64,000 nucleotides of DNA from Gracilaria domingensis (Eukaryota > Rhodophyta > Florideophyceae > Gracilariales > Gracilariaceae): positions 1 through 64,000 of the forward strand of contig VCMS01000208.1 of assembly GCA_022539475.1 (NCBI GenBank), written 5' to 3'. Shown here piece by piece: positions 1 to 64,000 of the stretch. A model generated the notes under the pieces. It did not search any database. It was not told the origin of the DNA and saw only the letters and a list, made by a program, of their open reading frames with translations. Every line of letters starts with the position of its first letter. Position 1 is the stretch's first letter. Position numbers and translations under genes: made by a program.

Positions 1-2487
1 TGGTTCTCGGAGACATGTACCGTTTGTGGATGGTTTCGTCATGTCAAACCAAGCGCACATAAGGCGGATGGGTTATGCTGTGCAAATGGTATGTCTAGGA
101 TGGGATTTCTTTGCTTCCAATCTCGAATTTCGTGACGCAGAACAAATGCTGCTACCGTTTCTTGCCATGGAGAAAGCGACGCTTTCTTTCAGCGCAATTG
201 AGTCCCGTTCTTCCGAATACAGCCCAGCATCGGTGTTCAAAACATTGGAGATCGAAGTGAAGCCAACCACAGAGGTAAACGCTACTGTGCCTTGGGTTCA
301 CACCCTTTCGGATGATATCGATACCAAACTAAGGGATTTGTCAAAAGAGTTCCTGTCCGATTTGAACAAGGTTGTCTTAAACGGATTTCTGTACAAGATT
401 TCCGCTACTTCCAAGTGAGAACTGCTGGAAGGCTTTCGAAAAAAACTTCGGACACGGTTTCCATCTCGTTTTGATGCTTTCTCCGATGAGTATTTGGCTA
501 CTCTTCGTACGCTATTGTCCAGCTGAACATGAGACCTTCCCAGCAGCCATCCCGGGCCACTCTGTCAGGACGTCAGGAAGGAAGCAACACGGTCATGGTG
601 AAGATTGAGGATAGGGTTACGGCACAGAGAACCATTCCCTCCAGGCCAATGGCTAGGGCGGTGGGTAAAACATCCGGTAAAACATCCGGTGCAGACCCGG
701 GTCCGGTGGATGTCATTGTCATAGACGACACGGATGATGATGCCGGTGGAGCGCACCCCCTTTTTAATGTTCCTGATGGTGTTCTTCCACCTCACGACTT
801 TGGCGATGTAAGGACGACGAAGGCTCTCGGTGTGGTGAAAAAGAACATGGAGCAAAAGTTCTCTATGCATTGCGTTGGTTATGAAGAGTTAGTGGAGGCT
901 CATGGTACACTGTTTCCTTCCGATAATTCCCTAGAGGGCAATGTTCAACTCGTACTCACGGACCCACCTTATGGTATACGTTTCAGTGAGCATGGTGAGC
1001 TTCTCGACGAAGATATGGTTAATACTGCAGAAATGATGGCCGCAATGCTTCGCCCTGGCGGTCATTTTATAGTGTTCTGTACTATCGAACAGTTCGCGGA
1101 CTGGGAGGAGATTCTACGTGAGCACAAATCGGAGAATGCAGTCGGGAGGCGAAGTGCTTCGTTCTTAGTCGACCCCACTCCGATGTAATTCATTCGCTCT
1201 GGTACGCACACTTTGAAGAACCCCGGAAGGAAGAAAACACTGTTGTTCTCTGCAACCGAGTATGCCGTGCACGGAGTCCGGAATAGAAACGCGTACGAGG
1301 AGCAGAAGCTGATGGTGAACTACAAAAATTTCAACTACGTTCCCACGCAATACCCCGGGCATTACTCCATTATCGATCAGGTTCCGCATCTGGAGGCTGG
1401 TGAAGGACTCCGTGGGAGGGTAAAAAGCGTTCCAAACTACACTCGGTTCAGGTTCGCCGCGAACAGAAACCGAGGGCACTACTAAAGGAACTCATTGCCA
1501 GGTTCTCAAATCCCGGGGACGTTGTGATTGATCCCTATAGTGGAACATTTTCAGGTGCCTTGGCGTGCATGGACATGGAAGAGCCCCGACGCTTCATTGG
1601 ATGTGAGAGGGATGAGCAGTGCTTCGCTCATGCTGAACACAATGCTGTAGTGATGTATGCGAGGAAGGTCGTTCAAGTCTCGTATTTAGTACAGACAAAG
1701 TTCCCGGAAGGGAAGCAAAGAACCTCTCGTATATGAATCGCACCGAAAGGATTCCCGCCATACCAATGTTTCCCGTTTCATATCAATTCCTACATCGCAA
1801 CGTTTTGCAGAGAACCGAGTCTCATCGCGCAGCACAAGGAGAAACCGGTGCACGAGTGGCCTCTGAATCTCCAAGGTACATTGGAGACGATGGATGTACA
1901 GAGTTTGCTCGCCGCTGAAGCAGCAGGTTTATGGTTGTACAGGAAGAAATCAAATATCAAACACCCAATAAGTGGAGATGGAGTGTTCAGTAGTAGATCG
2001 TTCTCGGAAGGAGAGGTTGTTGGGTACTTCTATGGGACATTGGTATATCGTGACATAAGCCGATGCAATGCAAAACAGATGAAATACGGAAGCGGAGTGC
2101 TCGGTGCCACCGTTTCTCGTTTCAGGAGGTATTGCATGGAGGTGAGTGAAGCTGAAATGGCAGATGTACAGCACGCTTTCTCACTATGATTCCGAAATCA
2201 ATACTGAGATTGCCTGGGTAGTACCCGCTCCTTTCTGTATAGCGGGCTACATCGATGATGCTTCGTACCGGGATGGGGACGACGAGAAGGATTTCGCCGA
2301 GATAGAGCCTTACCAAGGCCGCTTACCAAACGTTATTATTCGACAGCCCTCCGAGCATCAAGATACCACATTGGGTACACTCGCAAGCTATAGAGTACTG
2401 TTGGTTACGGCTACAAGGGATATTCATGAACACGACGAACTGTACGTAGACTATGGACCCAGCTATCCATGGGAGAGGTATTTGTAA
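1..2487 (+). pseudogene. Gene A of element 1: DNA amino-methyltransferase fused to SET domain, 5' end missing, decayed
   Basis: The order of parts matches gene A of element 2. First comes a helical region (26-528) aligning with residues about 220-370 of that copy. Next is methyltransferase motif IV, TDPPYGIRF at about 958-984, then LRPGGHFIVFC. Motif I follows, DPYSGTFSGALA near 1530, then FIGCERDEQCFAHAE. Motif IV before motif I is the beta-class order of N6-adenine/N4-cytosine methyltransferases. The SET part follows from about 1930: GDGVFSS, GEVVGYFYGTLVY, APFCIAGYIDDASY and the closing TATRDIHEHDELYVDYG. The copy is broken: in-frame stops at 416-418, 524-526, 1186-1188 and 1734-1736, and frame changes near 527, about 1440-1490 and about 2150-2190. 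It cannot make the full protein as it stands. The substrate base cannot be told from the motifs. Confidence 0.75.
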
Positions 2488-3036
2488 CTCTCCCATGCTT
2501 TATAGTTTGACGTAGTACAAACTGTTGTAGTCTATTTCATGACTTCTGCGTCATTTATTGAATGCATTCATCATTCCAGTAAACCTATTATTGCAGGAAT
2601 CGACAACGTGGCACAAGGACGCATTTTCGTGCTAAGCAAAGAGCTACTAAGAATGCTCCACAGCGATGAGAACTACCACCTCAAAAGTAACACCTCAGAA
2701 CTAACACATCACCCCCAGGAGGTTGGACCAAAGAACAGAGGACCTTCATCATGAGGGGACCCGACAGACGGACCTGGCACATAGAACATAGCCAATGAAA
2801 AATACGGCCATGGGAAATGTAGAACATTGGTATGAATGTCTGCCAAAGGAATGGATCAGCTCACTCAGGGCTCGAGAACCACTGAAGGTCTCCATTACCT
2901 GCTGCAAAGGGTTCAAAAGCTTCCCCCCTTCCGCTTTTTCACCCCACACTACGAGCAGAACTCCAGAAGCTTCCGTTTCCCCACTCCATAATCCGAACAT
3001 AATCCCTTCTTCTTCACACGAGTCTGAAGTGCAATC

Positions 3037-5283
3037 ATGGCTCCACAGTCCAGCAACGCGGACGACCGGGAGACGAAGGGATCCCAATCGATCCCGCGAT
3101 ATGGTATTGGCGTCGCTAAGCGCAAGAAACCTCGGCCTGCCGCCACCCGAAGAAGTACTCGACGACGAGCTCCCCGTGTCGGGCTTACTGGAAAGAAGTA
3201 TGGTTCGAAGTCAGCACTGCGGGCTTCGAAGGCAAAACCGAAACCGAAGCTGGGTGTTAGTACGACCACAACGGAAGTGACAGAGAGCGAAGTAGTGTTA
3301 CCACATCACAGCTCAGTGGGAGGGCGGGTTACACGACACATGGCTGCAGAGGAAGTGCCAGGAATAATCGACGATGCGAATGTGAAAGACAATGGTGCCG
3401 AGAAACGTACGAAATCGAAAGGAACACGAACAAGAAATTTGAGAAACAATGTCATCGAAGAAGAGTTGGACAGACATGAAAGAGCAATCTCACCTGGTAG
3501 GACGAAGCGCATTACAAACGATTCCATTCAACCTCTACGTAGTAGGGACGAAGAAGAAGCCGATGATATACAGCCCATTGTGCGTGCGCTCGCAACATCG
3601 CGAAGGGAGATCAAAAATCGGAACGATTCCATTCATGCCGATCGTGCTGGTGACGAGGAAGGACTCGATAATGTACAGTCCTCTTTACCTGCGTCCGCAC
3701 CGTCGAGGAAGAGTTTCCGGAATAGAAACGATTCCATTCATCCCGAACGTCGTCCGAACGAGGAAGAAGTCCACGAGATACAGCCTGCTCCTCGTACGGT
3801 CGTACCATCGCATAATAGGTTCAACCAAATGAGAAGGAAGGGTTCGACCTCGATTTTCTTTGGCGAGATGCGTAGGGAACGGACAGAGGTGGGGTCAGAA
3901 TTACCAAGAGAGACATGGAACGGAAGGGGTCGTAATGTGGCAGGTCGCCGGAAAATTAACCGTACGCTTCTATCTCGTGCTCTTGCTGGTGTAGGCGAAG
4001 AAGGTGAAGAAGATGAAAGCCTAACGCCACGCTACAGGCTGTTGAACAAGATTGGAGACTTGAAAGCGGATCTCTTTCGAGTAACCGAGGATAATCAAAG
4101 TCTAAAGATGAGCGTAAGAATAGCACAGAAATGCGTGACGGAACTAGAGCTAAAGGTGAAGGAGCAAGATGTTCTAATACAATCAATTCGAGAGGCAATG
4201 AAGCGAGGAGCAACACGGATGGAGCGTGATTCGCAGAGGGGAAGGAAAAGATACGAGATTGATGTGAACAACGCGTATGTAGGGGTAGCGAAGACAGTAT
4301 ACGAGTCCATACTGCGATACGCGAAAGACGAGACAAGGGAATTGTGCTTCGAGATGAGTTCACCGGCGAGAAACTGGAGGAATCGAAGTGAGACACTCGG
4401 ACCTGAGACTGAGTACAGTGCCCTGGTCTTCGATGGGAAAGAGATTGTTCCACGCTGTCCAATGAAGGTCGCGATGCAGATGAGGGCGTATACTACATCG
4501 ATTCGTGGTACGGGTCATAACTTGCTGATGCAAATCGTGGAGACGGAGGTAATGAAACCTCGTTGGGAATCCATCCGGGAGATGAAGATGGAAGAAGAAT
4601 GCATCAGACAGCTGACCAGCGACATGTGCTTACGGAAGAGGTTGAAGCAGGCCTTGAGCGATGCGGTGGGGGTTCGAAAACGCCATGCGAAGGAGAAGTT
4701 GTTGATGGGGATAGGGTATGACATGTTGGTGAAGACACCATCTCATCAGAGGGAGAGGAGCATATACCTAAAGCAAGCAGAGGAACTACGGGAGAAGCTT
4801 CTGGCGCTAGATGCAAAAGGGTGTGAGATTCTCTCCACATGGAGAACATCCAAAGGAGAGGACATATCATTTTCCGGGTTCAAAATGAGTGGCGAAGAGA
4901 ACAAGCCGCAAGACTTGCTGTTTAGAAACGTTCTAAGCCTACAGGTCTTACGGGAGTTTCTGGGCTACGATGTGAACCAAAAGGATTCAAGAAATGCGGG
5001 AGACAAGGACCCAGTAGATGGCACAATAGTGCAGTTGGCGCGTCTAGAGGCTTGGATCGCGACAGTTGTTCGAGCAACAGAATTTGAAGGAGGCCGGGGG
5101 GGTAAAAGGCAGGTGTGGTTCTCCAACCTTTTCAGAAATTATGTTGCACAGGCGTTGGAAAGTATACTGATGGCTGTACGAATGAAAATGGAGCAGAAGT
5201 TTGGAACGGAGTTCAGAAACGACTCAATGGCTCAAGATCCACCCCATGGAAATGAAGACCGTGTGGGAACTGTGGCATACTAA
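3037..5283 (+). CDS. Gene B of element 1: basic coiled-coil protein of unknown function
   Basis: This is a 748-residue open frame starting at an ATG 550 bp after gene A. The N-terminal third is basic and disordered, with NLS-like runs (KRKKPRP, RRSTRRRAPR). Residues about 160-270 hold three imperfect ~36-residue repeats, each starting NDSI[QH] and followed by an acidic stretch ending in [DE][NI][IV]Q. A predicted coiled coil lies at about 335-400 (LLNKIGDLKADL, then VTELELKVKEQDVLIQSIRE). The C-terminal half is helical and aligns along its length with gene B of element 2. The stop at 5281-5283 looks premature: the same frame runs on to 5550 with a segment (KKKLYLAVREDVFMEE) that matches the other copy (GGLYLTVKEQFF) and an acidic tail. 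I do not recognise the family. Nuclear or DNA-associated action with the transposase or methyltransferase is inference. Confidence 0.72.
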   Translation: MAPQSSNADDRETKGSQSIPRYGIGVAKRKKPRPAATRRSTRRRAPRVGLTGKKYGSKSALRASKAKPKPKLGVSTTTTEVTESEVVLPHHSSVGGRVTRHMAAEEVPGIIDDANVKDNGAEKRTKSKGTRTRNLRNNVIEEELDRHERAISPGRTKRITNDSIQPLRSRDEEEADDIQPIVRALATSRREIKNRNDSIHADRAGDEEGLDNVQSSLPASAPSRKSFRNRNDSIHPERRPNEEEVHEIQPAPRTVVPSHNRFNQMRRKGSTSIFFGEMRRERTEVGSELPRETWNGRGRNVAGRRKINRTLLSRALAGVGEEGEEDESLTPRYRLLNKIGDLKADLFRVTEDNQSLKMSVRIAQKCVTELELKVKEQDVLIQSIREAMKRGATRMERDSQRGRKRYEIDVNNAYVGVAKTVYESILRYAKDETRELCFEMSSPARNWRNRSETLGPETEYSALVFDGKEIVPRCPMKVAMQMRAYTTSIRGTGHNLLMQIVETEVMKPRWESIREMKMEEECIRQLTSDMCLRKRLKQALSDAVGVRKRHAKEKLLMGIGYDMLVKTPSHQRERSIYLKQAEELREKLLALDAKGCEILSTWRTSKGEDISFSGFKMSGEENKPQDLLFRNVLSLQVLREFLGYDVNQKDSRNAGDKDPVDGTIVQLARLEAWIATVVRATEFEGGRGGKRQVWFSNLFRNYVAQALESILMAVRMKMEQKFGTEFRNDSMAQDPPHGNEDRVGTVAY

Positions 5284-5587
5284 ATACCGTCTAAGAAGAA
5301 GCTTTATCTAGCTGTTCGAGAAGATGTATTCATGGAAGAGATTACGGAACATCTTGGAGCCGTATTGGATTGCTATATGGGGTATTATGACCCACGAGAT
5401 CGCGTATACTCCCCTATAAGAGCAATCGATGAAATCCGAGATAATAATGTGATCGATTGTAATCCGAATGTCAGGGAACAAAGTAGGGAACGAGACGGGG
5501 GAGGCGTGGACGATGAGCACGAGATGGAAGAAGAGGAAGAGAATATCTAAAGTACATGAACAGTTTATGTTAAGAATGTTAAGAATG

Positions 5588-8500
5588 TTACGTAGTACGA
5601 GTATGATGAATGTGGGCTCGAGGGTTACGATAGAATCTGTTAATGTAGAAACGATGGAATTGCCAGTGAAGGGGAGGGAAAAATGGTCGGGCGCGGTAGT
5701 TTTGGCGAATGACGTGTATGGAGCCTTTGATTGGGGAGAACGGGATAAGCCCGAACCAAGGAGAGACCGTAGCAGAACGAGGTTTCATCCTTGATGTACT
5801 TGGATGCACGGTGTGATCATGCTCGTCGTCGGTGGCTCAACGGAGTGATATACAGTTCAGAGTTTCATCAACGTTACCCAAGGGCTCTGTCACTTCGAAG
5901 AAACGAACGAAAGCGAGCTCCGATTCAGAGTTTTCTAAGGTCTTGTCCCTGACGCGAAGCAATGCAAATACTCTGCATACCCACGCTGTGGAAAACGTAA
6001 AGTTGGGAGGGGGTGTTCCGTGCACGAGAACCGTGGAGAACTTAGGCAACTTGGAACGTCCGAAGGAGGTCGTAGCGAAGATGCGTTCACATAGTTGTAC
6101 ATCGGGCCTTCTCAATCTTATGTATCGAAGATCGCGATCGTAATCATCGAGAGAGGGGCAGAAGCTGCTAAGAACGTATGCAGAATTAACGACAGTGAGT
6201 TTGATGTCGTCAGGGTTCTTCAGCTGTTGACTAGTTTCCACACAAACGGTGCGGAAGGAGTTGAGAGCGTCGCGAGATATTTGGTTGATGAACTGCAGTG
6301 TGGTTGTCGAGAAAAGTTCTGCCAGAGCCGAAGAAGATACATTTGGATGCGATCGTAGGTACTTGTCAGCTGTGATGATGTCAAAGAGTGAGAAGGAGTT
6401 ACCGTCGCGAACCATGGCTGGAAAGCGGTTGATGGAAGGGGTGCGGGAGTTGGAGGAGACAGAGAAGTGACTTCTGACCGAAAGGGATTGCAAATAGTCC
6501 TGCGACTCTTGAATGGCGCTGACCGTTTCCTTATGAGCTGTAGTTCGCCTTCGAGAAGTTCGACGATAGTGGTTCTTGAAGAGAAGATGAGCATGTTCGT
6601 ACACGCCTGCATCGCCGAAGTGCAGGCCTCCGTATCGCCGTATGTCTGGAATGATGTGATCAAGGAGGTGGAACTTAGGAGTACGAAAGTTGGAGGCCTG
6701 GTACGGGCCGAGAATGGAGACTGTGTGAAACTTGAAGTTCTTGATCATAGTTTCCAACGCATCTATGCGATGCTCCGTCCATTCTGGAGTGGTATTGTAG
6801 CGAAGGACGTTGTTGACAAGGTCAACGTAGGATGTGGAAACGGTGGTAATAGGGGCGGAGGATTCCTCACCACAACAGTGGTCAATGAAAGCGCCAATGA
6901 AAGGGGAGACCATATCAAGGGAACGGTAGTCCTTGGCTTCCAACATACCCCTGATGCCGTCTGTCGTGAAGAAACCGTTGAGAGATTTTCCTTTTTCGGA
7001 TGTGGAGAAGTCGATGTGAAGTCCGGGTGCCGGATAAGAGCGCTCAATGTCGGCGAGAATGGCGTTGGCGTGGCTTAGAATAGAAGTTCGAACGGTCTTG
7101 AGAGACCTCGGGTTTCCCTGAGAACCAACAGAAGTGTGAAGCGAATCGGACGTGAGGCGTTCAATCGAGCCGAGTTTGATGAGTTTGGAGATTCCGAGAT
7201 GAAAGTTATGAAGGGGCTCGAAGGAGAAGATTCAGTAGGGAGTGAGCAGCTCGGAGACATTGAGCACAGGGAATGATTCGAGAAAGGAAGTGTCAGTGGA
7301 TAAGGAGGTGGTTTGGAGTAGTTGAACAGCTTCATTTTTCAGGGTCCTTGCCACTCGAGGTCTGCGAGAGAGCAGAGCCTGTTCAGCGCCGGCAAGTAGA
7401 TCTTGGTGTTTCTTTCTCGTTGCAGAGGTCTGGGATACAGTTCGCTCGTTGAGAATGGCTTGATACACCTTGAGTTGTGGACGATAGATAAGGCATCTAT
7501 GACAGGGCTGGTTTGGTTTCGTGCCGTGGAGGACAGCGAGAATGTCCTTTGCTTCGGGAATTTCAGCGCTATAGTTAGCGATGATGGGATTGCACTGACG
7601 AAGGAATCCCTTGGCGTCTCTGAACGGGAAGCCTTTTTTGCATATGTCGTACAGAGGTTTGAGGATAGTTTCCAAGGACTTCTGGATGAGCTCCATGCGC
7701 ACAACGCGAGTTATGTTCGACGACAAGGGGCCACTTTCCAAAGAGTCGGTGTCGGTGGAGGAAGAATCCGGGGAGAAAGATGTAAAGGAAGTAGAAATGT
7801 AGCCGAAGAGAGTGTGGTGGTGTGTGATACATTTTCTGCGGAAAGAGTCCTTGAACTTGAGAAACGTAATATGGAGGGGGTATGATGTGACAGAAGAGCT
7901 TTTTAGCGTGGTGGAGGACTTATCGGAGTAGACTTGAAGCATGCCGATGAAGGAGTCTATACCATTAGTGGTGGGATCATGTCAGATGACTCCTAGGTTT
8001 GGAGAATGTGCGATGTGCTTTTTCAGAGCGAGAACGACGTCATGTCCGAGTTTCGAGGCCATGGGATGCGCGAATGCGTCGGTTCCTGTGCGGGAGGCGT
8101 GGTGAATTGGGTGAAAGAAGGAGTTCTCATGGGATGCCAGCCGAAGTTGTTGTTGAAGGACTTGAATGGGGTCCTTGACATAGAGGGTAGCAGAGAACTG
8201 ACGGTCGTTTTCGTGAATGGTGCTGGAGGTGAAGCCGATGGAGCTCACTGTATCTTCAAAGATTTTGGAGTGTAGTTTGAGACACTCAGAAGCGGAGGTG
8301 GTGGAGGTTTGGAAAAGAGAGGGGGGAAAGTTGGACTGCCTGAGAATGTTGATAAGCTCGTCTGCGGAGCGCTTTCCAGGTTTCGTGGCGATGGAGGAAA
8401 TGTATGTGACGAGATTGTGAATGTCATCAGTTGGAGCGGGCGGAGAGAGGGCATGACCGGAACCTACGGACAGGGACTGAGAATTGAATGGGGGTTGTGG

Positions 8501-8804
8501 TGTAGCTAAATGTGCTGCGTCAGAAGAACGTAAGGAGAGAGAGAGCTGCTGTTCTTCATACGGTTCGTCAGTGGCGAGTGCTACATTATCGGAGGGGCGG
8601 TTGGAGGGAGAAGAGAGAGGGGGTTTGGTACTGCTGAGTCGGCGACGTTTCGTTCGTGGGGGGGGGGAAGAGGGAACCGCGGGGGGCAGCAGGAGTGAGA
8701 AAAGGGTTAGGGTCATGCCGGTGCCTGCATCGTTTCTGATGTTGCGCAAGGGAGGCGATAGAGTCTGTGTGAAAGGCGCAGCGGGGGAAGGAACATATGT
8801 ACAT
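5588..8804 (-). pseudogene. Gene C of element 1: Plavaka-type transposase
   Basis: I place the start at the ATG just before a C2HC zinc finger (MYICSFPRCAF, then LAQHQKRC), as in element 2. One frame change at the G10 run 8658-8667 leads into the long frame, which then runs without another frameshift to 5588. Core motifs: YSDKSSTTL followed by SYPLHITFLKF and RRKCITHHHTLFGYISTS (the Plavaka pattern for the region holding the first catalytic Asp); CHRC; FEPLHNFHLGISKLI; and KFHLLDHIIPDIRRYG with YEHAHLLFKNHYRRTSRR near the C terminus. There are three in-frame stops, all TGA (7982-7984, 7232-7234 and 5837-5839); sequence beyond each still aligns with the other copy. It ends 37 bp from the true end of gene B on the opposite strand. 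The cut-and-paste transposase role follows from the family. Confidence 0.75.
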
Positions 8805-9214
8805 GATGCAGTAGGGCGGGGAGATGGTAGGGTGGGGGGGAGGAGGCGGTTGGCTGGAAAGTTGGAGGTGAGAAGCGGAGGTCTAAGGTGCAGTGTTGAA
8901 ACTTGTAGCTGCAATTTGTAAGAAATTGTTGCCGTACCGTGTGAGGGAGAATATAGGGAGAGTCGAATCGGCGCCATGCACGTGATGGTTTACGTACATC
9001 ACGATATGATATGGGTACGTCGAGGAGGGAAGGAAGTGTGAAAAATTGAAAACATTCCTAAATTTTTGAGCCCATACTTTGCGGACGGCGTGAAGTGTAC
9101 ACTAGATGTAGATAGTGTTGCACTGGAGAAGTCAGGAAAGTGCCACGGCACGGGCCTGACCAGTGCTATGCGATCTCTGATCATGGCACTTCTCTGCGAC
9201 CTATTATCTTCCAG

Positions 9215-9465
9215 ATCATGCGAGTTCCCTACAGGTACGTGAAACACGTAACGGTTTAGACTCTTACTGCGATTTTATTTGTTGCTGACCTAGTTCGATG
9301 CGAGCGATGTACGAATAACGAGCGAAAGATTATGATGCAGATCATGGGAGTGAGATACTGGTACGGTTTAAACTCTATCTACGGTTGTTATGGATCTAGT
9401 TCTTGCTGACCCCGTTTGACGCGAGAGATTTACGGAGAGCGAGCAAAAGTTCTAGGAACGCATGT
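9215..9465. repeat. Two degenerate ~112-bp tandem units
   Basis: The motif cggtttagactc at about 9252 recurs as cggtttaaactc at about 9364. It is followed in both units by a tgctgac block and a block ending gagcgaaag or gagcaaaag. By eye the units are about 70% alike. They lie upstream of transposase gene C and may be subterminal sequence of element 1. Confidence 0.5.
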
Positions 9466-9487
9466 GCGCGCTCGTAAGGTACGTCGC

Positions 9488-9567
9488 TAATTACGCTCTA
9501 AGAGCGGTTCGAGTGAGAAATGTACTACAATTCTCACTGGAGACGCTCGTAGAACTTAATTAGCGAG
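9488..9567. repeat. Imperfect inverted repeat, ~34-bp arms
   Basis: The left arm begins gctaattacgctctaagagc and the right arm ends gaacttaattagc. The loop is about 11 bases. The arms match at about three quarters of positions. This could mark the end of element 1, but no partner terminus is visible in the window. Confidence 0.45.
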
Positions 9568-9639
9568 GTTCTAATGACTAACAGCTGGGTTTGGTTTTAC
9601 TTCTGGCTTACTGAACTTTGTGTCTTCCATTGAATTGAA

Positions 9640-10681
9640 TTGGAAACTGTGGCACAGGGGGGGCGTTGAGGGTAAATGGTGGAGCGGTAGACCGTGAAGG
9701 TGTCGCATTATCATGGCTGGAAGACATGGAGAGGTATCTAACAATAACTTATCGAGGAGAGTTTTACCTTTGTTGTATATGTACTAACTGTGTGTCCAAT
9801 TACTGCTCGCAAATTTTCGATCCATGTTGAATAGGAACGGGAACGTTCACTTTTTTATTCAACATGGGTCAAAACTCTAGAAAACATGGATTGTGAAGCA
9901 GTGGAGGGTAAATGTGTCGCATTAGCGGACTGGAAGACATGGAGAGGTATGTAAAACGAATGAATCAAGAGGTTCTTGTGTGTTATCTGATGGCTAACTG
10001 TGTGTCTCCTTGCTGCTTCTTGCGGAGTCTTGATTCTTGAATAGGGACGTGAAGGTGTGTTTGGATACGATAACTGGAGGATTCGAAAAGGTAGGGAGAT
10101 ATCGCATTGAAAGTGTTGTGTGCGCGCTATGGGTACTAACTGTGTTTCAGCGTGTGTTTCTGTGTGGTGCCGTGATGGAAGTGTATGTACGGTGATTGGG
10201 ATCTAATGGGATGGAGCGGTAAGAAGTTCAGGTATCGAAGAGACGTTTCTTGGTTGTCTTGAGTATGGCTACTAACCTTGTGTCCGTTTACGGCTTTCTG
10301 TGGTAATGCGATTGAGGTTTGTGGTCTGTGCAAAGGAAGAGGTTACATGCAACAGCTGATGAAGAAGTTGTGGAGATGAGTTCTGGGTTTGATCATGGTG
10401 TTTTGAGGATATGTCGTTGCGGTGGTGGTTCTCATGGGGTACTGCAGCAAATGAATGTTCCACCCGTAGTATTCTCGGAGGCTGGCTGCGTTCGGTCTAG
10501 ACTGGTCCTTTCTCTCGGCTTCCTATGTGGTCCGTTGGTGGACCACGCCAATGGGCCCACTCAAGGTGAGTGGGCCCATTCGGGTGGTCCACCAACGGAC
10601 CACATGGGAAGCCTAGAACCTAGAGCACTAGCAAAAGTGGAGGACTGGAAGTACGGGTCTGCCATCTTTCATACTTGCTAG
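9640..10681 (+). other. Candidate intron-rich gene or gene fragment with TACTAAC-type introns
   Basis: Four short stretches look like spliceosomal introns on the plus strand. The first has donor gag|gtatct at 9733 with gtactaac at 9781 and an acceptor near 9834. The second has gag|gtatgt at 9947 with ggctaac and an acceptor near 10044. The third has aag|gtaggg at about 10091 with tactaac and tttcag at 10150. The fourth has cag|gtatcg at about 10232 with ctactaac. The stretch between the first two is fully open (ERERSLFYSTWVKTLENM...). The last open stretch, 10319-10681, has 120 codons. Some exons appear to be copies of one another (gtcgcatta...ggaagacatggagag twice). I could not chain all exons in one frame and recognise no domain, so this may be a decayed gene. 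Confidence 0.35.
10517..10613. repeat. Long hairpin, ~44-bp arms
   Basis: The left arm starts ggcttcctatgtggtccgtt and ends gggcccac. The right arm is its near-perfect inverse, ending aacggaccacatgggaagcc, across a loop of under 10 bases. It lies inside the 120-codon open stretch at 10319-10681. Confidence 0.85.
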
Positions 10682-10799
10682 TTTTAGATGTCTAGTATCA
10701 AAAACATAGCATACTTTAGCACACCTCGGAATCATCCATTAGTCGTAGTTTTCTCTAGGTTTTCTTCCGAATGGAAATTACAGAAATTGCAATTTAACA

Positions 10800-12435
10800 T
10801 ATGAAAAACCAGCATTTCGAAACTAGCATTTTTGGACTGCTAACTAGCAAAACGAGAACACAGACGAGCTTCATTTTCAGTTGTTCCGTAGCTGGAAATA
10901 ATTCTGAAATAAGCGAACTCTCATCATCAAAGACACGCAAATATCGTCTCCTGATACGAAGGATATGGTAGATATCCCTGCATTTCTGATACAACGACTC
11001 GTCACATACAGAGTACTGGAAAAGAGCACGACGGCTCTCATTTCATGCACCAAAGAGATTGTCAGAAAAGTCATGGCAGTTAATTAGACTCCCATAAACA
11101 GCTCTACTTCGAATAAACGCCTTCAGCATAGATTCCGAGCTAGCGAATCGGGTCAACGCCATTTTGTCGGGAAGAACGGCGGTTCGTGGCGGGATAGGTC
11201 TACCTAACGTGTCATACTCGCGGAGAGACGAATTGTATCCTGAGTTGCGTAGCTGACTGTTGTGAACTTCTTTCAGTTCCTTAAACCGGTGGTACATCTT
11301 TTGTCGAGCGCGCAAAGCGCTCACTATTGTACTCACAGTAACAAGAACCTCGTTAATCCATGACAAACTTCCAATATCTTGCATCAGTAAATTCGCTAAA
11401 TGAACCTGATCTTGACACAGTTGTACATGACTGAACTCCTCTACTAGCTTTTCCTTTGCTTTCACACAGCAACTGGTATTGTCACTCGTTATCGCACAAA
11501 TGTTCATCATGTCCCCAAAGTTCTTCATCACAGTTGTAACCGTGTCGGCGTAGAAGGATGCGTCGTTGGTCCGAGATCCTGTGTAGATAGATCGAAGAAA
11601 ATATGTTTTCCGCTCGCGCTCCATACCAGTCACCGACAGTAAAACATTCACCACGCTTTCCGAGTTTCCGTCAGTCCAGCCATCGAAAATTAAAGTTCCA
11701 TAACCGTGTCGTAACGAAGCATGAATTGAATTCTTTGCTCTCGCCATCATTTTGCGGTAGTACGCATCGAGGTATTTGCCACCAATTTTGAGCAACAGTG
11801 GGAATTTCTTCGGCACTACTCGGTTGCAGAAGTTTAAAGATTCGGTACAGTTCGTTTTCTCCTTCTGTTTTCTTAAGTAGAGAAAATGGAAGCATATGAT
11901 TGACAATAAGAGACGTAAATAAATCGCTCAAATCAGAAAGCAAAAGAAACTTTCGTTCATCTTCCGCATCCTTTTCGTCTTTCGTCATTTTCTTCGAGGC
12001 TGTTTGAGAAGCCGAAATTGACTTCCGACTTCCGGTTTTCTTAATCGGAGTTGCAAGAACCCCAAAACACATCGAAGAACTTCCCATTCGACGAGAGTGA
12101 CGCGAAAAAGGACCCTCTTTTAGTAACCTCTCCTTGACAAGTTTGGGAACTCCATCGCACTCTAATAAATGCTTGCCAAGCTGCGTTGCATTTGGTGTAC
12201 TAGCCTTAGAATCATAATCGCAACATTTGCACACGATTCGTTTCTTCAATTCGTTGCTTGTTTCGGAAACAAATGGTTCAACATTGAACCAATCTTGAAG
12301 CCACCAGCTTTTTTTCCGACCGGGAGTTTTTCCGCTCGTTGATCCTCGTGATTGCGCTGAAATGACCTGGTTCGAAGACATACTCGAAGCAAAACTTGAA
12401 GAAGTATCGTTGAAATGGAACGCAAGCGTGCACAT
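10800..12435 (-). pseudogene. Decayed hAT-family transposase (BED finger, DUF659)
   Basis: The ATG at 12435 begins a frame with a BED-type finger (IVCKCCDYDSK, then LGKHLLECDG). A frame change at about 11.80-11.87 kb leads into the DUF659/RNase H-like region: LIFDGWTDGNSESVVNVLL (first catalytic Asp), AITSDNTSCC, and CQDQVHLANLLMQDIG, the usual C..H..nL..D block. An in-frame TGA at 11043-11045 interrupts the part that ends IYHILRIRRRYLRVFDDESS. The C-terminal hATC dimerisation segment with the conserved Glu is not found, so the copy is truncated as well as broken. Terminal repeats were not identified. Confidence 0.75.
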
Positions 12436-13439
12436 ACTCCTTAGGACGGAAAATGTAGATTGGTAGAAAGCATGGAGCCTTCAGAAGAGAACGAAGTCAG
12501 TGTCGAGATTAGAAGTAAGAACAGATGAGATGCAGACCGTTGTACTGGTTTGGAATCGGAAAGACGAGAAAACCCTACTTTGACGTTCCTTTAGAAAAGA
12601 ACGGCAGCAAAGTGCGCCATAATTGAAATGGAATAGTTTGGTCATTATCAGTGTAATGTAGCAAAACTTTTGGTTTTGTCAGTTGCCACTCAGATGTATC
12701 TTGCAGGCCCTGAGTCAGGACACTTCGAGTGACGCTGACGAAAGAGGCTTGGTCTGAACAGGAATGAGTTGAATAACATTGTTAGGGGCGTTGCAATCGT
12801 GTAATAGTATAATAATATTTATTAAAGATACCGAAAACACCCACTTTTGTCACATGTGCAGTGCCGTGAGCAAACGTGACGGTTGAAGAAGAAAAGCTTT
12901 TGTAGGGGACCATAAATTTTTTGAAGCTGTTCAACTGGGCTACTAAGTAGTGCAGTAGGTTGGCCCACTGTCAGTGTGGTACAGCAGATATGCTACAAAT
13001 ATCTACTTAAAATACCCCAATGAATGGGTGTAAACCTCCACACCTGTGTGACTCACCGGCTAGGCCGTGCACCTCATAACACTAATTCTAATATTAAGTA
13101 TACCCAAGAATGGGCTGATCTCACCAGTTATTCATACTGTGTGCCACCACGTCCCGGCATCGGCGTGCATATTATGAATCGCATCAGCGACAGAGTCCCG
13201 CAATCCCGTTGCACTACACGAAGGCCGAAGGCCGAGCCACTATATTCTGTAGTTTACTTCCTGCAATAGGTGCCAAACTATCTAAATAAACATCTAAAGT
13301 ACCAGCAATGCTGTGAAAACTGGCGTTCAACCGTGCCACACGTGTAAACCAAGCCAACAATGCTGTGCCACATACTGCAACTGTGCTCAACCTCCACTGC
13401 ACTGCAGATGCTATTGCCTTAGATGCGAAAGCAAGTATA
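12436..13439. other. Non-coding stretch, nothing convincing
   Basis: No credible gene. At 13,035-13,110 a run with ctcaccggctaggcc and cctcataac faintly recalls the 5' half of a tRNA-derived SINE, but no B box follows. Confidence 0.4.
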
Positions 13440-14075
13440 TACGGCAAAGTCTTCGCAATACAGCTCCAGCGCGGCGCGACGCGTGCTTTAATTCGTCTTC
13501 GTGGCCTCGCGCCAGTGCGGCACGCGGCGGACTCCAATTCTTCGGTGGCGTTGCTCCGGCACGGCGGCTCAAGCGTTTCGAGTTTTATCTTTGGCCCTAC
13601 GCCAACGCGGCACGACACGCGTTTTAATTTTTCGGCGGCGTCGCTCTAGCGCGGCGCAACACGTTCTCTGGTCCGGCTTTTTGTCGTGGCTCCAGCGCGG
13701 GGTGACGGGCGCATAAGTTCGTGGGCGGCGTTGGGTTAGTGCAGCCGAAAGCTCGATTTTATTTTTTGCTTTAGCTTCGCGCAAGCGCGGCGCAAGGCTC
13801 TTTCCAGTTCGTGAACGGCATGGCGTCAACGCGGCGCGTGCAAAGGTATGTTTAATCTCTCTAATATAGTTGTGGCGCGCCGGGACGCGCGCAGCATATC
13901 TTGGAAGAAGTCGTGTTAGCAAGGCGCAAAGCCCTTTATTATATTCTTTAGCAGCGTGATGTTACCGCGGCGAAATGCGCGTTTAAATGGTTTGGCGACC
14001 TTGCTTTAGCGCGGCGCGACGCGCGATCGAAGGCTTCTTGGCGTCGTGGCACTAGCGCTGCGCGGCGGGGCAACG
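13440..14075. repeat. Degenerate GC-rich minisatellite, ~45-bp period
   Basis: The core gcgcggcgcgac and variants start at about 13469, 13515, 13559, 13605, 13649, 13695 and 13739, a spacing that alternates 46 and 44 bases, and then less regularly at 13795, 13829 and 13875 and on to about 14060. Between cores lies a T-rich part (tttaatttttcggcggcgtcg). Short frames on both strands here are by-products of the repeat. Confidence 0.7.
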
Positions 14076-15617
14076 AGAGGAAAGAGAGAAAAATAAAGCG
14101 CAGGTTCCATGCTGCGCTTTCTTCAACCCCTCTCTGAAATATGAAAAAGAAATATGGCCAGCGGGGTTGTTCAAAGGCGTGCGAGGACATTGTGAAGCGC
14201 ATATGCTTCCCATTACAGGATACTTACAGAGACATTCTAGAATGTCCTGTATGGATCTAAAAATACCTGGAGCTATGTAAAATGTTCTAGAAGGCACTAC
14301 AAATCTCTCTTTATTTATTGTCAGGGATGTGCAATTTCTACATTTAAGAAGCACAGGCGCTTTTGGATGTTTCTTATTGACTTGTTTAGAAGTCCTTAGA
14401 CTAATCTATAAGTTCTACAAGCTCCCTGACAAATTGTTAGAAATAAGTCAACGGCTGGGAGCTCCAGAGAGGGAACTAGTAAGGCATTAGTAAGACGACA
14501 AAGTGTCTGGAATTAATCTTGCGATAGAGTAGAAATTAGAAATGCGTAGAAATGGTTTCTGCGATTTGCTACCCTCAAGAAAAAGCTAGAATGGAGGGTA
14601 GCAATCGTCTATATAAGCAGGGTGGCAATCGAGTTAACCCTTCATTGGTACTTTCCAACCACCCACCACCTACCACACCCGCACATAAACAGCAACACAT
14701 TCTTGTCAGCCTTGCCTACAACCTTTCTCTTTCTCTTCTTTTTAGTGTGGTGGAATTCTTTCAACTACACCTTTTTGGCCACTTGGTGGTTCTGGTCTTC
14801 TTCTTTCTTCTTTTTTGTTCTGTCAAATCTTTTGCCTACGTCTGGGGATTGGCTCCCAATTTTCTTTTAAGTATTTTCGCGCTTGTGTGTGAAGTTTGTG
14901 GCAAACGTTTGCCGTAATTATTGAAGTCTTTGTCTGAATTTGGCGTGGGCTTTAGCCGTTTCGAGCTTGTCTTTGAAGTCTGGCACAAGGTTTAGCCGTT
15001 TGGTGTCGAGTTTGTGTCTAAAGTTTGATGCAGACTTTAGACGTTTAGTATTCGAACCCTTGTCTGGAGTTGGCGTGGGCTTCTGCCTTTACTACTTTGA
15101 TTGTTTCTTGTGCACCATTGCACATTGCCATTCTTGGCTGGTACCCCCTGGCATTGTCTGCTTCCTGTTGGGTTTGTCATAACCCGCGTCATTCTACTAC
15201 AGAAATGGCGTCCATAGACATCTTTATTTAAAGCGTTTTCACAGGATACAAAATGGACGGTGTCATACGTGTATGGTTTCGTTGTATGAACTGTACCGAT
15301 GGCACCGCAAAATGGTTCGTGGCAACGCAGGTAGACAGGTACCTTGTAAGTCAGTCACTAGATTCGAGTGACGAGGGTGGAGTAGATTTTTCTTTGAAGA
15401 TGACCCAAAATGCAGCATTTTGAGAGAACGCATTGCATGCGTCAAAATCGTCATGCAGGTGTAACGGGGTTATACATGTAAATTATGAACGCGTGGACAG
15501 GTTTACATGAACGCTTGATTAGACAAAGCCTGGAAGATGAAGAAGTGATCTTTGAACTTGGTTCAAATTGCAGTACAAACAAGGCTCTGTTTTAATATCT
15601 ATTACAAGAATTGCAAG
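14076..15617. other. Non-coding stretch with a TATA box and a second ~45-bp repeat
   Basis: A tatataagc box at about 14610 precedes a CA-rich then very T-rich tract. From 14925 to 15085 four units of about 45 bases begin tcga[gc].ttgtct and contain tttag[ac]cgttt. A 121-codon frame at 14552-14917 is mostly T-tract hydrophobic sequence and I do not believe it. The look is that of an untranslated region or a solo LTR, but I find no ends or target duplication. Confidence 0.35.
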
Positions 15618-15625
15618 GTATTTAT
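15618..15625. repeat. Target-site duplication (left), hAT element
   Basis: The 8-base sequence gtatttat flanks the element; the second copy is at 18521-18528. Confidence 0.9.
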
Positions 15626-18520
15626 CAGGGTCGTATATCTGACTGACTAAAGGACGGTCTTCAAAGTCATTAGTCAGCCGATTTCTAGTGTTAGTTAGTC
15701 ACAGTTAGTCATGATCTAGTCATACACGAAGCCAAGACAGTTTGTTTACCACAGACTGAGTATAGGGCGGCTACGACTGTTTCTTAATCTCTTCAGCTAC
15801 TTTGTAAACTGCGTTACGAAAAGCCGTCGCCATAGAATGCAAAACAGAGCGTTGTAGACCTTTTCCAGGAATGAATTTCTCCCATAACAAACGCCTTGAT
15901 AATCTCAGTCATCTCCAAAGTGCTGGTTAGCAGTGACTGTCTCTGGTGCCCTTCAAGTCTTCCTAAATCGCTGAACAATCTTTCGGCGGATGCTGACGAC
16001 GCTTGTGCCGAATGCGCAGCCCTCGCAACACGATTAAATGGAACTGGACTAACTATTCCCGTACGTTCGTTTGCGAGCTCCCAAAACTTTAACGCCATTG
16101 TTGGCTCTCTTCTTCCACAACTTTGTAGCTCGCTGTACATTCCACCGCAAAATAATTTAAGCACTGCTCGCAAACTGTCGCCGTAATTGGACAGAGAGGA
16201 GTCAAGCTCTATGGCTTCTCGTATAACAGCATTCATAATTATTTCCTTGTACTGCTCCTTTTCACTCTGCGTGCAGTCAAGAAAATCAAACCCACACTCA
16301 TTGATATCCAACAATGCCGCAATATGAAAGAGAAGAACTCTACGAGGAGCTCGCATTTCTGGGTATGGGGTCTGTGATGCAGGTAATGAAGATGACAAAA
16401 TGTTTTCCGCCCCAGATTGTGCAGTAGGCAACCAAATTGCTACGTCCTCCGATACCCGCTTCCATATACTTCCCAACCGTTCTTTGATCCGTTGAGCCAA
16501 ACAAACAGCAAGATTTTTAGAATGCTGTTTCTGCAAGATGCATTTTCGTGCCTCATCGCGCTCTTCATCTGCATTCGCAGTACTGAGACGAGGAGAAATT
16601 GCATGGTGAATCTGATTGTCAACAGAAGTCTCATCGAAAGGATCATAATATAAACCAACATCATTTGCGTCTGTAGTGTGCATTTCGCCAGCCATAATTG
16701 ACAACGTCTCGTAAAGTTCACGGAGAAGTCGAGGTGCCCTTGAAAGTGTTACCTTCTTATCAGCCTCAAGTTGACGGGCGACTCTGCGAACCTCTGCCAG
16801 TACAAAGATGAACTCTGCCATTGTATTCTTCTGTTCAACAGATAAATGAGGCACGATGTCTGGACCAATACCAAGGTGTTCGGTAACGGCAGCAATGGTA
16901 TCCATTAGAGCATAATAAGTCCACATGGCCCCCAGTATGGAATGCCACCTTGTGGGAATATCATGTTTGAGTTTCTGCAGTCTATCGTTCGAAATCCCTT
17001 CTTCTATTTGTAGGTTTGCTAGAAGCTGAGATGCTTTTGGATGCTGGTTAAAATACGTTGTGATATTGTTAACGTGGTTCATGAAGTTTTGCCACGCAGT
17101 TCCCTCTTTGAACACATCTTTAACTGCTGAAGGCAGTGTGTGCACTACGCAACGCACTGAACCGACGTAATTTGTTAGAAGATCTATTGCCAACGCTGTT
17201 GCTCCTTCATTGTCACTGGTGGCAGAGAACACCTGTATCTGATCGCTACCGACAATAGTGTTCTGATCTAACATCTCCTCGATGATGGTCCTCATTTGCT
17301 CTCCATTTTTTGATGCATTTCCAATGTTCAGGGTAGAGATCGGAATCGTCCGTAGCTTCCAGTTTCCATCAATGAAGTGCCACGTTATGCCAAGAATCTG
17401 TGCCCCTAAGGCGGCGCTCCATCCGTCCACAGTAAGAGAGCCTGTCATAGCTACATTACCAGAATTACGCATAAGCGAACAAACTGCAATATAAGTTTGT
17501 ACCAGAGCTTGGTTAAGTGCCGTCTTACTAGAGTGATGCACTCTTCCTCCATAAACATCAACCAATCCCTGAAGAAGAGGGGAACCTATTCGCGACAGCG
17601 GTGTTTCTGTAGCACAAGAGAACAGTACAGATCCTACAGACTGAGAAACCTTTGGATCAATTGAAGACGGTTTAAGGGGTAACAGATGCTTAGATTCATT
17701 TGGCTTCGGCTTAGAGAAAAGCTTCATAGATCCGTAGTTTTGTTTCTTCTTCCATGTCTTTTTTGATATTTGAATGACTTCATCAATGGCGGTAGAAGGC
17801 TCCGAGGAGGATTCAATGAGACGCAAGTTCTTAAAGGCCTTTGGGTGAACGTATTTGTAGTGACTTATAATATTTGAGGTAGACATATTGCGATTAAGAG
17901 CTCCTACATGGCCGCAGATGCTGCAAGAAAACCGGCTGATTTTGTCTTTTGTAGTAACAACTGCTGCATGTGTGCTCCAAACTGATGTTTTCACGCATGA
18001 ACCAGGTCCATCTTTGGACTTTCTCCGTCTACGTTGTTGCTGTTGCTGCTGTTTTTGAACAAGTTTTCTCGCAAGTTGTGCAAGTTCACTGCCCGTAGAT
18101 TTCAAGGAACGTACTTCGTTTTCATCGTCGGAGTGCAGAATTAACTTTTGTTGAGCACATGAGTTATTCTTATTAAGCTTGCGTTTCTTCATCATCGAAG
18201 CTTGTGATGATCAGATACGACGATGAAAGCTAAAACTGTTGAAGACGGACATGCAGTTTTGTGTTTCCAATTCGTTGGAATGCATTACCGTCGTCGTTCT
18301 TTCTCTATATTTCTTAATTTTGAATCTATTTAACTTTTTTCTGAACTTCTATGTCTTTATCACGTCGCGTACGGTAGTAAAAATGCGCCGTGGCGGAGCC
18401 GTTTAGTCAGTCAATGCGGGGTATGTCTAAGATGACTAACTTTCTTTTGAGATGTTAAAGTCAGTCAGTCAGACTAACAAAATATTTATGCTTAGTCAGT
18501 CAGTCATTTATACGGGCCTG
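15626..18520 (-). mobile_element. Complete hAT DNA transposon
   Basis: Terminal inverted repeats begin cagggtcgtatatctgactg at 15626 and, read inward from the other end, caggcccgtataaatgactg at 18520. The CAGGG-type start is typical of hAT. Target duplication: gtatttat at 15618-15625 and again at 18521-18528, the expected 8 bp. Subterminal regions on both sides repeat the gactgactaa / ttagtcagtc motif many times, probable transposase binding sites. Inside is one unbroken transposase gene. Everything visible says that this copy is whole and fairly recent. Confidence 0.93.
15814..18195 (-). CDS. hAT transposase, 793 residues, unbroken
   Basis: This is the cut-and-paste transposase of the surrounding element. 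In order: a short polyQ and basic NLS-like run (QQQQQQRRRRRKSK) near residue 50; a BED zinc finger at about 90-120 (SCSICGHV, then HYKYVHP); the RNase H-like core with LTVDGWSAALGAQILG (first catalytic Asp) and SATSDNEGATALAIDLL; CVVHTLPSAVKDVF in the C..H block; TRWHSILGAMW; and the C-terminal hATC dimerisation segment SAQASSASAERLFSDLGRL, which carries the conserved Glu context. Length is normal for hAT. The ATG at 18195 is the first in the frame and sits about 325 bp inside the terminal repeat. No stop or frameshift interrupts it, unlike every other transposase in the window. Confidence 0.93.
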   Translation of the reverse strand: MMKKRKLNKNNSCAQQKLILHSDDENEVRSLKSTGSELAQLARKLVQKQQQQQQRRRRKSKDGPGSCVKTSVWSTHAAVVTTKDKISRFSCSICGHVGALNRNMSTSNIISHYKYVHPKAFKNLRLIESSSEPSTAIDEVIQISKKTWKKKQNYGSMKLFSKPKPNESKHLLPLKPSSIDPKVSQSVGSVLFSCATETPLSRIGSPLLQGLVDVYGGRVHHSSKTALNQALVQTYIAVCSLMRNSGNVAMTGSLTVDGWSAALGAQILGITWHFIDGNWKLRTIPISTLNIGNASKNGEQMRTIIEEMLDQNTIVGSDQIQVFSATSDNEGATALAIDLLTNYVGSVRCVVHTLPSAVKDVFKEGTAWQNFMNHVNNITTYFNQHPKASQLLANLQIEEGISNDRLQKLKHDIPTRWHSILGAMWTYYALMDTIAAVTEHLGIGPDIVPHLSVEQKNTMAEFIFVLAEVRRVARQLEADKKVTLSRAPRLLRELYETLSIMAGEMHTTDANDVGLYYDPFDETSVDNQIHHAISPRLSTANADEERDEARKCILQKQHSKNLAVCLAQRIKERLGSIWKRVSEDVAIWLPTAQSGAENILSSSLPASQTPYPEMRAPRRVLLFHIAALLDINECGFDFLDCTQSEKEQYKEIIMNAVIREAIELDSSLSNYGDSLRAVLKLFCGGMYSELQSCGRREPTMALKFWELANERTGIVSPVPFNRVARAAHSAQASSASAERLFSDLGRLEGHQRQSLLTSTLEMTEIIKAFVMGEIHSWKRSTTLCFAFYGDGFS

Positions 18521-18528
18521 GTATTTAT

Positions 18529-18966
18529 GAAGTGATATTATTGCGCCGATCAAAGTTGTGCCCTTCTTCATTTTTAAATATTGTCGCGCATGCAATGTTG
18601 CTTTTTATGCGATTTACAATATAGACCAAGATGTGTTCTTTTTTGTTCTGGAGCAATATGAGTTTAATTTTGCAATAAATGTTCAGAGTGCAAAGTTTTG
18701 ACGCGTTCAGCGTTTTGTTGTACATTATTCGTTTAAAAAAGCCAAACGTGTGCTGCATTATTGCTCCAGTTGAGTCACAGTTTTAGAGAAAGGTATATCT
18801 GCAGTCGACATACTAGTGTCGAACAAGAAAAATTTTTTACCTCCAGGTATTCGATGTAGGTTGTCCAAGATTATTTGTTTCGTTAAGGTTGCTTTTGTTT
18901 CTAAACACTTGAAAAAGACTGTCAGGTTTAAAATGTTTTCTCTTCTTGCTCATTACCAAAAGTTTA
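18529..18966. other. AT-rich non-coding stretch
   Basis: No gene or repeat seen. Confidence 0.5.
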
Positions 18967-19105
18967 GAATTAGAACTCATATTATGTTGAATTTGAATTT
19001 GATTTTCATGTTTTTTGTTACTAACCTTTGATTGCAATCATTGCAATGAAAGGTTAGTAACAAAAAACATGAAAATCAAAGTCAAATTCAGTAGTGTTCT
19101 AATTC
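18967..19105. repeat. Foldback/MITE-like inverted repeat
   Basis: Arms of about 65 bases: the left arm starts gaattagaac and includes gattttcatgttttttgtta; the right arm is its inverse and ends gttctaattc. The centre is attgcaatcattgcaat. The arms are nearly identical in their inner 45 bases. No clear target duplication. Confidence 0.8.
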
Positions 19106-20375
19106 TTCATTTCTAGAGCAGTTTTGTACTTTGTCCCAAGGCGAAAATATCGAAAAGAGCTGTGTACATGGGTTTGGGATGCTGTTCGCTTGAGTTGTAA
19201 TTTCGGTCATGTCTGAGGCCATTTACTCTCATACAAAATCATTTGTTGAGTAGAGACAAGACTGCCAAGAACAGAGAGTTGAGCAGGAGCTGTTCGTGGT
19301 AAACATTTCAATTATTTCGTATACAAATGATTACAATGCAAGTTGATCTTCATTGGTGCCCGCTTCACATTTAGCCGATAAGAACGGTGTCGTTCTTAGT
19401 GTTGTAAGTAGACAACCAGTTCTCCTTTTCTTGTACAATGTTGTCATTTGCTTTTGATCCTAGGTCGAGTAAGACCGTACTACAAAAAATGAAAATATAG
19501 TCTCGCGCTCTCTCTATGCTAGTAGCAAGCGTAACCATTGGTTTCGGTTTCTTGCAGTGATTACAAACAGATCAAATTCTGTATAAAGCTGTAACTGTAA
19601 AAGTGATCGCCAAAGTAAAACACCCTTTATGTAGAGAAAAACTAAGAGAAAGGTGATACTTTGCAGTCTAGAATTGCCTAGTTTCAGTTTTCCTTTCATG
19701 AAAAATGCATTGGTGAAATGTTGTGGGTGCTTAAACAAGGCGTTCTACATTGCGCATCTTCCAATGCCGACACAGCTCAAAACGCCGTAGGCCGCCTCAC
19801 GAATATGTGGTAGTTCTTACCAAGAACGTTACAATCGACATTTCTCAACGGAATCCAATTGGCGTTGGTATCCCATTTCACACAGGAGAATTGGACATAA
19901 ATCGAGCCGGAAAAAGCAAAGCGCTCGTTCGAGCACCTTTAGGCTACCAACGGTAAGATACAACATGAAGATAACGTGATGGTCGTGGCCTTCTAAGCAT
20001 TGTTCCTTGGCAAGCCATATATTTGCCAGCAGATACAAATGCATTTCTTTTACTACCCGATTTAATTCGCACTTGGGAAGGCGCGCACGTAAGAGGAAAA
20101 TGGACGGTTTGTTCGTGAGTGTGAGATAAATCTTTACTTGATTAAAAAATATCTCACAATAGTTGAAACGCATTATAGTTTCTAGCTGTGTTCATATCCA
20201 AGTCTGTGCGGACCTGGATGAACTAGTTTGAGAGATTAAAAATGTTTCTCTTTAGTCGGCGATCTAGTGTTTTCGAAAATGATAGCAAAACACAGTTGTT
20301 GGTTTTGAAACTAGAGTAAGGAATATACGGTAAGAGTAGCAACAAAATTGAAAGTATCAAAAATGTAAGCTTAAA
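19106..20375. other. AT-rich non-coding stretch
   Basis: No supported gene; the short frames have no recognisable content. Confidence 0.5.
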
Positions 20376-20416
20376 GGGGAGTGGGGGAGGGGGGAGGGGG
20401 GGAGGGGGGGAGGGAG
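20376..20416 (+). repeat. G-rich purine tract
   Basis: Several runs of four to seven G separated by single A or T; could form a G-quadruplex. It lies about 160 bp beyond the end of the polyQ gene. Confidence 0.6.
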
Positions 20417-20574
20417 ATATTAGAGTCTAAATAGTGTTAGAAGTTACTGAGTTGGTCTAGGTAAAAGTCTTCTTGGCGCCGGTCTTCTGAATAGAGCTGC
20501 TCCGGACGGAGAATTGATGTTGGAAAACGTTAACGCGTACGGGTCGTTGAGCGATACCACAATGGTTTCCTTCT

Positions 20575-21630
20575 TCACGGCGGCATTGACAGGGCGGGCT
20601 CGCGGGTTACAGTAGCTGCCAGCGCTCCGGTAGGAAAAATGGAGGCGTAGTTGAGACAAAAGTTATGCCATGAGGATTGGATCAGTGCTGATGGCGGATG
20701 CTCGATCTGCGCATGTTGAGGGTGCGGATGTTGAGGTTGTTGTTGAGGTTGTTGTTGAGGTTGTTGTTGAGGGTGTTGTTGTTGTTGAGGTTGTTGCTGT
20801 TGTTGTTGTTGTTGTTGTTGCTGTTGTTGCTGTTGTTGCTGTTGTTGTCGTTGTTGTTGTCGTTGCTGTTGTGGCGGCGGTGGCGCTGGTTGCTGCTGCT
20901 GCTGCTCAAAGAATGAAATCAAGTGCGACGAAGACTGCGCAGAAACTGAAGACGTCTCCGGCAGCCCAGTGGCGGCAGCAGCGACAGCAAGGAACGGATC
21001 GGGAAGCGCTGGCGGCTGAGCAGAAACGGCGCCCGCTGCGGTGGCGTCCGGCTGGTACGAGATCTCGACGCGAGAGTAGTGCAGCGGCGGGAGCACGAGA
21101 AACTCCGTGCGGCGGTTGGAGTACGCCACGCACAACAGGGCCTTGGACGACGCGTATCGACGAAGCTCCACCATGGATCCGTGCTGCATGTCCAGCACAA
21201 AGCGCGCATCGGCGCACGGCTCGGTGGTGAGGTGGGACAGACCCAGTTCCGACGGCACAAACAGCTTGCCAAACACGCGGCCCAGAATGAAGTGGCTGGC
21301 GATGCGAAAGCACGGCGCCAGCACCTCCCTCGCCGAGTAGGGGCGCACGGAACGCACGAGGGCGGCAGCGGCCTGGCGGCGCGTGAGCGGCGTGGTGGGA
21401 TGGGCGGCGGCTGGCTGCACGGGCGCGGCGGAGGCGGCGGCAGCAGCAGCAGCAGCAGCGGCGGCGGCGGCGCGGTGCGGCGGCGCGGCGGGTGCGAACG
21501 GGGCGAGCGACGAGATCTGGGCGGTGGGCGAGTACGCTATGGAGAGCCAGTCGAGCGCGAGGTGCGAATTGGATATGGCGGCAACCCCTTCGTCATAGGT
21601 GGCTAAGTTGAGGGATGCGACGGGGTTCAT
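20575..21630 (-). CDS. PolyQ/polyA protein of unknown function (host gene)
   Basis: A 351-residue frame from the first ATG available. Residues 1-45 are ordinary sequence (MNPVASLNLATYDEGVAAIS). They are followed by an alanine run, then a folded-looking block at about 85-200 (RRQAAAALVRSVRPYSAREV, FRIASHFILGRVFGKLF, FVLDMQHGSMVELRRYAS, EFLVLPPLHYSRVEISYQ), and then polyQ of more than 40 residues encoded by mixed CAA/CAG. I do not recognise the fold. The C terminus is uncertain: a possible small intron (donor in actGTAACC near 20607, acceptor ending gtgaag before aaggaaacc) would replace the last few residues with KETIVVSLNDPYALTFSN and about 28 more residues, ending at 20444. A 5' exon is also possible. 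Codon use and GC content match its neighbours, so I take it as a host gene. Confidence 0.6.
   Translation of the reverse strand: MNPVASLNLATYDEGVAAISNSHLALDWLSIAYSPTAQISSLAPFAPAAPPHRAAAAAAAAAAAAASAAPVQPAAAHPTTPLTRRQAAAALVRSVRPYSAREVLAPCFRIASHFILGRVFGKLFVPSELGLSHLTTEPCADARFVLDMQHGSMVELRRYASSKALLCVAYSNRRTEFLVLPPLHYSRVEISYQPDATAAGAVSAQPPALPDPFLAVAAAATGLPETSSVSAQSSSHLISFFEQQQQQPAPPPPQQQRQQQRQQQQQQQQQQQQQQQQQQQPQQQQHPQQQPQQQPQQQPQHPHPQHAQIEHPPSALIQSSWHNFCLNYASIFPTGALAATVTREPALSMPP
20726..20898. repeat. TTG/CTG trinucleotide tract encoding polyQ
   Basis: Long imperfect (ttg)n with ctg and tcg interruptions; translated on the minus strand as glutamine with a few P, R and H residues. Prone to length change. 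Confidence 0.85.
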
Positions 21631-21878
21631 GGCACGCGGGGCGTGCGCGTAACATTGCGGGCTGTGAGGGGGTGTGGGAGGGTGGCAGGTCGGGACGGAT
21701 GTGAGCAGGGGGCTGCTGTGGAAGAGGGAGGGCCAAAGTGTCGCCAGGATGGGCGGCGGCGCTGCAACGGCTGCGAGGTGACGGACGGGGCGCGGCGGCG
21801 GCGGCGGTGGGCGGGGACGGGGACGATGGAGGCGGGCGAGCGCGGCGAGTGACGTGGGGCTTGGGGCGCGATGGGGAG

Positions 21879-21942
<64 letters not shown>

Positions 21943-22547
21943 CGGATTTGCGGGTGAGAAGGTTGAGCGAGGTAAGCGTTGTTGGCGGCGGTGTTGGATG
22001 TGAGGTGCGGGGGCGTTGGCGGACGGTGAGGGAGGGGGGCCAACGAGAGAGGGTTTGTTTGTAACGGTGCGGTGTGCGGGACGACGTACGGGCGGGAAGT
22101 TGGGGCGGTTGCGGGGTAAGCTGCGCGAGCGATGGTGGACAAGTGTGTTGTGACAGCAACGGAGCGGGTCGGTTGGGGGTGAGGGGGGTGGGGGGGCCTG
22201 GAAGGCGGGGCGGGCAGTGTTGATGGAGGAAGCGGGGCAGACGGTGGAAGACGGCGACTGGGTGGAAGGGCGACGTGCGATGATTGGGTGGAAATGGCGG
22301 ATGGGCGGCGGGGTGCCAGGGAGGACGTTGGGGCGCGGCTTTGTCAGACGTGGCGAGCGTGAACGAAGGAGGGGGGTGAGGGGGGCTGGGGGGCTGGGGG
22401 GCTGGGGGGTGTGTGAGGGGGGCGGGCTCGGGGCTCGGGAGACGATGCGCGGCGGAGGGTGGAAGCGGAGCGCGGGAGCGGGCGATGGAAGCGCGCGGGG
22501 CGGCTATATAAAGTCGCGACAGCGCGGCGAGTGCAAAACGGGCGCGC

Positions 22548-22581
<34 letters not shown>

Positions 22582-24780
22582 GCGGGCGCGAGTCATGTGT
22601 GGGGTCCGGCGCGCGCGGACAGGCGGGCGCCCGCCGCGGGGGGGGGGGGCGGCGGCGGGCGGCGGCGGCGCGAAGGGGGCGGGCGCGCGCGGCGCGGCGC
22701 GGCGCGGCGGGGAAGCGGAGCGGCGCGGCGGCGCGTGTCACGCCACGTTGCGGCGTGCGCCATGCGGCGCGGCGCGCGCGGCGGTTACAGCCGGCGCTCG
22801 CTGCGTTGAATTAGGCGCGCGCGCCGGCGGCGCCGGCGGCGCGCCGGCGGCGGCGCGCGTGCACGCACCGCGCGCTGTCAGCGCCGCGCGCGCGCAGCGC
22901 GCAATTCACGCGCCAGTGCGCCGCCGCCGCCGCCGCCAATCTCGCCGCCGCTGTGCCACGTGAGCAGCCGCGTTTGCTCCTCGCGCGCGCGCGCTCTTCG
23001 CGCCGCGCGCCGCCGCGCCGCCCCCCTCCCCCCCCCCCCCCCCCCCCCCCCGCGCACTTGCGGCGGCGTGGCGGCCGGCGCCGCCGCCGCAATTCAGCGC
23101 GCAGCTTTCCGGCTACGGAAACCGTAATGCGCTTGCTGTTGGCCGCCTCAGCTGCGGCGGCGCGCCCCTCGCGCGCGCTGTCATTGCGCCGCCGCCGCTG
23201 TCATTCTCGCGCCACACCGCTTGCCGCCCGTCGGTGCCGCCGCGCCCGCCGCGCGCGGCCTCGCCCCCGTGCCGGCCCGGCCGACGCGCCAAACTACCCG
23301 CGCGCGCGTGACGCTGTTGCGCCGCGCGGAACGGCGCGGCGCAATTCAGCGCGCCGCAGCCGCCCGCGCGCGCCGCTTGTGGCGCCGTCTCAGGAGCCCG
23401 CCGCGCTGCTCTTACGACAGCCCGCGCCATTCAGCGCGCCTTGCGCGTCGTTCTCGCGCGCGCGCTGTCGCGCCGGCTCGAATTTGAAACCGCGCAACCT
23501 CGGCAATCGAACGCCGCCGCGGCGGGGCGCCACGCCGCGCCGTAGCGCGCATCTCGAGAGCGCGAGCTGCAAACCGTGAAAGGCGCCCGAAATAAACATG
23601 CAAAGCGGCGCATCGCATCGCGCGCATCGCATCGCGCGCGCGCCGCCCGAGAATGTTTGGCGATCGCGCTCCTATTTTGGGGGGGGGGGGGGTCGCGCGC
23701 GCGCGCGCCTATCCAGCGCTTCGAGAGAGCGCCTTGCGCACGCTGCGCAATCGCGCGATTGCGCACGTCAGTTTTTCTTGTCACTCATCGTCGCCACAAA
23801 ACGGCGCGCTCGTTGGTGCCGTTGGCGTTGCCTGCCGGCAGCCGCCGTGCACGACGCACCGCTGACGGGCGCGTCGCGTCGCGTCGCGCCCGTGACACAG
23901 GGGGGGGGGGGGGGGCAGGTGGCTGTGCACTCAGTACACTACAGGTGCACGCGGCCTGCGCCAACACGGAAACGAGGATCGGCGCGGAAGAGGGAGAAAA
24001 ACGAAGAAAAAAGGGATTAGAAAAACAACAAGAAGCGCACCATATGTATATACATGTATGCGCTTTGACGCTGTCACGCGCTCGCACTCTCAAGACTTTT
24101 TCGGTGCTGCTTTTCAAACTTGAACCGACGCAGCGCGACACAACAAGGGCTGTGACGGTTGGTGGAGATGGCGGAAAAGAAATAAAAAAAGAGAGCAGAG
24201 AGGCGCTCTCACGACTAACGACTATCTATCCAGCACATACACGCGCGGAGAGATGCAATGTGGAAGCGCCGAGCGCACTGTCAGTGGACCGCGTTTCGCG
24301 ATCGACGTCGCCGTTTTTGGCTGTTTTCTCGGTTTATTGACGGTCGAGAAGGTATCCCGCTGTGTAATAACGCCGGCGCATGACGGTGAGATGCACGCCG
24401 GGCGCCTTGAAACTTTTTCTCTTGTTTCCACGCGCTCATATGCATGTACGTACGGCGGTACCTAAAATCTGCGCGACGTGTTGTGGCTGTTGTGCTTGTT
24501 GCTGCTGGTGCTGCCGCTGGTGCTGTAGTATGTACGTACTGTAATCAGCGCTGCACCTGTTGCGGAACAAGACGCTCGCCTGTTTTGAAGGAGTGTTTGA
24601 AAAGCTCTTGACACTTTGCATATGTGCTGCTGTATTACATGAAGAGAGCAAGCAACAAGTGTCAGCCGCCGCCGTGAGTTGTCAACAGCTGATGACAACC
24701 GCGGGCGTGCGACGCGTCGCCAGCGCGGCGCGCTGTGCCGCGTGGCGCTCGCCGCCAAGAAGAAAAGGGGCGCAAGCACG
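21631..24780. other. Extreme GC island, mostly non-coding
   Basis: Contains microsatellites (ttg)n near 21882-21908, (gat)n near 21912-21940 and (ggc)n near 22548-22578, long C or G runs (about 23028-23051, 23681-23692, 23900-23917) and GC-only palindromes. Long frames on both strands (for example 21593-22741 and 23576-24340) are arginine/alanine/proline-rich products of composition and I do not call them. A tatataaag box at 22504-22512 could serve a promoter on either strand; if used on the minus strand it would give the polyQ gene a leader of over 800 bases. Confidence 0.5.
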
Positions 24781-24784
24781 GCAC

Positions 24785-24789
24785 AAAAA
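24785..24789 (-). terminator. Pol III terminator of tRNA-Gly
   Basis: Run of five T on the minus strand, 7 bases after the 3' end of the tRNA. Confidence 0.75.
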
Positions 24790-24796
24790 CACTCCG

Positions 24797-24868
24797 TACA
24801 CCAGCCGGAATTCGAATCCGGGTCCTCCGCGTGGGAGGCGGAGATCTTAACCACTAGACCACTGGTGC
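24797..24868 (-). tRNA. tRNA-Gly (anticodon CCC), no intron
   Basis: The 72-base cloverleaf is complete. The acceptor stem GCACCAG pairs with CTGGTGT (one G-U). D arm: GTCT/AGAT. Anticodon stem TCCGC/GCGGA, with loop CTCCCAC and anticodon CCC, which reads GGG glycine codons. T arm: CCGGA/TCCGG around TTCGAAT. The discriminator is A. A box (TGGTCTAGTGG) and B box (GGATTCGAATTCC) fit Pol III internal promoters. CCA is not encoded. Confidence 0.96.
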
Positions 24869-25102
24869 CCGCTGCCGCGCTTCCCAGTTGCGGGCCATCG
24901 CGCGCCATTTATTACAACCGCGTAGGATCACCATGCACCATGCACAGCTTGATACTTGATGATGATGATGATGATATACATGTATGTACATGCCCCGCAG
25001 CAAAGTGTGTTTAAATGAAAAAGTTAAGCAGCGCTTATCGACACGACGACCACATACAACAAACAAACAGACACAAACAAACAACAATCCGCGCCGCGGC
25101 CG

Positions 25103-25652
25103 CTACTGCAGCAGCACCGGCACACGGCTGTCCGCGCACTCGTCCGCCAAAATGTGCGCCAGCGAGCCCGCATGAAACTGGCGCTCCTTTGGCACCACAT
25201 CGCCTCCGACCACGCCATGGTCGCGCGCAGACACGCGCCGCCGCTTGACCACGTGCGCCGGCACCAGCTGATCCGAGCTGCCGCTGTTGGCGTGGCGCTG
25301 CGCCACGTGCTCGCCGGCCGAGAGCAGCATGCTCAGCGGCGAGCGCTGCGCCTGCTGCCAGTGCCTCTTCGCGCCCGTGCTCGACGGCGGCAGCGACGGT
25401 GGCACGCACCGACTGGCGCGCGACTCGGCGCTGCTGGTGGTGATGGTGGCTGTGGTGTTGGCGTTAGCGTTTGCGGGGCTGACTGCTCGACTGGCGGCGC
25501 GTTTGCCGCCGTTGGTTGCTGGCTGCGCTGCACCGACAGCGGCATGCATCGCCGGTGCCGGCGGAGCTAGCGGCGGCGGAGACGGCGCGCCGCGCGGCAG
25601 CGCCGGCACGGCGGCGTCTGGCAGGCTGTCGCTTGCGGAGCGCGGCGGGGCA

Positions 25653-25688
<36 letters not shown>

Positions 25689-26475
25689 ACGGCGGCGGCC
25701 ACCACGGCCGGCAGCGACGGCAACGGCGGCGTCACCGCGCGCGCCGCAGCGGCAGCGGCAGCGGCAGCGGCGCCCACGGCGGCCTGGTGGTGCGGCGCCT
25801 GCTGCGGCACCACGACGTGCGGCGCGAGCGACAGAGACGGCGGCGGCGGCGGCGGCGGCGGCGGCACGTGCGGCAGCGGCACGTAGCACGAGTGCAGCAT
25901 GGCGCAGTGCGCGCAGCCGCACGGGTGGTGCGGCGGCGGCGGCGGCGGCGCGTACGGCGGCGGCGGCAGCGCGGGCGGCAGCGCGGGCGGCAGCGGCGCG
26001 GCGCGCATGTGCGGCGGCGACGCGTAGCACGCGTACGCGTAGCCGCCGTACGGCGGCGGCGGCGGCGGCACCGAGTGCGCATGCGCGTGCGGGTGCGCGT
26101 ACGCCGCTGCGGCGGCGGCGGCGGCGGCCGCCGCCGCCGCAGCGGCGTGCATGTGCGACGGCGCGTAGTGCGCGCGCGTCACGTCGGGCGGCACGGCGGC
26201 GCGCGCGGCGGCGCGCGGCGGCGGCGGCGGCGGCGGGCGCTGGCCCTGGCGCTGCAGGCGCAGAAAGTACTTTTGGGCGTGCGAGCGGATCTGCACGGCG
26301 GTCTTGCTGCCGACCAGGCGCTCGATGGCCTTCCACTCGCGGCCGTACTTGCACAGCGCGTCGACGAAGCGCGCGTGCTCGTCGTCGGTCCAGTACTGGC
26401 GGCGCTTGGTCAGCACGTACTTCTTGCGCGGCGGCTTGGCGGGCGCGGCGGCGGCGGAGGAGGCGACGGAGCTCA

Positions 26476-26476
<1 letters not shown>
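25103..26476 (-). CDS. SHAQKYF-class single-MYB transcription factor
   Basis: A probable nuclear DNA-binding regulator of 457 residues. One MYB/SANT repeat lies at residues about 25-75: [40 protein letters not shown] and the signature [11 protein letters not shown]. This class (CCA1/LHY/REVEILLE and relatives) binds evening-element or I-box-like sites in plants and also occurs in red algae, oomycetes and amoebae. The rest is low-complexity Pro, Ala and His sequence encoded by GGC/GCC tracts. It ends in a more ordinary tail with a likely NLS ([14 protein letters not shown]) and [11 protein letters not shown]. The ATG at 26476 is the first in frame, after a (ggc)n leader. A cttataac motif about 100 bp upstream (26574-26581) is a weak TATA candidate. 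The specific target pathway is unknown. Confidence 0.85.
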
Positions 26477-26532
<56 letters not shown>

Positions 26533-26535
26533 GAG
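26477..26535. repeat. (GGC)n microsatellite in the leader of the MYB gene
   Basis: About 18 GGC units directly upstream of the start codon, read as GCC on the transcribed strand. Long GC leaders of this kind can form structure that slows translation. Confidence 0.85.
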
Positions 26536-26950
26536 GCGGCGCTGGGCGCGGCGCGGCGCGGCGCGCGGCGTGCGGTTATAAGATCGCGCGCGCGATGTGC
26601 GCAGATCGGCGTGAGATACGCGCGCCATGCGCGCGCGGCGCGCTGCGCGCCACACACGTCGCGGCGGCGCCGCGCACCGCGCCGCGCGCGCCGAATCGGC
26701 GCAAATATCGGCGCCGCGAATCGGCGCGGCCGCGCCGGCTGTGCGGCTGCGCGCGCCGCAGAGATGCGCGCGTATCTGCCGACAATGTCGGCCCGACATG
26801 ATCACGTCGCGCCGCGCGCGCGCGGCGGAGAAACCTGATCGCCGGCGCGTATCGCTAAGGACTGTTCGCCGCCGCCGGTATCGCTTTGCGCGGGTAGATA
26901 CACACAACACACACACACACACAGCGCACAGCGCTGTTCGTAGAGGCATT

Positions 26951-27829
26951 TCATTCATTCGACAGCCCGTGCGCGCCGGCGTACCGCACCGCCGGCGGCG
27001 GCGGCTCGCGCGGCGGCTGCCAGCCGGCCAGCACGGCCGGCGGCAGGCGCAGCACGGACACGCGCAGCGGGTAGCAGCGCGGCGTGGCGGCGGCGCCGCA
27101 CGGCACGGACACGTCGCCCTGCGGGCACGCGCTGACGGCCACCAGCAGGTCCATGAGCGCCAGCAGCTCGACGTGGTCGCCGCGCGCGGCCGGGCTGGGC
27201 TTGACAAAGTACTGGCCGCTGCCGCGGCGGAAGCCGGTGCACATGAACACATTAAACACGTCGTGCACGTCCGCCTCGCTGAGCGCCCACGGCAGCACGG
27301 CGCGCGTGAGGTTGGAGTGGCACGTGCGGTCGAAGCGCTCGCCCGTCATCAGCGCGTGCGTGTACGGGTCGCAGCGGCTGCCGATCACGTCGTGCACGCC
27401 GGCGTTGTCGCCGTCAAAGCCGTACGCGATCGAGTCCCTGACCAGCGTGGCCAGCGGCCGCACGTACGGCATGCACGACCACAGGCTGTCGCCCACGCCG
27501 AGGTGCGACGCGTGCATCTGCCGCGTCTTGGCCGAGTAGAAGCGCTCGCGCGCGTTGCGCGCGTTCCACACGTTCACGTCCGCCACCTGCGCGCCGTCCA
27601 CCACCTCGATGCGCCACAGCTGCCCGCGCGCCACCGCCACCGCGCGCGCGTCGCGCGGCGCCACCGTCAGCTGCTGCACCACCTCGCGCTGCGCGTCGGG
27701 CACCGCCGCGATGGCGTGCAGCAGCTCGGCCGGCAGCGCGCGGTTCTGCCCGCGCGCGAACGTGTAGCACGGCACGGGCTCGTGCGCCGCGAACACGCGC
27801 CCGCGCGCGTTGGTGTGCGCCGCGCCGCT

Positions 27830-27870
<41 letters not shown>

Positions 27871-27874
27871 TCAT
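26951..27874 (-). CDS. DUF1989 family protein (urea carboxylase-associated type)
   Basis: A 307-residue protein. After MSG and a polyglycine/serine run encoded by (GCC)n comes a full DUF1989 domain: ARGQLWRIEVVDGAQVADVN, NARERFYSAKTRQMHASHLG, GDSLWSCMPYVRPLATLVRD, GVHDVIGSRCDPYTHALMTG, CHSNLTRAV, DVFNVFMCTGF, and GDHVELLALMDLLVAVSACP with the closing CPQGD. In bacteria and fungi members sit beside urea carboxylase/allophanate genes and are thought to act in urea or related nitrogen metabolism, but the reaction is not settled. I choose the ATG at 27874; an upstream in-frame ATG at 27934 would add a 20-residue basic leader. No urea carboxylase gene is near. The stop is TGA. Confidence 0.88.
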
Positions 27875-28417
27875 GCTGCCGGCGCGCCGCAACTTGCCCC
27901 AGCGCCGTGCGGCTCGCGTGCACGCGCGTTGCACGCCGCGCGCACCCGCGCCGCCGCCGCCGCCGAGCTCATATCGAGGTCGCAGAAAATCGCCCTTTTC
28001 TCCCCGCCTATATTTAGGGTCACTCCTCTGATCACTCGCAAGTTACGAGTCGTAACTGGCCTAGGCAGCGACAAAGTGAAGCCATCTGGCGAGACGCCAA
28101 CTGTGCATTCTAGTAGATACAGTATTATCTACCACACCCTTTGCACGGCCCAGCGTCAACCACCCTTCGTACCTTCCAAACCGCTCTCCATGCGCTGCTG
28201 CGAGCTGCGCATTCCTCCGCCGCGGCCAACGCGCAAAGCCTGCAACGCATCATTTTCTTTTATCAATCAATCACAAACAAAGCACACAACAAAGCAAACA
28301 TGCATCAACCCGACCGATTTGAGGAGCGACCACCCACCACACACACACGCACACACACAAAAGTACGTGCGTGAGCGCGCGTGCCTACTTGGCACAACCA
28401 CAGCCGCCGACTCTTTT
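27875..28417 (-). promoter_or_regulatory. Intergenic region with TATA-like box for the DUF1989 gene
   Basis: On the minus strand, ccctaaatatagg at about 28007-28019 lies some 135 bases upstream of the start codon, a plausible core promoter. The rest holds no gene; an antisense 657-codon frame running through here is a composition artefact. Confidence 0.3.
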
Positions 28418-29276
28418 TTAATTCGGCGTCAAGCGCATGTACGACTTTCCAGAGGGCATGTCGAGCTCCTTGTGTTCCGGAAAGTACTTGCTCGCATCTT
28501 GCTCCGTCACCGTGGGCAGCAAGAACACCCACCCCTCCATGCCATGCTCCTTGTGGTTGTGCGGCCAGTTGGCAGGCGTGGCAATAGACCTCTGCCATGA
28601 CAGAATAAGCGCGTCCACGCACCGCTCGATTTCGTCCATGTTCCTGCCCACTGACGCCGGATACGTCAGCGAGAGCTTGAGCTTGCGGTCCGGCCCAATG
28701 ATGAACACAGAGCGCGCCGTGAGCGGCAGCGCAAACTTGTCCTTGTTCGTCGGATCCAGCATTCCAAACTTGACCGCAATTTCCCTCGTGGGGTCCGCAA
28801 TCATCGGAAAGTCGATCCCGATCTTGTTGTCGCAGTGCGCCACAACGTCTTTCAGCCACGTTGTGTGCGACGGCAGGTCGTTGCAGCTCAGCGCGATCAC
28901 CTTCACTCCCTTTTGCTTGTAGCTGTCGTACTTGAGCGCCATGCGCCCAATCTCAGTGGTGCACACCGGCGTGAAATCATCCGGATGGCTGAACAGAATC
29001 GCCCACTTGCCGTCAAGCCATTCATGGAAATCGATCCTTCCGTGTGTTGTATTCGCCTGTTCTCAGGTGCAGCAGCATACGAGATCACTGGTATGTCAGA
29101 CAAATGGACAAGAAATGGAGAAACTGTTGGCACCTGCGAGTTAGGGTGACCAAACTCAGTTCGATGCTTCATACCTCAAAGTTGGGAACTTCATCCCCTA
29201 GACGCAACAAACCATCCGTGCTTGGGAGGTACAGCTTACTGTACGTTTCAGTGCCAGAGGGTACGCTATCGGTCAT
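28418..29276 (-). CDS. PRDX6: 1-Cys peroxiredoxin (Prx6 type), two exons
   Basis: Reduces peroxides with a single peroxidatic cysteine. Exon 1 is 29175-29276 (34 codons: MTDSVPSG... ending LRLGDEVPNFE). The intron is 29057-29174, with GTATGA donor and AACAG acceptor. Exon 2 is 28418-29056, beginning ANTTHGRIDFHEW. The split falls exactly where Prx6 reads NFEANTT, which supports the model. Active site: FSHPDDFTPVCTTE, peroxidatic Cys66, with the conserved Thr and His. Further family blocks: KVIALSCND, DFPMIADPTREIA, LTARSVFIIGPDRKLKLSLT, NMDEIERCVDALILSWQ and GWVFLLPTV. It has 246 residues against about 220 usual, because of an N-terminal extension of about 20 residues. The ATG is the first in frame after an upstream TGA. 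No clear targeting peptide is visible. Stop TAA. Confidence 0.95.
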
Positions 29277-30972
29277 ATCGGGAAAACGGCAAACACAGCA
29301 AAGAAGACTTGGTTCTACACCACTTCAATTCAGATTCCAGATAAACCTCGAAGCAACCGAAGGACGAGAATAGTACGGCTTTCTTGAACTCGTCAACTTT
29401 TATACGGTGTGGATCTCGCACACCACCGCATGTGAATTTCTACAGAACTGCGCATTACTCATCTGGCTATGGAATCTCTATCTACCAGCATGACTTTTCT
29501 CCTTTTCAGCGGCATGGCGCCGCTCACTGACCTGATCTCACAAGGGATGGCACACGACCACACGTGCCATTATGGGAATGATGCCCAGAAATGCAGAATA
29601 TCTATGACTGAAAATCATTCTGGTAGTCCACCAGCCTGATTCGAAACCATTGAGACACACGGAAGAAGCCAATTCACAAGAGGGCTTGGAGCATCACCAC
29701 TAGCAAAAATTCAAATCCCGTACAAATTTTGAATTGGAAATGAAGTCAAAGCTGCCACCAGTTACCGATGCCAATTAAAATTTGGATTTTTTCAAATCCT
29801 GCCGACCTCACGATGATCCAAATCATGCCCCAATGGATTCGGTTTCAATCCAAGCAACTGCATTGTTGGAGAGGCAACAATGCGGAGTGCCGCTCTTTTG
29901 GCGCCAAACCCAACCAAAATCCTTTGCACATTGTAGACGCCATTTTTCGTAGCCAGACGGAACGGCGCGGGGGGTGACAAATCCAAGAAGTGCAACACAG
30001 GAAATGCTCCAGAGTACCAGCTCAAATGTTGAAAATAATACGGTGTTCAGCAATTAATGCAATTACCGAACAACAGCAATAAAACAAAACAGTCTGTTTA
30101 AACCCTTTTAGGCCTATAAAATTTTAACGCTATTCAGAAAGCGTTTAAAAGAACTAATTTAAATCGATAACCATTTTTCAATCAAGTATTTTAAATTTTT
30201 GCTACCTTTGATTAAATTTCACCCCGGTGCACGTAGCACAGAATCCATTAAATATGATTACCCTTTCTCTCCGCAGCACAAGATACAAGATGTACGTGCA
30301 AAATGCTGATCGTCCACAATATTTTCTTGCAACGACAGGTCATTTCATGATTGCGTTTGCTTTCCTTGCTCGTTAAGGTCACAATAAGTAACAAAAACAT
30401 CGAAAACAAAGATTTTTCCCACCACATCGATGACGGCGGCAAAGAGAGCTCTTTACAAACCGTCGCTAAACCTTACTCAGCGAGAAACCAGCATTTCATA
30501 ACTCACGTGTATGCTACCAATCTCCATATTTGACACAGCATAACGAAGATGTGGTGTGTAATCAGTGCGGCGGCACATCATGCTACTTTACGCAATTTGG
30601 ACAAGCTGTAATCGAGAAAGTACAAGCTGATATGCAGCTTTGTTCACCTCAACATCCTGTTAACAATACTGCGCGAAAACGAGCGTATAAGGCTTTCATT
30701 TTTGAACGGTATTTCATCCTTTGAAAGGGCGTTCGGATTCAGATTCCAAACTGCGTGTTGGAAGGCATTCGCAGGAAGTGGCCGGACTCTGCTGGGGCTT
30801 ACTTTTGATTCAAAAAAACTAGGTTTACTTCTTGAATGGGATCGTTGCTGTCTTGAGGTTGGCGGTTACTTTGTTTTCTCTATTGCGGTGATGATTTGAA
30901 GACAATGTTGACTTAGTCCCCATAATTGCGCGATACAGATCTGGGCGTGTCTGACACGGCTAAAACAGCATC
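29277..30972. other. Non-coding stretch between peroxiredoxin and Ty3/gypsy fossil
   Basis: Base composition drops sharply here and becomes AT-rich. No supported gene or repeat; several short frames lack recognisable content. Confidence 0.5.
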
Positions 30973-33900
30973 TTAGATGTCCCATCCTTCCGAGTTTTCG
31001 TCGGCATCGCTCGAGCCGTCTTCCGCGAGAAAGCACGGTATTTCCATGTCATCGACTGGCGCAGCTTCAGCCGCTGTTTCCGAGCGGGACAGTGCATCAG
31101 CCTGAGTGTTCAGGAGTCCTTTCTTGTAGCGCATTTCAAAGTCTGATTCCGACAAGCGAAGTCTCCACCGCATCATGCGGCCAGATGGCTTTGCTGTAGA
31201 GTAGCCAGCGTAAGGCCGAATGATCGGTATGAACAATGAAGCGAGTTCCCATAAGATAGGGCCGCAGTGTCTGTAATGCGCAAACAGCTGCCAAGCACTC
31301 CTTCTCGGATACCGAGTAATTCCTCTCGTGAACATTGAGGCTTCTTTACCAATCCCCAATTGGCAATCGTTCGCCATCTTCTGTGCTCTGGAAAAGAGCA
31401 CAGCCAACTTGGTAATCGCTCGCATCCGTATCGATGGCATACGGCAAACCAGCCATGGGTAGGGATAGAATACGTGGCGATGTCACCGCATCAACGAGCG
31501 ATGGAAAAGCCGCAGCCTGGCGGTCGTCGAACGCTTCTAGTTGTACTGGCTGTCTCTTGCGAAGAAGCTCGTTTAGAGGTGCAGCGATATCTGCAAAGTT
31601 CGGAATGAAGCGGCGGTAAACAATGCACAAGCCGAGGAAAGATCGGAGTTCAGTCTGCGTGCGCCGATACTTAGCCTCCTTGAGGCACTTCACACGTGCT
31701 TCGTCGATGTATAGCCGTCCAAGCCGGATGACATGGCCGAGATACCTGACGGTTTCGGTAAAGAACTCGCACTTCTTCAGCTTGAATGTAATGCCTGTAT
31801 CTCTTAGGACTTGCATCACATCCCGTACGTGGGTCAAGTGCTCGTCCAGGTTGCTGGAGTAGACATTGATGTCATCCAGGTAAACCAGGGAAGTCTTCCA
31901 CCTGAAGCGGGCAAGAAAAATGTCCACAGCACGTTGGAATGTGGCTGGTGCGTTCGTTGACCCAAAAGGCATCCGATTGAATCGGTACAAATCTTCATGA
32001 AAGACGAAGGCTGTCTTGTCACGATCTTCGGCTCTCACGGGAACTTACCAATAGCTCCAATTTCCATCTAGGGTTATGAACACTTTCGCGTCGCCCAACG
32101 AATCGATGCATTCATCCATTCGTAGGATAGGATATACATCCCTGACCGTGCCCGCGTTCAGCTTGCAGTAATCGATGCAAAATCGCCAAGACCCATCAGC
32201 TTTGGGCGCGAACACCACCGGCGATGCCCAAGGTGACTGAGCCGGCTCGATAACTCCAGCGCGGAGCATTTTCTCAACTTGAGCTTTCTCCTGCTTCCGA
32301 GATGTCGGTCCTTTCCTGTAAGGGTGCTGTGAAATGGGCCGCGTATTCGGTAGCAAATCAATCCGATGTTCGGTAATACCAATCTTCCCGAGGAAACCAT
32401 CCCACATGGGCGTGAACTCTTCGAGCATGTGCCGCAATTTATCGCGTTGAGTCCCTGGAACATGTTCAAGATCCAGAGACTCCAGTTCCTGTACTGCCTT
32501 ATCCTTCGTGTCAGCAGCACTCAGGTCCTTATCATTACTGTCCGACGAGGTCGGCATTGCTTCCTTAAACCGGCTGCGGTCCTTTGCATCCGACGAAGTC
32601 GGCGTAGCATCTCCCGACGAACTGTTAGGACCAGTATTCGGTTCGGAATTGTTCCGTTCCGCCTCCCCCTCCTCAGCTTCGAGGATTCTGAGAACTTCGG
32701 CCATAGAAACCTAAGTAGGCACTATACCCGCAGGGTGCGGGAGCAATGATCCAATAACTTGGCTCCTGACCAACCGTTGAGGAAAACGGCTGAAGTTCGC
32801 AACCAACACCTGAAAGGGCTTCTCGGGTTCAACAAAAACAATCCCATTAGCCAGGGCGAGCTGAGACTTTTCCTGTAACGCAGGCAACGGTTGCACCGTT
32901 TGTAAGCCACATTGTGGAGATGTTACAGTAACTCAGACCCGCGATTCGGGCGGGATGAAAATAGACCGAGCAACTCGGAGCTTCGTAGACTTCCGTTCAT
33001 CAGCGGCAGGCTCCTGCGCAGCAGGCAAAGGAACTTGCTTCTTCAAAGCCCGCCGAAGGGGATGCCGTACAATCGGTACAATGGTCTCATCTTCCATTTC
33101 GATGGTTCTTCACAGCGGTCGAACTGATTCGACGAAGCGGTCACAGAAGTCACATCCGAGTACAACCGGCGCAGCGAGCTGCTTGCAAACCAAGAAATCG
33201 AGCTTCACCACGTAGTGCCCAAGCCTGAAAAGCAGGTCTATCACTCCCACTGTAGAGAGTGGCCGATTATTCGCATCCGCGATATCAATATGCGGCGCCG
33301 CACGAACGCGAGACCGCAAGTGCGGCGGAATCATAGACTCAACCAAAACGTTTGGCCCAGCTCCCGTATCGAGCACGGACAACTGCCGAACTATATACTG
33401 GTCGGAAACCCCTAGGTCGGCGTAAACTTTGTAGTTTCGTTTCGCCATGATCAGGACCCTATCCGGAGACCGGCTGTTCTTAGACCGTATCCACGGGCGA
33501 CGCAAGACAGCGAGGTGCTCAGAGTCCACGTCTGTAGTGGCCATCTTCCTCGAAAGGATTGTGACCGGGAAGCAAGGCTTCTCAGCCTCAGGCGCGCTAC
33601 ACCCCGTCGCTGGGAGCGCCACACCATTGCTGGAGACTCCCATGCTCAGTTTTTCTGAGCTTCGCCGCCAATCTGCGGAGGTTTTGATTCTGCAGGAGCG
33701 GCTGCAGTTACACCAATCGATGGCACCATTTCCTGGTTTCCAGTCTGAGTCTCCGCCTTCGCACGAAGGTACAATTTGTCGGGAACGCGGTTCCGTTCGG
33801 CGGGCGTCAACGACTCGTATTGAGGCACGACCTTCGCCATATCCCGTATGGGCATTAAACAATTCGGAGCGATGTGTCCATGCCTGTAACAGGTGTGGCA

Positions 33901-35868
33901 AATAAGGTGCCGGAGGAGATCCGGATTCGGCTGACGGCGCTCCTGTCGTGGAGGATAGGGGTCCCTCCAACCAGGGTGTTGGCTGCGATATCCACCAGAA
34001 TGAGGCACGTTCAAAGCCGGAACGTGTTGACCGGTGTACAGAGCGGGGTCTACGTCAACAGTAGACGGCTCCGTCGTTGACAGCAACTCCGTAGTCGGCA
34101 TTGAACCATCAGCCTGTAACAGGTGTGGGTTGTCATAACCCTCTTGAACCGAACCTCGCGATAGAGGCAAAGAAGAGTCCCGGCCTTCTACATGAAGGAG
34201 GCGGCGCGTGCGCGTCTTGACACCAGCGCGTGCGCGAGCTGCATCTCCCTCAGCTTGGGCAAATTGTACGAGTTCCAGATAGGTAATCCGATGTTTGTTC
34301 TCCCGATAACGGGCTACGAAGGTCCAAAATGATCGGTCCAGTCCATCAAAAACCATCGTACACCGCTCAGCTGCGGAGAACACGTTGCCACATCTGTGGA
34401 AAGCCTTATTGAGGTGGGTAGAATAAACGGTTTCCGACTCTTCGGCTTCTTGCTTCGTGTCTCGCAGCGCGAGTATAGCACCGTGTATCGCATTGCCTGT
34501 CGCGTAAGAGCGCAGAAGATATTGTACCGCTTTCGGCCAGCACGTAACTCCTCCTTCGGAGGCGCGAGACGACCCACGAACCGAATTGAATTAATCTTCG
34601 GCTACGCCCGTCAAAAAGTACGGCAGCGTAATGTAGGCCTGTGCCTTACTCATCCGAAGTAAATCGGCTTCCGCCACGAAGCGGCCAAGAAAATTCAAGA
34701 CAAGAATTGGATCTTCCCCAGAGAACTTGTGGGGCTTTAGCGTGAGCTGCATTTGCCGGAGATGATTTCGCACTTTGCCAGTCCCACGTGGGGTTCTCTG
34801 TGGCGTCGTGTCTTCAAGCCGATAGTATCGGTAGGACAGTAACTTCTGATACAGTAGATTAGTCGGCTTCAATTCCTTCAATCTAAGGTGTCTCCGTCTT
34901 TTCGTACGGCCTCTTGCAACACCAGAAGTGGCCTCAGTAGCCCGCAAACGGGATGCACGATAGCGTGGACGCTCTTCCGCGTTGTCCGAAAAGTCGGTAG
35001 ACGATCCCTGTTGAGGGCCTTCCTCGTCGCAAGAGGACGAAGAAGACGAGTCAGAGTCAACCTTGACCTTCTTCCTTCCCGGACGATCCCGGGAACGGCG
35101 CGAGTGCTGAAAACCCTCAGAAACATGGGCTCCCGGCGTAACAGCATCAGATACGATGATTTGCTCGACCGTCTCCAGAAGGGTAGCCAGGCAGTGCAGG
35201 CCTGCAGAAGCATGCTCGTGCATGGCAGCCGACACCTGTCAGTGTTCCATAATCTGGTTGACATCAGACCGTAAAACACGGACATCGCTCGAAACATCCC
35301 GGATACCGGCTTCATCAAGCCGTCGCCGGTGTTTCGTAATATCCCGGATGAGGCCCACTTGGGAGTTCTACAGGATGCGAACCTGAGCCTCTAATTCGCG
35401 GAGGGTGTACTCGTCGGACCGCTACGACATGACGTCAACCGCTGCGGCGGAATCAGCCGCAGGTGCGGTTTCAGTTGGCCCACGAGTGGGTCGGGTCCCG
35501 TTATCAGAACGGAGGCCCCGGGAAGCCGGTTTCGGAGCGCCATTACCGCGGACCTCGAGGGTGTCCTTCGGCAGCGGAGGCAGACTTGCCGGCAAGCCGG
35601 ACGAACCGGGCACAGAAGCAGCTCGTGGCGCGCCACTTCTGCGACGGGATGACATCGTTCGCCGACACAGTCGGCCAATTGGCAACCAAAACAACTTCCG
35701 AAAACGGGCAATGAAAGAACCGTAGGAACGGATATTCACAACTACCTGGGCTCCAAACAAACCCCTGCCAGCATTTTGAATGGCCAATTTGTGGTCAATT
35801 AATTGCCGATAAATGGCCGATGTTTTACCCATCATGATAGGGCAAAATAGGTACAAAACATGGCCCAA
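30973..35868 (-). mobile_element. Ty3/gypsy retrotransposon fossil, partial
   Basis: Read on the minus strand: a gag region (about 33.6-35.4 kb) with a zinc knuckle (CHTCYRHGHIAPNC), an aspartic protease (LSVLDTGAGPNV) near 33.3 kb, reverse transcriptase (about 31.5-32.4 kb; RMPFGSTNAPATFQ and the LVYLDD catalytic box) and an RNase H region (about 31.0-31.4 kb). An integrase is not found and I see no LTRs by eye, so the copy is partial. It is broken, with roughly five or more breaks, and looks older than the element at 44-54 kb. Confidence 0.85.
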
Positions 35869-36553
35869 TTACGTTCCAAATATGTCCTTAAATTTGATCC
35901 GAAAGAATGCCTTATTCAGAAGGCTTACAATGTGCCGTCAAGTGGCCTGAACATGGCCTACGCAGATCACCCAATGCAGGCCGATATTTAAATTCGTTTG
36001 GTTTCTATAGAGGACCATCTAGAGCCCAATGACGACCATAGAGAGCCACGTGCGGACTACCAAGGGTGAGATATCGGTACAATTTGGGCATTAATTTTAG
36101 TTCAAATGTCTTCCAAGGATCGTACAGTGCATGTACGGGATATGGGCTCATGATGGTCAAAACGTGACCCATTCATGTACGGCATCTTCCGCTCATCAGC
36201 ACTCAAAGATGGTAGCATACATAGGCCGGATTGGAAACATATCAAGAATCCTTTTCAGTCCGAAGACTGCTCTATCTTACATCTATCGTACGGTCAATAT
36301 TTGGTCACTGCAGTGCCGGAGAACAGCCTCATGCTGCCCTAGATTGGATCCAATGCTTTCAGATGAAACCCTATTAAACACTGTAGTTGTACGCATTCTT
36401 TAATTCATGGCAAACACGTTTCGTGTGGCGAGAGTTGCGACTTACAATAGCGGTTGGCGCTTTCAAACTCGTGTCGCTGGCAATGAATACGGATAACAGT
36501 CTCAGATTCATCAAGTAAACCCAAAAAGCCGTTCATTATGAAGTATCAAGTGC
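35869..36553. other. Non-coding stretch
   Basis: AT-rich, repeated ggcc-containing words; no gene or clear terminal repeat seen. Confidence 0.4.
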
Positions 36554-38035
36554 TCAATCTCGACTACTAAAAGGAACAGATGTGTGAGTACTTTTCTTCG
36601 CCTTGTTCGCCTTCGTCCCATTTCGCTTACGAAGTTTGTTGGAGACAGCGGGCACTGGGATCTCATTTCCCTCCTTATCACGATTGGCAGAAGCTTCCAA
36701 ATTAGGGACAGGCGAAGCATTGGAACTCGCCTTGCGAGCACCATTATTTCCCGCAGTTTCATGAAGAAGTTTCTTTGATGCGTTGCGAGGCTGCTTCTTA
36801 CCAAAAGTAGAACGACGAGAAGGTTTCATAGCACGATTTCCATTCTTGTAACGACGTTCGTCTCCATCGTTCTGCGGCATACCTCTTATAGACGTTCCAG
36901 ACTTCTGATATCCTCTATTCCCTGCAGTGCTTCCGGAATATGAATCGCGTGCGAATGGACCAGAAAACCCATTTTCTATAGACTGATTCTCCTCAAGGCA
37001 TACCTCATCATCCGTTTCATCATCCGGTTTTTCACTCGGTACCTGACCAGATTGGCATTCGGAGTCCTTCCCATTGTCCTTCTCAAAGTCTTCGATGTCT
37101 TGATGATCTTCTTTAACGTCGTTGACGCTGCTGTGGGACAATCCCGTTCCGAACAATCTCTCTTCATCGCCTTCGCCATCGTTACAGAGGTCTGGTCCTG
37201 TTTCGCCGATGTCCTCCTCTCCAACTGGATCATTCGCCGCTGGAATGCAGACCTTGTCATCCGTGACATGGGCTTTCTGAATGATTCCGACACCATTTCC
37301 GTCTTTTGCCCTAGCTCGTGAACGTTCTGCTGCCTTTTTCGCTTGTCGCTTGAGAGCCACGGTGGCTGCCTTCTTGTCTCTCTGTACTGCTTCCTTAATG
37401 AACTCATTCACCACCCACCCATTCTGTGCCGCTGCTAAAACACTGAAACTTTCAATAAGCTATCTCTTGAGTTGGAGAAGTTGAGACGGAAACTCTTTTT
37501 TCACATAACTAAACGTTTGCGTGCCGCGTTTCAAACCTAGTCGATGATATAGAAACATGCGGGCTTCATCCTTGATTGCACTGGACATTGAAGGATAAAT
37601 CCGATAGTCGTCAGTTATCTCCTCCTGCTTGAGTCCCATCTGCTCCTGATAAACTCGGTTGAACAGAGGACGGGCAGACACAGCTGTACCTGTAGGAACT
37701 CCCGGTCTATCGGTGTCACGTAGCTTTCTCCTCATTGCCGCCGTTGGAATCATGACTGAGTTCGGGAGAAGCATATCTCTTCCAAGACAATGACTACCTT
37801 GATGAGCAGCTCTGGTGGTCGCATTTCTCACGTCGGAAGGCCCATTCCTGGTTCGGTTGTGAATGGAATCCTGGTTCGATGCCCGAAAAGATGCATTCAG
37901 ATTGTCATGCTGAATCGCACTATCTGCTGTCACGCGATGCAAGGTTCGGAAACTCAGGCTGGATAAGAGACAATCTACCCGAAGCCGTTAGTAGCTGGCG
38001 ATAAGTAATGAAAGTCGTACGTACTCTGAACATAC
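36554..38035 (-). pseudogene. Accessory gene of the CACTA-like element, with an intron
   Basis: A single frame runs from 37974 down to 36554, with one in-frame TAG at 37460-37462. The product would be basic and polar (QRDKKAATVALKRQAKKAAE, then a long Asn/Lys/Asp-rich tail). The N-terminal part reads NRTRNGPSDVRNATTRAAHQ and ARMFLYHRLGLKRGTQTF. Upstream lies a textbook intron at 37975-38035: GTATGT donor, TACTAAC branch point at 37987-37993 and a TAG acceptor, 61 bases in all. In-frame sequence before the intron ends in TGA, so the start is unclear. I do not recognise the family. Its position fits the second protein (TnpA-like) of CACTA elements, which binds subterminal repeats; that role is inference. 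Confidence 0.5.
37975..38035 (-). other. Spliceosomal intron with GTATGT...TACTAAC...TAG
   Basis: 61 bases; a strict yeast-like consensus at all three sites. Useful as a splice-signal reference for the rest of this genome. Confidence 0.7.
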
Positions 38036-38399
38036 CTCAAGGTTGAAGAATGTATGAGTGTCCTGCGATAGACGAAGTATACGTAGTTGATCAAACCTTG
38101 CGGGAGAATGCCCCCAATCTCCAGTCCCAAGGAGACGTGAGGTCCCCGACTGGTGGAGATGCCGTGAGCAAACGGGAAGCTTAAGTACTCAAAGAGAAAG
38201 CGAAGAGGATGAAGTGAAAAAGGACAACATTTTGAAACGTTTCTTCTTTTGAAGAAACGAACATTTTGAAGTTCGCAAAGTGGGTGGGGCAGATAATGTA
38301 CTTCAAAACCTTGTACCACAATCTTAGAGTACTTCGCGATTGATACATGTTTTCCGAACTTCCCATGTTGCTCAAACCCTTGCACTATCTGTTTTTGAA

Positions 38400-41300
38400 A
38401 TGACAGGACGGAAGCGACTTAGAGGGCAAATCTCTATGTGCAGCAAGCCACTAGAGAGTAGAGCACTTGAAAGTTCTGAGAATGATGTGAATATAAACGA
38501 GAATGAACCTGACAGGACAGCTCTGAAAGAGGCAAAGAACTGTACTGCACCGAACACAGTAGATGGCTCAGACTGTCAAGTTTCGACGGATGAACGAGAG
38601 CACCAGAATGAGGAAGGAGAACCGTCAATTGGGAGACACGATATTGGTGACGTTGCAAGAGATAATGATATGGTAGATGTGGAGCTTCGTTTGTCAACGA
38701 CGCCCAGTCCAATGGATCCACTGCGAGATGCGCAACCTTCTCTTATGAATGAAATTATGCGAGCACCTTATCCACAAGAACTAATGAATTCTTTGGTACA
38801 CTTGTCAGAACAGGAATCTCTTTCTCGCCTTGAAAGTATCCCTAACTCTTTCCTTGATTTCTCGCAGTCTTCAGAACATTTCAGCATACGGTATTCCGAG
38901 TCCTTGGCAGAAGAAAAGACGCAGAACGAGCGAGAGTATGAACGCCTAGCGTCGTTCCTATATAATGCAGAAGTCTCTAGTATCTCGCAAAGAGCAATCG
39001 AGAGATTGATAAAAGTATTCCCACTCAGTTCTCTTTTCTCTTACCCAACACTCATCTCGCATGCGATGCAAACGGCTCACATTGAGAAGTCACATTTTAT
39101 AATGTGCGTGTATGGGCATGCACCTCGCGCAGGAGAGTTACAGAGTGCAAAGTTTTGCCCTGTTTGTGACTCAAATTTGGTAAAAAGCACCAGAAGATTT
39201 TGGTTCTTAAAGCCCTCATCTGCGTTGAAAGCACTTCGTCGCGCACGGTAAACATTCGAAGCAATGATTAGTGGATGTCTAACCGCAAAGACATCGCTTG
39301 GCCAAGATCTTTCCAAGATACGCAAACATGATTACTATCATGGCCAGATGTTCATAAGGTGTCACGAAGAACGTCTGCGGGCATGGACGCCAGGGAGTGA
39401 TAGCCTATTCATATTCATTACATTGTCTTCGGATGGTTTTGAATGTGCGAAAAACAGAAGGGGACAACCAATCTCAGCGTGGCCTGTCGTTTCAACGATT
39501 CTGAACTACAGCCCTGAGCATCGAAGCAAAGCTTCTAATTGCATTGTAAACGCCGTGATACCGTCCGAAAATGATCCGCAATACTTTGAGACCTTTCTCA
39601 GCGTCATTATTCGCGATTTGAAGCGGATGGAGGAAGGTTGTCCAGTACTCTGTTATAATGAGCGTGTAAGAAAGCTACACGTGTTTGTAGTGTACTTCAC
39701 TGCAGACTGGCCAGCGGCCTCAAAAGTTCTTGGTTATGTCGGTCACACTGGTCGGATATTTTGCCGGTTCTGTCTGAAGCAGCGATTGTTTGTCAAAGAG
39801 TGTCGTTGCTTAAGTGCAATTCCAGAAGATCACGCACCCTTAATCCAATCACTGACATCTAACACAGCATCTGCAGTTGGTGAGATCGCTCAAAAAGAAT
39901 GTGGGCAGAAACGAACAGCGCCTGATGTTGAATTAGCTTGGAGAAAGCTAAGATACAAGAAAACAGACGAGAAACACAAGAAACAAGTAGTAGAGTCTAC
40001 TCGAATTAAGCGAAGTTCATGACTCTCCAATCTTTCCCTAGACTTTTTGTATTCTTTCTCATACGACTTTATGCATTTGGTCCTCTTAGGCTGTGCAAAG
40101 CACATCCTGAAGCTCAATACCGGAGAGCACAAACGTCACAAGAAGCTGGGCAAAGTGCCCCCATATTGTATTCCTTCGCATATCCTGCAGAAAATTAACC
40201 GAGCTCTTGATAGCTCTGTGCATGGTATACCCAGATCCTGGGGACGATAGCCGATATCCGTTGACAATCTTTCTCATTTAAAAGCCGAAGACATCAAACG
40301 CCATCTCGAATTCTACTTATTGCCATTCTTCCATCGATATGAGGTGTCAAAATCCATGATGCACCTATGCAACCAAACAAGGCATCTCATATCCCTCAGT
40401 TTCGACTATCAATGCGATGAAACGACCGCAAAAGAGTTTACTAGAGTGACGGAGGTGTGCTTTGCAATGTTTGTCAAATTGTTCCAGGGAGTTAGAAATT
40501 CTTTGTACTGCTTAACTCCAAGCACACACACAATCCTTCATCTTCCTGAACTTTTGAGACAATGTGGACCGCTTCCGATAACATCACAGTCTTTGGTGGA
40601 GAGGTTGTTGGAAGAGATTGCAAAACGCGTACAACAGACATCAAATATAGCTTCGCACCTCTTTCACAAGAACTTCAAATTGTTGGCGTTAAAACTTGCA
40701 AACGAAGGGAAGCCAATCATGGAAGTACGGCAACATGAGACTCAAAGAACTCAAACCACTGAAGATTGGAAATCAAGAGAGCTGTATGCTGGAGCAGAAG
40801 GCCATGGGTCCGGCATTGCTCTTTTACAGCTCACAAGTATGCAGCAGCGAGCAGTTCGAATTTTTGTGTCCCAAAATTTCCCAGAAAGCGTGGATAACTT
40901 TCGTATTGTGTCAAAGAAAGAGTTCTATTCAGCATTCCTGAAAAAGAACTCGGACATCTTTAAACTTGAGAGCTTTCAATCATACGCATCTCGATCAAGT
41001 ACGTTCTCAAATCAAGCAAGGCAAAAGTACTGCATCGCAGCGCACTTTTTTCCAGAGGTTTCCTACGCCACATTGAATTCTACAGGCTCCAAAAGTGAAG
41101 AAAGGCTCGTGCATTTGTACTATGGAACGATCAGAAAGATCTTTGAAGTAGTGATCGAAGTTAGAGCTCTCAAAGTGGCGGCGGTCTTCATAGATGTAAA
41201 ATGGCAGTACTGCATGGGCGAGGATCATCGCTTTGATCTGGTATATACTGATAAGAGAGAATATGGAGAGCTGACCACCGAAAACTCTGGTTGCATACAG

Positions 41301-41423
41301 AAAATTATTGGTTTCATTGATATCGATGCAAGAAGATGTTTCATTGATCCATCAAAATTGCGAACGGATGGCCTCAGAAACAGAGCAGAGTTGTTACAGG
41401 GTGTTCAGCGAAGAACTTTGTAA
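38400..41423 (+). pseudogene. tnp2/Transposase_21-like transposase (CMC superfamily)
   Basis: One frame of about 1,007 codons from the ATG at 38400, with three in-frame stops (TAA 39249-39251, TGA 40020-40022, TAG 40248-40250) and no frameshift. N-terminal region acidic; a cysteine pair at FCPVCDSN. Core blocks: LFIFITLSSDGFECAKNRRG with PISAWPVVSTILNYSP (the DGF...W.v region of tnp2 transposases), NAVIPSENDPQYFETFL, FCRFCLKQRLF, YDFMHLVLLGCAKHIL, LKAEDIKRHLEFYLLPFF and FVKLFQGVRNSLYC. These are the usual order and spacing of CACTA/KDZ-type enzymes. The family is clearly different from the Plavaka-like gene C at both ends of the window. Confidence 0.72.
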
Positions 41424-42754
41424 TTCAGACTTAGTTTCGAGGACACTGCGACTCGACACTCGGCCCAGTGCACAAATATTAGCAAGTTGGATATGAAATG
41501 TGCAGGAAGGATGTGACGTATGCCTTGATAGATGAAGTATAACTGCCTGAGATGGAGGTAATACTACAGTAGCCGTGCGTGAAAAAATGCATTTAGTACC
41601 CTAACCACTGCTGTTCTTCACGAGATCGTTACATATGACATAGAATGTGTTCCAACGGTTTGAGTAAAGTCGACGCCTTCAAAAGAATCCTGAGTCCAGA
41701 ACCCTGATCGGTGATACCGACTTAGAGCAATCGGCTATTTTCTTATGCAACAGAAAAACGTACACCCTGTGTCCTTGTTCATGCTAATCTTCTCGTAGTA
41801 AAGGTCGCAGAATAAGACCAACCCTTGTGACTTTGACAGTAGTAGAAATGACGAGGCAAACAATGAGTTGTGTGTTCGACAAAGCCATTAAATGCTTCGA
41901 GATGTTACAAAAGCCCGAAAGACGAAGTCGATCAAGAACGTTTGAGGCGGAGTGCAGAACAGTAAACACAGGGCCGGTTCAACAGGGCCGGTTCGTGGTA
42001 ATTGGGCCGATACCATGGGGGAAAGAAACATGTTTAAAGTGCTGCAGCACGGATCGTGTTGTTGCATACCTTTGAAGCGATTTGCACTTTTCGCGTGATG
42101 TTCTCGCTCTGACGTTAACGTCTGTGGTCTGCAATGCACAGTAATAGGCAGTACAGAGCTTCATCGCAGAGCTACTGCGCACATTTTCCAGTTGCCAGGA
42201 ATACAGGAAGATGTACCACAACTTTTTTGCACGATAGGGCCACTGCGAAAAGCGGACGTCTGTCTCTCGCAGATGCTAGTTTTTGGCGAGGGTCTTCCAG
42301 AAAGTGGCAAGGGTCGTCCAGTAAATTTTTTGAAAAAATATAGAGATCAATTATTTCAGAATTTGAAGATAATTGCTTGGGTCATCTAGAATTGCTGTGC
42401 AGTAAATACTGGTGGGGTTTCCACTCGTGCTAGTTCTTTAGTCTAGTGCTACCTGAACGGTATTTCGCGAAGTCTAGGTTCAGTTTCCATTAAGGTGCAC
42501 ATTACACGATACCTTCTGCGGAATGATACCCTGCAACGCATGGAATACTGTTGCTAGTACAGATGATGTCGATTATGAAATCATACCGTTTTATTCGTAT
42601 CTATTCTTCTATCGACCGCTTTTGCTAACCACTACTTCGCTATATTACATGTACCATTTCCCCATGGTGAAGCGGGTGTAGGCGCAATCTACGGCAGATG
42701 CCACAGAGGGCACTTGCACCAAAGTGCGGTATCGGTAGAACAAATACGCACTCC
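41424..42754. other. Non-coding stretch
   Basis: No supported gene. Near 41970-41999 the words gggccggttc and aacagggccggttc repeat. Otherwise nothing seen. Confidence 0.4.
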
Positions 42755-42787
42755 GAGAGGATGAGGCGCGAAGCGCCTCATCCTCTC
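42755..42787. repeat. Perfect hairpin, 15-bp arms
   Basis: gagaggatgaggcgc, 3-base loop, then its exact inverse. Confidence 0.9.
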
Positions 42788-42797
42788 CGTTCTTCAT

Positions 42798-42831
42798 GTA
42801 GGGAACCATGCCCAGATGCATGGTTCCCTAC
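42798..42831. repeat. Perfect hairpin, 14-bp arms
   Basis: gtagggaaccatgc, 6-base loop, then its exact inverse; only 10 bases from the preceding hairpin. Confidence 0.9.
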
Positions 42832-42881
42832 TTGAGGAACCTGCACCTGCAACTCGTGAGCTACGTCCGCATCAAAAGTCA

Positions 42882-43630
42882 TTTACCTGTATACGTAAGC
42901 AGAAAGTATCCATAAGTTAGTCAATGATCCGTTGGATACATTTGAAATGCGATGGAACGTACCATTGATAACACAAAACAGAAACGTTGCGCTAGAAAAG
43001 TCGAGGGACCTAGTAACTCGCAAAACGAAGAAGAAGCCAGAAAGAGATCGGTTAGATTACGAGCAATCCATTCATCATAAACTGCGAAAGGTCTCGAAGC
43101 GAGAACTCACAAGCAACGACACTGAGAATGCCCATGCAGCAAAAATACCCCAAGATGCGATAAACGAGAGAGCAGCCTATGTTCCAACCAAGCACCAGAA
43201 TCATCTATCCCGAACAGTCAGACATCGATCTTCAGACACGAAATCAAATTGGTCGTTTACCTGTATACGCAAGCAGAAAGTACCATAAGTTAGTCAATGC
43301 TCCGTTGGATACATTTGAAATGCGATGGAACGTACAATTGATAAAGCAAAACAGAAACGTTGTGCTAGAAAATTCGAGGGACCTAGTAAGTCGCAAAAGG
43401 AAGAAGAAGAAGGAAAGGGATCGGTTAGATTACCAGCAATCCATTCATCATAAACTGCGAAAGGTCTCGAAGCGAGAACTCACAAGCAACGACACTGAGA
43501 ATGCCCATGCAGCAAAAATACCCCAAGATGCGATAAACGAGAGAGCAGCCTATGTCCCAAACAAACCAGAATCGTATATCCTGAACACTCAGATATCCAA
43601 GATCGCCAAGAAATCAACTTGGTTTGGTGC
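42882..43630. repeat. 374-bp tandem duplication with coding-like content
   Basis: Unit 1 starts tttacctgtatac at 42882 and unit 2 at 43256. Each holds an open stretch reading DTFEMRWNV, then DRLDY[EQ]QSIHHKLRKVSK, TSNDTENAHAAKIPQDAINE and RAAYVP. The second unit ends with KKSTWFGAQ and a stop at 43637. Single-base differences and small indels separate the copies (over 90% alike by eye). The protein is unrecognised; it may be a leftover of the neighbouring CACTA-like element. Confidence 0.8.
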
Positions 43631-43706
43631 GCAATAGGCTCTAGCTTCTCGCGTCGTGCGCTACTTTTGAAAAGTAGCTCAAGAGGCGAAGCTAGAGCCT
43701 ATGGCG
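43629..43706. repeat. Nested hairpin
   Basis: Outer arms gcgcaataggctctagcttc and gaagctagagcctatggcgc (one base unmatched); inner palindrome ctacttttgaaaagtag. Confidence 0.85.
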
Positions 43707-43963
43707 CAACGAAATGAACCATTTTTCGCGTACTTACAGTAGTCACTTTGGGTTACCGGGTTCCCGTTTTCACCCTTCAACTCGTTCTTTATCTTTAACA
43801 AATAGAAGAAGTTGAAGGTGATTAGCTTATTTCCTGCCGTTTACATGTTGCAGAGCACGAAGAAACGCGGTGAGGATTGGTTAGTTTAGAGCAAAGATAC
43901 GTGGAAGGATATGAAAGAACGTACGAATAGATTGCACGGAATACATTCGTGAGATACGGATGA

Positions 43964-44038
43964 CTCCGTCCTACTTTTTTCCGCCCTCTACTTTAAGGAG
44001 CCTCCAAAAAGTAGAGGGAGGAAAAAAGAAGGACGGAG
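43964..44038. repeat. Hairpin, ~30-bp arms
   Basis: The left arm starts ctccgtcctacttttttccg and the right arm ends aaaaaagaaggacggag, with a loop of about 14 bases. The arms are almost perfect. Confidence 0.85.
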
Positions 44039-44287
44039 CGGAGTATAACGCGAGGATGTGGATGGCACGGATCAAGACGGTAACGGAAGGTCGGACGTCG
44101 GAGGCGCGGCGGCGGCGGCGGAGGGAAGAGATTTATTTTTCTGTGCGAGATTGGACAGGTGTACAGCGTACATCGTTGGAAAACCACAGGTTTATAACCA
44201 GTGGTAGATAATACGAGAAGTACACCCTTGTGTTGAGGTCGACGTGTACCTACGTTCCTTTTTGAACGAAAGCACGTGATTTAAACT

Positions 44288-44754
44288 TGTGGTATTATGA
44301 GCCTTAGGCTTGGTTCCAGATGATCGGTCATTGCTGGTGTGTGGATGGTGGTCTACAGGTTGTAAACGTGGGGCTTTGTCGGCCCACAAGGCTCTATTTA
44401 TTTCTAACTTGTAGTATTTGTACCATAGGTAGTATAGACAGTACACGTGGTGCACTGCGTTACAGTGCACCACTCCGGAGGTCGAGGGGCCTCGCATCCG
44501 ATACTTATGCTGTGCGAGCTGCGTCTCCCTCCTGTGGTAAAGCAAGAGACCCCTTGGCAACTATCTGACCCCCTAGGTTAGCAAGTACCAAAGACCTTGA
44601 AGGTTTTCAAGCCATCGCTACGTCGCTCGCCGTTTCCTGTAGGCACGACCGATAGCGCTGGCCCATTGCACCTTTTTACCAGTGGTCTCGCCGTTGGCCT
44701 CTCATCCTTTGGACCGCTCCTCCCGTGGTTAGTGACCCGTGCCACTATACTACA
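44288..44754 (+). repeat. 5' LTR
   Basis: 467 bases, begins tgtggtattatg and ends ctaca; the mate is at 53439-53905. A possible primer-binding site starts with tggtctcccgac a few bases after its end. Confidence 0.93.
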
Positions 44755-44879
44755 TTTCTGGTCTCCCGACCTAGAATTCCGCACGGAAGTGAAGAACGAC
44801 CTCTAGAAAAGACGAACTACCGGAATTCCACCATTGGATCTGGACTACCGACGGACTGGTAATATAAGCAACCGCCATC

Positions 44880-46950
44880 ATGGATAACAATCAACCTATT
44901 CAAGAAGACCCTCGTACAACAGTGGCTCAAGCTATCGGAACTCCTCCACCGCTCGCTCATGTCGCCGGACCCTCTGGTGACAACGTAAAAGACCGTCGGA
45001 GTACCCGCTCGCAGCCACAGGTTAATCTCCTCACACCCGTGGATAATCCCGAGAGGATTAATCGTGACGCCTCTTTGGCTGGGAGACTCCGAGAACGGCT
45101 CGACGAGTAACGCTCGCAACTCAACACACCACAGGCACCACTGCAAGAAACCGTTGGTTCAGTAACTACCGATGGACTTGCTGATGTCTTATGGCCGAAG
45201 GTTCGAGAGATGCTCGACGCTCGACTCGAAACCCTTGTGGATCTCCGAGTCTCTGTCGCTCTCGCAGAGCACGCCGACCAACTGGCTGAACGTGTCCTCC
45301 CAAAGGTTCTCGAGTCCGACTCTTTCGTCGACTCGCTTGCCTTAGGTATCCGACGTGAGGTGACTCGCCAGGTAGGCTCGCTGCCCTCCGTGGGTGGAAT
45401 CCAAAGTAATCCATTGGTACCCGTATTGCAACCCCGTTCCGAACCACCGGGAGCAGCTGCGTTGCCAGCCCCTCGCCGGATTCAACCACAGGTAGACCAA
45501 TCGGGCGTACGTCCAGGGGGCAATAGAGACGCCCCTCGGCAAGAAGGCCTAATGGCCGTGCCACCCGTGAGGTACCCCGGGCCCAGGGCCCCCGAGCAAG
45601 CATAGGTTTAGATGCTGAAGATGAAGAGCCGCCATTGGAAGCTAGAAGTTCTGACCGTAGGAAAAAGAGAAGTCGAAGAAGGAAGAAGTCGAAGAACCAG
45701 AGGAAAAGCCGGAGGAACTCCAGCGGTAGCGAATCCGATTCGGGTTCGTCGAGTTCCAGTGGCTCAGAGACGGACGAGGCGGCTGTTCGACGCCTCAAGA
45801 CGTTGGTAACAACCAATGAACTCTTCAAGAGAGTATTGGAGTACCGCACGTATCACCTGGCTGACCAGTCGGCGCGTTACTCTAGCTCGGTGGCCAAGAA
45901 GGTCGCCAGATGGGCCAAACGGATGCACCTAACCATAACGGAAAAGTTTTCGGGATCCGACCCCATTTCTATCCTTAGGTTTCTCAGTCTGTTCCGTACG
46001 GCCTGTGATCAGAACGGTGTCCATGAGGGTGCCGCTCTGTATCTTTTTCAGTTTTTCCTCCATGGGCAAGCGCACGACCATGTCGTTTCTAAGATCTCTG
46101 GAACTGCGGACCCCGTCGACGCAACCGATCAGGAGCTCCTCAGGTCCTATCCAGAGGTCGTTCATTACCTTTTGGAAACCTACGGGACGGATGACGTCAT
46201 TATGGACGCCCATCAGGAAGTCATATCCTACAGGCAAGGTTCGAACGTAACCGAGAAGGACCTCGCAGACCAGCTTTGGAGGAAGGCCTATAGGTGTGGG
46301 AATGTGTTCTCCGAGAACCGGTTAAAGCAGCATTTCATCGCTGGACTGCTACCGGCCATCAGGACGCATGTTCGAAATCACCATATGGCCCACCCTAATC
46401 TCTCCTATCGACAGTTGGTGAACTATGCCAAAGGTTACGGGAAAACCTATAGAACCTCCCGCCGGTCAACTGATAATGACGCCAGGGGAAGAGCGACACC
46501 TGTCCGGAAGATCTCTCAGGCCCATATGGTTGAGAGTCCGGAAAGCAGTGCCTCAGGTTTATACGAGAAGGACGGAAACGTTCTCGCAGTTTCCTTTGGT
46601 TCAGCTCCTTCAGGTGCATCCTCCATACCGTCAACTGGAATAACAACTCCTTCTGAACAGTCTACGCCGAAGTATTCCCCGATCCAACCTCGCAGGGATG
46701 TCTTCCAACGCTCCCGTCAGGCCTGCTACCTTTGCCTTTCAACGGTTACTCCATGCGATGGCATGAAGTTCTTATCGAAGGAAACGAAGGAAAACCTCAT
46801 GGCCTTAAGGAACGAGAACTACCAGGCACGGTGATCCGAAGGAATGTTCACCCGTCAGGCTCCACGGTATACATCGTCCCCGGGCACGTCGAGGTACGCC
46901 ACACCATTGGTAACGCCCGTTAGGGCTCCAACGGTTAATGCAGTTTCGAA
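44880..46950 (+). pseudogene. gag region of the Ty3/gypsy fossil
   Basis: Contains a gag-like core (about 45.8-46.5 kb) with a basic Ser/Arg/Lys-rich stretch ahead of it and the retrotransposon gag pattern RQLVNYAKGYGKTY near its end. Its nearest relative in the window is the gag region of the 31-36 kb fossil. Broken. Confidence 0.75.
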
Positions 46951-47166
46951 CCCTGTGGATGAGGTCACCGCAGAAAACCATACGGATGTTCTAGAAGAAG
47001 TGCAGTCCAGTGGTCACGCGTACACCACTGGTGGAAAACCTCACTCGGAAAACGCGTAGAGGAGCGGCTTGAGGCGCGCCGCCCCTCTCAGGATCTTTGC
47101 CTCATCGCCGAAGGTGAAGAAATTTGTCCAAGGGAATTTCAGAAGCCTTCGGATACTCAACAGTCG

Positions 47167-50100
47167 ATGACACTAAAGGAGGACAGGAGTTTGGCACAAT
47201 GGTATGATGAACTGGACAGCGAAGCGGATACCCCAATATGTATCCTACGGAAGGAGAATTACAAAGTGAGACATACCATTGGTTTAACTGCCTCAAGGTC
47301 ACCGGTCGTCACCAGCGTCCTGAACACTAGAGCAGGGCCCAACTTGGTTCATCCAAAGGTTTTACCGGCTGGTTGGGAGGACGAGGTGAAAGTTAGAAGA
47401 ACTCCAAGGGTAACTGATGCATCAAAGCGACCAATGGATATTAAAGGAATCATTCCTCTCTGCTTACAGATTGGCGACCTTCGGGTCCGTACTTGGTTCC
47501 TTGTTTGTCCTACCTTAGGTGCAGAATGTCTCCTTGAGACGTCCTTCATCGACCGATACGTGAAGGCAATCTACCGCGGTCTCCGGAAGGTTTCCTTCTA
47601 CCGCACCCGTTCAGTGGCGATTATCGGTTCCAAATCTGGTCCCGACGCCAACCCACGTCGCCCTCCGCTGGCGAAGAATACCGTTTCTAACAAGGTTCGG
47701 TTATCCCGGGCGATAAAGATACCACCCATGACGCAGATTGCCGCTTTGGCTCACTGCGAAACCTCTGGTCTCGTGACGCTTCAGAATAATCCGAGGACGA
47801 TTCAGCGTCACCTTTCCTTAATGGCCAATGGAATCATAGATTGCAGACCAAAGGTTCCCTTTCTGGTTAATATGAGCAACTTCCGGGACCACTCGGTACG
47901 CTTACCAAAGGGTACTGTCATCGGAATTGCACTACCAGCTCCAATGGTTATCATGGAAACCTCATGGGATGAACTCACCCCCAGTGACGACGAGGACGTC
48001 GAGACTTGGGAGGGGGAGGTAAACCTTGGAGAGGAATTCGAATCGTACCGTCCACAGGTTATCGAGCTTCTCCGAGAATTCAAATCCATGTGGTCTCGCC
48101 AATTGGGGGAGATTCGGGCTACGAAACACCGAATAGACCTTAAGGATGACGCTAAGCCGGTGTACCAACATCCGTACCGTACAGGCCTTAAGGGACGCGA
48201 GATCGTAGCGAAGCAACTGGCGAAGATGCCTAACGCTAACGTCATCGAGCCAGCGCCACCGCACGAATCCCAATGGGCTAGTCCTTTCGTTCTCGCGGCA
48301 AAGAAGGACGGGTCCGTAAGGTTTTGCATTGACTACCGAAGGTTGAACGCGCTGACCAAACGGGACAGTTATCCAATTCCTAGAATGGACGATTGTCTCG
48401 ATTCCTTAGGCGAAGCAACGGTATTCACCACGCTGGACGCTAATTGGGGCTATTGGCAGATACCATTGGACAACGACGCGAAGCCCCTCACGACTTTCAC
48501 AACCCACGAAGGATTATTTCGCTTTACACGGATGCCATTTGGTTTGATGAACGCACCGGCTACCTTCCAACGGGCAATGGATATAATACTATCCAGAGTG
48601 AAATGGAAGTTTGCCTTGGTTTATCTGGACGACGTAATTATATTTTCGAAAACCGTTCGGGAACATTTCACCCACGTGAGGTCAATCCTGAGGATTCTTC
48701 GTGAGGCTGGAATTACATTGAAGCTGCCGAAGTGCTTCTTTTTCCAGGCCCCAGTGGATTATCTTGGCCATGTGGTTCGTCCTGGAAAGCTCCAGGTCTC
48801 CAAGAGGACTACGGATGCTATCCGACTGGGGAAACCACCGAGGACCCTCACGGAGTTGCGCTCATTCCTTGGGCTTTGCAATGTATACCGTAGGTTCGTC
48901 CAAGGATTCTCAAGGATCGCGGCACCCCTGAACGACATGCTGAAGAAGGGTACGCCGTCGGAATTTGACTGCCTGACGGACGAACAGTACGAATCATTCC
49001 AAACCTTGAAGGAGAAGCTATTGAATCCTCCCGTACTTGCATTACCGGAGCCGGATAAACCATACATTTTGGACACTGACGCTTCCGATGGACAGATTGG
49101 ATGTGTTCTCCTACAGGAACAGGAATCTCCGAAGGACTATCGACCTATTTTTTACTGAAGTAGGACTCTGAACAGCGCCGAACGGAACTACAGCACTAAC
49201 GAAAAAGAATGCCTTGCCATCGTCTGGGCAGTGCTGACCTTGAGGCCTTACCTCGAAGGAGTTCGCTTCACCATCAGGACAGATCACCACTCTCCCTGCT
49301 GGCTATTGAATATGACGGACGCGTCCAGCAGGCTAGCCAGGTGGAGGCTACCACTCTCTGAGTTCGAATATGATGTAACCTATAGACCTGGAGTGAAGCA
49401 CCAATCGGCGGATGCACTGAGTTGCATCCTTACCGATGGAGATGACGATACTCCTTTGGATGACAAAATACCCACGCCAAACCTCGAAAGATATGAGACA
49501 GATCCAGAGGGTGACTTCCTGGTGGCAACGGTACAGTGCCCCGATGGTGACCTTGACCAAGAAGAGGTTTACTTGGTAGACTGACCGCAGGAGTGCCAGC
49601 ATGAGTAATTGCACCTAGAGGTTAGTGTAATTGTGCCGGAGGAAAAGGAGCTACTTCCAATCACATTAGAAGACCTCTTACAGGCTCAGAAAGCAGATGA
49701 ATTCTGCCAAGGGAAGGCACACCTGGTTGGGACTAAGGGATGCCCGTTTGACTTTGACCGCTTCGGATTACTCTGCCGCAGGTGCGCGCTGGATGGTTCT
49801 ATCCAGAAGGTCATTCCTAAATCCCTACAGGCACGCTTTCTCTACCTCGCACACTACCCACGATTCGCTGGTCATCCCGGAGGTACTCGTATGTACCAGA
49901 CCCTTAGGAAGCACTTCTACTACCCGTTTATGGCTAACGACCTTTGGAACACAGCAAAGACCTGCGCTTCTTGCGCAAAGGTTCGTGGAACTCGAGCACG
50001 CCACCAGGCTAAGCTCAAGTTGTTTCCAGCTGCCGGACCATTGGAATTTATTGCAATGGATATCCTTGGGCCACTCCCAAAGTCGGTACACGGCAACCAG

Positions 50101-51468
50101 TTTATCCTGGTTACAACCGACAGGTTTACCAAAACCACAAGGGCCATCCGGCTCAAGAACACTACCGCAACGGATGTGTCGATGGCGTTCCTTACGCACT
50201 GGGTTTATCCTTATGGTCTGCCTCTCTATCTCCTGACGGATAATTGAAGTCAGTTCGTGTCGAAGTTCTTTTCGCACTTCTGTGCTACCTTAGGTATTAA
50301 GCAGGTCACGACGACAGCTTATCATCCGCAGACCAATGGACAGGCCGCGGGGTTCAACAAAACGCTGGTTAATCGTTTGTTACACTACACTGCTGGGCAC
50401 CAATTGGATTGGGACGACTACGTGGAGCCACTGGTTTATGCCTACAACACTAAAGTTCATAAGTCTACAGGCACCACACCCTTTGATCTAACCCTGACTC
50501 GGCAACCCTTGCCATTGTCCGTGGATGTGAAGACCTCTTGGTTCCCTCAGGACATTACCAAAGGCATGAACCCGACGCAGGCTAAGCGCTACGCACGCCG
50601 AAGGATTGATGATATACTCCATACGGCTCGCACCACGCTTACAAGAGCCCAGCTCAGATACAAGGCTGACTTCGATAAAGCCGTTCGCCACGCTCCTTCC
50701 TTCAAGGCTGGAACGATGGTCTATCTGGATAGGGCTCCCTTGGAAAAGCCAATGGATGAAATGGAACAAGCCTCGAGGAAGCTACTTCCGAAGCCTACTG
50801 GACCTTACAAGGTTCTGCGTTCCACCTCGCATACGATTACGATTGAACGCGATGGGCTTCAGGAAACTGTCGCTGTTGATCGCGTCTCAATAGCACCAGC
50901 GGTCACTGTACGCTCCTCTTCGGGTACCGAGCCTATATCCAGGGGCATTTCCCAGAGACAGGAACCTACTAATGGTCCTTCCTTTGGAAAGCGTCAAACC
51001 AAAGGCCCATCTACGCAAGCACCTCCTACAGCTACTCCAAAGGTTGTCAGCGCTGATCCATCCATGGGTACGGAAGCTTCCGCAGAGGGCAATGACACCA
51101 AGGGATTCGCTGCTTTAGATGAGATGGAGCTTCCTGGGGATTCATTTGAACCATTGGTTGATGGCTCTGCTGCCGAAGACACGCGACCTGTGCAGATTGA
51201 AGCACCTTCTCCTTCAGACTTTGGTCCGCTTGATACGATGGATTTACCAGAAGAGGTCTTACCTAAGGAGTATGTGGTAGACCAGATTGTTTCCGTTGGT
51301 CTCGATGACGACGGTAATGTCATCTACAAGGTCCGATGGTACGGCTATCCACCGCAATTCGACCAGTGGAAGCCAAAGGAGCACATTCCCGAGAACTTTA
51401 TCCGAAGGTTTTCGAAGCGCCGTGGCCAAACGGAGCGCGCCTTCAAGGCTGGCGCGTACGACACGTAG
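47167..51468 (+). pseudogene. pol region of the Ty3/gypsy fossil: protease, RT, RNase H, integrase, chromodomain
   Basis: Protease-like segment near 47.3-47.5 kb. Reverse transcriptase at about 48.2-48.8 kb (RFCIDYRRLNALTKRDSYP, RMPFGLMNAPATFQ, LVYLDDVIIF). RNase H at about 49.0-49.5 kb. Integrase at about 49.7-50.6 kb (HHCC-like part, then the catalytic core AMDILGPLPKS and YHPQTNGQA). A C-terminal chromodomain at about 51.26-51.41 kb (YVVDQIVSVGLDDDG, IYKVRWYGYPPQFDQWKP), which in this clade steers integration to methylated-histone chromatin. Broken in a few places. Confidence 0.88.
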
Positions 51469-53438
51469 GACACTGCGGCGCACTGTCCATGAAGGACACG
51501 AATGCCAACGGATAACATGTCCAGCGGATGTTTTCGATATCCTCATTCCTAACTATCAACCTAACTGGCTAACTACGCTAAAGCGCTAACCATTGGCCTG
51601 CTTACTGCCCGCGTGCTGCATGCAACGGCGCGCGGCGCGCCAAAACATCCAATGGAAATTGCCTCAATTTTTCGAAACGGCTTGCCACTCGGGTTTTGGG
51701 GCCAAAACAAAGATTTGCACGTATCTCGGCTTCTGGGCCGCGCAGAGAAAAGCCGACACTGGATTTGAAACCTCTGGAATGTGTCCGTTTGGAGTCATTA
51801 TGGCCGATTTTCTGGTCGTGCACTGCCCAGGTGCGACGGCGCGCGCGAGATCTGGTGGAAATGATCAAAAAATTTGACAATTACTTTATTTGATCGCCGG
51901 CACATCGGCCGCTGCCAGGCCCTGCAATTGGTTTGGCACTCCGAAAAAACTGGCATTTAATTTATTTGATCAAACCAGTGGCAATTGCAGCGCGCCTGCC
52001 CTGCCAAGCCGCGCCGGCTGGGAAGTTCTGCACCTCGAGGCATGGCAAGTCTGCACCAGACATCGTGCGGAGCACCTGTCTTAAGGAGGGGACAATACCT
52101 GATGGAACAACAATCTCGGCGCTATTTGATGGGCTAGTCTAGAGGTTGCAGCGTCAATTTTGTTGCCAACGTTAGACCCATTGGAAACCATTGGAGCATG
52201 TCGTCGAACCCGATATCATTTCATAGCGTTACAGTGTGCTGGGGACATGAAACTCGGTTTACTGCCAATGGAAACCGGTGGCAATCAAACGAGACGCTCG
52301 TTAGAAAGGAATATGAACCATTGGAGATCTTGCGGAGTGGATCGTTGAAACAGGACTGCGAGGACCAAATGGGAATAACTACTGCCTACTGTGGGGCAGA
52401 GTTCTTTCGGAAACCAGGCAATGCGGTGTTCTTTGCGAGGCAGTGTTGGAAGCTATGCAAATCTCAGAATGGTAGCCTTCCTCCGGAACTGAGACTTTCC
52501 AAAGGACCTGGCCTCATAATGGGACTTCATAGTGAGCATCCTCAGGATCAACCTGTCTTGTTTGGAACCACTGGTACTGTGAGGTCATTTGGCACAGAAT
52601 GCTTTGGTCGTTTCGACGCAAGAGACAGGCTTGATTTAGCTCACGTACTAGGCTCCTGTAGCACTACCAATGGAGAACGAGATGAGCAAATGTTCAATTA
52701 TCTTGCCTTTCAGCATGGGACAGAGTACTGTGACGTGGATGATTGCTGTCCATTCCTCGATCTGCAGTAGATGTACGGTACTCAAATGGTTTTCTTAAAC
52801 CATTTGCATCCCATGTGAGCCCACTAATCGTGGACTACAGTCCTCGGCAACTACTGGGAAGGCATGTATCTGTTTTTACCGTGCAGGATAAAGCCGAAGG
52901 ATTTAACACTGGATATTCAGCCTCTCGGGAAACGAACAAGTCCTCCCGCTACCCATGATGGACAAAATGTTTCCCTCGTGCGTCCAACGGTTTGTGTTGC
53001 GCTGATGTGGTTCAACTCGTCTTTGAGATTCCCGCAGGCCCTCTGTTGCTATCGCAACGAATCGTTTGTCCTCCACTCACTCCACTGGGCCCCAGCGAAT
53101 CCTGGATACGTTAGCATAGCCCCCGGCAGCCTTGAGAGCTTACGTCTGCGAACATTGCTCCAGCGGCTTGGTACGTTCCATTGGTTATCTTCTGTGCCTC
53201 ATCGGCAGTTGATATGTTTAAATGCCGGTCATGGAGACCACAATACGTGACGTTTTGGATGTTATGGTGACCATGGGTCTGAATGTCTTTGAGCGGAAGA
53301 GCACGCACTGGTGAGGCATCCAGAGGAGGTTCAGGATTTCAAACGGGGTATGGTGTTTTTGTTCCGTTGGAATATGCATGCAACAAGATCTGAATTTATC
53401 GCGACTTCCCGAGACGGCAAAGTCTAAGGGGGGAAGTA
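51469..53438 (+). other. Region between pol and the 3' LTR of the Ty3/gypsy fossil, with an extra open stretch
   Basis: About 2 kb, unusually long for this position. It includes a 190-codon open stretch at 52198-52770 from an ATG, moderately Cys-rich (TTAYCGAEFFRK, FARQCWKLCKSQ), with no membrane segment or recognisable domain. I make no functional claim; it could be captured sequence. Confidence 0.4.
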
Positions 53439-53905
53439 TGTGGTATTATGAGCCTTAGGCTTGGTTCCAGATGATCGGTCAATGCTGGTGTGTGGATGGT
53501 GGTCTACAGGTTGTATACGTGGGGCTTTGTCGGCCCACATAGCTCTATTTATTTCTAACTTGTAGTATTTGTACCATAGGTAGTATAGATAGTACACGTG
53601 GTGCACTGCGTTGCAGTGCACCACTCTGGGGGTCGAGGCGCCTCCCAGCCAATACTTATGCTGTGCGAGCTGCGCCTCCCTCCTGTGGTAAAGCAAGAGA
53701 CCGCTTGGCAACTATCTGAACCCCTAGGTTAGCAAGTACCAAAGACCTTGAAGGTTTTCAAGCCAGCGCTACGTCGTTCGCCGTTTCCTGTAGGCACGAC
53801 CGATAGCGCCGGCCCATTGCACCTTTTTACCAGTGGTCTCGCCGTTGGCCCCTCATCCTTTGGACCGTTCCTCCCGTGGTTAGTGACCCGTGCCACTATA
53901 GTACA
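53439..53905 (+). repeat. 3' LTR
   Basis: 467 bases; begins tgtggtattatg right after the polypurine tract and ends gtaca; flanked by the target duplication aaact. Confidence 0.93.
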
Positions 53906-54030
53906 AAACTCAAAATATATTCTCCGTTCTCAGCATGGCGTCGATCTTGACTGTCGCTCGACCTCCTTCTCTTTTCGGAGGACCTTCCCTTGCAGTCTTT
54001 GTCGTCGTTTCTCGTTCATTTCTTCTTCCC

Positions 54031-57000
54031 ATGGTCTACTACTGTACACATGAGAACCGTGGGTGCCCCTTCGTTACTCGCCGAGCAGTCTTATCTCTTC
54101 AACAGCATGTCAACCATTGCCCGTTTCGTCTGAAAGCAGCGCTGGAAGACGACAATAGGCGGCCCATTCGGAGAAGCAAGCGTCTCAAGCTTTCCGCACC
54201 CACGGCCGCATCTTCCGAAACGGTCACTGCCCCTTGTCGCCTTCCCGAGCCTCCGGTGTCCGAGGACATCGTCGACCCCACTCCGTGCGCCCCTCCTACT
54301 CCGGACACTTCGCATTGTGTTTCTCCTTCACCGGGTCCCGCGTCACTAGAGCGAGAACACCGAAGCATTCCCCGCCCAGTGCCTTCTGAGGAGGCCCTCG
54401 GTGATTTGCATATGGATTATCTCACGGTTTGCCTGGCTTCAGTAGCTTCCAACCTTGGTCATCGTGAGGCAGACGAGCTAATTGGGCTACTTCGGGACCC
54501 GTGATTCTCGCAAAAGCGATTCAACGAGACCATAACAAGTTCCAAACGCTGTACAGAACTGAAGAACGCCATTTTCGAACGATACGCCTCAAAGGACGGT
54601 TTCAATCGAAGAACTGTCTCGCCAGAAGGATGAAAGTTCAGAGCCACCCTCTACACGAGAGACCCCGTTCAGACACCTGTGAAACAGCTCCAGTTGGCTA
54701 ACAACGAAAACACATTCTTCCACCCTATACCTCAGACCCACTCCACGAAAATATCTCACCCCATGTCCGGCTCTCTCGCAAGAGACGCCACCTCAAAACT
54801 TAAGGAAATGGTCATGGGCTCTTTGGATAGTAGAATAGTGTGGTACTCCCAAGAAATAAGTTACAGTGAATCTTTCGTAGGTCTACTGCAGATATACACC
54901 GATAACTCTTCAACAACTCTAAAGCAAACATCGGTTACCGCCTATCCTCTTCACCTCATATTTCTCAACTTCTCCGACGAGCTACGCCGTAAGTGCATCC
55001 GTGATGACCTCACAGTAGTGGCATACTTCCCTACCACACTGATCGAGGTTTCCGCATCTGAAGCAGACGCAATGCCATTCGTTTCTAGCAAGTCTCTACG
55101 CGAGTCCAGGATTCAAATCTATCAAGAATCTCTTCGTCAAGTCCTGGAGCCCATTCTAAATCTCAGGCAGGAAGGTTTTCAGTTCATCGGCGAAGACAAA
55201 CTAAGTCGAGTGTGCCATCCTCTGCTTGCAAGTTATTGTGCGGATATTCCTGAGGCTAAGGACATTCTGTCCATTCTTCATGGGACCAAAACGGAAAGCC
55301 CGTGTCATAGATGCAAAGCCCCTCGCTCATCTTTATGCAGTTCCATTAACACCTCATTCAACGGACGTTCTCAAAAGCACACGAAAAGCATCCGAAAGAC
55401 ATACACATCTATCTTGCAACATGCACAAAAAGACGAGGCGGAAGGACGTCCACGTCGTGCGAGGGAGAGGAGATCTCAAGCGGATACTCTGATGCGTTCA
55501 AATTCCATATCTCTCATTCCTTCGTTCCTCGAAACTTCCGTAAGCCTTGGAATGGTCCCGGGATTGTCTCCATACAGTCTGTTCTCATTCGAACCATTAC
55601 ACAACTTCCATCTCGGCATCTCGAAGCTGATAAAAACGGTCACAATCGAGAGACTGCAGTCAGACACCCTGTGCACCACAATAGGAACATCTGCATCGCG
55701 TTCATTTCGAACGATACGCACCCAACTCCTCAACCATGCAAACGCAATTCTAGCTACAATAGAACGCGATTCTCCTGCCAAAGGTTTACATATCGATTTC
55801 TCCACGCAGGACAAAGGCAAATCTTTGAATGGTATCTTCACGAAAGACAGTCTCCGTGGAATGCTGGAGGCCAAAAACTACAAAGCACTTGACATATTCT
55901 TCCCCTTCATAGGAGCATTCTTTGACATATGCTGTGGAGAACAGGACGTTGCCCCAATCACAAGCGTTTTTTCTCAGTACTCGGACTTGCTTTCGACCTT
56001 ATTCAGATACAATCGTGACCCGTATTGGACTGAAAGCTCTCTCCTGTGTCTTAGTTCGGAGATTGAAGCCTTCAAGCGTTCCGCAACAAAGACTCTGGCG
56101 GATTTTCATCCCTCCAGACTGGGAACTGTGAAGTTTCATCTTCTCGATCATCTCGTGGACGATATTCGCCGTCTGGGAAGTATCAAGTACTACGACGCAG
56201 GCATATACGAACATGCACACCTGCTATTTAAGAGACACTACAAAAAGACGTCCAGAAGAACAGCAACGGCTGTGGAGGAGACTATTCGCTCCATTGAGCA
56301 CTGACATGTTAGAAAGCAATGGAATGGCAATACTCCTTACCAGCGTAATCCAGGTTGACCAGGAATCTCCAAACAGCTCCCTCGATTTGCAATGAGAGGG
56401 CGTTCTTTCACTTTACGAGCTCTTCAAAATTGTGTTTCAAGTATGTCCAGTTCAAAAACATGGACTGCTGTTAGAGAGATGTTCTCAAGTACGGACACAA
56501 GGTCGATTCTTGACCAAATTGGTGAACAGGCCCTTACTCCTTTCCTCAGTCTCGTGAAAGAAACACTGGATGAGCAGTCTATTACATACTTCCCAGAAAA
56601 GACAAGGATAACTCTGGTGAATTCGGCCGTCGTGAAAGGCGGTTTCGTTCCGACTCTTGAACACTTCGATTCGTTTTCTAAGGCACTTAAACTGGGACGA
56701 CCCAAATACCCCATCATCCAACGAGTCTTCGCTTCTTCAGCATTTGGTCCCAGTAGAAAGCCAAAGTTTTCCACTGTATTGGTAAGCGGAGAAGATTCAG
56801 AGACTTGGGTTGCCCAGGTAGTCGCTCTGATTCGAATATCTCTCCTTGATTCTGCACTTACCGCACCAGAGGTGGCATTCGTCCGGTATTTCGGGGTTTC
56901 ACCCCCCCCAACAAACATCGACCACATATTGAAATGCATATCTTTACGGTCGGCTACAAACGATGAAAAGAACCACACTCTTCCGTTCCCTCGTCATTCC

Positions 57001-57210
57001 AAAGCGGAGACTATCGTAGAGTTAACTCCTTGGTACGGGATGGTTCCGGCTTCTGCACTACAGGGAACTGTCCATGTTGTTCGATCAAACTACCCTGCTC
57101 CACCTTTTTGTCCTCCACTTCAATGGTTTCAACACCGATTCTACATCAATCGATTCTATCATGATTCAGATGAAGGACCAACTGAGCACGTTGATCTTGT
57201 ACAGCCTTAA
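54031..57210 (+). pseudogene. Gene C of element 2: Plavaka-type transposase, full length
   Basis: A single frame of 1,060 codons without any frameshift, interrupted by four stops, all TGA (54502-54504, 54631-54633, 56302-56304, 56356-56358). I prefer the ATG at 54031, just before the C2HC finger (YYCTHENRGCPF, then LQQHVNHC), because the other copy also has an ATG there; the frame itself opens at 53935. Next come an NLS-like run (RRPIRRSKRLKL) and the Plavaka core: YTDNSSTTLKQTSVTAYPLH, then LRRKCIRDDLTVVAYFPTTL, CHRCK, FEPLHNFHLGISKLI, KFHLLDHLVDDIRRLG and YEHAHLLFKRHYKKTSRR. The C-terminal part ends FYINRFYHDSD. The role as DNA transposase comes from the family. The stop codon overlaps that of gene B on the other strand. 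Confidence 0.82.
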
Positions 57211-59594
57211 ACATTAAGGGCTCCATCCTCTACATGTTCACCTTGTGGTGCCTTTTCTTGTGATCCTGTGCTACTTCCGAAATCGTTCATGTCCATTTCC
57301 TTGAACTCCATATCCCCTTCCTCGCATTCACCAACGAAAAAATCGCTAGTAGAACCCAATCTTCGGCTCACACTGTCATCTTCGGCTCACACTGTCAATA
57401 AAAAATTGTTCTTTCACAGTGAGGTAAAGTCCTCCGTTCGACGGCCTTCGATATCCAAATGTAGCCTCTCTCATGTCATTACCAAGAACCTTAGTCCAAT
57501 CTTCCGTTGTCGTTCCAAAACTATGAAATTCGCTGGAATTGGTCCTCAAGACATGTTGCCTAACATCCCCCAGAACATTCTTTAAACACAGAGGTAGCAG
57601 TTCAGCAAACTTCTTTGTAAACAGTTTCTGTCTCTGGCCACCCCTTGACACATCCGTACTTAGAAGGCTCACAACCGTCAACACCCAAGCGTTTAAACGT
57701 GCGAGCAACAGTATTGTGCCATCTAAAAAGGTGCCCGTATCCTTGTCTTCCACATCATACCCAATAAACTCCTTCACTACTTGTACCCCGACACGGTTTC
57801 GGAAGAACAAGTCTTGATCTTCCGTCGGCATATCCTCGACATTGTCCGCATTGTACTTTAGACGAACAAATGGGGCTTTTCTCCACCATGAAGTGTTCGG
57901 TACACCATTTTCGTCAAGACGCAGTATGTTCTCCTGCGCTTCCTTCAACTGCATTGTGAGTTCGTCAGCATTCTCTTCTACCAGCTTTGTTCTTCTCCGA
58001 ATCGGATCGTACCCCAGGAGCAGAAATAGTTTATCCCTCGTATTTCTCTTCCGAACGCCAACGACGTCACTCATGGTCTGCCGCATTCTCTGCCTAAGGC
58101 ACATATCTGCACAAAGTTCCAGTATACACCTGTCGGTAAGAGATGCTTTCCTAATACCTTCCCAGCTCAACTCCTTCAACTCGCTTTCAACCATTTTCTT
58201 CAGCAAAGCATCTGGCCCCCCCTCTACCGACGGTGTGAACATGCCAAAACTGCCCAAGAGCTCCACGGGGTTTTTAGGAACCATGTATGAACCACCTTTC
58301 TCCGGCTCAATAAGCCCTTCCCCACTCTCAGTTGCGTCCTCCACCTTCTCGGCACGGTTACCCCAATTTCGAGTGAGCGATTCACCTTCGAGCCATAGTT
58401 CACTTGTTGCTCTCCTTGCCCACGTCAGCATGTTGTGATACACTGCTCGAGCAACCCCTCGAAACTCGTCACACACCTCAATTTTATGCTTCTTTCGACC
58501 TGTCTGCCCAGGTTCACCAGTTTCAGTGCCCCCCTTAGCCCTTCAATGTCTAGATCCTTCTCTCCAAGCCTCTTTTTCAAAGCCGTACTCTGCTCTTGGG
58601 CGACCTTCACTAGAATACCCCGAACCATTAAGTCCTCTTGTAGCGTCTTAACCTTTTCTTTCAAGCAATTCAGTTCATTTAAAAGATCACGTCTGTTCAT
58701 AGAGGTTGAATTCACACCAGTGTGGATATCTTCCGGTATTTACCTAGCCTCCTCGGCGACAGGCCCCGGTAATGCCGCAGGATTCGGTGTTTTTTCGTTA
58801 TCGGAACTATCCTCATGTGCCATACCCTTAGACACGAGAGGCTGCAGGCGTTCTGTGTGCACCCTTGGCACGGCTCCGAGCTCCAACTCCCGTGTCTGTC
58901 CTCCTCCATGGCATCGTATATCAGATGAATTGGGCCCCGTACGAGCTGCAACGGCCCCCGTTCTGGAAAGAGGGGAAGGTCGAGGAGTAAATCGTCTATC
59001 AGTTGTCTCTCGATTTCTTATTGTCTTTCTCCCTTGTCCGGACCCATTGCGAGGCATAATACGATTCATAGCGACCCCAGTTCTAGAAGACAGGGAGGGA
59101 CGTGACGATCTTAATATACTAGGGCTCTCACGACTTCTCGTAATTGTCCCTTGTTGTCCAGATCCACTGGGCGGCGTAACCCGCGCCCCAGTAGCTCCGG
59201 TCTTCGATATCGGCCGGGGACATGAAGGTTTTGGTTTCATACGAACCTCTTCAGTTCCAGTTGTCATGACCTCCTGTCCTGACCGGCTGGGCCGAGTTAC
59301 CTCATCTTCTTGAAGAGCAGAGACAGATGCACGATTTGCATTATCGGCAGTTGACGGCACAACATCGTTCGCTGATCCACGGATTCTTGACCCAATCCCG
59401 GAAGACGCTCCGCTGCGAGATGGGCGAGAGAGTACTGTAGAAGGACGCCCACTGACTGTCTCCTTCGTCGAGGACGACTTCCCTTTAGGAAGTGCGGTGC
59501 TTGTAGCCTGATTCGTATCATCCGATGCTCTTCTCTTCTTCTGTCCACTCTTGTTTCGCTGCGTACTATTTCGCTTTCTCGGCGTTATACCCAT
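57207..59594 (-). pseudogene. Gene B of element 2: basic coiled-coil protein
   Basis: Starts with a basic, Ser/Arg-rich region (MGITPRKRNSTQRNKSGQKK) holding several imperfect repeats around P[SN]GSGQ and R[ST]G. An in-frame TAA at 58740-58742 is followed by the coiled coil (LLNELNCLKEKVKTLQEDLM). One frame change near 58.50 kb leads to the conserved C-terminal half (GVARAVYHNMLTWARRATSE, LCADMCLRQRMRQTMSDVVG), which matches gene B of element 1 throughout. A 19-bp tandem duplication at 57359-57396 throws the last ~60 residues out of frame; beyond it an acidic tail (FVGECEEGDMEFKEMDMNDF) runs to a TAA at 57207-57209. Function unknown; its conservation beside genes A and C shows that it belongs to the element. 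Confidence 0.72.
57359..57396. repeat. 19-bp tandem duplication inside gene B of element 2
   Basis: atcttcggctcacactgtc occurs twice with no gap. A duplication of 19 bases shifts the frame. Confidence 0.95.
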
Positions 59595-59840
59595 GTTGTG
59601 GAGATAAATGGGGTAATGAAACGAAATTGTTGGGGGGGGAGGGGGTGAGGGGGGGTTGCATGGTTCAGATATTCCGGGAGACTCCGCAGTTCCTGCTTTT
59701 TAGGAATTTGAGGTGCCCAATGGGTCGCAAATATCGCCGGTACAAATAGATGAAGAGCTCCAGTGTACATGTACAACGCGTATTGCAGGCAGCTGCAACA
59801 TTCACAATCATATTTACTTTCTATTCGGTACTGAACTCAT

Positions 59841-62800
59841 CTATTGCTTCAATGTCAGAACCCAGTCCCAGGCGTACTGCTCTCCGTAGTCGAAATACAA
59901 CTCTTCGCCACTCTCAATATCTCTTACTGCTCTACAACAAAGTAGAGATTAGTTAGAAAGGTCGGACTTAAACTGTATCACTGACTTCGCTTCCACCATC
60001 TGCACATTGGCACTTCCAGTCCTGTTTGACCGGGGCTGCGATAAATCGGGATCCCCGGCATGATATCTGGCGTCGTTAATGTAGCCCTCGATACAAAAAG
60101 GCGCCGGGACAATGTACACTTCGCTCTCCTTTCTATTTTGAGCCTGTCTTGGTCTGTTCCTCAGGTGCAGAAACTCCGTACCAGTCACAGTGACCATCAT
60201 AGAAAACAACTTGTACCGCACTGGAGTTGCTCCGAGACAGCCACTTCCATACGTTAAGTGTCTTTCCTTCCGGTTCGTCAGATCCGTGTATACCAAAGTT
60301 CCATAAAAATGACAGATAGTTTCCCCAGGCAATATCTTATATTCCGTGAACACCCCCATACCAGTACGGGGATGTCGAATCTTAGAAGATGCTACATGTA
60401 AGCGATAGTGATTGGCTTCAACAGTCAACAGCATATGCATATACATTAGATTCAGAGTTCCTCAGTACTTCTTCTCCCAAAGATCTACAGTATGCTGTCC
60501 ACACTTGTCGAAAAAGTCCCAGTCCTTCCAGTATCTTCCTAGGAACTGAGTAATATGTGCAGGCATCACTTGGTACTGGGGGTATCTAAATGGAGCCTCC
60601 CATTCAAGCCGACCTCGGTCCCGATGTGGAACCCGTCCATAAGTAGTTGAAGCAGCATCCACTACCTCTTGTTCAACCAGGATGTCATTCTTCCCCCCGC
60701 GAAGAACTTCGGCCATAAGAGTGGTTATATGGTGCTTCGCATGGCTGAAACATGGCCTATTCTTCTCGCACCCCAAGAACTTCCTATGCTTTGTCAGCGA
60801 TAGGCACGCCATACCCGTAGAAAAAGTTCCCGCGAACATGTCCATGACAAGATCACCCGGTCTTGTGAAGCGACATATCAACTCTTTCACCAACTCCCTG
60901 GACTTCTGCTCCAGTTTTATGTACTGCCCACTTGGTACTGAACTACCTGGCTCATTTACCTTCTATGTCAACCACTCCCCCGCTCTCGGTTTTGGCACCC
61001 GGTCAATTACATTCCTGTTAGCTGGGAAAGTAGAAGGAATGAAATTGTTCTCCTCAAATGGAGTAATACTGGCTTTCTCGGATGGTCGCAATCCACGCTT
61101 CACCCCATGACCGGCGTACTCCGTTACGGGCTGTATCCCAAACTTTCGTGGATTCCCTCCAACATTACTTCGATCCCGGATGAACACCAGTGGATTCCCA
61201 TCCACTTTAAACGAAGGCATGAGTTCTGGCTTACCTTCGCTTCCAGCTTCATCTTTCGTACTCGCCGTTTCCGAAAGTATCCTGTGGCAAACATGAAACT
61301 GTGCCATGGCACAGAATATAATGAAGTGCCCACCTGACCGAAGCGCGGAACTAATTAAGTCAGCCATACTGATCATGTCATCCTCCCTGAAGACATCGTG
61401 AGCACTATTCCGTTTGTTCCCCTTCCTTCGAGTGTTAAAGGGAGGGTCTCTTAGGACAAGCTGTGCCTCACCCCATAAAACCTCACTCTGATTCACAAAT
61501 GTTTCGTGTGTGTGCCTCAGGTCCTTTATGTCACAGTTGTACGCTACAAAGTTTGACTTTCTCATCCCCTTCCACACCTTGTCCATATTCATTCGAAGGA
61601 GACTGGATATCCCCTTCATGGGCGGCTCAATACCAGTGTTTTGGATGTTGTAACCGGCAACCCGAGATTCATGCTCCGCAAGATTCACCGGCTTCTGGGA
61701 GTCGTCGCTATCGGAGCTCACGAGGTTCATATACTCTCGACGAGGTGGGGCTGGGGCAGAGTTGGTCGAAGAAGGTTCGGCATTACCGGAAGTTTTAGGG
61801 ATTTTCGTGAGTTCAATATCAGGTTTCGCGTGAATGCCGACATGGAACCCTGCCGCATGACGCATATCCTGTATCGGTTTCCATAGCAACTCCGAAAACT
61901 TCTGAAATCGAGCAGGCAACTCACCGGAGTCAGAACCAAATACGGTATCCATCCGTATCTCCGAAAACTCTATCCAGTTCCTCATCTGATCAGCCCGTAA
62001 GCTATAGAGGCTATCGTGGGTGCATATGGTTTCGAGGTCTGTCAAAAATTCCTTAGCCAGTATTCGGAGGTTTGTATCGCATTCATCACTCAAGGTCTCC
62101 ACCGATCCACTAGTACTGCTCTGGGGCACATCCTGTGTGTTGAATCGAGTACTCTGGCTCGGCGGGACATGACCAGACTCCCGTGTCTCTAACGCTGTAT
62201 ACTTCAACGTCTGCATATTCATGTAAATGTATGGTTTCACCATGTGCTGAACGTTCGTGTATCCAAGATGAGCCGCACAACAACTCCATGCCCATACGAC
62301 CTCACTGAAAGCGAATCCCAGTCGATCACAGTTGTCTTTGGAGAACGACGTAAAAGTGGGTATGTACACAGATGGTGCATGGTTCACTTTTCGTCTCTTT
62401 TTCGGTTGTTTCTTCTTCATCATTCTGATGTTGTCGTTCTCTCCCATTATGTGGCCAAGGTATGATAAGTATATAACGACCCCAAATGGGTCCACAGATG
62501 TTCGTGGGATAAACACTGTCGTCTTCAGAACCTGCCTTTTTCTGGTCATGAAATAACCAGCCAGGAATCGCACCGGTAGGTATATACCCTTATCCATGGA
62601 GAGAAGGAAATAATCGCGGGGTCTCTGGTTCTCATCTCCGTCCTTCTTGTCAAGAAGCTTCGTCACAAGGTAAGGTTGCTCTACAGGTTTGTTATTCACC
62701 ACACTATTTCGCAGCTGCTGCAGTGTCAAGTTCTGCAGGTTCTTGGAATTAGTGGCCTCCTCAAACATCTGCCTTGCCTCCGAAAATTCCTTATATTTCT

Positions 62801-62978
62801 CGGCGCAGAACTCTATTAGCCCTCTAAACCCCACGTCCCGTGGCCGATCAGGGCCTCCATCGCTGTTTGCCAAAGCATCGCGAAGAACCAAGAAAAGTCT
62901 GACATATGCAAGGAACGCCGGAGGCGGAGCACTCATGTCGATAGGATGTATCTCCTCTCCATCATCGGTGGAATCCAT
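59841..62978 (-). pseudogene. Gene A of element 2: N-terminal domain + beta-class DNA methyltransferase + SET domain
   Basis: A 1,046-codon frame with no frameshift and three in-frame stops (TAG 60963-60965, TGA 60462-60464, TAA 59949-59951). Residues 1-330 form an unrecognised region with an NLS (KKKQPKKRRK near 190). Methyltransferase: motif IV RDPPFNTRR at about 510, LRSGGHFIIFCAMAQF, TEYAGHG, then motif I DMFAGTFSTGMA at about 713 and KFLGCEKNRPCFSHAK; the order IV-I is beta class. SET domain at about 865-1035: TGMGVFTEYKILPGETICHF, YGTLVYTDL, VPAPFCIEGYINDARY and AVRDIESGEELYFDYGEQY. The usual SET NHS motif is replaced by INDARY (IDDASY in the other copy). By family, it would methylate DNA bases and protein lysines; both activities are inferred. 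Confidence 0.8.
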
Positions 62979-63280
62979 CGCTTCAGCGCAAACAACGGAG
63001 GCGAGCCTTTAAATGGCGACTTACGCTGGGCACCCCCGCTTTCGGCAGCTCCTCCCAGCGCACTGCCAGTCTCGTCCGTGTCCGTGTCCGCTCCCTTCTG
63101 AGGTCGGTGTCCGTGCCGCTTCGAGCGGGTGCGATAGCGTCGCGTGTCCGCCACGTCGCGATTCGGAGCTATTGCAAAGGTCGCGTATTGTGCTAAAAGT
63201 CGCGGATCAAGTCAGTGTGAAGCGCTAGTCTTCTCTAGTTTGATATATGTGCACGGCGTGTGCAGCAAAATCACTGCCGG
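62979..63280. other. Upstream region of gene A of element 2
   Basis: GC-rich, no supported gene; probably leader and promoter of gene A. Confidence 0.35.
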
Positions 63281-64000
63281 AAGTGCCGGGAGGAGTGTTT
63301 TGGGAGGTCTCCGGAGGGTGCCAGAATGTGGCCAGAACGTGCCCGCGGGCGGGGGGGGGTCGGTCGTATTAGGGTAGGTACCGTAACACGACCGGACCCT
63401 CCCTCCCGCGGGCATAAAATCGCACATTTTTCAAAAAATCGCCCAAAACGTGCCCGCGGGCGGGGGAGTCCGGTCGTGTTAGGGTACCTACCCTAACACG
63501 ACCGGACCCCCCCGCCCGCGGGCATAAAATCGCACATTTTTCAAAAAATCGTCCAAAACGTGCCCGCGGGCGGGGGGGTCCAGTCGTGTTAGGGTAGCTA
63601 CCCTAACACGACTGGACCCCCCCGCCCGCGGGCACGCTCCTTCCGGCACTTCCGGCACCCACCGCGTCACCTCAGTGCACCATCCCGGAAATTAGGGAGT
63701 GTCTGGAGGGTGGAGAAAACGGGATGGTCACCTCAGTGCACCATCCCGGAAATTTGGGAGTGTCTGGAGGGTGGAGATGACGGGATGGTGCACTGAGGTG
63801 ACGCAGTGGGTACAGGAAGTGCCGGGGGGTGTGTTTTGGGAGGTCTCCGGAGGGTGCCAGAATGTTGCCAGAACGTGCCCGCGGGCGGGGGGGGTCGGTC
63901 GTGTTAGGGTACCTATCCTACCCTAACACGACCGACCCCCCCCCCCCCGCCCGCGGGCATGTTCTGGCCACATTCCGGCGCCTTTCCGCGACCTCCCAAA
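63281..64000. repeat. Nested palindrome array (foldback structure), continues past the window
   Basis: Three tandem ~110-bp units each hold a 74-75-bp near-perfect hairpin (63340-63414, 63451-63524, 63561-63634) built from tgcccgcgggcgggg, ggtcgtgttagggta and their inverses, separated by a ~36-bp AT-rich spacer (taaaatcgcacattttt). A second structure at 63666-63802 has gtcacctcagtgcaccatcc twice directly (63666 and 63727) and once inverted at its end. A fourth hairpin of the first kind lies at 63876-63959. The 63281-63350 segment recurs directly at 63817-63886 and, diverged, inverted at the very end. The whole resembles the complex inverted ends of foldback-type elements. Confidence 0.85.

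Follow-up and report, generated by a model that had tools for sequence, protein, structure and literature searches.

A Plavaka-type DNA transposon of the red alga Gracilaria domingensis with a DNA methyltransferase-SET fusion among its own genes

In the genome of the red alga Gracilaria domingensis, a transposase gene lies beside a gene joining a DNA methyltransferase to a SET domain and a third gene for a coiled-coil protein. Do the three belong to one mobile element, where does that element end, and what would a transposon do with such an enzyme? The stretch of DNA that was analysed, referred to here as the window, is 64,000 nucleotides long (Table 1). Its segment 42257-64000 represents the greater part of a single DNA-transposon copy (family 1). 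The preliminary description had taken the interval 54031..62978, in which it placed the three genes correctly; as the extent of the element this interval falls short. The right end lies at 42257, beyond an inserted LTR retrotransposon, and the left end at position 64535 of contig C208, just outside the window, which rules out an element limited to about 53.9-63.4 kb of the window. The boundaries thus enclose all three genes and do not separate them. The family-1 copy in the window is dead and internally deleted, and it is split by the 9.6-kb retrotransposon, whose LTRs are 95.5% identical, whose flanks read AAACT (44283-44287 and 53906-53910), and within which the reverse transcriptase is located (within 47167-49155). 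Both ends of the element have the form CGTCTGT..ACAGACG. The right terminus is common to all eight right ends compared (on seven contigs); its 20-mer has 567 matches in the genome at up to 2 mismatches and the left end has 584, the reversed-pattern control yielding 0 in each case.

Table 1. Coordinates of the two transposon copies in the window and of their parts
Feature	Position	Strand	Remarks
Family-2 element	1..10866		Left half lost at contig start; right terminus 10866, - strand CGTCTGTGTTCTCGTTTTGCTAG
Family-2 methyltransferase-SET	14-2475	+	Broken
Family-2 coiled-coil gene	3037-5283	+	Open, 748 aa
Family-2 transposase	5624-8977	-	Broken
Family-1 right terminal segment	42257..44287		Outermost base 42257; + strand reads CGTCTGTCTCTCGCAGATGC
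Inserted LTR retrotransposon, foreign to the element	44288..53905		LTRs 44288-44754 and 53439-53905; TG..CA ends
Plavaka-type transposase	53935..57210	+	One frame with in-frame stops
Coiled-coil gene	57210..59594	-	Broken; basic, Ser-rich N-terminal part; "coiled-coil" label by reading of the sequence
N6_N4-type DNA methyltransferase fused to SET	59841..62978	-	1045 codons in one frame; stops at codons 672, 839 and 1010
Divergent promoter region with palindrome array	63299..64000		Flanked by methyltransferase-SET and, where the copy is long, by the ParB-like gene

The transposase beside the other two genes is, as had been proposed, of Plavaka type. Its piece at 54679-56301 (+) matches the Pfam Plavaka model PF18759 with E=4.9e-18 (65.9 bits, against a cut-off of 26.3) and, at E 0.1, no other Pfam family, hence no Harbinger transposase. 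A C(2)C motif is found at residue 209 of this piece and H(3)H at residue 487; as a match of motifs alone, CHRC and HLLDH in both families of the window fit the two motifs that Plavaka (CMCT clade) transposases carry between catalytic residues, namely C(2)C with H(3-4)H. Relatives are plentiful (80 scored matches of 1519 candidates), many of them with open frames of about 1100 codons. The termini match neither the TGT..ACA of PlavakaA nor the CATCA..TGATG of PlavakaB, and the element is therefore filed under neither lineage. The suggestion that Plavaka belongs with KDZ transposons does not hold: the accessible part of PMC12730594 places it among EnSpm/CACTA-like elements.

The joining of methyltransferase and SET in a single gene is confirmed by a stop-free 1045-aa relative on contig C257, which matches N6_N4_Mtase (PF01555, above its cut-off, E=4.4e-15) and SET (PF00856, E=3.4e-7) in the same protein. 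The genome holds at least 150 relatives of the methyltransferase (150 scored of 484 candidates); nine of the 150 matches listed lie in stop-free 1055-codon frames, and across the 143 residues used as query they are 88-94% identical to the copy in the window. The fusion is conserved in 13 further proteins at 29-45% identity, with a precomputed SET call in 10 of the 13; judged by these sequences, it exists outside the studied element too. The patterns used found no relative of it in viral (IMG/VR) and prokaryotic genome collections. In an alignment of 14 rows, residues D511, P512 and P513 of motif IV, DPP(Y/F), are invariant, as are D713, G717 and T718 of the motif I region, which lies C-terminal to DPP in the order of the beta class; the nearest PDB sequences are DpnA, CcrM and MboIIA. 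In motif I, the FxGxG that binds AdoMet, all 14 rows have another residue in place of the second glycine (FAGTFST and variants); activity is thus not assured, and we regard the domain as a homolog with possibly the same mode of action as the beta class. The SET motifs (GxG, YxG, the N-region and the catalytic Tyr) are present: G893, N991 and E1026 are invariant, G873, G875, N968, D969 and Y1031 are retained in at least 90% of the same rows, and ND stands in place of the usual NH. In function the protein would probably resemble a beta-class N6-adenine methyltransferase with a SET domain added. The median dN/dS is 0.40 for methyltransferase-SET (20 stop-free rows) and 0.59 for the transposase (6 rows), both being medians that are not set against 1.

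Chance neighbourhood of these genes, already doubted when the locus was first described, is contradicted by their linkage throughout the genome. Where both neighbours are among the matches listed, order and orientation agree nearly always: at least 61 of the 112 family-1 coiled-coil matches have a methyltransferase match upstream on the same strand within 10 kb, and in two other families at least 49 of 60 coiled-coil copies do so, with 2 on the opposite strand; not one lies on the wrong side in either set. The SET gene is upstream of the coiled-coil gene in at least 29 of 35 family-2 and 20 of 25 family-3-like copies, groups that are split by list position. Nor are the genes mostly stand-alone: a coiled-coil start lies downstream at 18 of the 20 best methyltransferase loci, one of the 18 being only 38% identical (L017) and another being the window copy itself (L001). 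The coiled-coil gene is accordingly the third conserved member that it had been taken for, and it is present in both copies in the window. A relative of it occupies a 798-aa frame in contig C171; its protein has no Pfam family at E 1e-3, and none of 8000 candidates scored is a relative at that threshold. The second copy of the set, at 1-10866, is diverged as previously noted: its proteins have 29-47% identity to those of family 1, plus one 22-aa SET stretch at 68%, and their order and orientation are the same, with a matching terminus (recognised for family 2 in the window copy only).

The three genes are all there, yet they are not the whole complement. The long form of the element, pieced together chiefly from contig C28, spans about 19-24 kb between conserved ends and runs from the left end through a small coiled-coil frame, a dehydrogenase-like frame, a HAD phosphatase, a ParB-like gene and the palindrome array to methyltransferase-SET, the coiled-coil gene, the Plavaka transposase and the right end; it thus adds at least four frames to the set first described. 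The best 150 of 862 candidate HAD matches are 96-100% identical to the query. On C28 itself three transposases are spaced by 29 kb, but a tandem array or virus-like concatemer is ruled out, since about 5.5 kb that none of the other copies compared shares separates a right end from the next left end. Four of five PHROG matches of the ParB-like frame are ParB-like partition proteins, at weak E values (2.7e-4, 3.6e-4, 0.011 and 0.036); Pfam and NCBIfam gave nothing significant, and one copy (P0014) is without the GxHR motif. At the promoter site, perfect palindromes with arms of at least 16 occur in all ten copies examined, the window copy included, where one perfect palindrome extends over 78 bp (63559-63636). 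Their position beside a ParB-like gene is suggestive, and only suggestive, of parS-like binding sites. Defined ends, a conserved gene order and at least two families support the conclusion that this transposon carries a Plavaka-type transposase and a methyltransferase-SET fusion as its own genes.

Not every copy is long. When the listed ends, 91 of the right type and 100 of the left, are paired within 30 kb, 45 adjacent left/right pairs face inward, against 2 inward pairs of the same type and 11 outward pairs. Lengths of the 45 cluster near 10.3 kb, 13.9 kb and 19-24 kb, with a median of 13.8 kb, and a majority (34) are shorter than 18.9 kb; by a rough count from this median and the genome-wide matches to the two ends, the element may amount to near a tenth of the 78-Mb genome. 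Identical 2-bp flanks, in line with the 2- or 3-bp target duplications of Plavaka, border 11 of the 20 pairs tested (about 1.3 are expected), and they are unevenly distributed by size: they occur at 9 of the 11 pairs under 17 kb, but at no more than 2 of the 9 whose length is about 19 kb or above. Two shorter pairs that were inspected, one of 10.3 kb and one of 13.9 kb, are without the methyltransferase-SET and coiled-coil genes; both retain remnants of the ParB-like gene and the promoter array and are thus derived from the long form by deletion. Since shorter pairs prevail, the two inspected lack the gene, and most pairs under 17 kb have duplicated their target, methyltransferase-SET seems to be dispensable in cis.

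What the fusion protein is for can be proposed at graded strength. Its likeliest role would be anti-silencing: with moderate confidence, we take the enzyme to keep the chromatin of the element active against host silencing, acting in trans, while the transposase moves the element. The transposase would cut out and insert the element with a 2-bp target duplication; the ParB-like protein would bind the palindromes of the divergent promoter and recruit the fusion protein, which would mark DNA as well as a histone, probably with N6-methyladenine and methyl-lysine respectively, leaving the many copies expressed and movable in spite of the host. Some fungal Plavaka transposons carry TET/JBP genes that are thought to counter silencing, according to the accessible part of PMC12730594. 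A bolder version is possible though doubtful: the element would be a portable epigenetic domain, its ParB-like protein loading on the palindromes, spreading, and tethering the two-headed writer, so that a coupled, host-foreign mark (N6-methyladenine and histone methyl on the same nucleosomes) would be inherited with the element and would shield hundreds of copies in trans. If true, a partition-type spreading system would have been turned into a chromatin-marking machine.

The opposite role, in which the marks of the fusion enzyme would serve to silence or self-limit the element, taming its copy number and lessening harm to the host, is unlikely, although it has the nearest functional precedent: in the accessible part of PMC8885841, the amino-methyltransferase of bdelloid rotifer chromatin silences, its bacterial-type N4C methylation marking transposons. 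Shortened copies without the gene did insert (the one on contig C8 has GG/GG flanks), which also speaks for it; against it, a selfish element that is present in many copies gains little from a silencer of its own kept under selection (dN/dS 0.40). That the enzyme serves transposition itself, methylated or hemimethylated ends timing or licensing the cut, or SET steering insertion into chosen chromatin, appears less probable still. The established control of bacterial transposons by Dam is a precedent, and at least two families have the gene as part of the transposon, but a derivative without it inserted with a 2-bp duplication, though the protein could have acted in trans.

The scarcity of target duplications at about 19 kb or more, and their frequency under 17 kb, would fit methyltransferase-SET, the ParB-like gene and the coiled-coil gene being a separate mobile unit or captured, hitch-hiking cargo. 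We consider this improbable: methyltransferase-SET, the coiled-coil gene and the transposase keep order and orientation, with a matching terminus, in a second family at mostly 29-47% identity, the SET gene stays upstream in most family-2 and family-3-like copies, and the ParB-like and array remnants of the inspected short copies mark these as long forms shortened by deletion. If the set were a dead relic, with genes of domestic or viral origin caught in old repeats and without present function, the broken copies of both families in the window would be accounted for, but this reading is largely refuted by the nine open frames and by the selection on methyltransferase-SET, and the near-identical HAD matches also count against it; very little weight is left for it. 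The sequences suggest that a repeatedly copied element of G. domingensis writes its own chromatin marks. Transposons with an epigenetic enzyme are known; one protein potentially marking DNA bases and histones alike, under selection in a mobile element, would, if true, be a natural test of the coupling between DNA and histone methylation, and a route for bacterial-type adenine methylation into eukaryotic genomes.

Mobile elements with a DNA methyltransferase of their own have a parallel in retrotransposons with C5-cytosine methyltransferases, reportedly described by de Mendoza et al. in 2018; those are retroelements with cytosine C5 enzymes, whereas here a DNA transposon has an amino-methyltransferase. 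Plavaka DNA transposons themselves are said to have been treated by Iyer et al. in 2014. The present element resembles them in its Pfam match, its C(2)C and H(3)H motifs, its 2-bp target duplications (as in PlavakaA) and in having an epigenetic enzyme on board (TET/JBP in some fungal elements; accessible part of PMC12730594), and differs in its host, a red alga and not a fungus, its ends, its methyltransferase-SET, ParB-like, HAD and dehydrogenase-like genes and its length of about 19-24 kb. The giant Plavaka repeats of Amoebidium reach 50 kb and have many tyrosine recombinases, with no methyltransferase-SET fusion mentioned in the accessible part of PMC11244446. The rotifer N4CMT also places an amino-methyltransferase of the bacterial beta subtype in a eukaryote, with a chromatin module attached and a tie to histone methylation, but it is a host gene with SPPY and a reader domain (chromodomain), where the transposon gene has DPPF/DPPY and a writer domain, SET (accessible part of PMC8885841). 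In the literature searched (including the accessible parts of PMC12730594, PMC11244446, PMC12502185, PMC10388701 and PMC8885841), we found no transposon described as carrying a methyltransferase-SET fusion, in keeping with the preliminary statement that no described element with this set of genes is known. That statement needs narrowing as regards SET alone: HarbingerS and oomycete MuDR are also DNA transposons encoding a SET histone methyltransferase, but they belong to other transposase superfamilies, and the accessible part of PMC12730594 mentions no fusion of their SET with a DNA methyltransferase. SET genes in transposons thus being on record, it is the fusion of SET to a DNA methyltransferase and the full gene set that look new.

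The Plavaka-type DNA transposon of family 1 has a consistent gene content and order and defined ends, many of its copies, mostly shortened ones, have identical 2-bp flanks, and its genes have low dN/dS. Linkage rates counted over the listed matches are lower bounds (150 of 151 methyltransferase matches were used). A methyltransferase lies upstream of the coiled-coil gene on the same strand for at least 61 of 112 coiled-coil matches and at least 61 of 150 methyltransferase matches; among the matches listed none is on the wrong side, and wrong orientation occurs in none counted from the coiled-coil gene and one counted from the methyltransferase. The transposase faces the coiled-coil gene in at least 27 of 80 transposase matches (none wrong among those listed) and the methyltransferase in at least 21 of 80 (one in wrong orientation and one on the wrong side among those listed), and the ParB-like gene diverges from the methyltransferase in at least 29 of 55 (none wrong among those listed). 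The 20 best methyltransferase loci were taken with 1.5 kb on either side (less for L019): 18 contain the start of the coiled-coil gene, one of them (L017) at just 38% identity; the other two are L018, which leads into transposase sequence, and L020, with neither of these.

The window corresponds to C208:1-64000 in an assembly that comprises 77,892,253 bases in 680 contigs. In the window copy the coiled-coil gene lies downstream of the methyltransferase-SET gene and shares its strand; the transposase points towards both, its frame starting at 53935, 30 bases beyond an LTR retrotransposon. The family-1 element continues past this retrotransposon to a right end at 42257, which in element orientation reads ..GCATCTGCAAGAGACAGACG; similarity stops there in the eight right ends compared (seven contigs), the remaining copies falling short of the right end or having lost it. 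The left end, CGTCTGTGTTCTGCAAAGTGG, was identified by comparison of contigs C28 and C250 and lies in the window copy at C208:64535. The ParB-like gene is absent from this copy, in which nearly all sequence between the ~250 bases of left end and the promoter array has been deleted. A left-terminus-like relic, CGTCTGTGGTCTGCAATGCACAG, at 42119, 138 bp outside the right end, possibly belongs to a neighbouring element. Elsewhere in the window, a 793-aa frame (15817-18195, minus strand) with a weak match to a hAT dimerisation domain (E=1.1e-3, below the curated cut-off) is perhaps another DNA transposon, and a 64-76% G+C island with long overlapping frames (22001-28000) may represent foreign DNA or a host gene (at 26627-28600).

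Features of the window copy and of the left half of the long form (two frames in L043 coordinates)
Feature	Position or size	Strand	Description
Methyltransferase-SET gene	59841-62978	-	single 1045-codon frame, stops at codons 672, 839, 1010
LTR retrotransposon inserted in transposon	44288-53905, 9,618 bases		467-bp LTRs 95.5% alike, TG..CA ends, AAACT on both sides
Perfect 78-bp palindrome	63559-63636		inside 110-bp tandem array of divergent promoter
Small frame, left half	309 aa	-	coiled-coil by reading
Dehydrogenase-like frame, left half	L043:3575-4504, 310 aa		NAD-binding-like start by reading; open up to 425 codons in other copies
HAD-IIB phosphatase, left half	L043:5104-5733		Pfam Hydrolase_3, E=7e-10
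ParB-like gene, left half		-	frame open for as many as about 1300 codons

At up to two mismatches the right end matches 304 + 263 times and the left end 282 + 302 times, the reversed-pattern controls giving 0 in both cases. Pairing by script of the 91 right and 100 left ends among those listed yields 45 adjacent pairs of a left and a right end that face inward and lie no more than 30 kb apart, compared with 2 inward pairs of the same type and 11 outward pairs. Twelve of the 45 measure 10.1-10.9 kb, 10 measure 13.4-14.5 kb and 11 measure 18.9-24.4 kb. Taking 567-584 ends and 13.8 kb as the median pair length, the family may account for roughly a tenth of the assembly. Two short copies, one of 10.3 kb on C8 (inspected nearly entire) and one of 13.9 kb on C16 (3.9 kb inspected), retain remnants of the ParB-like gene and promoter array; the methyltransferase-SET and coiled-coil genes are missing from both, and the transposase is shortened.

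Among 20 hand-picked pairs of the 45, 11 are flanked by identical 2-bp sequences, against an expectation of about 1.3. These duplications occur in 9 of 11 pairs below 17 kb and, among pairs of about 19 kb or more, in 2 of 9; the window copy, with AA at one flank and TC at the other, has no duplication. Their shortage in long copies counts against the simple picture; recombination among copies is one possible cause, age another. One long pair, C8:278212-298361, has both a 2-bp duplication and a methyltransferase match within.

The long form is a composite of C28 (which includes a masked stretch), C250, C257 and C171, in which the ParB-like gene is followed by the palindrome array, methyltransferase-SET, coiled-coil and transposase genes. 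The HAD frame also matches the NCBIfam Cof-type family at E=6e-9, below that family's cut-off; the dehydrogenase-like frame finds hydroxyisobutyrate dehydrogenases in the PDB at E=0.4, a chance level. The best 150 of 862 HAD candidates are 96-100% identical (4 of the 150 with a stop) and the best 128 of 791 dehydrogenase-like candidates 94-100%, a uniformity that is a property of the top of the list, since the best candidates alone were scored. HAD is deleted in C250 and mostly deleted in the C8 copy, so that its membership in the element rests on C28, the C8 remnants and match counts. On C171, a 485-aa frame beyond family-1 homology (bases 14112-15569 of the joined stretches L029+L030), with an ADRGY stretch, reads like another transposase.

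Two Gracilaria domingensis proteins match the ParB-like protein at 89-90%. Its ParB-like domain gives weak matches to four ParB-like families of PHROG, at E values from 2.7e-4 to 0.036, and no significant match in Pfam or NCBIfam; most of the sequences seen carry a [V/I]DGxHR stretch, which is degenerate in P0014. Between the ParB-like and methyltransferase-SET genes, perfect palindromes, their arms 16 to 39 bases long, surround CGGTCGTGTTAGGGTA..TACCCTAACACGACCG in 10 of 10 copies examined (C597, whose stretch begins too late, being left out of the count); these are putative binding sites.

The methyltransferase-SET fusion recurs in 13 further proteins, which are 29-45% identical across 88-99% of the part queried. 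PF00856 is precomputed in 10 of them; of the other three, two were scanned, P0010 scoring above the curated SET cut-off and P0002 just below. DPP, the R-x-EQK block and D...GT are invariant in the 14-sequence alignment. PMC8885841 separates adenine N6 methyltransferases by DPP as against SPP, and the DPP of the fusion protein points to adenine N6 as its probable target. Its PDB neighbours are DpnA, CcrM and MboIIA, and its NCBIfam neighbours are adenine methyltransferases, at scores far below their cut-offs. All 14 rows lack the second glycine expected in FxGxG, and the fusion protein is therefore not classed as a proven member of the beta-class N6-adenine methyltransferases. When only stop-free rows are counted, the median dN/dS comes to 0.40 (methyltransferase-SET, 20 of 29 rows), 0.59 (transposase, 6 of 9) and 0.79 (coiled-coil, 5 of 10); over all rows it is 0.43, 0.57 and 0.67. 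These are rough medians from copies partly picked for open frames, many partial, with 4 of the 29 rows being second cuttings of copies already present.

The family-2 copy at 1-10866 is truncated where the contig begins; the right end of this copy, CGTCTGTGTTCTCGTTTTGCTAG, shares the CGTCTGT start with family 1, and the proteins are mostly 29-47% alike. In families 2 and 3 a SET match lies upstream of at least 49 of 60 coiled-coil copies, with none on the wrong side among the matches listed and two on the opposite strand (counted on the first 60 of 86 coiled-coil matches, since the 26 others are additional pieces from contigs already included, and the first 100 of 150 SET matches, the rest, at 36-41%, being left out). 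By identity the SET matches form rough groups at 73-100%, 56-67%, 41% and 36-37% (family 1), with a few intermediates, and there are therefore at least three or four families. The 41% group, on C382 at 11156, 36047 and 111356, has open frames of 1169-1170 codons.

In the favoured explanation, the two domains of the fused protein would have the chemistry predicted from their sequences, the ParB-like protein would act in recruitment, and the benefit to the element would probably take the form of anti-silencing. The structural part of this explanation deserves much higher confidence than the whole, which, anti-silencing included, we put at slightly better than even on the analogy with TET/JBP. 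A literature search, incomplete for likely sources, did not find a methyltransferase-SET fusion in such a transposon with such cargo. Epigenetic enzymes carried by transposons are of an already known kind: TET/JBP genes are present in fungal transposons, according to PMC12730594.
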